Of a stretch of DNA of 64,000 nucleotides, positions 1-64,000 are shown one piece after another. Both the position numbers and the translations under genes were made by a program. Every line of letters starts with the position of its first letter. Position 1 is the stretch's first letter. The stretch covers positions 8,389-72,388 of the forward strand of contig MU129038.1 in NCBI GenBank assembly GCA_014904985.1, in the 5' to 3' direction. This DNA is from Hydnum rufescens UP504 (Eukaryota > Basidiomycota > Agaricomycetes > Cantharellales > Hydnaceae). Under the pieces are notes generated by a model, which searched no databases, was not told the origin of the DNA, and worked only from the letters and a program-made list of their open reading frames with translations.

Positions 1-758
1 CTTATTACTCTTTTGTTCTTGCTCCATGCACAGCCACCTTCAGATAGGTATATAAGCTAGCAGATTTCTTGTTCCCCCCCATCTCCTCACTCTGGAAATC
101 AACCACTGTCAACTACTGTCTACCATTCTGCTTAATATCTAAAGAACTGTCTATCTAAAGCCATCTGGAGCTAAGTCATCTTCAAGGTTGTTGAGACCAA
201 GCTACTGGAAGCCATCTACGCGAAATACTGAATCCAAGGATAGTTGCAGAACCTAAGGTTAGAGTTGCTGGACATCCAGGGAAAAGGTAAGCATAACAAA
301 AATACAAGTCAGGGAAGAAGATTGAAGCATACTAACCAAACTAACCAAGCGCCGACCATTCTATAGCCCACAGATATCCGCATTTTGACTAGGAGGACAT
401 AAACAAGGACACACAAATATCAGTAAATGAACAAACACAACACGAACACGTATAAGCCTTTCCACAAGCATCCCAGACGTATAAGCCTTCCTATAAGCAT
501 CCCCACATATAAGCCTTTCTATAAGCATTCCATACGATGTATAAGCCTTCCTATAAGCATCTACGATATATCATTGACTATTGCTAGTCCATATCACATT
601 CCATTCTTCAATAAACACATACATATCTTGCAGAGAGTGATCAACCATCGAAGCAAACCGACCCATTTGAATAAACAGAAACACAGTCTCCTATCTACAC
701 ACTGGCTGAACCAGATTTTGATTTAACAGTCATCGGAGCTCCCAACCCTTCTTCTATA
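1..758 (+). mobile_element. Ty3-A 5' LTR, 3' part
   Basis: The window opens inside an LTR. This stretch matches the last part of three complete copies (13763-15390, 19225-20911, 35883-37510), all ending in CTTCTATA. A TATA box (TATATAAG, 49-56) marks the LTR promoter. A candidate primer site follows at 761 and gag at 861, so this is a 5' LTR. The 3' end is TA rather than the usual CA. The U3 half is outside the window. Confidence 0.88.
448..565 (+). repeat. Tandem repeats in LTR U5
   Basis: Four to five imperfect tandem units of about 25 bp with the core ATAAGCCTTTC and CATCCC, downstream of the LTR TATA box. The same array is present in other LTR copies with different unit numbers: about two units at 15137-15195, four at 20597-20715 and four at 37195-37315. 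This accounts for much of the LTR length variation. No function can be assigned. Confidence 0.85.
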
Positions 759-760
759 AC

Positions 761-778
761 TGGTGGTCCTTACAGGGG
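761..778 (+). other. Candidate tRNA primer binding site
   Basis: TGGTGGTCCTTACAGGGG begins two bases after the LTR end. A primer site should start with TGG, complementary to the CCA end of a tRNA, and that is the case here. The complement would be a tRNA 3' end with acceptor strand AAGGACC and discriminator A. I cannot name the tRNA without the host tRNA set. Confidence 0.6.
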
Positions 779-860
779 TGATTCTCATTTCGATAAACCT
801 TTCACCTCTCCAAAAACATTCCACACCAGCAACATAACGACATCAACAGACTCAGAAACA

Positions 861-2015
861 ATGGCCAGAGTAGCAAATCCACGTGCAATGCCATGGCCCA
901 CAGGCAGAGATGCTCCGCATTTTAAGGGAAAATGTCTTGACAACTTCCTCCTTGACTATGAAGCTTGCTGTGATGAAGCCCTCTATGATGACCACAAGAA
1001 ATGCAAGAACATTATCCGATTCTGCAGCAATAAAGAAGCTGAACTACTGAAGAATCTCCCAGAAGTTAAGAACCCATCAACCTTTGAAGCCCTGGCTACT
1101 CGTCTCAGGAAACTTTATGGGCAGACAGACAGACGACAATGATATACTCGAGAATGACTCGCAGACTTCTGCCAACAGAAGAGAACAATTGTCAATGAGG
1201 CAGACCTGGACGAATACTATCGCGAATTTATCACTCAAGTGCAGTGTCTTGATGAAAAGAAAGTCCTAGCTGAACGAGACTGAGATGACCTTTTCTGGCA
1301 AGGGATTCCACGACATCTCCAGAAGATTGTACTTCCATTATTCCACTATGTCCCAGGATTTGATGACACAAAACCATTGGATTGCACAACAGCCTATGAC
1401 ACTATGAAAACCATACTCAAAGAGGATCTCTATTACAACTTCAGACATCTCAATAAGGATAGACCATGAACCACCACAAAGGCCAAGAAGTCTAAACCCA
1501 GAATCAGTTATTACAAATCACGTGGCAGATATAGTGACTCCTCAGATGAATCAGAAGCCTCAGAAAGTGAAGAAGAAAACAGTAACTCAGACAGTGAAAG
1601 TGAAGAAGAGCCAGTTGCCATATCACCTTCATCCATTAAAAAGGTCTCCACCAAATCAAAACCTATAGTCATCCCTTCACTACGCAATGTGACTGAACAA
1701 ATCAGTGACCTCACACAGTCCTTTAATGAAATGAAAATTCACATGGCACAGTCACAGCCGAATGGACAATCTCTTAATCCTTATATGCAACCTTCCCACT
1801 CAGAAATGCGGATTCAAGGAAGCCCAGCTACCTATCCAAACAATCAGCCACTCGGGTCTAATCATACTCAAGGCCCTAACATGTCAGCTGGTGCCACTCT
1901 CTGTTGGTTCTGTGACAAAACAGGAGCACATAACATTGGAATGAAGAACTGTCCAGATGCTCAGGCTATGGTTGCCAGGGCATTATCAAGTATTCTATCG
2001 AAGGAAGACTTGTAA
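861..2015 (+). pseudogene. gag: Gag polyprotein of Ty3-A, broken
   Basis: Structural protein of the virus-like particle. The ATG at 861 opens a frame that runs to 2015 through four in-frame TGA codons (1140, 1155, 1281, 1467). At least the first falls where the related Gag at 33768-34997 has Arg, as expected for CGA to TGA decay. The N-terminal ~200 residues are capsid-like, with blocks such as FLLDYEACC, LLKNLPE and LYGQTD conserved in the relative. A Ser/Glu-rich acidic stretch (about 1530-1620) follows, then a zinc-knuckle-like motif CWFC...H...C at 1902-1952 with unusual CX2CX5HX6C spacing. A one-base loss near 1970 shifts the frame just before the protease linker. Family assignment rests on the linked protease, pol and LTRs. 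Confidence 0.85.
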
Positions 2016-2844
2016 AAATGGATGACACCCAACTACCATGAGGAATAGCAGGAAAAGGAGGAATTAAACAAGCCATTGTGGATGATATCAAACGAATCAG
2101 GGATGAATCCCCTCATCAACGAACCACTGGGCAATCAGTATTGTCGATAAAAATGGACACTCTCCCTTCACAACACACTCATATGCGATAGCAGCAGGTC
2201 CTTTCATATCTGCACCAGCTGCCAAAACAAATAAACCAGATCATCGTCATAATCCCATGGGAGATAGAACCAATCAACGTCCTAAACATCGAATGTATGT
2301 TGATGTGCCTCCACATGGCCCAACACAAGACAAACCTTCAGCTAATCAGCCAGACTCATTACCAATGAACCCAGAACCAGTACAGCCAGCCCCAGAGAAA
2401 CCTCCGCAACCAAGTTATCCACCAGGAATACTGCCCTCCTCAATTCTAAATGAAGCAACAATGGAAAAGCCCACTCATAAGAAAACAAATCCTCCTTGAA
2501 TTGATCCCCAAGAAGAAATGATAGACATTGAGATAGCTGACCAGAGAAACGAATCCCAAAGAATCCTCCAACATATCGTTTCACTACAGACTTTCAAGAT
2601 GCTTGTGAAGACAAGGAAATAGCAAAGAAGGTGCTAAACCAAACAGTCGAAATAACTCTTGGAGACTTCCTTGGAACAGCCCATGGACCTGCAAAAATAC
2701 TTGCAGCTGGACTTAAACTTAAACACGAATATAATCCTAAACATCGAGAGCCACTCACAGTCAATCATGCTACCATAAACCACGATTTTCCTGCAACAGA
2801 AGCTCTGATTATGACTCTGATGATGAGGCGGAACATCTCTCTCT
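2016..2844 (+). pseudogene. Gag-protease linker of Ty3-A, truncated
   Basis: Remnant of the region joining Gag to protease. Pieces in different frames match the minus-strand relative: GGIKQAI (about 2060), a proline-rich linker (2257-2499), and FQDACEDKE with LGDFLG and GPAK (about 2590-2720), in the relative's order. The sequence stops short of the expected DSG protease active site at 2844, where it joins an LTR fragment. Stops and frameshifts make it non-coding today. Confidence 0.75.
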
Positions 2845-3456
2845 TGTCTATCTAAAGCCATCTGGAGCTAAGTCATCTTCAAGGTTGTTGAGACCAAGCT
2901 ACTGGAAGCCATCTACGCGAAATACTGAATCCAAGGATAGTTGCAGAACCTAAGGTTAGAGTTGCTGGACATCCAGGGAAAAGGTAAGCATAACAAAAAT
3001 ACAAGTCAGGGAAGAAGATTGAAGCATACTAACCAAACTAACCAAGCGCCGACCATTCTATAGCCCACAGATATCCGCATTTTGACTAGGAGGACATAAA
3101 CAAGGACACACAAATATCAGTAAATGAACAAACACAACACGAACACGTATAAGCCTTTCCACAAGCATCCCAGACGTATAAGCCTTCCTATAAGCATCCC
3201 CCACATATAAGCCTTTCTATAAGCATTCCATACGATGTATAAGCCTTCCTATAAGCATCTACGATATATCATTGACTATTGCTAGTCCATATCACATTCC
3301 ATTCTTCAATAAACACATACATATCTTGCAGAGAGTGATCAACCATCAAAGCAAACCGACCCATTTGAATAAACAGAAACACAGTCTCCTATCTACACAC
3401 TGGCTGAACCAGATTTTGATTTAACAGTCATCGGAGCTCCCAACCCTTCTTCTATA
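2845..3456 (+). mobile_element. Ty3-A LTR fragment, 3' part
   Basis: Nearly identical to 148-758, ending at the same CTTCTATA boundary, then joined straight to integrase sequence at 3457 instead of the primer site. One visible difference is CGAAGC to CAAAGC, a CpG change. The left joint with Gag-protease lies in a shared TGTCTATC-like stretch, suggesting a microhomology deletion. The right end suggests an LTR once inserted in integrase, followed by loss of everything between protease and LTR. Confidence 0.85.
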
Positions 3457-4206
3457 GGTTTCCATTCGACATTACAGACGCATCATGGTACACATTAAAA
3501 TGGGGAACAATCCAAACACACGGAAGAATTATTAGGAATCGTGTGGATCCAATTGGCGCATAGAGACGAAGATATTCAAGCCGCCTCAAATGACGTCCTT
3601 CAGCAAGAATCCGAAGTGCTCAAGATTATGCCAGACAAATGAAAATACGTTGGTAGACGGAAATTATCAAGCCGGTACAATTGTTCTAGTATTCAATTCC
3701 GTATTACAAATGCAACATGGACGAAAAGGGGAAATACGGTGGATTGGGCCATACGAGTTCGGCATCACCATCCCCGCGGATCCTATCAACTAGCGGAATT
3801 AGATGGAACCCCAATCAATGGAATATTCGCCGGAAACCGCTTAAAAAAATACCATATGCGCGACCAAATAGCCACAACGGACATCGCCGGCAACAGTTCC
3901 ACAGCGCCACAGACCATAATTTAAATCAAAATAATGTAGCAAAATACACAAAAATCACAGACCAAGCCGTGATATACGAAGGAGAAACAAAAATAACGAG
4001 ACAACTCTTCCCAGTATCACTCGACCGGAAAATCAATTAAGAACCTACCTTTGGCCGCCGCCAAGAGCCACAGATTCGTGGGGCTATTGGGAAAATAAAA
4101 TTGTGGAGTGGAAACGAAGGAACCTTCTCCAAGAAATCCTAGGGAACCCCTCGGAGGAGTCCCAGATCGCCGAATCCGCTTATGAATCCTCTGAAGAATG
4201 TCCATA
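3457..4206 (+). pseudogene. pol: Integrase C-terminus and pol tail, copy 1
   Basis: Matches 12388-13142 of copy 2. It begins inside the integrase C-terminal region and continues into a tail ending in ESAYESSEECP and TAA (4204-4206). Small indels break the frame near 3590 and 3897. At the adenine run near 3840 this copy keeps seven A residues, the in-frame length, where copy 2 has six. The tail after integrase carries no chromodomain that I can see. Catalytic residues are absent. Confidence 0.8.
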
Positions 4207-4687
4207 AAAGGAAAAATCTATTCTCAAAAAGGAAATCCCTGAAACAATCTCTACAAGCCGCATCACAAGACTACGACTAAAACTATAGATCTTAGACGAC
4301 CCTATGAACATGAGGCCAAAAGAAATTTCGAATTGACGCCCTGGAGCCACGAAATGTTGAGTCGCGGAAAGTGCCGGAATTCGAAAAACTGTTACCGGTC
4401 TACGATAAAAACCTACTGCCACGCCAAAAATCAACGTCCTGCCTCTTCTGATCCCTCCCGCATCGCAGCAATGTGATCCTCCGTGTCTCTGATTCCCTAC
4501 TCGAGCTTTAAGTTATGAAATATGGATCTCTGGCGACCCTTCCTTCTTATTTTTTTTCAGTATCTATTGTTCTGCGCGTACACTCAACGGCTCTACTAAA
4601 TCGCCCCAGATGACGTTCGTATTACGACAAGGAAACATACGGGCAACATCTGACATGAGTGACACGAGTGTGGGGTAAGCCCAACAA

Positions 4688-4695
4688 CTATAAAG
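4688..4695 (+). promoter_or_regulatory. TATA box of ORF3, copy 1
   Basis: CTATAAAG lies about 88 bases upstream of the ORF3 ATG (4776), followed by a CT-rich leader. The same box is kept in copy 2 (13622-13629). It lies about 480 bases after the pol stop; 4207-4687 holds no other feature I can identify. This suggests ORF3 had its own promoter. Confidence 0.55.
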
Positions 4696-4775
4696 GCGAC
4701 ACGAAAAACTAACAAGCTGTACCCCAGCCCACTATCCACATCTATCACATTCTCTCCAATTCACACTTCTCTACC

Positions 4776-6149
4776 ATGACCGACTCTGCTCACTTCGACT
4801 CGACCAGCATCATCTGCTCAAGGCTACGTATTCGAATATATCCACACGCCTGCCCCTTCTCCTGCATTATCTATGATCTCCGCGGGTCCCAAGACCGATG
4901 AAGATCCGGTCTTCGTTTCGCTCATCAAAAAAGAAGAAAATAAAACTAGCGAGGTACGATCAAAGTTCGGTTTGCGAACGAACCTCAAAAACTGACACAA
5001 ACCCAGGGATTCTGGCCGGATTCTGTGAATACTTCGGGTGCCATTGTCAAACAGTACAATAACGACGAATCCTCCAAAGTCGACCAACTCGTGGGTCTCA
5101 GTTTCCAACGCACGCTCGATCCCCGCCTCACATTACACCCCTTCATCGATAACTTCTACCCGCAGACGCGGATCCCTCTTAACTCGCCTCCTCTCAGTAC
5201 TGTTCAAACGCCTCTCCCTATATCGCAAAATATCGCCCCGTCAAATCAAAACGCGAAGGAAGAGAACGCCAAGCGACCTACAACCCTGACAGCACAGCAA
5301 CTTCGCGAAATCTTCGACTCCTCCACAGAACCATCCACCAGATCGACCCGCTCATCGTTCCACCTCTCTTATTCCCCTCCACATCCCCCTCGCGCACCAC
5401 GAAACTTCCACAAGCCCCAATCAGTGTTCCACGGCCCGGCAAGAACAGCAACTCGTACCGAGCATGGCCCTCTTATCGCCAAGCAATCATTGATCGTGAA
5501 CGGAACGCCGCTCAAAAGTTAGAAGAAGTACGGAAGAACTACGAGATACAGCGAAGCGAAGACATAAAATGCCACGTGGATCTCTAGACCAGCTGAGTCG
5601 CACGATCGCAAATCATAACCTACAAATGGACTCTCTCACGCCCCCGTTGTCTCTTCTTTCGGCCACCCTGCACCAACGAGAAGCCGACCTGAACACAAAA
5701 TCTGATGTTCTCAATAAACACGACCTCAAGCTCCTCCGCGACGAATACTACGTATCGCCTGGCGAGATCGCCTTCTTTATCCATCCACGTACCTTCACAC
5801 ATCGCAAGTTGACCGTCTCGCCCGTATTTTTATCCAGGCTGCCGACATAATACGACAAGAACATCGTATGGGTACACCCTACTCCGCCTTTATTCTTCAT
5901 CGACGCATTGCACCCGCTCTCTCTCAGCTATCGGCCTCACTTTCCACCTCGCACGACATGGCCCCTGCTATCGTGACCGATGACCGCGCATCAACTTACT
6001 ACACGGTACGCGTCCGAGATATCCAGTACGACCTTCGAAATAACGAATGGGACGAGTTCAAAGATACCACGACCGAGTTCGAGCTTAAGGAACTACCATC
6101 CAATCCCGGGATCGAAATTGTTTCGGACGACGACTCGAGCGGCTGGTAG
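4776..6149 (+). pseudogene. ORF3, extra gene after integrase, copy 1
   Basis: I do not recognise this protein. The ATG at 4776 starts MTDSAHFDS. After frameshifts near 4800 and 4950 the frame continues through GFWPDSVNTSGAIVKQYNND (about 5010-5065), a Pro/Ser/Thr-rich middle (5100-5450), a charged segment likely to form a coiled coil (about 5515-5560, LEEVRKNYEI in copy 2), and an acidic end SDDDSSGW with TAG at 6147-6149. Intact length would be about 430-450 residues. It has its own TATA box and a long poly(A) tract 300 bases after the stop, which is odd for a retrotransposon gene. An env-like role is not supported: no signal peptide or membrane segment is evident. Confidence 0.6.
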
Positions 6150-6766
6150 CCATTGCGACATCTAAGGCTCTCCCAATCCTCTCTATCCCTCGCCAACTCA
6201 AATCCCCACTACCCTCTCTCTTCATTAAACAAAAAATGTGCTCGCCCCAATGTACCATGTCTCTCGCTGAAAGAAAACCCCTCTCTCATCTTTCCTTTTT
6301 CTCCCCATGTAAAATCATGTCGCCTAAAGGCAAATCAATGTTCCCTATTCTCTTAAAAAAAAAAATTCTCTAAGCCTAAAAAGCTCTCTTTTTTACTTGA
6401 ACCTTTTAAAAACTAACCTCGCCTGATATGTGAACTTGTGAACCTTGTCAAAAAAAAAAAAAAAAAAAAATAAAAAAAAAAAAAAATCAAAAAAAAAAAA
6501 AAAAAACAAAAGAAAAAGCTAGTCCGTATAAAAACATTCACAAGTCCGTAACAAAAAACCACACTAATTAGGAGACCGCGACTTAACCGGTAACAAAAAA
6601 CACAGTCAATTAATCAAAAAATTTCGCAAAACCGAACCGAACTGAAGTGCCCTGACAATCCAAGGGCCCCTCAAAGTCTAGACCTGTCTTCAAATCCATT
6701 TCATAAATAGCACTTCTCACACAAAATCCTCATTTCCCCATCCATCCACTGACTCTCAAAAGACGT
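6150..6766 (+). other. ORF3 3' region with poly(A) tract
   Basis: Non-coding stretch between ORF3 and ORF4. A run of adenines with few interruptions spans about 6450-6507, some 300 bases after the ORF3 stop. Copy 2 has a shorter run at 17030-17052 in the same place. A genomic poly(A) tract here resembles the tail of a processed transcript. Upstream the sequence is CT-rich with a second adenine run near 6354. Confidence 0.7.
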
Positions 6767-8660
6767 ATGTCAAAAACAACACAACTCGTATAAATGCTTA
6801 CCTAAAAATGGGTAGGACATCAAATATGCCTACCAAAATACTCACCCAACGGCATTTCTGAGATCATACGGAACTCCCCATCCAACACTCGACGACATAT
6901 ACATCCCGGACGATATGACAGGATTCATGTTTTCGTTCGTACAACATGTCAGGGACCGGAATGACTCCAATTCCTGCAATCCCACATCGGACGAAAAAAA
7001 GGGGGGTTACCTTTTGCCCAACCGACGACAACTGCAGTCAAAACACTATACAATCGCCTGCCTCAGAAGTCGGTATGGCGTAACCCGAGAATACTCCGCT
7101 TGACTCAGATTCTTCATGTGAAGGTGCCAGATAAGAACGGAAGTATATGGGCATTGACCCACAGACACAGTCCCCTTCCTACAATTCCACCCATCACCTC
7201 CCTGAATCAACCACCATCGTCGCCATTGAATTGTCTTTCCAATAAATCTCCTCTATCACTGAAATCATGACAGGCAGATGAAAAAACACCAATAATAAGA
7301 AAAGAGGAACATAAGACAGCGGGTCCTGGTCACGTGCCAAAACGACAGATACAAAAGCTCAAAAACGCGGACCACACGTCTTCATCTGCAATTCTACTAA
7401 AAACTCACTACAAACCCAAAAAGCATGAGTTCAACCAGTATCGGTAAAAAACCACATCATTAAGACGTTCATTAAACATTCAGGAGCTCAGGCGATATCG
7501 AAAACTCAGCGCAATATCGAATTTGACTGCCAATAAATTCCTCTCTCATGAAGGACTTTGCAACGATGGAAGAAACTGAATCGCCTGGACTAGTAACCGA
7601 CTGCGACTCAACTACCATGGCACTATGAGGAGAATTCGCGTATTTTATCCTGACCCTCGAAAACGATCCGATCCTTCTATTATGGCTTACTTAAGCCAAA
7701 TCCCGAATCGTGGACTTCAGTTTCAGGTCACCTACTCGTTCAATCCATCCTCACTCCTCGTAGTGTTTGGACGGAAATGGGATGCAGTGCCCATGAACCA
7801 TACCTTCACCCACCACAATCCCCCATCGCGCCGTTTGATTCCTCTTTGAAATAACACGCTGCCTCTGCTCGTCCCCTGCCTGACATTGACGTATGAGAAG
7901 CTGACACAAATATGAATGAACAATGACCTGCACATCAATGAAGGATTTTGGACCCATGAAAACCTAAGGAGATTAAATGGACACATGATTATGGATCGCG
8001 GATGCAAAGAGTGCATAAAACAAGAATCGACGACCTATCCTCAGGCACGAAAAAAAAGTGTTCACATGCCATTGGAACTTCACACGATTGTATATCGGCA
8101 TTCGTTACCCGTACCAGAACCATTTCACCCATCCTCAAAAACCCCACACGATTATCCTAATTTATACCCTTAATCCCCCCAAAGTTGCAAACGACTGGCG
8201 TTTATACCCAAAGACAAAAAGCGGGTCGACTGGCCCAAACCGTAACGAGTTCGGGGACCAGCTAACAGATCCGACCTCAGATACGCCATGACCTCGGAAA
8301 CAGAATTTTGGTCCCTTCTCCTCCGTGTTCCAGAAAACATGTTCTGTACCACACCGACACTTCTCCACAGATGCTCTATGACCTCCACCTGAACAATGCC
8401 ATTCAAAGTGGTAAATCGCTTAAAATCCTAGAATATCGAAAGGAGCCGCCCGCAAAGGAAAACAATAAAAACGCGATTATTAAGATCCATTACCCAACAA
8501 GAAGCGCTTCTAATTCAACCAAATTGACAAACGTAACTCAGAAGAACATATTGCTTTGGTTACAAGGTGGACGTGGTGGTTCTACACAAGGAGCATTGGT
8601 CAGATCCAATCATACTGACTGTCAGAAAGCAAAAGGGCATTGCAAGACGGGCTGCAATTA
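6767..8660 (+). pseudogene. ORF4, second extra gene, copy 1 (heavily damaged)
   Basis: Counterpart of 17364-19020 in copy 2. Recognisable shared blocks are VRDRND (about 6950), PLELHTIVYR (about 8070) and a leucine/asparagine block near 8385-8420. Many one- or two-base insertions relative to copy 2 destroy every frame; the density of single-base indels resembles unpolished long-read sequence as much as evolutionary decay. The product is unknown. It ends just before the degenerate 3' LTR. Confidence 0.5.
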
Positions 8661-8677
8661 AACGTGTCTTCACCATC

Positions 8678-9876
8678 TGTAGGAAGATAAAACATCCAGT
8701 ATGAAAATGCGAAATTACACAACTGTCCAGCCATCTTGGAGATCACATGACGCCAATTATAAGATTAATTACGCCTACGTGCAGGAACACAATTCGTTTT
8801 ATAACTCGTCAGTTTTTGGTCGGAGAGGTACGCCCATATACGCTTAGAAAGCTACGATCTCACACCTTTCGAACGGTACAAACACAAGTTGAACGGACCA
8901 AAACTGCACTCTCCAGGCATTTATTATTAAAAATCCGGATTTCCAGTAAAAAACGAATACCTCCGTCAGTTCGCATTAATACTCTCGAACAACCGCGCTA
9001 GAAAGATATAAAAAATCCCATCCAAACGGTACGGAGCACGGCAAGACCACGATTAAAAAGAACTCTACAACGATTATTACGTATCGGAATTAACCCACTC
9101 AGTAAAAAATGAATTTCTCGCGTTCAGTTACACCGGATCTGCTCGGAACCAAACCAGCGCCAAGAAAGCTGTTAACATAAGGCTTGGAATGATTACCCAA
9201 GCACGCTAAATTACGAGAACAAACTGCTGTCTCTGGCATCGAAATCCCCACACCATGTAACTTGCTATCCTTATTATTAACCAGTTACAAAAACCCTTAA
9301 CCACTCGAGACATGCTCGATTAAATCCATCGACACCGGAGATGTCCTTATAATTATCGCTTCCCATGAGCCCACATCACAAAAGATCAGTGACAATCATG
9401 CTCCAAACATCCAAAGTCAGCAAATTATCGTGACTACATTACCCTTTATGATCCCTTTTGTTCTCTTAATAAATGATAAACATATAATAATAGAAATAAA
9501 TCACTATGATACACTACATATGAGATGCCTCGACTATGACCGCATTAATGACATACAGTTTCTTTATAATAATCTATTGTTCAATAATACCCATAATGAT
9601 CCCCATGCATCAGACCCATAGCTTTATATATCTGTCTTTTCTTGACTCCAATGCACAGCCACTTAACAGAATACGAGTATTAAAGAACAGCAGAATTTTC
9701 CAATTGTTCCCCCCATCACAGTCACTCTTGGATGAACCACTGTCAAACTATGTCCACAACTGCTTTAATAAATATAAAGACTGCCTACTAAGCATAACCG
9801 TGGAGCTAGACTTACAAGGTTGATAGAAAGCTACTGGAGACAGGAACTACTGAAGCCAAGAGAACCTAAAATAGAG
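8678..9876 (+). mobile_element. Ty3-A 3' LTR, copy 1 (degenerate)
   Basis: Starts with a damaged TGTAGGAAGAT after the same internal sequence that precedes the 3' LTR at 19225. It can be followed with many small indels through the U3 repeats (8750-9150) and the downstream leader to about 9876, where homology stops and RT sequence begins. The final ~500 LTR bases, including the U5 repeats, are missing. It therefore also marks the deletion joint with copy 2 pol. Confidence 0.78.
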
Positions 9877-9881
9877 GATAC

Positions 9882-12800
9882 AGAAAGAAAAACAGATGGT
9901 CCTCTTATCGTTCCCAAATGTTCGCAGTAGCAAAACCTAAAGGAGGCATTCGAATAGTCCATGATTTGCAACCCCTAAACGCGGTTTCTGTTAAAGACTC
10001 AGGGTTACCACCAAACATCAATGATTTTGCAGACAGCTTTGTAGGACACTCAGTCTATATTGTTGCAGATCTCTATGCAGGATATGATGGACGACGACTA
10101 GCAGAAGAATCCCAGGAACTCACAACAAGCGATTCACCACTGGGACCTGTAAAGCTCACAACATTACCCCAAGGATACACAAACTCTATGCAAGAATTCA
10201 TGAAAACAGTTACACATATGATTAGACCTATGATTCCAGACAAAGCTGAAGCCTTTGTGGACTGATGTAGCTGGAAAAGGGCCAAAAACGCGGTACAATG
10301 ATGAACCAATACCTGAAAACCCAAAGATTCGACGTTACATATGGGAATTCGCTCAGGTTGTTGATGAATTATTTGCCACCTTCATTGAAGCCGGATGTAC
10401 AGCCTCTGGATCAAAACTCGTACTTGCTACACCACTTATACATATTGTGGGAAATGTATGTTCTATGGAAGGAAGAAGACCCCATCATGGAATCATCACA
10501 AAAATAAAGAACTGGCCTCGCCCAACGAATGTGACACAGGTCCGTGGATTCCTAGGAACAGTTGGAGTTGCTCGAAATTGGATTTGGCAATTTGCCAAGA
10601 TAGCCAAACCTCTCACATTACTCACCAAGAAGACTCCCAATGAATTTGAATGGAACGATCAAGCTGAAGAAGCCATGAATCAGCTGAAAGAAGCATCCAC
10701 AGACCTCCCAGCTCGAAAATCCTTGAACATTGACATAGCCAGAGTGTCGAAAGAAGACGAACGAACCTCGGACTATGGTCTTGTAACACTTGCAGTGGAC
10801 AGCTCCATCATTGCAGTAGGCTGGATCGAATATCAAACCTTGGAAGATGGGCGTCACCCCATTGTCTTTGGATCAGTGACCAACAACGAAGCTGAAACCA
10901 AGTATTCCCAACCACAAATCGAATTAAAGGGGCTATTCAAAGCACTCAAAGCCCAAAGAAATGACCTCTGGGGAATCCATTTCAAAGTGGAAGTTGATGC
11001 CAAATTTCTAAAGCAAACTATCAACACACCAGGATTACCAAATGCGGCTATGTCACGATGGATTTCATATATTCAGCTATTTGATTTCGAATTATCCCAT
11101 GTTCCAGCAACAAAACACCAAGGACCAGATGGATTATCCAGACGTCCAGCGCATGAAAATGACTCAGTCAACTCAGAAGATGAACTAGAACCAGATGAAC
11201 CAGGCCATTTTATTACTGGGCCACGATCTCTTGAAGAATATGAACACTGGATCTTGCACAGTTCCTCAGCATCCATATTATCCACAACAAAAATCAAAAG
11301 GGAATCCTATGAAGACATCATGGAATTCAGGCAAAATAACACAATACTCTCAATTAGGCCACAAGAAAATGCAACTAGGAATGGAGGATTTGTAGCTCTT
11401 TCATATCAAGCTCATCCAATAGTTCAAAAAGATTTCAGGACACTCTCCCAGCACTCACAGTCCCAGAACTCACAGTCCCAACACTCACAACACCCAGAAA
11501 CTGACTCAGAAATCAAAGAACATCCACACAAAATCAAGGATTCTGATGGAAAAGACTATTGGGACAGAATTCAATTCTATTTAAAGCATTTAAAAATACC
11601 CCCAGGAGTCAAGAACACCAAAACATTCATTCAGGCCACCAAGCACTATTTTATGTATCAAGGAACCCTGTGGAGAAGACCTAAGAATGGCCAATTGCCA
11701 TTGAAAGTTGTTAAAAACCCGGATGATCGAGCCCGCTTATGTAAAGCAGCACATGATGAATCAGGCCACCGTGGACGAGACCCGACTTTCAAGAAATTAT
11801 CCGATAGATTCTTTTGGCCAAACATGCTTTCCTATGTAGCCTGGTATTGCCGGACATGCCATGAGTGCCAATTAAGATCCACAACCCGACCAAAAATCAC
11901 TTTAAGCCCGACCTACGTTAACACTATATTACGTAAATTTAATATGGACACGGTCCATATGCCGGTATCTAACGGATTCAAATATATCGTGGATCTCCGG
12001 GACGATCTCTCCGGATGGCTGGAAGCAAAAATGTTACGTAAGGCCTCTAGTAAAAACGTCGCCCGGTTTCTATTTGAGGACGTCATGTGCCGGTTCGGCT
12101 GCGTATTACAAATCACAACGGACAATGGAACGGAATTTGACGGATTAGTCCAAACAATGGCGGATGAATACAACGTTCCAATTGTCCGAGCTGCGCCTTA
12201 TCACCCGGAAGCAAATGGTATGATAGAACGCGGGCACAGGACTTGGATAAATTCGCTATTCGTCGCATGTAAAGGAAATCCAAGTAAATGGTCGAACTAT
12301 TTTTATTCATGCATGTGGGCGGACCGGGTAACGGTAAAACGAACGACCGGCCACACCCCCTATTACCTACTCTACGGAATAAATCACATGTTTCCATTCG
12401 ACATTACAGACGCATCATGGTACACATTAAAATGGGGAACAATCCAAACCACGGAAGAATTATTAGGAATCCGTGGGATCCAATTGGCGCATAGAGATGA
12501 AGATATTCAAGCCGCCTCAAATGACGTCCTTCAAGCAAGAATCCGAAGTGCTCAAGATTACGCCAGACGAAATGAAAATACGTTGGTAGACGGAAATTAT
12601 CAAGCCGGTACAATTGTTCTAGTATTCAATTCCGTATTACAAATGCAACATGGACGAAAAGGGGAAATACGGTGGATTGGGCCATACCGAGTTCGGCATC
12701 ACCATCCCTGCGGATCCTATCAACTAGCGGAATTAGATGGAACCCCAATCAATGGAATATTCGCCGGAAACCGCTTAAAAAATACCATATGCGCGACCAA

Positions 12801-13142
12801 ATAGCCACAACGGACATCGCCGGCAACAAGTTCCACAGCGCCACAGACCATAATTTAAATCAAAATAATGTAGCAAAATACACAAAAATCACAGACCAAG
12901 CCGTGATATACGAAGGAGAAACAAAAATAATGAGACAACTCTTCCCAGTATCACTCGGACCGGAAAATCAATTAAGAACCTACCTTTGGCCGCCGCCAAG
13001 AGCCACAGATTCGTGGGGCTATTGGGAAAATAAAATTGTGGAGTGGAAACGAAGGAACCTTCTCCAAGAAATCCTAGGGAACCCCTCAGAGGAGTCCCAG
13101 ATCGCCGAATCCGCTTATGAATCCTCTGAAGAATGTCCATAA
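9882..13142 (+). pseudogene. pol: Pol: reverse transcriptase, RNase H, integrase (broken)
   Basis: Makes and inserts the element's DNA copy. RT is 5'-truncated: it starts near YRSQMFAVAKPKGG, keeps RIVHDLQPLN and the YAGYD segment, and reaches the FVDD active site at about 10254-10267, where one extra T stops the first frame (10263). The second frame runs to 12804. In it RNase H has D182, E223 and D248 (codons counted from 10255). A Ser/Gln repeat linker lies near codons 398-415. The integrase zinc finger is H500, H505, C532, C535, and the catalytic triad is D565, D623, E658. A short adenine run (six A, seven in copy 1) near 12780 shifts the frame, after which the tail continues to TAA at 13142. 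No chromodomain is seen. Confidence 0.9.
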
Positions 13143-13621
13143 AAGGAAAAATCTATTCTCAAAAAGGAAATCCCTGAAACAATCTCTACAAGCCGCATCA
13201 CAAGACTATGACTAAAACTATAGATCTTAGACGACCCTATGAACATGAGGCCAAAAGAAATTTCGAATTGACACCCTGGAGCCACGAAATGTTGAGTCGC
13301 GGAAAGTGCCAGAATTCGAAAAACTGTTACCGGTCTACTGATAAAAACCTACTGCCATGCCAAAAATCAACGTCCTGCCTCTTCTGATCCCTCCCGCATC
13401 GCAGCAATGTGATCCTCTGTGTCTCTGATTCCCTACTCGAGCTTTAAGTTATGAAATATGGATCTCTGGCGACCCTTCTTCTTATTTTTTTCAGTATCTA
13501 TTGTTCTGCGTGTACACTCAATGGCTCTACCAAATCGCCCCAGATGATGTCCATATTACGACAAGGAAACATATGGGCAACATCTGACACGAGTGACACG
13601 AGTGTGGGGTAAGCCCAACAA
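13143..13621 (+). other. Spacer between pol and ORF3
   Basis: Non-coding spacer, about 97 percent alike by eye to 4207-4687 in copy 1. It includes an AT-rich stretch with a thymine run near 13485. I see no gene. Differences between the copies are mainly C/T and G/A. Confidence 0.6.
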
Positions 13622-13629
13622 CTATAAAG
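13622..13629 (+). promoter_or_regulatory. TATA box of ORF3, copy 2
   Basis: CTATAAAG, 88 bases upstream of the ORF3 ATG (13710), conserved with 4688-4695 in copy 1 and followed by the same CT-rich leader. It supports independent transcription of ORF3 in the ancestral element. Confidence 0.55.
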
Positions 13630-13762
13630 GCAACACGAAAAACTAATGAGCTGTACCCCAGCCCTCCATCCACATCTATCACATTCTCTCCAAATCACAC
13701 TTCTCTACCATGACTGACTCTGCTCACTTCGACTCGACCGCATCATCTGCTCAAGGCTACGT

Positions 13763-15390
13763 TGTGGAAGATAAAAACATCCAGTATCAGAAAATGCGAA
13801 ATCACACCACTTCCAGCCATTGGAGGATCACATGACCAATTACGAAATTAATTACGGCCACGCGCGGAAATCGAATTCGTTCTATAACTCCGTCAGTTTT
13901 GATCGGAGAGGTACTCCCATATAACTCTTAGAAAGCTACGACTCACACCTTTCGAACGGTACCAAACACAAGTCGAACGGACCAGAACTGCACTCTCCAG
14001 GCCAATTTTACTACCAAAATCCGGAATTTCCAGTAAAAAACAAATTTCTCCATCAGTTCGCATTCAATCCTTTCGGAAAAACCGCGCTTAGAAAGATATA
14101 AAAATCCGCATCCGACGGTACCGAGCACGCGAAGAACAGATCAAAACTGAACTCTACAGAGCGATATTACTATCAGAATCAACACCCATCAGTAAAAAAC
14201 GAATTTCTCTGTCAGTTTACACCGGATCTTCTCGGAACCACCGCTCCCAGAAAGCTGTGAAAAATTCGCATCTAATGATACCAAGAACGTCTATTACGGA
14301 TGCAAACTGCTGTTTCTGCATCGAATCCCATCCTATGCACTTGTTCCCATTATCAACCAACAACAAAACACCTTAACCACTGGACTATGCTCAAATTAAT
14401 CTCCAAAACCCGGAGATATCCTTTCATTTCACCTCCAGAATGCTCCACATGGTCAGTGACCACATGCTCCAAGCATTCCACATGCTCAGCAAATTGGTGA
14501 CATCACCCCCCCTCATGATTTCTTTTGTTCTCCTTATGAATGACATCACTATGACATCACCCCTCATGATTCCTTTTGTTCTCTTTATGAATGACTCAGC
14601 TATGACCGCATTATTACATCATCTTGTTATTTTTCTTTTGTTCTCACCTATGACTCACATATGACTCACATATGACTCACCCATGGGGGAGTCATATTTC
14701 TTAAACACAGCCACCTTCAGAAAGGTATAAAAGCTGGTAGATTTCCTGTACCCCCACACAATAATCTCCTCTCTGGAAATCATTACTGTCAACCACTGTC
14801 AACTTTTCTGCTTGCCTCTAAAGAACAGTCTATCTATAAGCCATCTGGAGCTAAGTCATCTTCAAGGTTGTTGAGACAAAGCCACTGGTAGCCCTCTACG
14901 CGAATCACCAAAGCCAAGGATAGTTGCAGGACCTAAGGTTAGAGTTGCTGGACATCCAAGGAAAAGTAAGCATAACGAAATACGTATCAGGTTTTGAAGA
15001 AAGAAGAAAGAAACATACTAACAAGACTAACCAAGCACTGACCAGTCTATAACCCACAGATATCCGCATTTTGACCAGGAGAACATAAACAAGAATACAC
15101 AAATATCAGTAAACAGACCAACACAACACGAACGACGTATAAGCCTTTCTACAAGCATCCCAGACGTATAAGCCTTTCTATAAGCATCCCACACGATATA
15201 TCATTGACTACAGCTAGTCCATATCCCTTCCTATTCTCCACTGAACACCATACACGTCTTGCAGAGTGTGATCAACCATTGAAGCGAACCAGCCCAACGA
15301 ATAACAACAGAAATACAGTCTCCCATCCACACACTGGCTGATCCAGATTTTGATTTGACAGTCATCGGAGCTCCCAACCCTTCTTCTATA
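13763..15390 (+). mobile_element. Solo LTR of Ty3-A in ORF3
   Basis: A 1628-bp solo LTR beginning TGTGGAAG and ending CTTCTATA. The uninterrupted site exists in copy 1 near 4826, so the insertion boundaries are exact. Flanking bases are ACGT (13759-13762) and ATGT (15391-15394): a 4-bp target duplication altered by one CpG change. TATA box near 14726. This copy shows that the unusual TA end is the real LTR end. Solo LTRs form when the two LTRs of an element recombine. Confidence 0.93.
13848..14345 (+). repeat. Three tandem degenerate repeats in LTR U3
   Basis: Cores at about 13870, 14040 and 14198 repeat every 160-170 bases: a CCGTCAGTTT-like block, then CTTAGAAAGCTA or CCAGAAAGCTG, then a GGTACC block and an ACTGCACTCTCC or ACTGAACTCTAC block. 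All lie upstream of the TATA box, where enhancer repeats sit in many LTRs. The same triple arrangement is present in the LTRs at 19225 and 35883. Confidence 0.65.
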
Positions 15391-16715
15391 ATGTATTCAA
15401 ATATATCCACATGCCTGCCCCTTCTCCTGCATTATCTATGATCTCCATGGGTCCCAAGACCGATGAAGATCCGGTCTTCGTTTTGCTCATCAAAAAAGAA
15501 GAAAATAAAACTAGCAAGGTATGACCAAAGTACGGTTTGCGAACGAACCTCAAAAACTGACACAAACCCAGGGTTTCTGGCCGGATTCTGTAAATACTTC
15601 GGGTGCCATTGTCAAACAGTACAATAACGACGAATCCTCCAAAGTTGACCAACTCGTGGGTCTCAGTTTCCAATGCATGCTCGATCCCCGCCTCACATTA
15701 CACCCCTTCATCGATAACTTCTACCTGCAGATGCGGATCCCTCTTAACTCGCCTCCTCTCAGTACTGTTCAAATGCCTCCCTATATCGCAAAATATCACC
15801 CTGTCAAATCAAAATGCGAAGGAAGAGAATGCCAAGCGACCTACAACCCTGACAGCACAGCAACTCCGCCAAATCTTTGACTCCTCCACAGAACCATCCA
15901 CCAGATTGACCCGCTCATCATTCCACCTCTCTTATTCCCCTCCACATCCCCCTCGCGCACCATGAAACTTCCACAAGTGCCCGATCAGTATTCCACGGCC
16001 CGGCAAGAACAGCAACTCGTACCGAGCATGGCCCTCTTATCGCCAAGCAATCATTGATCGTGAACGGAACGCCACTCAAAAGTTAGAAGAAGTACGGAAG
16101 AACTATGAGATACAGCAAAGCGAAGATATAAAATGCCACACAGATCTTCTAGACCAGCTGAGTCGCACGATCGCGAATCATAACCTACAAATGGACTCTC
16201 TCATGCCCCCATTGTCTCTTCTTTCGGCCACCCTGCACCAATGAGAAGCTGACCTGAACACAAAATCCAATGTTCTCAATAAACGCAACCTCAAGCTCCT
16301 CCACGACGAATACTACATATCCACCTGGCGAGATCGCCTTCTTTATCCATCCACATACCTTCACACATCGCAAGTTGACTGTCTCGCCTGTATTTTTATC
16401 CAGGCTGCCGACATAATATGACAAGAACATCGTATGGGTACACCCTACTCCGCCTTTATTCTTCATCGATGCATTGCACCCGCTCTCTCTCAGCTATTGG
16501 CCTCACTTTCCACCTCGCACGACATGGCCCCCACTATCGTGACCGACGACCGCGCGTCAACTTACTACACAGTATGTGTCCGAGATATCCAGTACGACCT
16601 TCGAAATAACAAATGGGACGAGTTCAAAGATACCACAACCGAGTTCGAGCTTAAGGAACTACCATCCAATCCTGGGATTGAAATTGTTTCAGATGACGAC
16701 TCGAGCGGCTGGTAG

Positions 16716-17363
16716 CCCATCGCAACATCTAAGGCTCTCCCAATCCTCTCTATCCCTCGCCCAACTCAAATCCCCAATCATCACTACCCTCTCTCTTCAC
16801 TAAACAAAAAAATGTGCTCGCCCCAATGTACCATGTCTCTCGCCTGAAAAGAAAAACCCCTCTCTCATCTTTCCCTTTTCTCTCCATGTAAAATCATGTC
16901 GCCTAAAGGCAAATCAATGTTCCCTATTCTCTCAAAAAAAAAAAAATTCTCTAAGCCTAAAAGGCTCTCTTTTTTTACTTGAATCTTTTAAAACTAACCT
17001 TGCCTGATATGTGAACTTGTGAACTTGTCAAAAAAAAAAAAAAAAAAAAAAATCAATCAAAATCAAAAGAAAAACAACAAGTCAAAAGAAAAAACAAAAG
17101 AAACAAAGTCATAGTCCATATAAAAACAAAAAATTCCACAAGTCCGTAACAACAAAACCATGCTAATTAGGAGACTCACGACTTAACCGGTAAACAAAAA
17201 ACAACAGTCAATCAATCAAAAAAATTCGCTGAAACCGAACCTGAACTGAGTGCCCTGACAATCCAAGGGTCCCCTCAAATCTAGACCGTCTCAAATCCAT
17301 TCATAAAAGCACTTCTCACACAAAAATCCTCTTTCCCCATCCCATCCACTGACTCTCAAAAGA
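16716..17363 (+). other. ORF3 3' region with poly(A), copy 2
   Basis: Non-coding stretch after the ORF3 stop. An uninterrupted adenine run at 17030-17052 follows GTGAACTTGTC, as in copy 1. A possible TATA-like CATAAAAG near 17303 precedes the ORF4 ATG by about 60 bases, with CT-rich leader sequence between. Confidence 0.6.
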
Positions 17364-19020
17364 ATGTATGTCAAAAACAACACAACTCGTATAAATGCTT
17401 ACCTAAAAAGGGGTAGGACACCATCAAATATGCCTACCAACATACTCACCAATGGCATTTCTGAGACTCATACGGAACTCCCATCCAACCTCAACAACGT
17501 ATACATCCCGGATGATGCGACAGGATTCATGGTTTTCTTTGTACGACATGTCAGGGACTGGAACGATCCAATTCTCAATCTCCACATCAGACAAAGGGGT
17601 TACTTTTGCCCCAACATGACAACTGCAGTCCAAATGTATACGATTGCCCGCCTCGAATCATATTGTGTAACCCGAAAATACTTTGATGACTCAGATTTTC
17701 ATGTGAAGGTGCAGATAAGAACGGCCGTATATGGGAATGTTGACACAGACACAGTCCACCTTCCTACGTTCACCCATCACCCTCCTGAATAAACCACCAT
17801 CATCGTCATTGAATTGTCTCTCAAAATAAAAATCTTCCTCTATCATGAAAATGACAGGCAAATGAAAAACACCATAAATGGAAAAGGAGAACATAAACAG
17901 CAGGTCTGTCACATGCCAAAACCGAACAACTGGATACAAAAGTCATCAAAAAAACGCGGACCACACGTCTTCATCTACAATTCTAAAAACTCCCACTACA
18001 ACCTCAAAAAGCCATGAGTTCAACCAGTATGTAAAAACCACGATCATTAAAGATGTTCATTAAACATTCAGGAGCTCAGGCGATATCAAAAACTCAGGCA
18101 ATTTGACTGCCGATCAAATTCCTCTCTCATGTCAGGACTTTGCAATGATGGAAGAAACTGAAATCGGCCTTGGAGCACTAGTAACCAACCACGACTCACA
18201 CTACCTGGCACTACGTGTAGGAGAATTTGGCGTATTCTATCCTGACATCGAAAACGATACCGATCACTTCTATTACGCCTACTTAAGCCAAATCCGAATC
18301 AGGGACTTCAGTTCAGACGGTCACCTACTTGTTCGAATCCATCTCATCCTCATAGTATTTGGCGAAATGGAGGACGAGGCCCAGACCCATACTTCACCCA
18401 CACAATCCCCATCGCCATTTGATTCTCTTCGAAATAAAACACTGCCTCTGCCTGTCCCCTGATGACATTGACATATGAGAAGCTGACAGCAAAATATGAA
18501 TGAAAATGACCCTGCACATCAATGAAGGATTTCGAACCCATGAAAAACCTAAGCAAGATTAAATGGACACATGATTATTGATCTGCCGATGCAAAAGTGA
18601 CATAAAAGCAAATCAAACAACTATCCTCAAGGCACAAATCAAAAAGTGTTCACCATGCCATTGGAACTTCACACGATTGTATATCGGCAATTCAATTACC
18701 CGTACCCAGAACCATTCACCCATCTCAAACCCCACACAATTATCCACTATTATCCTAATCCCCAAGTTGCATACGATGGCGTTATAAAGACAAAAAGGGT
18801 CGACTGGACAACATACGAGTTCAGAGAACTGCATAACAATCGACCCCTGTTACGCCATGATCTCGAAATTGAATTTGGTCTTCTCCTCTGTGTTCCAGAA
18901 AACATGTCTGTACCCCATCGAACCTTCTCCACAGATGCTCTTGACCTCCACCTGAACAATGCCATTCAAAGTGGGTATTCACTTAAAAATCCTAGAATAA
19001 TACAAAGGAAAAACTATTAA
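17364..19020 (+). pseudogene. ORF4, extra gene before 3' LTR, copy 2
   Basis: I do not recognise this protein. Open pieces in protein-like composition run from ATG 17364: VYIPDDATGFMVFFVRHVRD (about 17495), then in a second frame a block with FYPDIENDTDHFYYAYLSQI (about 18235-18295) and RDFSSDGHLLVRIH, then PLELHTIVYRQ to NAIQSGYSLKNP (18650-18995). The blocks are separated by stops or shifts at 17790, 18015 and 18460-18640, so this is either several exons or a decayed single frame. The tyrosine-rich middle is loosely reminiscent of chromatin-reader folds such as BAH, but I would not assign that. It lies between the ORF3 poly(A) and the 3' LTR in both element copies. Confidence 0.5.
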
Positions 19021-19224
19021 AAACACGGATATTAAAGATCCTTACCCAACAATAAGTGACTTCTATCACCAAATTTGAAATGTAAACTCAGAAGAAATCT
19101 TGCTTTGGTTTGAAGGATGGACATGGTGGTTCTACACAAGGAGGCATGGTCAGATCTCAATTGTATGACTGTCAAGAAAGGCAAAGGGCATTGCAAGGGG
19201 CTGCAATTAAAAGTGTTCACCATC

Positions 19225-20911
19225 TGTGGAAGATAAAAACATCCAGTATCAGAAAATGCGAAATTACACAACTTCCAGCCATTGGATGATCACATGACCG
19301 ATTATGAGATTAATTATGGCTACGCGCAGAAACCAAATTCGTTTTATAACTCCGTCAGTTTTGATCAGAGAAGTACGCCCATATAACGCTTAGAAAGCTA
19401 CGATTCACACCTTTCGAACGGTACCAAACACAAGTTGAACGGACCAAAACTGCACTCTCCAGGCCAATTTTATTATTAAAATCCATGATTTCCAGTAAAA
19501 AAACGAATACCTCTGTCAGTTTGCATTCAATCCTCTCGGAACAACCGCGCCTAGAAAGATATAAAAAATTCGCATCCAACGGTACTGAGCACGTGAAGAA
19601 CAGATTAAAACTGAACTCTACAGAACAATATTACTATCAGAATCAACACCCATCAGTAAAAAACGAATTTCTCCGTCAGTTTACACCGGATCTGCTTGGA
19701 ACCACCGCGCCCAGAAAGCTGTTAAAAATCTGCATCGAATAATACCAAGCACGCCTATTACGGATACAAACTGCTGTCTCTGCATCAAATCCCACACCAT
19801 GCACTTGTTCTTTTTATTTAACCAGTAACAAAAACACCTTAACCACTGGACTATGCTCAGATTAATCTCCAGAACCCGGAGATGTCCTTTAATTTCGCTT
19901 CCCATGAGCCCCAAAACACATCACAAGATCAGTGACATCATGCTCCAACCACTCCACAAGCTCAGCAAATTAGTGACATCATTCCCTTTATGAATCCTTT
20001 TGTTCTCTTTATGAATGACATCACTATGACTTCACTATGACATCACACTCTATGGATGACTCAGCTATGACCGCATTATGACATCATTTCTTTATTACTC
20101 TTTTGTTCTACTCCACTATGACTCCCCCATGACATCACTATGATCTCATAGCTTTATTACTCTTTTGTTCTTGCTCCATGCACAGCCACCTTCAGATAGG
20201 TATATAAGCTAGCAGATTTTCTTGTTCCCCCCCATCTCCTCACTCTGGAAATCAACCACTGTCAACTACTGTCTACTATTCTGCTTAATATCTAAAGAAC
20301 TGTCTATCTAAAGCCATCTGGAGCTAAGTCATCTTCAAGGTTGTTGAGACCAAGCTACTGGAAGCCATCTACGCGAAATACTGAAGCCAAGGATAGTTGC
20401 AGAACCTAAGGTTAGAGTTGCTGGACATCCAAGGAAAAAGTAAGCATAATGAAATATGAGTCAGGAAAGAAGATTGAAGCATACTAACCAAACTAACCAA
20501 GCACTGACCATTCCATAGCCCACAGATATCCGCATTTTGACTAGGAGGACGTAAACAAGGACACACAAATATCAGTAAATGAACAAACGCAACACGAACA
20601 CATATAAGCCTTTCCACAAGCATCCCAGACGTATAAGCCTTCCTATAAGCATCCTCCACATATAAGCCTTTCTATAAGCATTCCATATGACATATAAGCC
20701 TTCCTATAAGCATCTATGATATATCATTGACTATTGCTAGTCCATATCACATTCCATTCTTCAATAAACACATACATATCTTGCAGAGAGTGATCAACCA
20801 TTGAAGCGAACCAACCCATTTGAATAAACAGAAACACAGTCTCCTATCTACACACTGGCTGAACCAGATTTTGATTTGACAGTCATCGGAGCTCCCAACC
20901 CTTCTTCTATA
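19225..20911 (+). mobile_element. Ty3-A 3' LTR, copy 2 (complete)
   Basis: Complete 1687-bp LTR from TGTGGAAG to CTTCTATA. The preceding internal bases (GTGTTCACCATC) match those before the LTR at 8678, so this is a true internal-LTR joint. TATA box at about 20199-20207. U5 repeats at 20597-20715. No clear polypurine tract lies immediately upstream (19021-19224 is mixed sequence with scattered purine runs), which is odd for an LTR element. Confidence 0.9.
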
Positions 20912-21381
20912 CCAGTCAGCCCATGTCAGAGGTTGATGCAAGGTCTTGGGGTTTTCACCCACCACGTCAGCACTGGCAGGTGAGAACTCTCCTTGAGACC
21001 CAAAGTCCCTCAGGTGCAGTTGATTCTGAGTGTAGCCCCTCATTGTGCTAGTAGCAATGACACGCATGTCATAGGTGGTGGGCTTCTAGGACCTCATATA
21101 GACCTCTGAATCTGTGGCACTCTCCACCGGGGGTTCTCAGCTTAGGCCGAATGGCACACATGCTGATAATATGCACATTAAAGAGGGTTACAAAAATTAT
21201 AGGACAGCAAAAAAAAAAAAAAGACAGGTTGAATAATGACAGAGGAGGGGGGCTGATGAAGAGCGATGGAAAGTGATGGAGAGCGATGAGAAACGACAAA
21301 GGAGAACAATGCACAGTGATGATGGAGAACAACGAACAGCAATGACAGAGAAAGGAGATTCGACAAGGCAAAACAGCACAC
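20912..21381. other. Unassigned flank after Ty3-A copy 2
   Basis: Non-repetitive sequence directly after the LTR end, with a poly(A) run near 21209-21222 and a purine-rich stretch (21240-21360). I see no convincing gene. It may be the 3' flank of the minus-strand gene that ends at 21382. Confidence 0.4.
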
Positions 21382-22490
21382 TCAAGGAAGATGTTTCTTC
21401 GATGATCCTATCCACATCTGACAGGTGCTGAGAATTGGGTGACCCAGGAGGAAGCGTACATGCGAGCTATGCATGGCAGCCCCACTGCTCGGAGTGGTGG
21501 CTGCTACACTAGCCCCATCCTGCATCACGACATCACGATCCCCATCAATGGTGGGAATGGAAACATTTCCTCCATCCTCCATCATGATGTCCCCACCCTC
21601 AGCAACAATCCCTTCCGTTCTCTGCCTTTTCGTGAATTGCAGAAGCGGAGGAAGGGTGCGCTTTACACCGATGGCAGAGGAACTGGTGGCAGAAGAACCG
21701 GCAGCAGAGGAACCAGCAGCAGAGGAACTGGCAGCAGAGGAGCCAATGGTTGAGGAGACAGGGGGGGCAATAAACAATGAGGAAGGCATCACGTACCATT
21801 TATGCAGAAGGAACGGATGGTCAAAATACGGAGGAAGTGGAGAAGGGACGTACACGCCCTCAGGGAAATTGTGGAGGGCGTCAGCATACGAAACTGTTTG
21901 AGACGACATGACGTCTTTTGTGGGGGACGAGCCATTACAGAACATGGCAGGAGCTTTGTCGAAACCTATGGATACGACGAGTTAGTGATGGACAATTAGA
22001 TCATGAATTGGTCTTACCAGCTGATATGGTGTTGGCCTCAGATGTGAACATGCTTAGTAGGACGTGGACTGAGGCAAAGGAAGTCGACACGTCGAGACCA
22101 TCTCTGGTCATGTCCTTGACTGAGTAGAACCCGATCTTTGACATCACATCATTGCACTTGGTCTCCAGCACGTAGCCTGAGTGCTGATGTCAATGATATT
22201 AGCAGGGTCAATAAATTCTCTCAGTTGTAAAGACTTACTTTATCATGCCACCAAATTGCGGTCAGGGGCACTCCGATATGATGGCAAAAAACAGCCAGAT
22301 ATCACATTCCAATCTCCCAAGTGTATAATGGGAGGTCGACCCACGCACAGGGCGAAAAAGCCATATGCACTGTGGGAATTATATCGAGAATAAAGAATGT
22401 CTTGCCCATGCTCATCGGACTTGCTTGGACCTTCGAGGTTGACACCTTTGCCTTGGTTCCGGCCTTTTTCTTGTTGGCATTGGGGGCCAT
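21382..22490 (-). pseudogene. Three-exon hypothetical gene
   Basis: I do not recognise the product. ATG at 22490 (MAPNANKKKAGTKAKVS). Exon 1 runs to 22239, exon 2 from 22183 to 22018, exon 3 from 21965 to 21382. The two introns (22184-22238, 55 nt; 21966-22017, 52 nt) have GTAAGT or GTAAGA donors, CTAAC- or CTAAT-like branch points and CAG or TAG acceptors, and the reading frame joins correctly across both. Exon 1 carries one in-frame TGA at 22302, between GM and YLAVF, which breaks it. Exon 3 has Ala/Ser repeats (about 21640-21760), a basic KRQRT segment and an acidic tail, suggesting a disordered, possibly nuclear protein. Confidence 0.6.
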
Positions 22491-24970
22491 AATCACCTTG
22501 GGATCTACCAAGGTGCTATGTCTCCTTGCAATGGAGACAACACTAGGGAAAAAAGGGTATCAATCATGGTTCACCTGGAGACCACACACTCCAAGGGGTA
22601 CTCAGACGCGCAGTCTCTCAGCTATGAAACATGCACACCTGTTGGGGTTGGGGTTGTAGTAGTAGTGACTCAACACCAGCGCATCTGGCAACACCTGGAA
22701 TCTCGGCCTTCAGTGTGTTGCGGAATGTGGACTGAGACTGGGTGTTGTGAGTATGATGGGATATACACTCGTACTATGCAAGACAGGATTAAACACACTC
22801 AATTAACGTTCCAAGGCCCCAGAGTATTTGGCAAATTTCAATGGGACAAGTCAATGTCTAGGTATGAATGTATTCAAACGAAGCAGCAGCTGAATGCGAA
22901 TTCAATGCAAAATGGATGCAATAACATGGCTTCGTCGACCAAAAAAATTGACAATGCTCATCCCATCAGTGCAATGATAATGGTAATAATCGTAGGGCAG
23001 CAGAGGGGTGGACGATCGGACATGGACATGACATTGGAGAATACAGTCACCCCATGATAACATCTTCCATTGGCTGGGATGGGGACCCACATTCACGTGG
23101 TGGTGGAGCATCTCAAATGACACCGCCACATCCGATAGAGCTTCTACGTGCCACAAGGTCTGAGCTCCCGGTGCGGGCATGCCACTTGCTGAATGACTAC
23201 TTGCCGCCAGACCTCCCTTTACTGGCATACACTGAGGTAAAGTCCAGGACCACTCACTACATACCCTAGCCATCCTTCATTATGTATAATCGCCTCATTA
23301 GGTACCCTAATACAGTCTTCTCCCTTATCCAGGCATCACTGCCTCATTAATAATACGGTGAAACAATGAATTCTTGCTTATGCATCTCCACTGATGTCAC
23401 AGGAGCTAGTTGTATGGGGACTCACTCAAACTGTTGGCAAACTGCACCAATTGCTGAATTATGTAATCGAGACCTTGAGAGAATGCCAATGATGACATCG
23501 TGCTCACTGCTGAGTTACATAATTGTAGTCTTCCTGAGGTCCCCCACTATAGGGGGTGGCCCTACATTAGCTACTTGTGTGTTTGAAGGATTGGATGGCG
23601 GTGCACACGTATCTCTAGCAAATATCACCCTGTGCATGAGAGAAAAATTGGGCAGGATGCGGAAAAAAGAATAGGGAGAAAGTAGCAAGGAGATCCTGTA
23701 CTTATATACCCATGGCCTTCGCATCCTGTGGTAACCTAGCCCATGGTCCCTCATACTAGAGACTCTGCAGTGACTCTGCCACCTCAAGTATGACTGAGTC
23801 AGGAGGTGGACAGCCTTTATGCAAGAGACTATCCACGTGGAGTGTCTCGCATGCCAGACACGGTGGCTACAGAATGGACACAATCTGTGTGGCAGAAGAA
23901 ACGGATGCAGTCCATGTGGTGGAAGAAATGGACACGGTCTGTATTATCATGCAAGCCTGTGTAATACATGCCTTCATTAAACATCAAGTTAACAACCCCA
24001 CATGGGGCAATTGATTTCATATAGATCTGACTGGATTCTTGGTCCTGCAATGGCTTCCTTGATGTCTACCCCTATTTTCTGTTTTTGGATTCAGTCAACA
24101 TTCAGGCTCTGGACTTGTGGCTGGCTGAGCTGAAAAAGCTGTCTCCGCTTATAAGATGAGGTTGAAGACCCACAAAATTCTAATGCTGAACACGGAGGGT
24201 TGGAGTATGATGCAAATGAAAGCAACAGCGACAGTGCTGATGATGGTATTTAATTCAAGTTTTTCATAGTAATGTAAAGATGTGGGCCACATGCGCCATT
24301 AATATGCAGCTAAAAATGTGTGACATCGTAAGTGACTTGTGACCGACCCCTGTCCCTGTGAGTAAAAATGGTACAGAGGTGTACTTGAACCTTCACCCCA
24401 TAGGGGAGTCCTCAAGTACACCACCACATGCACCAAACACCCAGCATCTGTGTGCTATGTACTTTAGCCCCATGAGCTGCCTCCTGGTGAAATTGTTCTT
24501 TGTGCCACCGATTTTGGCCTCCAAACTCCTGGGAAACCATGCTAGGTGGGTCTCAAAAATCTCAAAAGTTTCCCAGTGAGAGTGTGTAGGCTATCAACCT
24601 GAGTGATGGGGATCCTCTGAAGACTCAAGTCCTTTTCAGAACTTTTAAAAAGAAAGCCTCATGGTGCTGTCATCACACCACTCCTTGCCTCAGACTTATC
24701 AACTTCTATCATTAGGGTGTTTCACGATAGAGCCCAAAACGAACCTCAAAGCACCATTTTGGAGACCAACTGTATTTATTTTGAGTAGTCTTTGGTACCA
24801 TTTTGACATTTGTTTTTGCTATTGTGAAAGACCCTATTTGAATCCATTCTCTTTCATCCTGTGGCAAAAAACAGCCCCAATGTATTGATTGTAGTTGACT
24901 TGGCTCAATTCAGTTGAGTCAGTCTCAGACCTGACCGTCACAGAACCAAATTATCTCGCAGAGCTCGTAT
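22491..24970. other. Long stretch without a supported gene
   Basis: Several ORFs of 70-120 codons exist on both strands (for example 22902-23273 minus) but none has protein-like conservation that I can identify or a neighbour in the right frame. Near 24170-24252 an acidic tail-like reading (EVEDPQNSNAEHGG, ending TAA) could be the last piece of a lost gene. No LTR, terminal inverted repeat or tandem array was seen. Confidence 0.4.
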
Positions 24971-25408
24971 CCAACCTAACTTGCTGATCGCAGCCTGCCT
25001 GTGTTGGGCACATTCTTTCTGTATTCCTACTCCAAACCAACTCGCTGATCGCAGTCTGCCTGTGTTGGAACCCTCTTCTTTCTGTGTTCTTACTCCAAAC
25101 CAACTTGCTGATCACAGTCTGCCTGCATTGGGCACCCTCTTCTTTCTGTGTTCTTACTCCAAACCAACTCACTGATCGCAGTCTGCCTGCGTTGGGCACC
25201 CTCTTCTTTCTGTGTTCTTACTCCAAACCAACTCGCTGATCACAGTCTGCCTGCATTGGGCACCCTCTTCTTTCTGTGTTCTTACTCCAAACCAACTCGC
25301 TGATCGTGGCCTGCCTGCGTTGGGCGCTCATCTTGTTCTGTGTTCTCACTCCAAACCAACTCACTGATCACGGCCTGCCTGTGTTGGGCACCCTCTTGCT
25401 GTGTTCCC
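24971..25408 (+). repeat. 63-bp minisatellite, block 1
   Basis: About seven tandem units of 63 bp containing AACTTGCTGATCACAGTC, GCCTGC, TTGGGCACCCTC and TGTGTTCTTACTCCAA. Units differ mostly at one site: GATCGCAG, GATCACAG, as expected from CpG decay in both strands. The same unit forms block 2 at 27772-28390. ORFs read through it only because 63 is a multiple of three. Confidence 0.93.
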
Positions 25409-25431
25409 AAGGTCATTGCCATGATCCCACA

Positions 25432-26105
25432 ATGGCTGGGACAGTTTATGTGACTCCTCGTGCTGCTCTTGCTACACTGGCCGACCACTTGTCCCAATTA
25501 GGGCCAAACGCAACATTCACTGGTCCAATCGACATTAACGGACCCATCACCTTGCCTGAAAACTTGCTAGATGCGGTCGACTACGGGAATAGAAGCCACC
25601 ACTCAAGCAGCACATGCCCGAGCCACTGACTCACATGTGGGTAGTCAGAGCGGAGTTGCAGTGAACTTGTCATCCCAAAAGCAAGGGCCTTACAAAGACG
25701 AGGATGTTCTTCTTCTATCCCTTCAACTCCTGGGATATCTTTTGAAATCTCCATATCTATGTCAGGCATTTTACAAGCCACGGCCAAATCCCACGCCAAC
25801 ACATTCATCTTCCACTTCGTCTCAATCTGATCCTCCTTCAGACCCTTCGCGTCCTTCGATGAATATATTCTCCCTTGTTGAATGCTTTACCTTCAGACCA
25901 TCTCCCTCAGAGCTGCAATTACCCCGTCTTCCCAACGAGATCCAATACTGGGGTGGTGTCATTATGCACAACACATGTCACAAGGATGAGGGCCAAGGTG
26001 GTATTAGGCAATGCACAAATATGACTTATAAAAAATGGGAGAAGACTCCTTGCAAGTTTGCCAAGTGCTGGAGATGCAGAAAAGCAAAGTACCGATGCTG
26101 GCACA
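25432..26105 (+). pseudogene. MUB1/samB-like MYND zinc-finger fragment
   Basis: Resembles the N-terminal and MYND parts of fungal MUB1/samB proteins, partners of the Ubr2 ubiquitin ligase in yeast and regulators of growth and sporulation in Aspergillus (family knowledge). ATG at 25432 opens MAGTVYVTPRAALATLADHL. A one-base shift near 25590 changes to the frame starting at 25571, which holds QKQGPYKDEDVL, LSLQLLGYL, FSLVECFTFRPSPSEL and then the MYND start GGIRQCTNM...FAKCWRCRKAKY. One zinc ligand is replaced by Tyr (about 26024), and the motif breaks off after KAKYRC, so the finger cannot fold. The rest of the gene is absent. It sits between the two minisatellite blocks. Confidence 0.68.
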
Positions 26106-27031
26106 ACATCACCAGGCCCAACAGCCCAGTTAACCCAGAGCCTCGTTATGCACATATGTTCTACATGATCTGGATGTGTTGCTGCCACATCTATAGTGGG
26201 ACCATCAAACTCTCGCCTGCCAGTATCTGGTCCTCCTACCACACCTGCCAAATCTATGGGTGTTGATGAGCATGTTCGTGGTGGTCGGAATCGAGTTATG
26301 GGAATGCTGCACCCAGCCACCCCCACAATCCTTGTGGTCAGTGCCACCCTCAACACATGGACTACCTTGACAACCTTCCCCTGTGTCGACAGATTCATCA
26401 TCGACCTCTCATCCACTCCAATCCCTTCACATCTCCCTTACAGGCTACTTCTCACAAGAGTTAACTCTCGATACCTTGTGGACATCCCCAACAAACTATG
26501 TACTTGGTCCACTGAGCAGACCAGCTTTGGAGTGTGGACGAGTAAGGCAGGAAGCAGTGCATCAAGCCATACACCAGTCACTGGTGCATCCTTGCTTCAT
26601 TCCTATTGTCCATACCGTCTTCTGCACTTCAGTCCCATCAGGGAATACATGTGTTGAATTAGAGTATAGCGAGGAACGAGCGTCAAACAATGGGATGGAT
26701 ATTGATAGTCAACAAGGTCAGTTTCATTTCTTTTGTGATGTTTTCATGGTTAACATGGTTCCCCTTTGTGGTCCTGACAGCACGACTGAACCAAGACCTT
26801 CTCCGACATACATTTTTTCCTCACGTATATTCCCAATGAGCCGCACTCGCTGATACAGTGATGGGGTGGGGGGGGTTTCTCATACATCGACCACTTCTTT
26901 TTCTTCCTCTGTAGTTCACCATATGTGTTTGTCTGTCATCCTGGCTCTCTGAATCCAAAGTAAAGCATATATTTCCACACACATGGATTGTAAGCAAGGG
27001 GGTGTGTTGCATAATACAGAAACCATGAAAA
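26106..27031. other. Region without a supported gene
   Basis: Proline- and threonine-rich readings occur on the plus strand (26196-26657) but with no recognisable domain or clean exon structure. They could be further decayed parts of the preceding MYND gene. A guanine run lies near 26868-26875. Confidence 0.35.
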
Positions 27032-27510
27032 TCAGTCCGCAGCAAGCAACCTGCCAATTCCAGCAACCAATCTATCATATTTCTCTTCTGCAAGACTTAA
27101 GTCATCCTTGCATTGACTGAGTTTGCCCTGAAGACTACTAAGTTCCATGCGAAGTGCAGCATTCTCTGCCTCCAAGTGACAGGCCCTGACTCCCTCACAT
27201 GTCTCCACTTGCGAAGCACTGGGGGAGGGTGGGGGAGATTGGGAGAGAAGATGGGGTGAGGTCAACAAGTCAGGAGGCAGGATGGGTGGTTCATCACTTG
27301 CAAGGGGACCGGTAGCAGCAACATCATCAAGGCCAGACCAGGCTAAACACCATAGCCATTAGAACACACTAGGGAAGACATCCTGTTACTTACCCCAGAA
27401 TCCACATCGGTTAGACTTCGCACATCTAAAAAATCCCCTGCCCCTAGTCGCCGGTTTTTTGGAGTGATAATGGGCCGCTGCAGTGAATCATCAATGATGT
27501 GTGAGGGGAA
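27032..27510 (-). CDS. Small coiled-coil hypothetical gene, partial
   Basis: Two exons can be read. Exon A (about 27510-27394) encodes IIDDSLQRPIITPKNRRLG and FLDVRSLTDVDSG. The intron (27343-27393, 51 nt) has donor GTAAGT and acceptor TTTAG. Exon B (27342-27032) carries a Pro/Ser-rich stretch and then a heptad-type helix with LEAENAALRMELSSLQGKL and LSLAEEKYDRL, a probable leucine-zipper coiled coil, with a stop at 27032. The codon phase across the intron needs one extra base, so the join may be damaged or the splice site slightly different. No start codon identified. Function unknown. Confidence 0.5.
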
Positions 27511-27771
27511 ATTTGATCAGTTTACGAATGAGGCTGGGGGTCTTCTGCACAATGGCAGACAAGCTGGCCAGAATGGTACCTCAGCTGCGAATTGTGGTCA
27601 GGCATTTCAGTTTTGTACAATGGACTCATTCAGTTGATGGCACAACTCAGGCAGGCTGGGTAGTACTATCGACTCAACTGAGGTGAGAACAAAGAGAGTT
27701 TGGTGACCTCCGAGTCGAACACGGTGATGGATCCAAATTACAAATCAACACTACGCATCTGCATTCTCACT

Positions 27772-28390
27772 CCAAATCAACTCGCTGATTGCAGCCTGCC
27801 TGTGTTGGGCACCCTTCTCGAAGTTCTCATTCTGCCTTCTTACTCCAAATCAACTTGCTGATCACAGCCTGCCTGTGTTGGGCACTCACCTTGTTCTGTG
27901 TTCTTACTCCAAACCAGTGTGCTGATCACGGCCTGCCTGCATTGGGCACCATCCTTGTTCTGTGCTCTCACTCCAAACCAACTCACTGATTGTAGCCTGT
28001 CTGCTTTGGGGACCCTCCTTGTTCTGTGTTCTTGCTCCAAACCAACTTGCTGATTGCGGCCTGCCTGCGTTGGGCACCCTCCCTCTGTGTTCCTACTCCA
28101 AACCAACTTGCTGATCACAGTCTGCCTGTGTTGGGCACCCTCCTCCCTCTGTGTTCTTACTCTGAACCAACTTGCTGATCATGGCCTGCCTGCGTTGGGC
28201 ACCCTCCTCTCTCTGTGTTCTTACCCCAAACCAACTTGCTGATCACAGTCTGCCTGCATTGGGCACCCTCCTCTGTGTTCTTACCCCAAACCAACTTGCT
28301 GATTGCAGTCTGCCTGCATTGGGCACTCCTTGTTCTGTGCTCTTACTCCAATCCCAACTCACTGATCATGGCCTGCCCATGTTGTGTGTT
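27772..28390 (+). repeat. 63-bp minisatellite, block 2
   Basis: About ten tandem copies of the unit seen at 24971-25408, slightly more divergent, with variants GATCACAG, GATTGCAG and GATCATGG at the former CpG site. Some units are shorter (about 50-57 bp) through loss of part of the TTCTTTCTG segment. It ends about 180 bases before the KDZ transposase reading begins. The 27511-27771 stretch before it shows nothing I can name. Confidence 0.92.
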
Positions 28391-28567
28391 GTCTACGCTT
28401 TTTAACACCCTGTGTTTGCCAGCACTAACGAAGGTTCTGCACCACGGCCCACCTATTTGTGTCCCGTTCTACTCATGCTTCACTGCCCGGAATTGTGCCA
28501 GTAATCCAAAATGAACTTGACTGTAAAATGATTGATTCGTCAATGAACAAGTTCTACTCCCTCTGCA

Positions 28568-31500
28568 TTGTCTTCCCAGATCTCTGCCAATTCTTCTTCA
28601 TCTACTCTTCATCCCAAACGATGGCATTCCAAATATCCAATCGCTGAAGTTGTAGGCTCAGGGCCAAATGGAGTAATTACTACACTGTCAAACCAGCAAA
28701 CATCCAATCTTCCTGCCGTCGAAGTGACTGAGCAATCAACATTTATCGAATCCCACCACTTAGACATCAATTTCGAGCTGGAAATGGCACCTGAGGCCAA
28801 TGTATGTGTTGTCCAAGACAAACTATCTCATCATGCATGGCGGAAACACGCACAGGCTCGTTGGTGGGGTGACGATGTCCTCCCATCACTGATTCGTCCT
28901 TTTATGAGGTTTCAAAGAGAATGGAACACTGGGGCCCAGGTTGATTCCATAGAACCCTGTATGTGTTCGCAGCGTCATCACATACTGAAGATTGTTTGTG
29001 TGCATATGGAATATTTGGAGGACATTGATTTGGTTGTTTGCTCTCGTTGCCCTGCAGCAATCCAGCTTGTGAGCCAGGGATTGTTCCCATGCTCTCCATT
29101 GGCTCTGACTTTGGCTGTGAGCATGGATATGTTGGAGTTTGTATCAGATCTCTTTGTAAATATGGCACCTAATGAATGAGCCTGGGCAGCAACCCTTACG
29201 AAATATCTAAAGGCTCGTGGCCATGAATTTGCAACTGGGGATTCCCTTCATGGACGATTTGCCAATGCTCTCACCCACTATCAAGTTCTTGTTAGACTGG
29301 TGAAGGCAGAGATGACAAAAATCATCAATTCTTTTCGTGAATCATTGAACTCCACTCTGTCCTCTGATCACCCTCCTACCCCTGCACTCAATGAAAAAAC
29401 CTCAATCCCAGCTTGAGTATATCTGAATGCACACAATTTCACCGGGCCTACTAAAGTTGATGGTGCCCTGGAGTGTCCAAGCACATACTTGCAATCATGC
29501 TGTGCTCTTTGCTTCGGAGGGAGGCATGCGGCTGATCTTCAGGCCACTGTCATTGTTTGCATAGATGCAAACTTTCAACTCAAATGCAACCATGACAAAG
29601 ACTAGAGAAAAGGCTTTGAGGGTCAGACAGGTGCCGGGACCCAGAGATATTCTCTCCAAGGACAGTCGAGCTTCTGCAGGCAGACCTTGATGATATGGCT
29701 GCCAGGATCAATGAGGTTCAACCAACAAAGAGTCCAGCTGGAGCAGGCAGGAAGCAAAAGGCAGATGAGTCGGTGGAGGATGATAGAAACAGGCCATGTG
29801 ATGATGATTCCATTGAACCAGGAATGAATATTCCAAATTCTGTTCTTGACACCTGTGGCGACTCATTCATTGCAGCTGATGGTGATCGCATCAAGGCTTC
29901 CACTCAGCACTTTGATGACACAGGGCTAATGGCTATGCTATGTCGGCATGATAGTCCAATCTACATTGCCAATATGCATACTGCTGGTGAAAAACAGTTC
30001 TATGCCTTTGCTCTGATCTCGGCACTCCTCAAAGATCTACCTAAGGATTGGACAGTCAGGCTGTTGTATGATATTGCATGTCAAATCCATCATAGTCTCC
30101 TTAAGTGGAACATCATGCCTGAATGGATGGGACGGATTGAGTTTGGTGTCTCTGTTTTCCATGCTTATGGCCATCAATGGACTTGCCAACTGTGGTATCA
30201 CCCCCGGAAGTCAGAAAAATGGGGTCTGTCTGATGGTGAGGGGTGTGAGAGGTTCTGGAGTGAGCTCAGATGACTTATTCCTGGTCTAAGGGTCACTGGT
30301 GTATGTACATTCACTTGCTAAGCTAAGTTGATGAGATAGACTGATGGTCAATCTCTTGCTAGTACCATCGCCATCTCTTCATAATTGATCTTCAAGTCAA
30401 GCATATAGATGAGCTCAAGCAAGAGGGTGCAGGGAAATGGCTCTGTGATCATGTGTCGCACACTGTAGGACGTGAGGCTCAGGCTCAGGAGAAACTGGAT
30501 GGGGCCTCAGTCCAGTATCTCTTGGGCCAGTTCAAGGAACAGTGCTCTTTTCAAAGCAGACTAGTCCCTCGCCAGTCAAAGACAAAGGGATCCCGTGCAA
30601 TAGAACACATCCTGTCTATGTCCCAGTCTGCAGACTCACTCCGGGTGCATCTGAAGGAACTTATGGACGAGCTTGCAGGTCTTGCAACTGATAATGTGAC
30701 AATTGCAGTGGAGGATGAGCTACGGTTGAATATTACAGAGATACAGGCTAGTGTGCAGCGCCTTGAGAGTAATATTTCAAGAAAGACCCAGGAACTTCAT
30801 CTCTTGGATCAGAAGTCCCACAAGGAGTTGGAGCGGTTAAAGACCAACAAGTGGATAAACCTCCAGCTGAATGTCCGGGTTGTGAGGGACCAGCTCCTGA
30901 TGAAGCTTTGCACATGTAAATTTGAGCTTGTTGGGCTGGAGCATGCTGACACAAGTCACCAGCTGGATCACAAGACTAAGGAGCATGTGGAGAAGGCAAT
31001 GAAGGGTCGAGTCTCTTGGATTCAAGCAACACTGAAGTGATATGAGGATATCCGACAGCAGATGATGAAACTTAGAGGAAAAGGGAATGTTGCAAGGGAT
31101 GCATATATCCCTCCAGAAATTTCATCATCTGTTTATAAGTTGGATGTGGATGAAGATATTTGGCAAGTGCCTCATCATGAGGACATGGCAAATTTTCCAG
31201 ATGGGAGGGTCCCTGCTTGGCTTGCAGACAAAGAAGTCCGTGAGGGCATCCGACATGCCCAGGAGCTGGCAAACTGCCAAGAGGAGCTTAGGTGCTGCAA
31301 AGCTGAACTCTCCAATCTATGTTGCTGGTTCACAAAGCAGTATGCTGCTACCCAGCATGCCTTTGATTTTTGCAATGGTAGGGGTTCCTTCCAACTTGAC
31401 TGAATGTAAACTAACAACTCTGGGGATGTGGACAGATGAAGATGTCAAATTCTTTGTCTTAATGGAGTTACATCACTTGCATGACCTGGTCAACAACTGG

Positions 31501-31761
31501 AAACATCACACAGCAGGACTTCTTGGTAGGGATGGGTGGGTGGACTGGGGAAACATTCCAGACCAACTGCCTCCATTACAGAGGGCATGGGTCTGCCGAC
31601 AAGGTAGAGCCCAGGCTGAGGAAGTTTTATCACCTGGGGAAGAAGAGGCTGAAGAAGCAAGTTCTGATGATGATGAAAATGGGGAGTTGGAAGAAGGACC
31701 TGAGGCAGAGGACCTCACATTCCTAACCTCCCTTGATCTGGTTCTGGGACATGAGGATTAA
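28568..31761 (+). pseudogene. KDZ-family transposase, copy 1
   Basis: Cut-and-paste transposase of the Kyakuja-Dileera-Zisupton superfamily, an RNase H-fold DDE enzyme. In order: an N-terminal region with a CxC-type cysteine cluster (CMCSQRH...CSRC) and GLFPCSP (about 29085); first catalytic Asp in CIDANFQLK (29564); second in LLYDIACQ (about 30070); Glu in GEGCERFWSEL (about 30250); helical C-terminal domain (30453-31040); KLDVDEDIWQ and PAWLADKEVREGI (about 31140-31240); acidic tail ending HED at 31761. A probable intron lies at about 31378-31435 (donor GTAGGG, branch CTAAC). In-frame stops at about 29178, 29416, 29608 and 31040 and a one-base loss near 29635 disable it. The true start was not found. 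Confidence 0.88.
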
Positions 31762-31869
31762 CCTAGCACACTGGTCACAAATGTACTATTAGTTAGCCCC
31801 TTAGACTTAGATGCTGGAGATACCCCCAATATACTATTGTGCCTGGCCAACAAAATGTTCTCAAGTTGC

Positions 31870-32000
31870 ATAATGGGGCCCCATTTGGGTGATGCAAAAA
31901 GATGAAGCCGTGAGGAAGGCTCATTTTGGGGCCATAATAGGGCCCCATTGAACCATAATGGGGCCCCATATGCCCTATTGGAGCCCCATTGGGGCTGATT
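31870..32000 (+). repeat. Subterminal GGGGCCCC palindromes of KDZ element
   Basis: ATGGGGCCCCAT occurs at 31873-31884 and 31958-31969, with variants (TAGGGCCCCATT, GAGCCCCATTGGGGC) between and after. The cluster lies between the transposase stop and the element end, where transposases often bind. It is repeated in copy 2 at about 60760-60880. Confidence 0.75.
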
Positions 32001-32082
32001 CCAATGATTCTCCAATATTGAATTATTGATTGGCACCCCTATGGCACCCCATCACTATTAGATCTACTTAGGTACCAAATAG

Positions 32083-32109
32083 ATTTGATACCTATCATAG
32101 GTATCAAAT
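32083..32109 (+). repeat. Terminal hairpin of KDZ copy 1
   Basis: Perfect 12-bp inverted repeat ATTTGATACCTA / TAGGTATCAAAT with a 3-base loop, at the 3' end of the element. Copy 2 carries the same hairpin at 60631-60657. Just inside it, copy 2 has 8 extra bases (GTGCCCGA) that copy 1 lacks. Confidence 0.85.
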
Positions 32110-32112
32110 ATG

Positions 32113-33737
32113 GCTGACCAGCCTGGATTTCTTGCAGCAATTCCATGCTTGTTTACCAATGCATCCATAACATACTTGTTCTCCTTCAATTCTTCCACTC
32201 TCCTCTTTACCTCTGGGAGTCATAAGGCTTCCAAAAGTTCTCTTCCAAATGTCGGGATTGAAGGAGCATCTCCCTTTAATGAACTGTATGATGGGGTGGC
32301 TTTCACTCTTTGATACTGATCTATCATCAGCTCTTCTTCTGTAATGCTGGTAGGTTCTTGTTCTGTAGGTGATTTTGGTGGAATGACTGAAGTGGAGTTG
32401 ACTAGCTTCGTCTTTTCTCATGATTCATTTACTAGTGCTTGCATTAGTACTGACAATTGGTCCATATCCCCATTCTGGAAAGCCTGGATTGTCATTCCCC
32501 CTTTTCCTTCTTTTACTCCATATGATATTTGGGCACCCATATCCATAAGCCAAGGTTGACCTAACAAGACATCATGGTCCGCAAATTTCCCATTTTTAAC
32601 AAAGAAATGATGATCGAAATGTATTCCACCTATTTGTACTTGGACATCTCGACAACATCCTAATAGAGGTTCAGGTCCACTATTGATTCCTTGAAGTGAC
32701 CAATGTTCTCCATCATGATCCATTGGGATGTTCAGTTTCTCCATGGCATCACTTGAGATTAGATTCAATTCGGATCCTGAGTCGATCATTAGAGACACAT
32801 CTTCTCTTCTCATCACCTTACCATTAACCTTCCCTGTGGCCACCGCAAACATCCTCCTTGGTTTTGCATGGGTCAGATGAGCCCTATACAACCATTCCCA
32901 AGGTTCTTTCGCATCTCCTTCAAACTCCAATCCTTCTTCTGATGATTCATCTGATGATTCACTAATTTCTCCTTCTTCGTATGCTGCAGAGTTCACAGTA
33001 AGAGGGTCCCTATACTTGTTTGTTGGTTCCCTTTTTAACTTTAGCCCAGCAGCAAACAACTTAGCAGGCCCAGGTGCTATTCCAAGAAAGTCCCCTAAAG
33101 ATATTTCTATCTTTTGATTTAATACCTTTTTTACTACTTCCTTGTCTTCACATGCATCCTGAAACTCAGTTGTAAACTTGAATGCTGGTCCACTCTTAGG
33201 CAAATGTTTCTCTGAAGAGTCCACTTCCATTTCTATGTCTTCCTGTTGAATGTTGTTCCTGAACTTGACATTCTTTATCTTTTCTTCTGCTGAAAGCTGT
33301 TCTTTTGGGAGTGGTTCCTTGGGTTTATGATTTCTTTGTAATATCACCACCTGGGGATGTTTCTCTTCAGGTTTCTGAGTATCAGCTGATGGAGTTTTTG
33401 TTCTTGCATCGAGAAACGGAGTTGAAATGACTGGGGGTGGTGGAAAATGCAGAACATAGGCTGGTTTTGGCTCTTTTTCTGGGCCCTTTTTAACCTCCTG
33501 TGGCCGCATTTTCTCAATTTCATGTTCATCATCTACCTCCATTTCCACAACTGGTTGCTGGGATGGAATGGGGCGAGTTTCTGGTACAGGATGTGCTACA
33601 TTTCTTGGTGGTATCTCAACAGTAACTTGATGCTTAGGCAGACAAGAAACCTTGTTGTGGGGCCTCTCACTGATGGGAGTATATCTAACTTCAGGCTTGT
33701 CAGACTTTGCAACTGGATTGGCTCTTGGTTCTGCCAT
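32113..33737 (-). pseudogene. pro: Protease and linker of a Ty3-A relative
   Basis: The retroviral-type aspartic protease processes Gag-Pol. ATG at 33737 (MAEPRANP) follows the Gag frame; a proline/lysine-rich linker leads to FKFTTEFQDACEDKE and LGDFLGIAPGPAK (about 33190-33050), matching the Ty3-A remnant. The active site DSGSE is at residues 319-323 (about 32783), followed by the flap region and VLLGQPWLMDMG. TGA at 32418 is in frame and pol-like sequence continues (TEEELMIDQYQR, AARNPGW) to about 32113, where the KDZ element interrupts. The 439-codon frame is one of the longest intact readings here. RT and the rest are absent. Confidence 0.85.
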
Positions 33738-33767
33738 TACTGTGTACGATTGTCCTTGAAAAAGTGG

Positions 33768-34997
33768 TCATCCATATTCATCCACCACACTGCAAGCACT
33801 AACAGTTTGAGCATTTGGAGGGGTAAGACTCTGCAGCTCATTTATTATTGCTTGCTTAATTCCCCCTTGTCCAGGAATTCCTCTTGGTAAATGTGTTCCA
33901 TCACTCTTGACCAATATTCCATCCACAGCATACTTGATCATCCCCTGACAAATCATTGCCTGCACATCTGGGCAATTCTTCATTCCTACCACATGAACTC
34001 CGGTTTTGTCACAAAACCAACAAATAACTGCACTCCTTGATCCTTCCAAAGATCTGTCAGGATAATGATTTGAATTCCTTGGGATATTATTGGGATAAGT
34101 AGCAGGACTATCAATACCCTGGTTTTCAATTCTTGTCTGGTGATCAGGTGTAGGTAAATTGCTGTTCGGATAAGATTGCGCAAGGTGTATTTTCATTTCA
34201 TTAAATGATTTTGCCAATTCACCTACTTGATCTGAAACTGTCTTCAGGGCTGGAGTTGAGGCTGATTTATGTGGGGCCGATCCTCTCTTTGGGGGCATTT
34301 CCATCCGCGTTTTTACACTATCACTATCACTGCTTGACCCTTCCTCCTCTGATTTGTCATCGCTGGAATCTGCATCTGAAGAATGTGAGGAATCCAAGTC
34401 CTATTTTGAGTGTTTGTAATAGTTTTTCTTGAATCTGACTTTGCCCTTGTAGTAAGTCTTTCCTTCATGCTTATGCAGGTCTTGAATGTTGTAATACATA
34501 TCATCCTTAAGGCAGGACTTTATGCATTTATATGCTGCAAAATGGCTGAGGGGTTTAGAGTCATCAAAACCTGGGAGCACTCAAAGGTAAGGTAATACAA
34601 CTTGTTGCACTTCTCAGGGTATTCCTTGCCAGAATAAATCATTTTTGTCCCTTTCCGCAATCATTCCTTTTGATTGTAAGTGATGAGCTTGAGTCACAAA
34701 CTTTCGATAGTATGTGTCAAGATCTGCTTCACTCTTAATTGAATGAGGTTTGAAACAATAGCGAGCCAGACGTTCCCTGGTGTACCTCTTCTTGTTATCG
34801 GTTTGTCCATAGAAATCCCTAAGCCTGTCCACGAGTTCTTTAAAGGAATTTCCTTTTGCTTCAGGAAGATTCTTTAACAACTCTGCAATTTTCCTTCCAC
34901 AATATCATACCAAATGCTTACACTTCTCCTCATCTGTATATAATGCTTCTTCGCAGCATGCTTCGTAATCAATAAGAAACTTGTCTATGGTTGCCAT
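33768..34997 (-). pseudogene. gag: Gag of a Ty3-A relative, N-terminally cut
   Basis: Reads from about 34997 (FLIDYEACCEEALY) through LLKNLPEAKG, LRDFYGQTD and RYTRERLARYC to a Ser/Asp/Glu-rich segment (34397-34330) and a zinc-knuckle-like CWFCDKTG...H...C (34022-33972) with CX2CX5HX6C spacing, as in the Gag at 861. Stops occur near 34905, 34612, 34580 and 34398. The first ~35 residues are missing, replaced by the foldback repeat. At several Arg codons this copy keeps CGA/AGA where the copy at 861 has TGA. Confidence 0.82.
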
Positions 34998-35655
34998 GGT
35001 CAGGTTTTGGTCAGGTTTTGCCCAATTTGGGCAAAACCTAAACCTGACCAGGTTCCAAAATCACCCATGAGGGCAAAACCTGAACCTGACCTGAGGTTTG
35101 GTCTCATTCAGGTCAGGTTCAGGTTTAAACCTGGTTTAAACCTGAAACCTGAGGTATGAGGGAAGCCAACATTTTCAGGGGGTACTACACAATATCTACA
35201 CCCTCTGCTCAAGTCTCTGCCTCTGCCACTCCCTTTACATCCTGCTTTAGATCCACATCTCCTTCCTAGCCCCCTTTCACTTCAATTTACTGCTCACACA
35301 TCTTCTGGAGATGGTATTTAGTCACTACATTCTGTCATGTGACTTGTGACCTGCACCAATTACCTCATTTGATGGCCAAGTCATGTGACTTCTGACTCCA
35401 GAACTATAGTCACATGTGTAAATTGCCAGATTTGGTGCCAGAATAGTGGTCAATTTACATGGAATAGAACCTACACCCTACCTTTCAGGTTCAGGTTTAA
35501 ACCTGGTTTCAGACCAGTTTTTGGATTCAGGGCAAGGGCAAAACCTGAACCTGACCTGAAGAAAATGAAATGAAACCTGACCCCAATGGAACCTGACCTG
35601 GGTCAGGTTCAGGTTTAAACTCAGGTTCCACAGGTTTAAACCTGAACCGCAGCAT
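34998..35655. repeat. Foldback repeat with AGGTTTAAACCT motifs
   Basis: Two clusters of CAGGTTCAGG and AGGTTTAAACCTG-type motifs in both orientations (34998-35155 and 35480-35655) bracket about 320 bp of unique sequence. The clusters are mutually inverted, so single strands could fold back. This is typical of a foldback or MITE-like element. It cuts the Gag at its left edge. No ORF of note inside. Confidence 0.65.
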
Positions 35656-35672
35656 CCATAATGGCAAGATGA

Positions 35673-35706
35673 GTACCACACACCCGCTTCAGCGGGTGTG
35701 TGGTAC
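35673..35706 (+). repeat. Exon hairpin, unit A
   Basis: Perfect 15-bp inverted repeat with a 4-base loop: GTACCACACACCCGC, loop TTCA, then its complement. It ends 7 bases before the intron A donor. Counterparts are at 37581-37610 (13 bp), 37825-37852 (12 bp), 45379-45410, 45689-45724 and 45969-46003 (13 bp), with different stem bases but kept pairing. Confidence 0.85.
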
Positions 35707-35712
35707 TATGAG

Positions 35713-35821
35713 GTATTTTTTCTTTAAAATTTCTGTATGTACAGTGACGCCAAAGGAGCAGCTTGCACTGCTCCTTTGGCGTCACTTCAAATTTTTTCAC
35801 TAACATATGTTATCATTCTAG
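35713..35821 (+). other. Intron-like segment A with internal hairpin
   Basis: Donor GTATTT at 35713, branch-like CACTAAC near 35798, acceptor TTCTAG ending 35821; 109 nt. Inside is a perfect 18-bp inverted repeat with a 6-base loop (35744-35785; left arm GTGACGCCAAAGGAGCAG). The stem shares its position and GGAGCAG-like core with the other introns but has different bases in both arms. Confidence 0.6.
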
Positions 35822-35882
35822 GATTGAATTTGAAGCTCCTGAAACCATGACAACAGACAGCTGCGACCCCCTAATGACCCGC

Positions 35883-37510
35883 TGTGGAAGATAAAAACAT
35901 CCAGTATCAGAAAATGCGAAATCACACCACTCCCAGCCTTTGGATGATCACATGACCAATTACGAAATTAATTATGGCTACGTGTGGAAATTGAATTCGT
36001 TCTATAACTCTGTCAGTTTTGATTGGAGAGGTACGCCCATATAACTCTTAGAAAGCTATGATTCACACCTTTCAAACGGTACCAAACACAAGTCGAACGG
36101 ACCAAAACTGCACTCTCCAGGCCAATTGTACTACCAAAATCCGAGATTTCCAGTAAAAAATGAATTTCTCCATCAGTTCGCATTCAATCCTCTCGGAACA
36201 ACCGCGCCTAGAAAGATATAAAAAATCGGCATCCAACAGTACTGAGCACGCGAAGAACAGATCAAAACTGAACTCTACAGAATGACATTACTATCAGAAT
36301 CAACACCCATCAGTAAAAAATGAATTTCTCTGTCAGTTTACACCAGATCTTCTCGGAACCACTGCGCCCAGAAAGCTGTAAGAAATCCGCATCTAATGAT
36401 ACCAAGAACGTCTATTATGGATGCAAACTGGTGTTTCTGCATCGAATCCCATCCCATGCACTTGTCCCCATTATCAACCACCAACAAAACACCTTAACCA
36501 TTGGACTATGCTCAAATTAATCTCCAAAACCCAGAGATATCCTTTCATTTTGCCTCCAGAATGCTCCACATGGTCAGTGACCACATGCTCCAAGCATTCC
36601 ACATGCTCAGCAAATTGGTGACATCACCCCTCCTCATGATTCCTTTTGTTCTCTTTATGAATGACTCAGCTATGACCGCATTATTACATCATCTTGTTAT
36701 TTTTCTTTTGTTCTCACCTATGACTCACATATGACTCACCCATGGGGGAGTCATATTTCTTAAACACAGCCACCTTCAGAAAGGTATAAAAGCTGGTAGA
36801 TTTCCTGTACCCCCACACAATCATCTCCTCTCTGGAAATCATCACTGTCAACCACTGTCAACTTTTCTGCTTGCCTCTAAAGAACAGTCTATCTATAAGC
36901 CATCTGGAGCTAAGTCATCTTCAAGGTTGTTGAGACAAAGCCACTGGTAGCCCTCTACGCGAATCACTAAAGCCAAGGATAGTTGCAGGACCTAAGGTTA
37001 GAGTTGCTGGACATCCAAGGAAAAGTAAGCATAATGAAATACGTATCAGGTTTTGAAGAAAGAAGAAAGAAACATACTAACAAGACTAACCAAGCACTGA
37101 TCAGTCTATAACCTGCAGATATCCGCATTTTGACCAGGAGAATGTAAACAAGACTACACAAATATCAGTAAACAGACCAACACAACACGAACGACATATA
37201 AGCCTTTCCACAAGCATCCCAGATGTATAAGCCTTTCCATAAGCATCCCACACAATGTATAAGCCTTTCTACAAGCATCACAGACATATAAGCCTTTCTA
37301 CAAGCATCCCAAACAATATATCATTGACTACAGCTAGTCCATATCCCTTCCTATTCTCCACTGAACACCATACACGTCTTGCAGAGTGTGATCAACCATT
37401 GAAGCGAACCAGCCCAATGAATAATAACAGAAATACAGTCTCCCATCTACACACTGGCTGAACCAGATTTTGATTTGACAGTCATCGGAGCTCCCAACCC
37501 TTCTTCTATA
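35883..37510 (+). mobile_element. Solo LTR of Ty3-A in hairpin gene
   Basis: 1628 bp, the same length as the solo LTR at 13763, with the same ends TGTGGAAG and CTTCTATA. Flanks are CCGC (35879-35882) and CTGC (37511-37514): a 4-bp target duplication with one CpG change. Removing it rejoins one open exon of the surrounding gene. TATA box near 36785, U5 repeats at 37195-37315. Confidence 0.93.
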
Positions 37511-37618
37511 CTGCTCAATGGTGAACCGCCAAGTCATGCCCACCCAAGGCAGCAGTGCCTGGTACAAAGCAAAGGAAGGTACCACACACCTGCTAGGGCA
37601 GGTGTGTGGTGCTACTAA

Positions 37619-37720
37619 GTACATGTTTTTTTAAATTTTTATATGCAAGTGGTGCAAAAAGAGTAGCGATAGCTACTCTTTTTGCACTGCTTTGAATTTC
37701 TAACTTCATGTTTTTTCCAG
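37619..37720 (+). other. Intron-like segment B with internal hairpin
   Basis: Donor GTACAT at 37619, branch TTCTAAC near 37699, acceptor TTTTCCAG ending 37720; 102 nt. Contains a perfect 16-bp inverted repeat with a 4-base loop (37652-37687; left arm GTGCAAAAAGAGTAGC). The exon hairpin B (37581-37610) precedes it. The codon phase joins cleanly into the next open exon. Confidence 0.6.
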
Positions 37721-37860
37721 ATTCTCATGCAATGAATACCACCCAACACCTGGCAATATGCCCCCTGAGCCTGCATCTGAACATCAGATGGCCCTGTCCA
37801 AGCTCCTGATGAATCAACGGAGTGTACCACACCTGCTACTGCAGGTGTGGTATGTTGTTT

Positions 37861-38040
37861 TAGTTGAATTTTTAGATAGATAAATAAATAAGTTAATAAG
37901 AATAAAATAGAAGACTGCCAAATGAAACCTGCCCCCACCTGGGGGTGGTATATTTATAATGATAATGATAATAAATAAATAATTATAAATGAAGCACCAG
38001 AGGGGGAATATAATAATAAATAATGGTGATTATCCCCAAT
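37861..38040. repeat. AT-rich simple sequence
   Basis: Low-complexity GATAAATAAATAAG- and AATGATAATGATAATAAATA-type runs, with a short GC-rich CCCCACCTGGGGG inverted repeat near 37933. It follows exon hairpin C and a GTATGT donor-like site (37850). No intron hairpin is recognisable here, so unit C is incomplete. Confidence 0.7.
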
Positions 38041-38246
38041 AAGCCCGTATAGTCCACTGTTGTCTGAGAATCTCTAAGTCCCAGTTTCGGCCAATTTTCG
38101 GCCATTTCGGCCAATTCTGGGCCAGGAGGTGAAATCATAAAAATGGCCATTTCAGCCAAAATAGTGATGGGACCTACTTAGGTACCATTATCTGCCCCAG
38201 AAGTGGTACCTAACTAGGTAGGCTTAGATGACTGACCAAGGTGCCG
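38041..38246. repeat. Short inverted-repeat cluster
   Basis: TTTCGGCCAA/TTCGGCCATT repeats (38085-38125) are followed by their inverted counterpart near 38140-38160. A hairpin at about 38168-38220 pairs CCTACTTAGGTACCA with TGGTACCTAACTAGG. The CTACTTAGGTACCA box also occurs near the KDZ element end (about 32066). Probably remnants of a small DNA element; no gene. Confidence 0.5.
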
Positions 38247-38579
38247 GCAGAGTCCACTGTGGTCATTGTGGGCATCACATGAATCCATTTGGAGAGTTGG
38301 TCGATGACAATCATCACACTGCCAAATCCATGTGACTCTGGGAGCTCCATGATCATGTCCACTGATATGACTTGCCATCAGCGGTCTGGGACCAGATTAG
38401 GGTGGAGAGTTCTGGATGGTTTGGATGGGAAGGTTTTGGTCCAATTGCAGGTGTCACAGGTGGAAACATAGGTTGCAACATACCGTGACATCCCCGGCCA
38501 CCAGTAGTGGCAAGACACAAGTTCATATGTCTTCCATCATCCAGGGTGGCCTGTGGTTGGGGTGTTGTGGTGTTCATGG
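38247..38579 (-). pseudogene. pol: Integrase fragment, Ty3-B copy 1
   Basis: Matches 47985-48310 of copy 2: the zinc-finger end CDTCN and the start of the catalytic core, including SVDMIMELPE. It is the continuation of the pol reading at 39932, separated by the LTR-like insertion. It breaks off before the second catalytic Asp. Stops include a TGA near the former CRWQV segment. Confidence 0.8.
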
Positions 38580-39931
38580 TGTTGGAGGGATAAATCCCCA
38601 CCACATAGAATTCACATTACCACCCAACTACCTCCTCAAATGAATCCAATATGTTCAATTCTGCCTCCTCCATTTCTCATCATTCCGTTTATTATTAAAT
38701 AGCATGGATTCCCCTCTTTCAAAACCGTGGCCTACTCACTTCTCCTCCACCTTGTATATGAGACAATTATTTGTCCACCTCCAGGTCTTCAACAGACCAC
38801 CTGATTTTGGATTTACCTTGAGTCCAGCCAATTGTGGCTTTGGCAATTCAACTTGCCCTCTTCATTGATGCTCAATCCAGTCTTCTGTGCCATTGCCTCA
38901 AGGGTGATATATGAGTCCCAATTATATAATCAATATTTCCTAATCCTTTGGATCCAACTTGCGGATTAGTCACATGTTAAATAGGGCTATTCCCATACTC
39001 TCAAGGAGTATTTCGCGAATATCTCCCTCATTTTTGATCGGATCGACTTGGCAAGATAGCGCCCAGAAAGCTACGATCAATGCCTATCCAATGGTACCAC
39101 ACAAACATCTATCAGATACAAACTGCATCCTCTAGGTCGATGTTACCTCATGCTCCACACTATCCTTCAGTATTTCACAAATATCTCCACCAGTTTTGAT
39201 CCAATTTGTTATTAATGACCACCCCTGGAAAGACGCTGAAAGTCCGCATCGAATGGTACCAAGGTAGAAATGAGCAGATTAGAACTCGGCTTTCTGTAAT
39301 TTAGTCTCCCCATGTCTCATTTCACTTTTACCTCCGCTTTTCTGATTATTAAAGGCAATTATGGTTCCAGCACCCTATGTCCGATGGAGGGTACATCTAG
39401 GGCGACCAGTTCCACCTTTCCCTAAGGGATTCTGTTCAGTAGGAGAGGAGGAATACCTTGGTAAAGCCATATTCCCCTGTTCTGACTTGTTAATTGAATA
39501 TCTCCTTCAGTTTTCAAGCTTTTGACTTGATTTCTTTTTCATCATTTTCGCCTTAATCCCACATTTCTGCCGGTTACCATAGCATTTTTCTGTGATGTAT
39601 ATTAAGTGCAGGAGATGCGAATTTCCATTGTCTTTCCCCTCATCCCCAGTTTTGAAGGCTTAACAAACTGCCACTGGTCCAAGGGTAAACTCCACAACAC
39701 AAGCACTACTTATCACACTTTTGATAGGTTCTCAAGAGGAGGACTTGGTGTGTGATTTGATCCCTTCATTCACTGTTTAGATAGTCTCTATCAGAGCAGT
39801 ACATTCTCCCCTTCCAAAGACCATTCCTTCTCAAGGACCTGAACACCCAGATTGATTCCATGATCCCTCTTTTCATTCTCCATCTCATATTGTGGACTGT
39901 AGCTGGATTCAACTCCTAATTCCCGCTTACA
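38580..39931. mobile_element. LTR-like insertion (LTR-C) in Ty3-B copy 1
   Basis: 1352-bp insertion with ends TGTTGGAGGG and CCCGCTTACA, the canonical TG...CA of LTRs, flanked by the 4-bp duplication ATGG (38576-38579 and 39932-39935). Copy 2 near 48308 shows the uninterrupted site, so the ends are exact. Its interior shares blocks with the Ty3-A LTR (AGAAAGCTACGAT, GGTACCA) and its right half is homologous to 49912-50564. Best read as a solo LTR of a Ty3-A relative. It holds no ORF of interest. Confidence 0.85.
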
Positions 39932-41530
39932 ATGGACTAGGTCATGACAGAGTTTGGAGTCCAGTGGAACATAGACATGTCTGCAGAAAAGGACCAGAGA
40001 CCCTTGGAGTTCCCAATCTTTCAGGTGAGCCTTTGGGCCATCTCTGTTTAACTCCTTGATGATCTGGACTACTTTGTCATCAATCTCCATTGCCCTTTTG
40101 ATCTGAGCTATCAAGCTCCAACTAGGTCCTTCCACTGCCACAACCTCTGTGGTGTCTAGGGCACGGGACTGGAAAGTGGTTAGCTTCAGTAGGACTACAT
40201 TGGAGTTATCAGAGTCTCCTCACGGGTGGTCTGGGCGCCATGAAAGAGCATCCAGTTTCCCTGACTGTGATCCAGAGCAGTGCTGGAGGGTGAAGTTGAA
40301 CTGGGAAAGGAAAATATTCCAGTGGGCTTGTCTCCAATTCAGCTTCTGTGCAGTCTGGAAGTACTGAAGGTTCTGGTGGTCTGTCAAGATCTCAATCGGA
40401 TGTGGAGAGCCCTCTAGGTAATGTCTCCATGCCTCCAGAGCTCAGATAATGGCCATGAGCTCCTTGTCATAGATGTCATAATTCCTCTCAGCCTCTGACA
40501 GACTTTTTGATAGGAAACCTACTGAGTGCCACTTTCCATCCTCTTGGAGCTGGGAGAGTACTGCTCCAGTTGCATATCCAGAGGCATCAGCTTCCACTTG
40601 GAAGCATCCAGACTCAGAGGGAAAGACTAGGATCAGCATGGAGGTGACAAGGGATTTCAGTTTGATGAAGGCATTACGTTCAGCATTGACCCATTGAAAG
40701 GGAATGTCCTTCCAGGTGAGATCATTCAAAGGTCTGGCAACCTTAGCGAAATCCTGGATGAACCGGTGGTAGAAGTTGATGAATCCAAGGAATGACTGTG
40801 TCTCCTTCAGGTTCTTGGGTTCCAGCCACTCCATCACACCTGTGACCTTGATAGGGTCCATCTCCACATGATCTGGGGTGAACACCATCCCTAGATACTC
40901 AATCTGGTCCCAGAAGAACTCACACTTTTCGGGTTTCAAGAAGAGGTTGTTCTCCCGGAGTGTCTGCAGGATCCCTTGGACACCATGGACGTACTCCTCC
41001 CAGGTCTTGGCAAAGCTTAGGATGTCATCCAGATATACGATGCACACTCCATTGTCGATCCATTCCCGGAGGACATCATTGATCATGTTCTGGAAGGTAC
41101 CTGGAGAGTTGCAAAGTCCAAAGAACATGACCAAGGGTTCAAACAGTCCTTGGTTAGTCCGGAAAGCTGCTTTCCATTCTTCTCCATCTGCCATCCAGAT
41201 ATTCTGGAAGCCCCACCACAAGTCCAGTTTCCCAAACACTTTGGCTCCTTGGAGTCAGTCAATGACATCAGAGATCAGAGGTAAGGGGTATGCATTCTTG
41301 ACCATGATGTCATTGAGTTTCCAGTAGTCCTGGACTAGCCGAAAACCTCCATCTTTTTTCTTCACGAAGAACACTGGGGCAGCCATAGGGGATTTGGAAG
41401 GGCAGATATGACCAGAGGCCAGGTTTTCCTTCAGGAAGTCATTGAGTTCCTTTTGCTCTGCTGGGGAGAGTGGGAAGAGTTTGGCTGGGGGAGGTAGCTG
41501 GACTCCCTTGTTAAACTCAATGTGGTGATC
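39932..41530 (-). pseudogene. pol: RT-RNase H-integrase N-terminus, Ty3-B copy 1
   Basis: RT runs from [15 protein letters not shown] (about 41490) through [26 protein letters not shown] and the catalytic YLDD (about 41040). RNase H keeps its first Asp in VEADASGYATG, plus YDKELMAII and [10 protein letters not shown]. The longest clean frame is 41239-40442. An in-frame stop lies at 40442. The integrase N-terminus (LDSKLCHDLVH) is cut at 39932 by the LTR-like insertion. WW in LDLWWGF and similar residues suggest CGG to TGG changes. Confidence 0.88.
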
Positions 41531-42434
41531 CCATGGTTTCCGGCCAGGGAGCTGATCAAAGGAGTCCTATCTCGGAAGTCACGGAATTCCTCTGGGACAA
41601 GCTCCTCAAATGTCTTCACTGGCTCATTTGCTTTGGCTTTCGCAGCCTCCAACAGTCTCTGAGAAGGGGTGCTCATTGCTCAGACAATCTCAGAGTGCTC
41701 AGTGTCACTGGGGAAGTAAGCTGCAAAGATGGCATCTCCTTTTTCCAGTGTCAGGGACTCATTAATGTCATCGGCATCATCCTCCATAGGAGTGGGAGGT
41801 GTCCAGGGTTCTTCCAATGTCTTCCTGGAGGTTCTCCCTCGCCAATGTTCCACATTCTGCATCTTCCAGATCACTACACGACAGTCAGATGGACACCAGG
41901 TCAGTGTGACTTCCCCAGTTGTCCAGTCGATCTCTGGGTTGTGATGGTGAAGCCATGTGTGCCCTATGATCAGCTTGGTTTTCCCCAGTCCAATCACAGA
42001 GAACACTACCTGCTCAGAGTGATCATTGATTCAGAGGATGACCTCAACCTCTTCACAGACAGACCCCATTTCATTCAGTGTTCCATCAACATTGTAGACA
42101 GGGATCAGGCATGCAAGGGGTCGTATGTCTAGACCATTTTCCTTTGCGAAGGTCAGGTCCATGAACATTCCAGTGGCTCCAGAGTCCAGTAGGGCCTTTC
42201 TGGCACAGATCGCTCCAGTCTGCAGTGATTGGATTTTCACCTTGATCTCTGTGGCTCGTCTGGGGTCTTCGGAAAGGAGGCAGATAGAAGGGGGAGGGTT
42301 ATAGACAGGGTCAACCTCAGTTGATATGCTTTCAGATTCGTCACTCTCATTGTTGGAGAAAAACATGTCATTTCCGACTCCATATGTACAGTTTTCAAGA
42401 GAGGAGAATCTGTTGGTCAGGCAGGATGCATCCT
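41531..42434 (-). pseudogene. pol: Protease and PR-RT linker, Ty3-B copy 1
   Basis: Aspartic protease with active site DSGATGMFMD (about 42190-42160) and later LIIGHTWLHHHNPEIDW (about 41975-41925), which closes the fold. Pol appears to begin in an overlapping frame near the Gag stop (SLENCTYGVGND, about 42400). In-frame stops at 42028 and 41677. The linker to RT (41531-41810) is intact here but deleted in copy 2. Confidence 0.82.
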
Positions 42435-43531
42435 TCACTGCTGACTATTGGGAAAATCCTGCAGAGGTGATCCCTGAGCTTCTGAGGCATTCTTCGGAGC
42501 TGGGAATAGTTTCTGTAACTCCTTGTGGATGATTGCTCCAATGTCTCCATGGCGCAGATGAGTTGTTGTGGCTTCTGCGGATGGGGACAGTCATGAGAGA
42601 TGTGTCCCAACTCTTGACAGTTATAACACCATCATGCCTCTTGTTTCTGAGTTGAGTCTACATCCATGGGAGTGAATGAAGTTGACAAGGAGGGTGTTGG
42701 TGCAGGAGGGAGTGTGGTCGGTCTGGGAGTGACAGGTGCTGCTGTCTGGGGTTTCTCTGTGGATGTCAGGGGGTTTCTCAGAGTGTATGGGGTTGTACTG
42801 GACGTGGCTTGTCGGAACCAGAGATATAGGTTATCCAGATGCCGTGCTGTGTCCTGCCATCCTCCGAGTGTCTCTGGCAGATCACTGAGGTGCATTTTTT
42901 CCAACAGTCTTTCGTTGAGGCCCTGCTGATATGCATCAATCAATGCTTCCTCTTCGAATCCAGTCCATCCTGCCAAGGCGTCAAAGTGTGCAGTGTATTC
43001 CTCTGCAGACATCTTCCCTTGTTTCAGATTCTGGAGTAGGGATCGTGCAGTGAACTCCTGGTCCAGTTCTCCAAAAGTGCTTTCAAAGGCAACTAGGAAC
43101 CCTTCAAAGGTCTCATATGGATTCTGGGTTTCCAGATCTAGGAAGGAGGTGGAGAGACTTTCCACCCATGCTCCAGCAGTTCCATCCTTCATCCAGGAGA
43201 GTGTGTACAGGATTTTGTGCAACTCTGTCAGATAGACTCTAGGTTGGAGGGCAATGTTCAGGCAGACGGAGCATAGGAAACTCTCCATTTTCTTCTGATT
43301 GCCAGAGAATGGTTTGGGGTCAGCCCCCTTGGCCTTGTGAGCAGACTGGGTAGGCGGAGGGTGCTGCTGGAGTGTCTGCTGGACTGCAGCCAACACAAAG
43401 CCAGTGACATGCATCCCTTGGTTCCACATGTCATCCAGCTCCTCATGGAGGGTGGCATTTTGTTGTTGGAGTTGGGTGAGGAGGTGTTGGAGGTGGTCAG
43501 CAGTAATGGCTACTGGAGCACCGTCAGACAT
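42435..43531 (-). pseudogene. gag: Gag, Ty3-B copy 1
   Basis: ATG at 43531 (MSDGAPVAITADH). A coiled-coil-like LQHLLTQLQQQNATLHEELD is followed by the retrotransposon Gag capsid domain (PKPFSGNQKKMESFL, FEGFLVAFESTFGE, FTARSLLQNLKQGKM) and a Pro/Thr-rich linker. TGA at 42632 lies just before the zinc knuckle CYNCQELGHISHDC (CX2CX4HX4C). A one-base loss near 42555 relative to copy 2 shifts the C-terminus. Intact length would be about 365 residues. Confidence 0.88.
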
Positions 43532-43596
43532 TTTGGAATGAGGAGTAGGAGGGAAATCGGCGATACTAAGCAATCCAGATGGTGGGCTCATGAGAG

Positions 43597-43607
43597 AGCT
43601 TTGGTCT
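43597..43607 (-). other. Self-priming site, Ty3-B copy 1
   Basis: On the minus strand AGACCAAAGCT starts two bases after the LTR end. It is the exact complement of AGCTTTGGTCT inside the LTR (43862-43872), placed about 34 bases downstream of a TATAAG box, where the RNA should begin. No TGG-type tRNA primer site is present. Confidence 0.72.
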
Positions 43608-43609
43608 TC

Positions 43610-44181
43610 TGTCAGGGCCACACTGCGATGAGAGCACCAAACAAATATAAACACAGATAATTCCAGCTAAGTCCGGTGTAAGTCCAGCTAAGTCCAGGAG
43701 AATCTGGGCAAGAATGAGATAACAAGGATAGGAGGGGATGGAGAGGCAGTCCAGTGGCCTGGAGGGGACTAGGCGGAAATGAGCACAGCGGTCCTTAAGC
43801 TCACAGAGTCAACTGGAAAGTACTCAGACCTGTAGTCCAGAGTAACAGCAGAAATCCTGAGAGACCAAAGCTGGGGTCTCTGGACTTCACTCTCGGACTA
43901 CTTATACATGATGACTATACTACAGGGGAATGATCGCTAAACTGGGGGTGGTTACAAGGGGGACAGGAACAGGAACAGGAACTCGGCCAGGGGCAAACCA
44001 GAAGCAATGGGAAATGAAAGGGAAATGAAACCAAGATAGGGTTGGACCGGAGTCAAACTGGAATCAAGCCGGAAGCAAAGTGGACTTGGGTGAAGGAAAT
44101 AAGTGGAGAACCAGACTGGAGGTGGGTGGACAAGGACTGGAGTGATCCGGAGTGGACCGGAGTAGGGGGCAAACCCTGACA
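43610..44181 (-). mobile_element. 5' LTR of Ty3-B copy 1
   Basis: 572 bp with 8-bp inverted ends TGTCAGGG / CCCTGACA. Contains TATAAG and the 11-base self-priming donor. It is about 60 bp shorter than the LTRs of copy 2, which carry a partial tandem duplication around the TGTAGTCCAGAG block. Confidence 0.93.
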
Positions 44182-45210
44182 GGCATGTTAGTAAAAAGTT
44201 CCAAAGCAGCACAAAAAGAGCAGCTTTTGCTGCTCTTTTTGTGCCATTGTATCTACTAAAAAGAAACACTCACCTTGTGACCACACACCTGCAGCAGTGG
44301 GTGCATGGTCATGCACTTGCCTTTTTGGGTGGTGGCTTGTTGTGGTTGCATAAATGGAAGGAAGATGTAGATTCAACACTGGCAATTGCTGATACTCAAG
44401 AAGCGCCCAAGTGCCAGCACTACAAACACAGCACACATTAATAGCAAGCATGTATATGTGAAATAAATACTATATAATAAATATGAGCCCAGGAAAATTT
44501 GAAGAAGACAATGATAATGAGTCAGAGCTCAATAAGGCATGAGATGGCTAATTGCAAAGTGGATTGGGCCACTTCTACACATTGGAATTGGCCCAAATTT
44601 AAATATAGTGATGTTATATATACAACCTATGTGGTTGATTGATTATCTTGGACAATTCTTGCATTTTTCAATTTTTCACACCTTCAATTCCCTATTTAGG
44701 GAATTGAAGGCATGAAAAATTGAAAAATGCAAGAATTGTCCAAGATAATCAATCAACCATGTAGGTTGTATATATAACATCACTATATTTAAATTTGGGC
44801 CAATTCCAATGCATAGAAGTGACCCAATCCACTTTGCAATTAGCCATCTCATGCCTTATTGAGCTCTGACTCATTATCATTGTCTTCTTCAAATTTTCCT
44901 GGGCTCATATTTATTATATAGTATTTATTTCACATATACATGCTTGCTATTAATGTGTGCTGTGTTTGTAGTGCTGGCACTTGGGCGCTTCTTGAGTATT
45001 GGCAATTGCCAGTGTTGAATCTACATCTTGCTTCCATTTATGCAACCACAACAAGCCACCACCCAAAAAGGCAAGCACATGACCATGCACCCACCACTGC
45101 AGGTGCGTGGTCACAAGGTGAGTGTTTCTTTTTAGTAGATACAATGGCACAAAAAGAGCAGTGAAAGCTGCTCTTTTTGTGCTGCTTTGGAACTTTTTAC
45201 TAATGTGCCT
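44182..45210. repeat. Near-perfect 1.03-kb palindrome
   Basis: Left arm 44182-44694 and right arm 44697-45210 are inverted copies around a 2-base centre in CCCTATTTAGGG (44690-44701). Mismatches are few, such as CACATT versus GCATAG near 44579 and 44813. Each arm carries one unit of the hairpin-exon gene (exon hairpin plus intron hairpin) and about 400 bp of AT-rich upstream sequence. The left end coincides exactly with the chromovirus LTR end. Confidence 0.92.
44209..44244 (-). repeat. Intron hairpin, inverted unit in left arm
   Basis: Perfect 16-bp inverted repeat GCACAAAAAGAGCAGC with loop TTTT and its complement. It is the mirror image of the hairpin at 45147-45182 in the right arm, where the loop is TGAAAG and the stem 15 bp. 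Splice-like signals are on the minus strand here (ACTCACCTTGTG near 44270 is the inverted donor). Confidence 0.8.
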
Positions 45211-45223
45211 TTATTTATTTTAG
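45118..45223 (+). other. Intron-like segment D with internal hairpin
   Basis: Donor GTGAGT at 45118, branch ACTAAT near 45199, acceptor ATTTTAG ending 45223; 106 nt. Internal perfect 15-bp inverted repeat, loop TGAAAG (45147-45182; left arm GCACAAAAAGAGCAG). It lies in the right arm of the palindrome; phase 0 joins HK to IEAASNAR. Confidence 0.6.
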
Positions 45224-45419
45224 ATTGAGGCTGCATCCAATGCACGACAAGAGCCCAAACACCAACGCAACACACAGCAATGCAACATGGTAGCACAACA
45301 CCCGGCAATGTGACACAGCAATGCACCAAGTGGCAACGTGCCAAACGAGGACATGACCACATCAAATGACACCCCAGGAATCACACACCTGCCACAGTGG
45401 GTGTGTGGTTCCATATCAG

Positions 45420-45538
45420 GTAAGTTCCTGCCCCCCCCAGTAGCTACAGCCATGCAAAAAGAGCAGTGAAAGCTGCTCTTTTTGTGTGGTGTTCTATTCT
45501 TAACTAATTTAAAACTATTATTTTGTAGGTATGACGAT
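45420..45538 (+). other. Intron-like segment E with internal hairpin
   Basis: Donor GTAAGT at 45420, branch TTAACTAAT near 45500, acceptor TTTTGTAG ending 45538; 119 nt. Internal stem GCAAAAAGAGCAG with loop TGAAAG (45454-45485), paired except for a G-T at the base. Exon hairpin E at 45379-45410 has one C-to-T change that still allows G-U pairing in RNA. Confidence 0.62.
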
Positions 45539-45739
45539 AACCTGCAAAACAACGAGAGCAACACCACACATGGCAATGTGACACAGCAATGCAATACACA
45601 ATACAGGAACATGACATGCCGATGACGTGACATGTGGCACCACACCAAATGAGGATGCAGCCCATGGCAACACACCAAAGAAGGGCCCAGAATCACACAC
45701 CCACCATGGCGGGTGTGTGGTTCTGGTTCTATATATAAG

Positions 45740-45846
45740 GTAAGTCCCCTCCCCTCAGTAGCTACAGCCATGCAAAAAGAGCAGTGAAAGCTGCCCTTTT
45801 TGCATGGTTTTTAATTTCTAACTAACTTAAAAGTTTTGTCTTGTAG
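45740..45846 (+). other. Intron-like segment F with internal hairpin
   Basis: Donor GTAAGT at 45740, branch CTAACTAAC near 45818, acceptor TCTTGTAG ending 45846; 107 nt. Internal stem CATGCAAAAAGAGCAG with loop TGAAAG (45769-45806), one mismatch. Exon hairpin F at 45689-45724 has one pairing change of the C-to-T type. Confidence 0.62.
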
Positions 45847-46008
45847 GTCTCCATGTCCCCTGCAAATGAATACTGAGGCAAAACCCTGGTCCCCCCCTCC
45901 CTCATTGATGCCCAAATGACAGGCACCCATACAAACCCCCATATGTACGAGTGAGAGTACACAGCCCCAGTACCCCACACCACTGCAGTGGGTGTGGGGT
46001 ACTACAAG

Positions 46009-46117
46009 GTATTTTTTTTTTTTTTAATTCCTTATTCTTGTGGCACAAAAAGAGCAGCATAAGCTGCTCTTTTTGCGCTGCATTCATGTTTAACTAATTC
46101 ATTAACTACTTCTCTAG
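46009..46117 (+). other. Intron-like segment G with internal hairpin
   Basis: Donor GTATTT at 46009, thymine run, branch TTAACTAAT near 46090, acceptor TTCTCTAG ending 46117; 109 nt. Internal stem GCACAAAAAGAGCAGC with loop ATAA (46043-46078), one mismatch. Exon hairpin G (45969-46003) is a perfect 13-bp stem AGTACCCCACACC. Confidence 0.6.
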
Positions 46118-46273
46118 ATATTGGACCAGAACCCACACAAACCCCTGACCACAGACCCACTGAATGACATGCCCAGAACAAAAACCGGTCAACTCAGTCA
46201 GCCACAAATGTAGGTCTAGTTAGATATTACGAGCCTTGCATTTATATAGTCTAACTAGAGGTTTTGATGCTGG
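46118..46273. other. Flank between hairpin gene and chromovirus
   Basis: Possible further exon sequence after intron G. A short inverted repeat, TCTAGTTAGA (about 46213) and TCTAACTAGA (about 46250), brackets some 27 bases, perhaps a remnant of a small element. No gene assigned. Confidence 0.4.
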
Positions 46274-46278
46274 GGCCC

Positions 46279-46909
46279 TGTCAGGGCCACACTGTGACGA
46301 GGGCACCAAACAAATGTAAACACAAATAATTCTGGCTAAGTCCGGTGTAAGTCCAGCTAAGTCCGCAAGAATCTGGGCAAGAATGAGATAAGGAGGTTAG
46401 GGATGTCGGAGGAGCAGTCCAGCAGCCTGGAAGGGACCAGGTGGAAATGAGCACAGTGGTCCTTAAGCTTGTGGAGTCAACTGGATGATACTCAGAGCTG
46501 TAGTCCGGAGCAACAGTGGAAATCCTGAGATTATGTAATATGAATATGGAATACATGAAGGCTGACCTGTAGTCCAGAGTAACAGTGGAAATCCTGAGAG
46601 ACCAAAGCTGGGGTCTCTGGACTTCGCTCTCAGACTACTTATACATGATGACTATACTACGGGGGAGTGATCACTAAACTGTGGGTGGTTACAAGGGGGA
46701 CAGGAACAGGAACAGGAACTCGGCCAGGGGGCAAACTGGAAGCAATGGGAAATGAAAGGGAAATGAAACCAAGATAGGGTTGGATCGGAGTCAAACCAGA
46801 ATCAAGCTGGAAGCAAAGTGGACTTGGGCGAAGGAACTAAGCGGAGAACTGGACTGGAGGTGGGTGGACAAGGACTGGAGTGGACCGGAGTAAGGGACAA
46901 ACCCTGACA
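46279..46909 (-). mobile_element. 3' LTR of Ty3-B copy 2
   Basis: 631 bp with inverted ends TGTCAGGG / CCCTGACA. Self-priming 11-mer at 46599-46609 and TATAAG near 46640. Includes the partial duplication around TGTAGTCCAGAG missing from the copy 1 LTR. Confidence 0.93.
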
Positions 46910-46923
46910 TCACCCCCCTCTTA
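46910..46923 (-). other. Polypurine tract of Ty3-B copy 2
   Basis: Minus strand TAAGAGGGGGGTGA directly before the 3' LTR start. A purine run at this place primes plus-strand DNA synthesis in LTR elements. Confidence 0.85.
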
Positions 46924-46958
46924 GGGCCGATTGTCCTGATTGGCCGGAGGAGTGGGGA

Positions 46959-48524
46959 TCAATAAGTCAACCAGTCTGGGAGGTCTGCAGGGGGTTCAGT
47001 TAGGAGTGGACAAGTCCGGAACCCAATGGAGGAGAAGTCAATGGCACTGATCCACCATGGAGCTTCCAGATGAGCAAGGTGGAACTCCATGATGACTTCC
47101 GGGGCATTACCTAGATTGGTCTCTGGAAGCCATTGGTTCTCCGAGGGTGGGTAGCCTTTCCATTTCACCAAGTACTGGAGTCGGCCTCGGAAATAGTGGG
47201 AGTTTTCAATCCGTTCCACCTCATACTCCTCCTCACCACCATGGAGGATAGGAGGAGGTGGAGGATGTGCAACACAATCCATAATTGGGTCAGGCCGGAA
47301 AGGGTGGAGTTTCGAGACATGGAACACTGGGTGGACTCGCATGGAGGGGGGAAGTTTGAGCCAGATAGCAGAGCGTGAGATCACCTTGTCCACTTTGTAT
47401 GGGCCTAACCACTTGTCCGAGAGTTTCCGGGCTGGGCGGTCAATGGAAATGTTGTGAGCATCCAGCCATACTGAGTCTCTGACTGCATACTCTGGGGCTT
47501 CTGTCCGGTGTGCATCATAGTGATGAGCCATGTCCTTGGCTGCTTGGCGGAGAGCGGACTGGGCTTCCTCAGAGGTTTTCTGCATCCGTGTGACGAAGTC
47601 TGTGGCTGCTTCAACAACTCCAGGGCAGATTGGTTCAGTACCAAGGCGAGGATCTTGGCCAGAGTCAAGGCGGAATGGGGTTTCCCAGGTGGAGGAGTGA
47701 ATCCGGTTATTGTATGCAAACTCCACCATAGGGAGCCAGTCTGCCCAATCATCTTGTCTGTGGTTGACAAAGATCTGGAGGTACTGCTTGATCTCCTGAT
47801 TGACTCGCTCTGTCTGTCCATCTGTCTGGGGGTGGAATGCTGTGGAGAAGTTGGTTTTAACTCCAAGGAGTGAATTGAGTTCCTTCATGAACTTCGAGGT
47901 GAATGTGGTGCCCCGATCACTGATGATGGTCTCTGGAAGGCCATGGTGCCTCCAGACATTGTCTTGGAAAAGGCAGGCGACTCCAGCGGAGTCCACTGTG
48001 GTCATTGTGGGCATCACATGAATCTGTTTGGAGAGTCGGTCGATGACAATCATCACACTGTCAAATCCATGCAACTCTGGGAGCTCTGTGATCATGTCCA
48101 CTGATATGACTTGCCATCGGCAGTCCGGAACCGGATTAGGGTGGAGAGTTCCGGACGGTTTGGATGGGAAGGTTTTGGTCCGATTGCAGGTGTCACAGGT
48201 GGAGACATAGGTTGTGACATACTGTGACATCCCTGGCCACCAGTAGTGGCGAGACACAAGTTTGTATGTCTTCCATCATCTGGGGTGGTCTGTGGTTGGG
48301 GTGTCATGGTGTTCATGGACTAGGTCATGATGGAGTTTGGAGTCCAGTGGAACATAGACACGTCTGCAGAAAAGGACCAGAGACCCTTGGAGTTCCCAAT
48401 CTTTCAGGTGAGCCTTCAGGCCATCTCTGTTTAACTCCTTGATGATCTGGACTACTTTGTCATCAATCTCTGTGGCCCTTTTGATCTGAGCCATCAAGCT
48501 CCGACTAGGTCCATCCACTGCCAC
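46959..48524 (-). pseudogene. pol: Integrase with chromodomain, Ty3-B copy 2
   Basis: Inserts element DNA; the chromodomain is thought to steer chromoviruses to methylated-histone chromatin. The N-terminal part (48524-48276) ends at a TGA, then a clean 432-codon frame runs to 46959. Numbered from 48257: zinc-finger C21 and C24 (CDTC; the His partners lie upstream in HEHHD), catalytic D54, D114 and E150 (D-D-35-E), GPY/F-type segment DKWLGPYKVDKV (about 281-292), and chromodomain at about 344-398 with YEVERI, YLVKWKGYP and ENQWLPETNL. C-terminus ends DWLTY. The frame from 48257 down is intact and all three acidic residues are present. Confidence 0.93.
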
Positions 48525-49911
48525 AACCTCTGTGGTGTCTAGGGCATGGGACTGGAAAGCAGTCGGCTTCAGTAGGACTACATTGGAGTTATCAGAGTCT
48601 CCTCACAGATGGTCTGGGCGCCATGAAAGAGCATCCGGTTTCCCAGACTGTGATCCGGAGCGGTGCTGGAGGGTGAAGTTGAACCGGGAAAGGAAAATAT
48701 TCCAGCGGGCTTGTCTCCGATTCAGCTTCTGTGCAGTCCGGAAGTACTGAAGGTTCTGGTGGTCCGTCAAGATCTCAATTGGATGTGGAGAGCCCTCTAG
48801 GTAATGTCTCCATGCCTTCAGAGCTCGGATAATGGCCATGAGCTCCTTGTCATAGATGTCATAATTCCTCTCAGCCTCTGACAGACTTTTCGATAGGAAA
48901 CCTACTGGGTGCCACTTTCCATCCTCTTGGAGCTGGGAGAGTACTGCTCCAGTTGCATATCCGGAGGCATTGGCTTCCACTTGGAAGTGTCCAGACTCAG
49001 AGGGAAAGACTAGGATCGGTGCAGAGGTGACAAGGGATTTCAGTTTGACAAAGGCATTACATTCGGCATCGGCCCATTGGAAGGGAGTGTCCTTCTGGGT
49101 GAGATCATTCAAAGGTCTGGCAACTTTAGTGAAATCCTGGATGAACCAGCAGTAGAAGTTGATGAATCCAAGGAATGACTGCATCTCCTTCAGGTTCTTG
49201 GGTTCCGGCCATTCCATTACACCTGCAACCTTGATAGGGTCCATCTCCACATGATCTGGGGTGAACACCATCCCTAGATACTCAATCCGGTCCCGGAAGA
49301 ACTCACACTTTTCGGGTTTCAAGAAGAGGTTGTTCTCCCGGAGTGTCTGCAGGATCCCTCAGACACTGTGGACATACTCCTCCCAGGTCTTGGCAAAGCT
49401 TAGGATGTCATCCAGATACACGATGCACACTCCATTGTCAATCCATTCCCGGAGGACATCATTGATCATGTTCTGGAAGGTACCTGGAGAGTTGCAAAGT
49501 CCAAAGAACATGACCAAGGGTTCAAACAGTCCTTGGTTAGTCTGGAAAGCCGCTTTCCATTCTTCTCCGTCTGCCATCCAGATATTCTGGAAGCCCCACC
49601 ACAAGTCCAGTTTCCCAAACACTTTGGCTCCTCGGAGTTGGTCAATGACATCAGAGATCAGAGGTAAGGGGTATGCATTCTTGACCGTGATGTCATTGAG
49701 TTTCCGGTAGTCCTGGACTAGCCAAAAACCTCCATCTTTTTTCTTCACAAAGCACACCGGGGCAGCCATAGGGGATTTGGAAGGGCAGATATGACCAGAG
49801 GCCAGGTTTTCCTTCAGGAAGTCATTGAGTTCCTTTTGCTCTGCTGGGGAGAGTGGGAAGAGTTTGGCTGGGGGAGGCAGCTGGACTCCCTTGTTAAACT
49901 TGATGTGGTGA
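48525..49911 (-). pseudogene. pol: RT-RNase H, Ty3-B copy 2
   Basis: RT from [18 protein letters not shown] (about 49910) with [16 protein letters not shown] (catalytic Asp), GLCNSPGTFQ and YLDD (49418-49407). A TGA at about 49358 breaks it where copy 1 has CAA. RNase H (49322-48603 frame) keeps E160 and D187, but the first catalytic Asp is Asn (VEANASGYATG, 48971-48969), so the enzyme would be dead even if translated. Copy 1 keeps Asp there. Confidence 0.9.
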
Positions 49912-50564
49912 ACTCCATTTTTTACAAGACAACTCCCTCCCCATGACTCCCCCTTGCTCCACCATTCAAAATAGCAAATTACTTCCAGCCCTCTTATGTC
50001 CAATGGAGAAGACCCTCAGGGTGACCTATTCCACTTTCCCTTAAGGGAACTTGTCCAGGTTTGAAGGAGGAATAGCATGTAATGTGTCAATCTCCCCTTT
50101 TATCTTGAAATTGGAATATCTCCATCAGTTTTGAAGATTTTAACTTGATTTCTTTTTCTCTCTGTGTCCCCTTAAGTCCGACTTTTGCACATTCTATTGA
50201 GTCGAAGTCTGTATTGTATATTAGGTGCAGCTAGCACACAAATTCATGAGTTCTCCCCCTCCCTCCAGTTTGAAGCTTCTTGAACAGCTGCTGGTCCCTG
50301 GGTGATTTCTCACTACAAAAAGTGAATTCTAACTACACTTTGACTAAGGTCTCAAGAAGAGATTCTTAGGGTGTGGTAATTTGATTGAAACACACATTCT
50401 CACTTTATTGCTTGGGCTTTGCTGGCTCACTGCAATTCCCCCTGTTCAAAAGACCTTCCCCCACTCGGACCTGAACATCCGGATTAGATCTGTGATCCCC
50501 TCTTTCATCCCTGGCTCAACATCGTGGACAGTAGTTGGATTGGTTCATAACCATCCTGCTTACA
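49912..50564. mobile_element. LTR-C fragment in Ty3-B copy 2
   Basis: Homologous to the right half of the insertion at 38580-39931 and with the same kind of end (CTGCTTACA, 50564). Its left end is truncated, and about 270 bases of the protease-RT linker present in copy 1 (41532-41803) are missing, so insertion was followed by a deletion. The two copies are clearly divergent, so they inserted independently. Confidence 0.75.
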
Positions 50565-50600
50565 CCAGGGTTCTTCTGGTGTCTTCCTGGAGATTCTCCC

Positions 50601-51278
50601 TCACCAACGCTCTGCGTTCTGCATCTTCCGGATCACTACATGACGGTCAGATGGGCACCGGGTCAGAGTGACTACCCCAGTTGTCCAGTCAATCTCCGGG
50701 TTGTGATGGTGAAGCCATGTGTGCCCTATGATCAGCTTGGTTTTCCCCAGTCCAATCACAGAGAACACTACCTGCTCGGAGTGATTATTGATTCGGAGGA
50801 TGACCTCAACCTCTTCACAGACAGACCCCATTTCATTCAGTGTTCCATCAACATTGTAGACTGGGATCAGGCATGCAAGGGGTTGTATGTCTAGACCATT
50901 TTCCTTTGCGAAGGTCAGGTCCATGAACATTCCAGTGGCTCCGGAGTCCAGTAGGGCCTTTCCAGCACAGATCGCTCCAGTCCGTGGTGATTGGATTTTC
51001 ACCTTGATCTCTGTGGCTCGTCTGGGATCTTCAGAAAGGAGGCGGATAGAAGGGGGAGGGTTGTAGACAGGGTCAACCTCAGTTGATATGCTTTCAGATT
51101 CGTCACTCTCATCGTCGGAGAAAAACATGTCATTTCCAACTCCGTATGTACAGTTTTCAAGAGAGGAGAATCTGTTGGTCAGGCAGGATGCATCCTTCAC
51201 TGCTGACCATTGGGAAAATCCTGCGGAGGTGATCCCTGAGCTTCTGAGGCATTCTTCGGAGCTGGGAATAGTTTCCAT
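50601..51278 (-). pseudogene. pol: Protease, Ty3-B copy 2
   Basis: 225-codon open frame with SLENCTYGVGND near the start, an acidic DDESDESESIS stretch and the aspartic protease active site DSGATG at residues 111-116 (from 50948). LIIGHTWLHHHNPEIDW near the end completes the fold. It overlaps the Gag stop (51197-51199) in another frame, suggesting expression by ribosomal frameshifting. The frame ends where the LTR-C fragment begins to disrupt pol. Confidence 0.88.
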
Positions 51279-52294
51279 AACTCTTCGTGGATGATTGCTC
51301 CAATGTCTTCCGTGGCATGGATGAATTGTTGTGGCTTCCGCAGGTGGGGACAGTCATGAGAGATGTGTCCCAACTCTTGACAGTTATAACACTGTCATGC
51401 CTCTCATTTCTGAGTTGAGTCTACATCCATGGGAGTGAATGAAGTCAATGAGGAGGGTGTTGGTGCAGGAGGGAGTGTGGTTGGTCTAGGGGTGATGGGT
51501 GCTGCTGTCCAGGGTTTCTCCATGGATGTCAGGGGGTTTCTTGGAGTGTATGGGGTTGTACCAGATGTGGCTTGTTGGAACCGGAGATATAGGTTATCCA
51601 GACACCATGCTGTGTCCTGCCATCCTCTGAGTGTCTCCGGCAGATCACTGAGGTGCATTTTTTCCAACAGTCTTTCGTTGAGGCCCTGCTGATATGCATC
51701 AATCAATGCTTCCTCTCCAAATCCAGTTCATCCTGCCAAGGCGTCAAAGTGTGTGGTGTATTCCTCCACAGACATCTTCCCTTGTTTCAGATTCCAGAGC
51801 TGGGATTGTGCAGTGAACTCCTGGTCCGGTTCTCCGAAAGTGCTTTCAAAGGCAACCAGGAACCCTTTAAAGGTCTCGTATGGATTGTGGGTTTCCGGAT
51901 CTAGGAAGGAGGTGGAGAGACTTTCTGCCCATGCTCCGGCAGTTCCATCCTTCATCCAGGAGAGTGTGTACAGAATTTTGTGCAGCTCTGTTGGATAGAC
52001 TCTAGGTTGGAGGGCAATGTTCAGCCAGACGGAGCATAGGAAACTCTCTGTTTTCTTCCGATCACCAGAGAATGGTTCGGGGTCAGCTCCCTTGGCCTCA
52101 CGAGCAGACTGGGTAGGCGGAGGGTGCTGCTGGAGTGTCTGCTGGACTGCAGCTGACATGAAGCCAGCAATGTGCGTCCCTTGGTTCTGCATGTCATCCA
52201 GCTCCTCACGGAGGGCGGCATTTTGTTGTTGGAGTTGGGTGAGGAGGTGTTGGAGGTGGTCGGTGGTAATGGCTACTGGAGCACCGTTGGACAT
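51197..52294 (-). pseudogene. gag: Gag, Ty3-B copy 2
   Basis: ATG at 52294 (MSNGAPVAITTDH). Same domain order as copy 1: coiled coil, capsid domain (PEPFSGDRKKTESFL), Pro/Thr-rich linker, zinc knuckle CYNCQELGHISHDC (about 51383-51340) and a C-terminal segment ending NGQQ with TGA 51199-51197. The full frame of 366 codons is kept in length but has TGA codons near 51728 (TGG in copy 1) and two flanking the knuckle start (about 51400). Confidence 0.9.
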
Positions 52295-52359
52295 TTCGGA
52301 ATGAGGAGTGGGAGGGAAATCGGCGATACTAAGCAATCCAGATGGTGGGCTCATGAGAG

Positions 52360-52370
52360 AGCTTTGGTCT
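52360..52370 (-). other. Self-priming site, Ty3-B copy 2
   Basis: AGACCAAAGCT on the minus strand, two bases inside the 5' LTR end. It is the exact complement of AGCTTTGGTCT in the LTR (52703-52693), which starts about 34 bases after TATAAG (52737-52732). In Tf1 of fission yeast the first 11 RNA bases prime reverse transcription in this way. Confidence 0.75.
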
Positions 52371-52372
52371 TC

Positions 52373-53012
52373 TGTCAGGGCCATGCTGCGATGAGGGCAC
52401 CAAACAAATGTAAACACAAATAATTCTGGCTAAGTCCGGTGTAAGTCCAGCTAAGTCCGCAAGAATCTGGGCAAGAATGAGATAAGGAGGTTAGGGATGT
52501 TGGAGGAGCAGTCCAGCAGCCCGGAAGGGACTAGGTGGAAATGAGCACAGCGGTCCTTAAGCTCATGGAGTCAACTGGATGATACTCGGAGCTGTAGTCC
52601 AGAGTAACAGCGGAAATCCTGAGATTATGTAATATGAATATGGAATACATGAAGGCTGACCTGTAGTCCAGAGTAACAGCAGAAATCCTGAGAGACCAAA
52701 GCTGGGGTCTCTGGACTTCACTCTCAGACTACTTATACATGATGACTATACTACGGGGGAGTGATCGCTAAACTGTGGGTGGTTACAAGGGGGACAGGAA
52801 CAGGAACAGGAACTTGGCCAGGGGGCAAACCGGAAGCAATGGGAAATGAAAGGGAAATGAAACCAAGATAGGGTTGGATCGGAGTCAAACCAGAAGCAAA
52901 GTGGACTTGGGTGAAGGAACTAAGTGGAGAACTGGACTGGAGGTGGGTGGACAAGGACCGGAGTGACCCGGAGTGGACCAGAGTGGACCAGAGTAAGGGA
53001 AAAACCCTGACA
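52373..53012 (-). mobile_element. 5' LTR of Ty3-B copy 2
   Basis: 640 bp with ends TGTCAGGG / CCCTGACA and followed outside by the target duplication GGCCC (53013-53017). TATAAG at 52737-52732. Differs from the 3' LTR at scattered former CpG sites and one short indel near 52890. Confidence 0.93.
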
Positions 53013-53017
53013 GGCCC

Positions 53018-53377
53018 CTGGGACCGGCTAACCTGATTTCTGTGGTTCAGGCAGGGGCCCCTGTGTGGGACTTCACATATCAAACCAAGCTCCAACTTAT
53101 AGATCTCAACTAGGACTCTCTCCTGTACCACTGTAGTAGAACCAACTTCTATTATGAGGAGTATGTACAAACTATGGACACAGAGGAGTATTTATACACA
53201 GGAGTGGGATTAGAAAACTATAAGACATGATGTAGTTATACACAGGGGTGGAATTAGAAGAGTATAAGTTGTGAGATGAGGTCACTGGGACATTAGAAGA
53301 GATTATGGTTATTTGAGTCTTGTGGAAAAAGAAGAGAAGTCCATAGATTGAGTTGATCAGTGGAGATATTGGAGAGA
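53018..53377. other. Flank of chromovirus, no gene
   Basis: Single-copy sequence with a CAGGGGCCCCTG palindrome near 53053. With the left flank the empty target reads as a GGGGCCCC-type palindrome. No coding signal found; it may be the 3' untranslated part of the minus-strand gene ending at 53378. Confidence 0.4.
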
Positions 53378-56300
53378 TCAAACTGAATGGGAGATAGTGA
53401 CACAGAGCTGGTCATTGAGGTCAGATTGGTAGGATAGACAGGCACACCAGAATGTGTCACTGGGCACTGTGTTACTGAAGGTTGATGTTGATGGTCTGTA
53501 CAGGTTTGGATTAGAACCCAGACCCATTGTACTTAAGCCTAAATCGACACTGAGGCCTGAACCTGAACCATCAGAGTTCCAAACACCACCTGGACCAACA
53601 CCAGGGTGCATCGTGGCCACAGGATTTGAACTTGATGTCACCAAACGATCCAAATTCAAAGTCGCTGAAGGTTCCAAATTCAAAGCCATTGAATGGTCCA
53701 AATTCAAAGTTCCCAAATAATTCAAACTCGAACTCACTGGAGGCTCCAATCTTGAACTTGCTGGAGGATCCAATCTTGACCCCACTGGAGGACCTGATCT
53801 TGCACTTGCTGGAGGATCCAATCTTGAACCCACTGGAGGACCCAATCTTGAACTCGCTGGAGGATCCAATCTTGAACCCACTGGAGGACCCAATCTCAAA
53901 GTCACTGAATGACTTGAAGTCATGGGAGAATTTGATGCCAAAGCCATTGGGTTATCAGAGTCCAGAGAATCAGAGTCAGATTCATCAATGAAGGGCTTTG
54001 ATTGAATGCAAGTAGACCTCACAATGCCCTTGGACTTGGCAGCAGAAGCTGGGGCTTTCTGAGATTTCTGCAAGGTCAGTTTGGGCTGCCTTGTTGAAGT
54101 TGTGGTTGACTTGGATCCAAAGTCTAGCCCTGCATCTTGGACACAGCGGACTGCATTACCATCCCTGTCAATGACCAATGGGACAGCAGTGTCATCATCA
54201 GCATCATCCTTGCCCCATATTTCAAGCTTAATGGGGCAGCTATTCCCCTTTTGGAACTCAGAAACAAGGAATCTCCACTGTCCACCTTCCCAGCTCTTGT
54301 TGGTGTGGCTTGGATGTGGAGCAGGGCATTCTTCTTCAAGCAGCCACCCAATGAAGCGAATATGATGCTGGCAAAGCAATTTAAGTAATCGGACCCAAGG
54401 AACAGAAACCAGAAACCAGGCATGGCCATTGGAGATGAACAAGTTCCTCAAATACTTTGAGGTTGTAGAGTAGGCTGAGTCTCTGGTCTTAAGTTCATGT
54501 TCTTGCCATACTTTTTCTGCCTCTTCATGCCACTTCAAAATTCCAGTAGCATCCAGCCGCTCATTCATGAGTTTAACAAACAGCTCCTCAAGAGACTTCT
54601 TCAGATTAAACTGCTTCTTGGCAAGCTGTTGGATTTCTGAAGATCCAAAAAGGATGCATTCTGTGCATGGGCAGCATATGCATCAGGCCAAGAGCAAACA
54701 ATGAATGCAACAACATGGGCATCAAGAGTGGCCATGTGCTGAATTTCACCCATGAGAAGCTTCTTTTTCTGATGGATGTATTTGGCAAGCTTGGTGCCAC
54801 TTGTGACTTGGACATCCTTATCCACCTTCAATTGTTGGGCAAGTGATCGCAGGTCATCTAGCCATGCCTCTAGGCAATCGGCGTCCCCATTGAACTGTTC
54901 TTTCTCCTTGGCATATTTGAGTCGAAGTCCACCTGGAGACACTAAAAAGTGGAAGGGGTTTATCAGCATCAACTAAACCATCACAATAAACACAGAGTAC
55001 TAACATTTGGGAAGACCAGCAAGTTTCTGTTTTCGACTATATCCATTGAACAGATTAGGCAGCCACTTGGAGTGGAAAGAGTCACCAAGATTTGCCAGCC
55101 AGAGGACTTGATGCAGTGGGCAGTTATATTTTTTGGCCATTGCTCCCAAAGTGTGATGAAAGGCCTCAGTAACCCCATGCACTCCATCCACCAGTGCAGT
55201 AGGAAAGGGACCCCTATTGTACTGTGGTTGGTGAGGCTGGCCTTCTCTGTCACTGCTCAATCAGGTGTCATCAATGTTGTCATCATCTTCGATGTCACTA
55301 ACACCCGCTTCAATATCTGAGCCCAGATCAGCATCTCATGACTCCACTTCATCCTCTGAAATTGCTTCCACTCCCTTGCCCTTGCCATAGGGGACCTTGA
55401 AGGGTACACCAAGTTGTTTTCTTCAAGTGGACTTCAAAGTTGGCAAGGTGTGTGCATCAGTCGCTGGGAGTTGGATTGATGGCAACACTTGACCCTTGGG
55501 ATGATGAATGGGCAGCACAGGAACTGGTGCAGAAGGGTGAGTGCTTGTTATAGTGGGATTCACGGAGGGGTGACTTCCTGACAATGGCAATATGGACGGT
55601 TGGGACTCTGGATTACTTAGGAGGAAGAAGTTAGATCATACAAGATGAACTGAAACCCAATCAAACATACCTTGACTTCTTAAGAGCCTTCACCAACTTC
55701 AGGATTTTGATCTCAAATTGCTCCAGCTTGAGACCGCAAGTGTTGGCAAAGAAGGCCAATCCTTCAATGATGCCAAGAGTGCCACATGGACCCCACCTCA
55801 TCTCTTTAGCAAGACAAGATACATTTATGCCTTGAAAGACATGATTAAGAGTGTGATCAACGAACTCACAGTCTTCACTGGGATCTGCCCCTTGGTCAGG
55901 GAGGGACCAGAGTAGGGTGTCGACCTGGGTAGCATCCCAGACATAGAGAAGATCCCCTGGGCATGCTTCTGGAATGCTAGTAGGCAGATTAAGTGCCAAC
56001 ATCTGTGCGTCATCAAGCAATTTGCGAGGGTCGCCAATTCATTGTGCTTCATCCAACAGCTGGTCAGGCATATCAGATTCTGGCATAGACCCTCCATCAT
56101 CAGAGGAAATGTCCACAACTGAGGATGGTCTGACATGACTGCCAGATAGAAGCACTGTGGGTTCTTCATTGTACCCAAATGTTGAAGATGCACGTTCAGG
56201 TTCAGAGCTTTGGATGGGTAGGAGAGGAGGATTGTTGGGGTAGTCTACCTGACTGGAAGTAGGAGTTCCATTCAGAAGTGATGCTGATCTCCAAGACTCA

Positions 56301-56830
56301 TGCTGATATTTGACTTCAGGGATTTTAGGGTGAGATTCAAGTTGGATATATGCCTGATTCTTAGGGGGTTGTGAGGGGGTTGATGTGATGACATGAAACT
56401 TCTTGTTCCTCTGGTTGCCTCCAGGCAGACACGATTTTTCCTGCCATAGACATCATGTAAGAACAGGAGCAGGGATTCTAAGTAGAGGCATACATACCAT
56501 ATTGGCAGTTTCATCATTGACTTCATCATTAGCTTCATCATCTACCTTGCACCTGCCAATATTGATCTGAGGATATGATGGTTCCTGAGATGTCACATTC
56601 TGCTGTGAATAATAGGTGAGCTCAAACTTGCAAGACAAGAAATCAGGAGACATATGATTTTGGATGACTCCTGTGCACCTGAGGATGATGGTTCCTCAGA
56701 TGGGTCATTGAAGGCTTTGCATTTGGGGACTCGCAGTTGTGATTTTTGGTATGTGACAACTTGGTGCATTGTGAAAACACCCTTCACAAATTTTCTGGCT
56801 GGGTTGTTGAAGAAATAGTTCTAAAACTCC
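53378..56830 (-). pseudogene. Decayed multi-exon hypothetical gene
   Basis: I do not recognise it. Exons read on the minus strand: about 56830-56645 (FVKGVFTMHQVVTYQKSQL), about 56625-56498, 56440-55671 (EPERASSTFGYNEEP; SSVVDISSDDGG; DLLYVWDATQVDTLLWSLP), 55615-55005 and 54941-53378. Introns 56441-56497, 55616-55670 and 54942-55004 have GTATGT or GTTAGT donors and AG acceptors with matching phase. The fourth exon has TGA codons and GVTEAFHHTLG; the last has a basic-rich IHQKKKLLMGE region, a frameshift near 54640, and a C-terminal repeat of LDPPAS / LGPPVG units (53730-53920). Stops are mostly TGA. Probably a basidiomycete-specific protein. Confidence 0.6.
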
Positions 56831-57438
56831 CCAAGCTTGAAAATAACGTTTCAGGGTGATATTGGGCAACACTTCCAGTCAGAGACCCAGTGTATGGTGA
56901 GATGGGGACAAGGAGAGTGTAATAGAATTGTAAAGAGAGTGAGCAATGTCTTGGTCTTGAGTTGGAGAAAAACAATGGTGAAGCAAATGCCACCCCCCAC
57001 AGTAACAGTTCCCACTACTCTATCCAGGAGATTCAAGAAAATATTCAGGAATTTCCCAAGACCGAGCTGTCTGGAATGTGCTGGCTTGTGGTTCAGAGGT
57101 GCGACAAATTTAATATGACGGTCCCAAAGGAGAGTGGATGATACGCAAACGATCCACCTCTCCAGCTGAGATGCTCAAGAGATAACTCAGGAGCCTCTCA
57201 AGCAGAGTGGTTGGTGCATTTTTGGTGTGTAGTGAGAACATCTTGCTTGGTATTTGCCAATCTATTCAATGCCTCAATGGAATACTGATAAATGCCATTC
57301 CCATATGTAGATATACATACATCCATACATACATGCAGGATTAAAAAAAATGGAGGTGATGGGACAGGGTAGAAGAACAATGAGAGAATAGCAAAAATAT
57401 TAATCATCACCCTCTGCTACAAATGACTTCATTGGGCT
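56831..57438. other. Spacer between two decayed genes
   Basis: Lies between the minus-strand stop at 57439 and the next gene's first recognised exon. It contains short ATAC repeats (57305-57335) and an adenine run near 57343. No coding reading is supported. Confidence 0.4.
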
Positions 57439-60400
57439 TCAGAAAGAGGGTCGGTGCTGAACATGAAGAATCCCACTGGATGAACCATTCTTGGGACTCC
57501 ATGGACCCAATGGCTTCATATGGCATTTGCGTGAGGGGTGAGAATACCTGACGGACGCATCTGCCAGAGCAGCCAAATCTTTTGCCTTCTGGGCAAGCTC
57601 ATGAACCAAAATATTGTACAGTCCTCCAGTAACATAGAGAGGGACCCAGAATGGCACGATATTGTGGTTAAACTGATCCATGTGGGAATTCATGATCATC
57701 ACTAAATGTCGCCATACCACATGATCAACCTCATCCAGAGCTTCCAACAGCCACTTCATGCTTAAATCCACTCAATCCATAACCTGTGGTGGAGGATAAT
57801 CACAATCATGTACAACTGGAGGATAGCGATAGAAGTCCAGGAAGCAATAGTGAATGTAATGCTGTAAGGAGGCGTCTGCACCAGGAGGCAGAGGAAAGGG
57901 GTGTAACTCCCATAGGTCACCAATCTCTCGATGGGGAGGTGCATGCTCCAGTAGGGTGGCAAGATCACTCGGGGATGTCTGGTATGAAAAGGACATCTCA
58001 ACGTAATTGGGATCCAGCACATATCGAAATGAAAAAACGGCTTCATGCCGACTGACAGGCACTGAAACAGCCTGTTCAAATTCCCACAGCGAATAATGAC
58101 CTGAGACAAATTGCTCAAGAATGAGGTCCCGCCTCCACTGGGATTTAAAGGCCAGCAACACTTTTTGCTTCTTGCATGCCGGGCCTTTTGCTGTTTTGTT
58201 CTTACAAACATGAACCCCGAGAAGACCATCATGCCTCAGCAATTGGAAAATTGCCTTGATGTCTATGTTGGCAGTGACACCAAAGAATTCGATGTGATAC
58301 CAATCGCCGACAACAACAAGTGGATTGAGGTCTTCCACTGTTTCCCCAGAAGGCTCAAGACCAACTTCATTTGTACCCCCTTGGTTGTCACAAGGCGAAA
58401 GTAGCGGAGTGATTGGCAATGCTGCTTGAAAGGGGGGATCCACTGGCATATGGTCCTGAGGAGGGGGTACAGCTTGCTGCACATCCTGCATTTTGGAATT
58501 GCCAGGGTCAGGGGGAGACACCACAGGACACACAGGTGTCTCCTGCTCTTGATGGTTGATTTCCATCTCTGGCCCATATTGCTGATTGGGGGGGGGAATG
58601 AGGAGGGGAATGGCGAGGAGGGGATCAGTGAGGGGATCAGCAAGGAGGGGATCAGTGAGGGGATCAGCGAGGAGGGGAACAGCAAGGGGAATGGCGAGGA
58701 GGGGATTGGTGAGAAGGGGAATAGCGAGAAGGGGAATGGCAAGAAGGGGAACTGCAAGAAGGGGAACGGAAGTGATGAGGAGAATGGAAGCGGGAAGGAG
58801 GCAAGCGACATGAGGGGGAACGAGAATGAGACCGACAGGAAGGGCGATGAGGAGATGCCGAATGACAGGGGGAGTAACATGAAGCATGGCAGTAATCACC
58901 CTGAGAATATCGTTGTGAACCACACTCACAACTGGGTAAGTGACGGCCAGTATCTCGAGGTCGATTCTTCTTATGCGGCATGCTGGCCTTGGATTTGAGC
59001 ATGGCTGGGACCATCTCTGAAGCACATAAGTCTCCAGGGTGGTGTGGTACACCTTACGCTTGCTCTGAGCAGCCAGAACCATCGGACAGATGTGCTCATG
59101 GGCATCTGCATTTCCTGCCAATGCCAGACCCAGGTTGGCAGTGACCTGTGCCCACAGGGGATCTTCATTCTGGGCCTTCTCAATCTGGGCCACAATGCAT
59201 GCCTTTGCAGTGATCTCTGTGTCATTCAAACACAGCTCCTCATCATCTTCAACAGACAGATCAGAATCCAAATCATTCCACTCTGGAAGATTGGTTGTGG
59301 CATCGACCTGAGGGGTTAGATCCTCATGGTCTAGATTGGGGGGGGGGTAGGCTCTTCATCGAGATTGATCTCAGCATCAATAGCAACGAGTTCACCTTTT
59401 CCTTCCAGTGGCGAGGTCCTATGAGATGGCAGTGGCACCACATGGCAAAGGGTGACTGATGAAGGACTGAGGAGATTAGCGAGTGTTGCAGCCATAGCAC
59501 TGTCCACTTTGTGAAGGCTGGCACCAAACAAACCGTTGAAGATGGACCATATAGACTGATTATTATTGGATATGAAGATCAGATACTGGATGTACCAAGG
59601 TGATGGATGCTTGACCTCCGCTGCTCAAGACATCTTCCTAATTTCCACAAAATCCCCATGTGGCTCAGTACATTCAGCAACACATTGAGCGGCCTCCTGG
59701 GTCTCTGGGTTGGAAACAGAACTGAAGGAATCTAGAGGATGGACCTCCCTCTCCTCCAAAACCCAAAACCCATGCTAGGGAACACCGTGGCACTCCAACT
59801 CAGCAACTGGGACATCCACATTATCCACGATGAAGAAACAACCGATCAATGAGTGATTGACTCCAAAACAAGGCAGCTCCAAACCACAGACAAAGGCTAT
59901 ATGATCAAGGGTGCAATGCATGAGAAGTTGTGCGGTTGCAAGCATCTCTGCTTCAGTGTCCTCAATGGCCACAACCTCCTTAGTAATTGCATGCTTAGAG
60001 TAGGATGCCTGGGCAGCTTCCGGTAGTTCTCGATCCCTACTCTTGACCAGAAGCACCACCAAGTCAGAGTGGTGGTTGGGTCGGAAGAGTGACATGTCGT
60101 TGAGGTCCAAAAGGAAAAACTGCACAGCCTCCAACCACCGGCAGTAACAGTCAAACACAAATATAAGCTTCCCATGCATTTCACTGATCCAGCAGTTATT
60201 GAGGTACCAATCGTGTGTGAGGCGAACTTTGCCAAATGGTAAGAACGGCGTGGTTCAGTGCTGGAGGAGATAGGGACAATGCGGGGCATTGCAATTGTAA
60301 ATGTGCCTCACACACAGCTTGTCAATGAATGACCAGGCCGAATGTGGTTGCTGCCAGGATCGAACATCACAGGGAGACTCAGGCCAATGTCTATGCAGGG

Positions 60401-60630
60401 TTTCTCCAGGTAGCATGGAGTTAAGGCCAGAAAACAACAGGTTGAAAGGGGGACATGCTGGAATGGTGCCAGGGTTCTCCAACAGTCCCAATAGTTCCTC
60501 AGACATATCCTTCTCCCAAAGGGTATTGGTGTATTTGAGTACCCAGCCTTGGATACTGACAAAACGGTTGTCAGAGATAGGCCATTCACTGATGGCATCT
60601 TTGAAGACCAAGTTCAGGCTGGTCAGCCAT
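57439..60630 (-). pseudogene. Decayed ~1050-codon hypothetical gene
   Basis: I do not recognise it. A single minus-strand frame runs from about 60630 to 59331 (NLVFKDAISEWPISDNRF; CRWLEAVQFFLLDLND; LVVLLVKSRDRELPEAA) with stops at 60255, 59775 and 59627. It slips by one at a cytosine run (59338-59347) and continues open from about 59330 to 57772 and, past one TGA, to 57439. The second half has an acidic start (VEDDEELCLND), a Pro/Leu repeat (about 58820-58600), then DWYHIEFFGVTANIDIKAIF and ELHPFPLPPGADASLQ. The 5' end is cut by KDZ copy 2 at 60631. No transposase or enzyme motif is evident. Confidence 0.55.
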
Positions 60631-63600
60631 ATTTGATACCTATGATAGGTATCAAATCTCGGGCACTATTTGGTACTTAAGTAGGTCTAATAGTGATGGG
60701 GTGCCATAGGGGTGCCAATCAATAATTCAATATTGGAGAATCATTGGAATCAGCCCCAATGGGGCTCCAATAGGGCATATGGGGCCCCATTATGGTTCAA
60801 TGGGGCCCTATTATGGCCCCAAAATGAGCCTTCCTCACGGCTTCATCTTTTTGCATCACCCAAATGGGGCCCCATTATGCAACTTGAGAACATTTTGTTG
60901 GCCAGGCACAATAGTATATTGGGGGTATCTCCAGCATCTAAGTCTAAGGGGCTAACTAATAGTACATTTGTGACCAGTGTGCTAGGTTAATCCTCATGTC
61001 CCAGAACCAGATCAAGGGAGGTTAGGAATGTGAGGTCCTCTGCCTCAGGTCCTTCTTCCAACTCCCCATTTTCATCATCATCAGAACTTGCTTCTTCAGC
61101 CTCTTCTTCCCCAGGTGATAAAACTTCCTCAGCCTGGGCTCTACCTTGTCGGCAGACCCATGCCCTCTGTAATGGAGGCAGTTGGTCTGGAATGTTTCCC
61201 CAGTCCACCCACCCATCCCTACCAAGAAGTCCTGCTGTGTGATGTTTCCAGTTGTTGACCAGGTCATGCAAGTGATGTAACTCCATTAAGACAAAGAATT
61301 TGACATCTTCATCTGTCCACATCCCCAGAGTTGTTAGTTTACATTCAGTCAAGTTGGAAGGAACCCCTACCATTGCAAAAATCAAAGGCATGCTGGGTAG
61401 CAGCATACTGCTTTGTGAACCAGCAACATAGATTGGAGAGTTCAGCTTTGCAGCACCTAAGCTCCTCTTGGCAGTTTGCCAGCTCCTGGGCATGTCGGAT
61501 GCCCTCACGGACTTCTTTGTCTGCAAGCCAAGCAGGGACCCTCCCATCTGGAAAATTTGCCATGTCCTCATGATGAGGCACTTGCCAAATATCTTCATCC
61601 ACATCCAACTTATAAACAGATGATGAAATTTCTGGAGGGATATATGCATCCCTTGCAACATTCCCTTTTCCTCTAAGTTTCATCATCTGCTGTCGGATAT
61701 CCTCATATCACTTCAGTGTTGCTTGAATCCAAGAGACTCGACCCTTCATTGCCTTCTCCACATGCTCCTTAGTCTTGTGATCCAGCTGGTGACTTGTGTC
61801 AGCATGCTCCAGCCCAACAAGCTCAAATTTACATGTGCAAAGCTTCATCAGGAGCTGGTCCCTCACAACCCGGACATTCAGCTGGAGGTTTATCCACTTG
61901 TTGGTCTTTAACCGCTCCAACTCCTTGTGGGACTTCTGATCCAAGAGATGAAGTTCCTGGGTCTTTCTTGAAATATTACTCTCAAGGCGCTGCACACTAG
62001 CCTGTATCTCTGTAATATTCAACTGTAGCTCATCCTCCACTGCAATTGTCACATTATCAGTTGCAAGACCTGCAAGCTCGTCCATAAGTTCCTTCAGATG
62101 CACCCGGAGTGAGTCTGCAGACTGGGACATAGACAGGATGTGTTCTATTGCACGGGATCCCTTTGTCTTTGACTGGCGAGGGACTAGTCTGCTTTGAAAA
62201 GAGCACTGTTCCTTGAACTGGCCCAAGAGATACTGGACTGAGGCCCCATCCAGTTTCTCCTGAGCCTGAGCCTCACGTCCTACAGTGCGCGACACATGAT
62301 CACAGAGCCATTTCCCTGCACCCTCTTGCTTGAGCTCATCTATATGCTTGACTTGAAGATCAATTATGAAGAGATGGCGATGGTACTAGCAAGAGATTGA
62401 CCATCAGTCTATCTCATCAACTTAGCTTAGCAAGTGAATGTACATACACCAGTGACCCTTAGACCAGGAATAAGTCATCTGAGCTCACTCCAGAACCTCT
62501 CACACCCCTCACCATCAGACAGACCCCATTTTTCTGACTTCCGGGGGTGATACCACAGTTGGCAAGTCCATTGATGGCCATAAGCATGGAAAACAGAGAC
62601 ACCAAACTCAATCCGTCCCATCCATTCAGGCATGATGTTCCACTTAAGGAGACTATGATGGATTTGACATGCAATATCATACAACAGCCTGACTGTCCAA
62701 TCCTTAGGTAGATCTTTGAGGAGTGCCGAGATCAGAGCAAAGGCATAGAACTGTTTTTCACCAGCAGTATGCATATTGGCAATGTAGATTGGACTATCAT
62801 GCCGACATAGCATAGCCATTAGCCATGTGTCATCAAAGTGCTGAGTGGAAGCCTTGATGCGATCACCATCAGCTGCAATGAATGAGTCGCCACAGGTGTC
62901 AAGAACAGAATTTGGAATATTCATTCCTGGTTCAATGGAATCATCATCACATGGCCTGTTTCTATCATCCTCCACTGACTCATCTGCCTTTTGCTTCCTG
63001 CCTGCTCCAGCTGGACTCTTTGTTGGTTGAACCTCATTGATCCTGGCAGCCATATCATCAAGGTCTGCCTGCAGAAGCTCGACTGTCCTTGGAGAGAATA
63101 TCTCTGGGTCCCAGGCACCTGTCTGACCCTCAAAGCCTTTTCTCTAGTCTTTGTCATGGTTGCATTTGAGTTGAAAGTTTGCATCTATGCAAACAATGAC
63201 AGTGGCCTGAAGATCAGCCGCATGCCTCCCTCCGAAGCAAAGAGCACAGCGTGATTGCAAGTATGTGCTTGGACACTCCAGGGCACCATCAACTTTAGTA
63301 GGCCCGGTGAAATTGTGTGCATTCAGATATACTCAAGCTGGGATTGAGGTTTTTTCATTGAGTGCAGGGGTAGGAGGGTGATCAGAGGACAGAGTGGAGT
63401 TCAATGATTCACGAAAAGAATTGATGATTTTTGTCATCTCTGCCTTCACCAGTCTAACAAGAACTTGATAGTGGGTGAGAGCATTGGCAAATCGTCCATG
63501 AAGGGAATCCCCAGTTGCAAATTCATGGCCACGAGCCTTTAGATATTTCGTAAGGGTTGCTGCCCAGGCTCATTCATTAGGTGCCATATTTACAAAGAGA

Positions 63601-64000
63601 TCTGATACAAACTCCAACATATCCATGCTCACAGCCAAAGTCAGAGCCAATGGAGAGCATGGGAACAATCCCTGGCTCACAAGCTGGATTGCTGCAGGGC
63701 AATGAGAGCAAACAACCAAATCAATGTCCTCCAAATATTCCATATGCACACAAACAATCTTCAGTATGTGATGACGCTGCGAACACATACAGGGTTCTAT
63801 GGAATCAACCTGGGCCCCAGTGTTCCATTCTCTTTGAAACCTCATAAAAGGACGAATCAGTGACGGGAGGACATCGTCACCCCACCAACGAGCCTGTGCG
63901 TGTTTCCGCCATGCATGATGAGATAGTTTGTCTTGGACAACACATACATTGGCCTCAGGTGCCATTTCCAGCTCGAAATTGATGTCTAAGTGGTGGGATT
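60631..64000 (-). mobile_element. KDZ DNA transposon, copy 2 (runs off window)
   Basis: Inverted, nearly identical counterpart of 28749-32109. Terminal hairpin at 60631-60657, GGGGCCCC repeats at about 60760-60880, transposase to the window edge. It interrupts the 5' part of the gene at 57439-60630. Differences from copy 1 are few and include CpG changes (for example CACGC versus CATGC near 63252). Confidence 0.85.
60987..64000 (-). pseudogene. KDZ-family transposase, copy 2
   Basis: Same domain order as copy 1: cysteine cluster and GLFPCSP (about 63670), CIDANFQLK (about 63185), LLYDIACQ (about 62680), GEGCERFWSEL (about 62500), helical domain (62295-61708), KLDVDEDIWQ, acidic tail to 60987. 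It shares copy 1's in-frame stops after MAPNE, IPA and ATLK and the TAG near 63142. At about 63115 it keeps a T that copy 1 lost, so DPEIFSPRTVELL stays in frame here. Confidence 0.88.

Follow-up and report, generated by a model that had tools for sequence, protein, structure and literature searches.

Covariation is commonly counted as strong evidence of a functional RNA fold. Mitochondrial double-hairpin elements of fungi have two hairpins per unit, as do the units described here, but they are mitochondrial, unlike the present array, and to our knowledge they are without splice signals.

The closest described transposons are the KDZ elements, namely KDZ1-3 of Cryptococcus (PMC12810828) and fungal Zisupton, Kyakuja and Dileera (PMC12730594), and the element that carries the array resembles them in its inverted ends and CA...TG termini. 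In the sections of these sources cited here, the Cryptococcus elements have TIRs and target-site duplications of 8 bp (KDZ1) or 4-8 bp (KDZ2, KDZ3) (PMC12810828), and Kyakuja has a 7-bp duplication without TIRs (PMC12730594). The array element shares an 8-bp duplication with Zisupton, Dileera and KDZ1 (PMC12730594, PMC12810828); this length is not peculiar to KDZ, being usual for hAT too (PMC12730594). It differs in that no transposase was recognised in the two complete copies examined (in stretches L058 and L061), and in the paired-hairpin exon/intron array and central palindrome inside it, absent from the KDZ descriptions in those sections (PMC12810828, PMC12730594).

Introners and repeated stwintrons, as described in the cited excerpts (PMC8469720, PMC9024468), are likewise repeated intron-like sequences with splice signals and symmetrical structure, whereas the predicted introns of the array form clusters inside a larger transposon, the one context in which they were seen here. 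For short inverted repeats, hairpin upkeep by template switching has been described (PMC8604942, PMC8794818), with arm homogenisation and exact spacer inversion between close relatives as in the array (excerpts of PMC8604942, PMC8794818 and PMC3820800). The array differs from these in having very many homologous hairpins in one element family, each beside a predicted donor. In the array element a transposon would carry, as its cargo, a non-coding exon array that looks spliced; we found no such case described among the open-licence papers listed by our searches. With thousands of homologous hairpins in one genome that display both covariation and exact loop inversion, the contributions of selection and of strand switching could be open to direct measurement.

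Paired hairpins in the window

The window, i.e., the whole stretch analysed, comprises 64,000 nt of contig MU129038.1 of Hydnum rufescens UP504. Hairpins were located in the sequence and by a hairpin scan (stems of at least 11 bp, one mismatch allowed), which found 21 hairpins; five Markov shuffles yielded 1, 2, 3, 0 and 0. The motif positions of units A-E and G were read by eye.

35672 to 35821, plus strand: unit A; exon hairpin 35672-35707, donor GT at 35713, intron hairpin 35743-35786, CTAAC at 35800, AG ending at 35821; intron of 109 nt
37579 to 37720, plus strand: unit B; exon hairpin 37579-37612, weak donor GTACAT at 37619, intron hairpin 37652-37687, CTAAC at 37700, AG ending at 37720; intron of 102 nt
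37825 to 37852, plus strand: exon-type hairpin standing alone, no intron hairpin following it
44188 to 44311, minus strand: unit C, inverted, the seventh unit; imperfect exon hairpin 44278-44311, minus-strand donor at 44273, intron hairpin 44209-44244, branch-like site 44188-44192
45080 to 45223, plus strand: unit D; exon hairpin 45080-45113, donor at 45118, intron hairpin 45147-45182, CTAAT at 45200, AG ending at 45223
45378 to 45528, plus strand: unit E (from the sequence); exon hairpin 45378-45411, donor at 45420, intron hairpin 45452-45487, CTAAT at 45504, AG ending at 45528
45690 to 45846, plus strand: unit F; exon hairpin 45690-45723, donor at 45740, intron hairpin 45768-45807, AG ending at 45846
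45969 to 46117, plus strand: unit G; exon hairpin 45969-46003, donor GTATTT at 46009, intron hairpin 46043-46078, CTAAT at 46094, AG ending at 46117

All six paired-hairpin units of the first-pass annotation (A, B and D-G) were present where it had placed them, with their parts in the order described. Retroelement-derived sequence, with a reverse transcriptase at 40442-41254, parts units A and B from the rest, and the 3' end of unit C is truncated by retroelement sequence ending near 44181.

Hairpin numbers and covariation

Exact-stem searches of the 63.2-Mb genome returned 2807 intron-type and 2967 exon-type hairpins, and the copies listed were mostly clustered, a few hundred bases apart. The pattern noted at first is real and of much larger extent than stated then. 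The exon hairpin has a stem of up to 17 bp shortly 5' of the predicted donor, and the intron hairpin, with a stem of 12-19 bp and a loop of mostly 6 nt, lies between the predicted donor and the branch site. The loops varied in sequence but hardly in length: 94 of 96 intron loops had 6 nt, and the exon loops were of equal length in the alignment in all 96 units.

The covarying stems proposed in the first-pass annotation were borne out. Across 281 units taken from fetched loci, Watson-Crick pairing in the core intron stem stood at 97.5-99.6% despite pair swaps; at one core pair, the genome-wide counts were 2807 A-T, 647 G-C and 38 one-sided. A set of 96 units was gathered by sequence similarity, with structure not used. 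Here standard pairs made up 93.0% of 2912 pair cells, compared with 37.5-51.7% in slid versions, and both sides had changed in 19 of 31 pairs. Double-change cells numbered 125 against 61 +/- 6 in shuffled alignments, none of 500 shuffles reaching that count, and these cells are not independent, because the copies share ancestry and the stems were part of the query sequence.

Loop inversion between near-identical copies

Since controls on the 6-nt loops were biased by their fixed C...G ends, the loop comparison was repeated on the inner four bases. At a flank identity of at least 95%, 9 of the 39 differing inner loops were exact reverse complements of each other, while none were reversed and 2 were complemented. 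At 90% identity the counts were 25 reverse-complement, 1 reversed and 6 complemented among 157 differing loops, and at 85%, where the control is weaker, 68, 24 and 24 among 642. Because loops are exactly inverted between near-identical copies, pairing alone is no proof of selection for an RNA fold: loop inversion indicates strand switching at the DNA level, a process able to produce compensatory changes in the absence of selection. The first-pass annotation was right that both arms change together, but its inference of selection from that co-change was too strong. The stems seem to owe their perfection at least in part to a process acting on DNA, most likely template switching from one arm to the other. 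Alternatively, the loops could have been inverted through gene conversion, with oppositely oriented units as donors.

Splice-like signals and unit orientation

The donor, branch and acceptor motifs proposed at the outset proved strong. Predicted donors had GT in 89 of the 96 units and GTRNGY in 86, and the chain of GT, CTRAY and YAG in order was found in 83, with a median predicted intron of 106 nt. GTRNG occurred in the gap of 100 of 125 hairpin pairs in exon-to-intron order, compared with 27 of 129 pairs in the opposite order, which are largely the former read on the other strand. A simple intron caller often chose a GT inside the exon hairpin, and its exon table was left out. In the array, units point outward from a palindrome:

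44181 to 45210, no strand: central palindrome, arms of 514 nt, 96% complementary; proposed divergent promoter

Near 24 such palindrome centres, 156 of 180 units pointed outward.

The carrier element and its probable link to KDZ transposons

The arrays sit inside a DNA transposon of 6.3-6.5 kb with inverted ends. Of the three stretches holding both a left and a right end, two have exact 8-bp target duplications, CAAGGAGC/CAAGGAGC in L058 and CCCTATCT/CCCTATCT in L061; the duplication was absent at L057, whose ends, judged by eye, may come from different elements. Spread as part of a mobile element is supported. KDZ-related features of the window are as follows.

28749 to 32125, plus strand: partial KDZ-transposase element; PF18758 at 29620-30273 (E = 2.8e-46), right terminus TGGCTGACCAGCCTG at 32111-32125
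60615 to 64000, minus strand: second KDZ copy, inverted, 99.5% identical; terminus CAGGCTGGTCAGCCA at 60615-60629; runs past the window edge

The left end of the first copy was not found within the window, and a CxC1 match at 28547-29179 was below its cut-off. The canonical 15-bp terminus CAGGCTGGTCAGCCA was shared by both KDZ copies in the window and by the right ends of L058 and L061. The left ends, CAACCTGGTCAGCCA in L058 and CAACCCGGTCAGCCA in L061, have two and three mismatches, respectively, to the 15 positions of the KDZ terminus. A terminus-plus-subterminal pattern gave 131 exact matches (53 + 78), and a control pattern gave 0. Among the open frames of at least 90 aa in L058 and L061, no transposase was recognised by eye; the one frame scanned against Pfam, P0001 from L058, had no match. 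The hairpin scan found no arrays in the KDZ-copy stretches of the window, and none of the elements examined held both a KDZ gene and hairpin arrays.

Proposed explanation and alternatives

In the explanation we favour, with a probability of about 0.67, the array element would be a non-autonomous, high-copy DNA transposon of the KDZ (Kyakuja-Dileera-Zisupton) superfamily with divergent exon/intron modules and DNA-level hairpin upkeep, of which the window holds a fragment. We read it as non-autonomous KDZ because the 15 bp of its right terminus are the same as in the KDZ-transposase elements in the window. The KDZ transposase of such elements presumably mobilises it in trans, and the copy at 28749 to 32125 is the presumed source of mobility. 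The interior would consist of one or more divergent modules, in which a palindrome of about 0.5-1 kb would act as a two-way promoter and each side would form a chain, poor in T and apparently non-coding, of exons and predicted introns of about 106 nt. With its hairpin, each intron would have a shortened effective length of about 65-70 nt, and the hairpin could aid transcript splicing, while template switching between arms would keep the stems perfect, at least in part. The strong conservation of the core intron stem suggests a further constraint on its sequence. A bolder version, which we regard as somewhat unlikely, is that the transposon has its own non-coding, divergently transcribed multi-exon RNA, each donor bracketed by two self-repairing hairpins; the RNA, lariats or hairpins would serve the element, and template switching would keep thousands of hairpins perfect without selection on each. 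If so, the use of the RNA might lie in faster splicing of long transcripts, in misdirecting host RNA silencing or in binding sites.

A real possibility, though not our preferred one, is a structured, spliced non-coding RNA whose hairpins, folded in the transcript, serve as recognition sites for the spliceosome, an RNA-binding protein or Dicer, with pairing kept by selection alone. The strong covariation fits it, as does the fold of unit F (45678-45850, z = -6.09), but the loop inversions indicate strand switching in DNA. Identity was 0.958 in the core intron stem, above the donor (0.835), the branch (0.823) and the background (0.63-0.65), a value possibly inflated by a similarity query that contained the stem. 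Uncorrected for relatedness, G-U exceeded A-C by 333 to 131 in intron stems and slightly, by 207 to 173, in exon stems, and much of the excess stems from a few columns. Exon stems gave 51:24 after exclusion of columns 16/58, 21/57 and 23/55 and two CpG pairs, a choice made after the counts were seen. At CpG pairs the two were about equal (50:45, 44:44, 47:51, 49:57), which fits strand-symmetric DNA decay. As a test of selection the comparison is indecisive, and the G-U excess leaves room for selection at the RNA level. The highly conserved core arms and the near-constant length of variable loops would also suit palindromic targets (12+6+12, 9+4+9) of a dimeric protein, e.g., a transposase subunit or element regulator. 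We consider this unlikely: it leaves the fixed placement around the donor without explanation, conserved binding sites need no matching variable outer arms, and the window's KDZ-copy stretches are without such arrays.

Two suggestions of the first-pass annotation are very improbable. Small introner-like or double-hairpin units that spread alone, a single insertion creating an intron, would account for thousands of hairpin copies and for splice signals in the units examined, but the ends and 8-bp duplications found here are those of the whole 6.3-6.5 kb element, and the listed copies are mostly clustered. Equally hard to credit is a protein encoded by the repeats, with the peptide THPxxRVCG in its exons and with structured introns. 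On either strand, frames of about 90-220 codons do stay open through the exons; the exons, said earlier to read open or with only TGA breaks, owe this to their T-poor composition (10.4% T) and had no clear coding signal. Stops in the three frames numbered 89, 63 and 90 against 85, 82 and 82 expected, so that the middle frame was about 2 SD low and no frame was clearly depleted. No protein homologue was found for two array-derived queries, one a sense exon and the other the antisense read-through P0001, an open frame through exons and introns and so a weak test of coding. Coding exons were rejected on these grounds.

Other features of the window and genome

Between 35000 and 47000 of the window, Rfam gave no match at gathering score and 12 sub-threshold matches. 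The hairpin had 0 matches in viral contigs, a set that may omit records close to the window's genome. Open frames at 53-60 kb of the window had no Pfam family above cut-off. The genome held at least 154 KDZ matches, 150 of 584 candidates having been scored. In C56 and C142, a KDZ match lies 2-3 kb inside an array-type terminus by coordinates alone; chance alone would produce about one such case, and this arrangement is given no weight. Immediately after the array comes one more element whose end is of the array-element type:

46190 to 46278, plus strand: left terminus beginning CAACTCAGTCAGCCA, with subterminal palindrome

It is broken at 46279 by retroelement sequence beginning TGTCAGGG.

The hairpin array is found in the window and throughout the genome

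A hairpin-bearing exon-intron array with covarying stems had been claimed at 35650..46117 of the window by the first-pass annotation, from sequence alone. All six claimed units, each with an exon hairpin, donor GT, intron hairpin, branch-like site and AG acceptor, were found, together with a seventh, inverted unit and a lone exon-type hairpin. A hairpin scan showed 21 stems of at least 11 bp in the window versus 0-3 in five shuffles. Across the genome (63.2 Mb), exact matches to the stem CAAAAAGAGCAG N4-10 CTGCTCTTTTTG numbered 2807 (reversed control, 0) and those to the exon stem CACACCYGC N2-10 GCRGGTGTG 2967 (control, 0), and the majority of the hairpin copies listed, which came from the first contigs, were clustered. 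The former stem had no match in the viral contig collection. The original observation is confirmed and much extended, and its interpretation is revised. Hydnum rufescens is described as ectomycorrhizal, in the Cantharellales, in an excerpt of PMC7550596; no description of such arrays was found in the accessible portions of open-licence PMC literature on hairpin introns, introners, KDZ/Zisupton/Kyakuja, non-autonomous KDZ elements or Hydnum rufescens transposons.

The units carry ordered splice-like signals

Units were collected by nhmmer, with window unit F as the query, from the window and 45 of 61 loci (overlapping ones excluded). This gave 298 matches, 108 of them near full length, and 96 units were aligned once duplicates and N-containing rows were dropped. 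The donor was GT in 89 of the 96 and GTRNGY in 86, and the order GT, CTRAY, YAG was present in 83; introns were 91-116 nt long (median 106). Among structure-gathered hairpin pairs, the gap contained GTRNG in 100 of 125 pairs in exon-to-intron order, compared with 27 of 129 in the opposite order, which were mostly the same pairs seen from the other strand. In the exon sequence up to 90 nt before the hairpin, T was scarce, at 10.4% of bases (A 35.6, C 30.9, G 23.1%). The three frames of 94 of the 96 exons held 89, 63 and 90 stops, versus 85, 82 and 82 (SD about 8) after shuffling; the middle frame was about 2 SD lower, and stop counts gave no clear coding signal.

Stems stay paired while their sequences change

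With exon and intron stems imposed on the 96-unit alignment, 93.0% of 2912 cells were paired and 19 of 31 pairs had changed on both sides, values reached by no shuffle, so the claimed covariation holds. RNAalifold on this alignment returned 18 pairs (12 with both sides changed); these covered most of the intron stem but little of the exon hairpin. A profile built from the 96 units found 281 oriented units in 36 stretches, the 96 included. In the core of their intron stems, where columns 120-131 face 141-152, pairing was 97.5-99.6% Watson-Crick, and the swaps included A-T to G-C (n = 31) and A-T to C-G (n = 23). Genome-wide, one core pair was A-T on both sides in 2807 copies and G-C on both sides in 647, with 38 one-sided mismatches (22 + 16). 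Sequence identity reached 0.958 in the core stem against 0.562 in the outer one. The donor stood at 0.835 and the branch site at 0.823, compared with 0.63-0.65 for the remaining intron; both these and the covariation figures overstate independence, since the query carried the stems and the copies are related.

The array elements share a terminus with KDZ transposons

The window is rich in transposon sequence, with Gypsy-type and Kyakuja-Dileera-Zisupton (KDZ) domains, including:

28749-32125 and 60615-64000: KDZ-transposase copies, inverted to each other, 99.5% identical over 3386 bp

The second copy extends past the window edge. The window KDZ elements matched PF18758 (E = 2.8e-46), while a CxC1 match fell under its cut-off, and the genome held at least 154 KDZ matches. 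A KDZ protein encoded in the window was most similar, at 97% identity over 88%, to a protein of Hydnum rufescens UP504. The inverted identity of the two copies ceases precisely at shared 15-base ends, and it is a sign of recent movement or duplication.

At locus L058 the array lay inside a 6497 bp element, and at L061 inside one of 6350 bp. The ends of both elements are inverted, and each element is flanked by an exact 8-bp duplication (CAAGGAGC and CCCTATCT, respectively). At L057, which has one left-type and two right-type ends, no duplication was found by eye. The 15 bases at the right ends of the array elements also end the window KDZ elements, near whose ends are a subterminal palindrome and GGGGCCCC palindromes; the strict terminus-plus-subterminal pattern had 53 + 78 matches in the genome. 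Excerpts of published reports give duplications of 8 bp for Cryptococcus KDZ1 and 4-8 bp for KDZ2 and KDZ3 (PMC12810828), and 8 bp for Zisupton and Dileera, 7 bp for Kyakuja, without terminal inverted repeats, and usually 8 bp for hAT (PMC12730594). The arrays are thus called non-autonomous KDZ elements more because of the shared terminus than the duplication, and we infer that they are mobilised in trans by KDZ. Overall, we put at about two in three the probability that a high-copy non-autonomous KDZ element carries the arrays as cargo, that these are probably non-coding and spliced, and that DNA-level strand switching at least partly keeps their hairpins perfect; confidence in this reading as a whole is slightly lowered, as the duplication is missing from one of the three stretches that have both ends.

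Loop inversion points to probable strand switching

Of the 281 units, 241 had a scorable hairpin, and their loops were compared, pairs being chosen by identity outside the intron hairpin. Among 125 pairs at least 95% alike, the inner four loop bases differed in 39: 26 by single substitution, 9 as exact reverse complements, 2 complemented and none reversed. At 90% identity, reverse-complement, reversed and complemented loops numbered 25, 1 and 6 of 157, and at 85%, 68, 24 and 24 of 642; as the excess shrinks at lower identity, the inversion signal is clearest among close relatives. In sixteen units the loop orientation was opposite to that of half or more of their close relatives; by eye, about 8 sites account for them. 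At position 1501 of stretch C113:167522, a unit has loop CTTTCA versus CGAAAG in relatives 99% alike. In published work, template switching between inverted repeats has spacer inversion with arm homogenisation as a signature (PMC8604942), and RNA hairpins are proposed to arise and persist through template switching (PMC8794818). Gene conversion from units of opposite orientation may also be the source of inverted loops. CpG-pair mismatches (G-U:A-C) were strand-symmetric, at 50:45, 44:44, 47:51 and 49:57, as expected under DNA-level decay. The totals were 333:131 for all intron stems and 207:173 for all exon stems, so some selection on RNA is possible.

Units point outward from palindromic centres

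Twenty-four palindromic centres were located by sequence motif and units scored within 2.5 kb: of 107 units right of a centre, 93 pointed outward, as did 63 of 73 left of one. On the simplest reading, the palindrome would be a promoter of two divergent transcripts. The window centre is at 44181-45210. Units A and B lie to its left yet point rightward, and so must be part of another module or a displaced piece. One stretch, L059, has two centres (3342-4042 and 5972-7008); chaining of modules is therefore possible, and transcripts from adjacent centres would converge.

Other elements and hairpins

Downstream of a left terminus of KDZ type at 46190, the minus strand of window 53378-60254 has several open frames, 125-527 aa long, that matched no Pfam family above cut-off; they are possible accessory genes of the element with that terminus. 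A retroelement at 46279-53012, with TG...CA ends and, by eye, an apparent 5-bp duplication GGCCC, seems to have inserted within a KDZ-type terminus, in its GGGGCCC palindrome. The Gypsy-type reverse transcriptase region at 40000-41000 had at least 40 scored matches among 139 genome-wide candidates, many about 93% identical. The hairpin ATATGACTCACC..GAGTCATAT or a near variant was seen at window 14670-14697 and 36729-36756 and near 6400 of L058, within what seems to be a further repeat family. At L057, 8248-8611 holds repeats spaced about 85 nt that all carry the hairpin TCTCTCCGTCAGTGACGGAGAGA, exactly or with one base changed.
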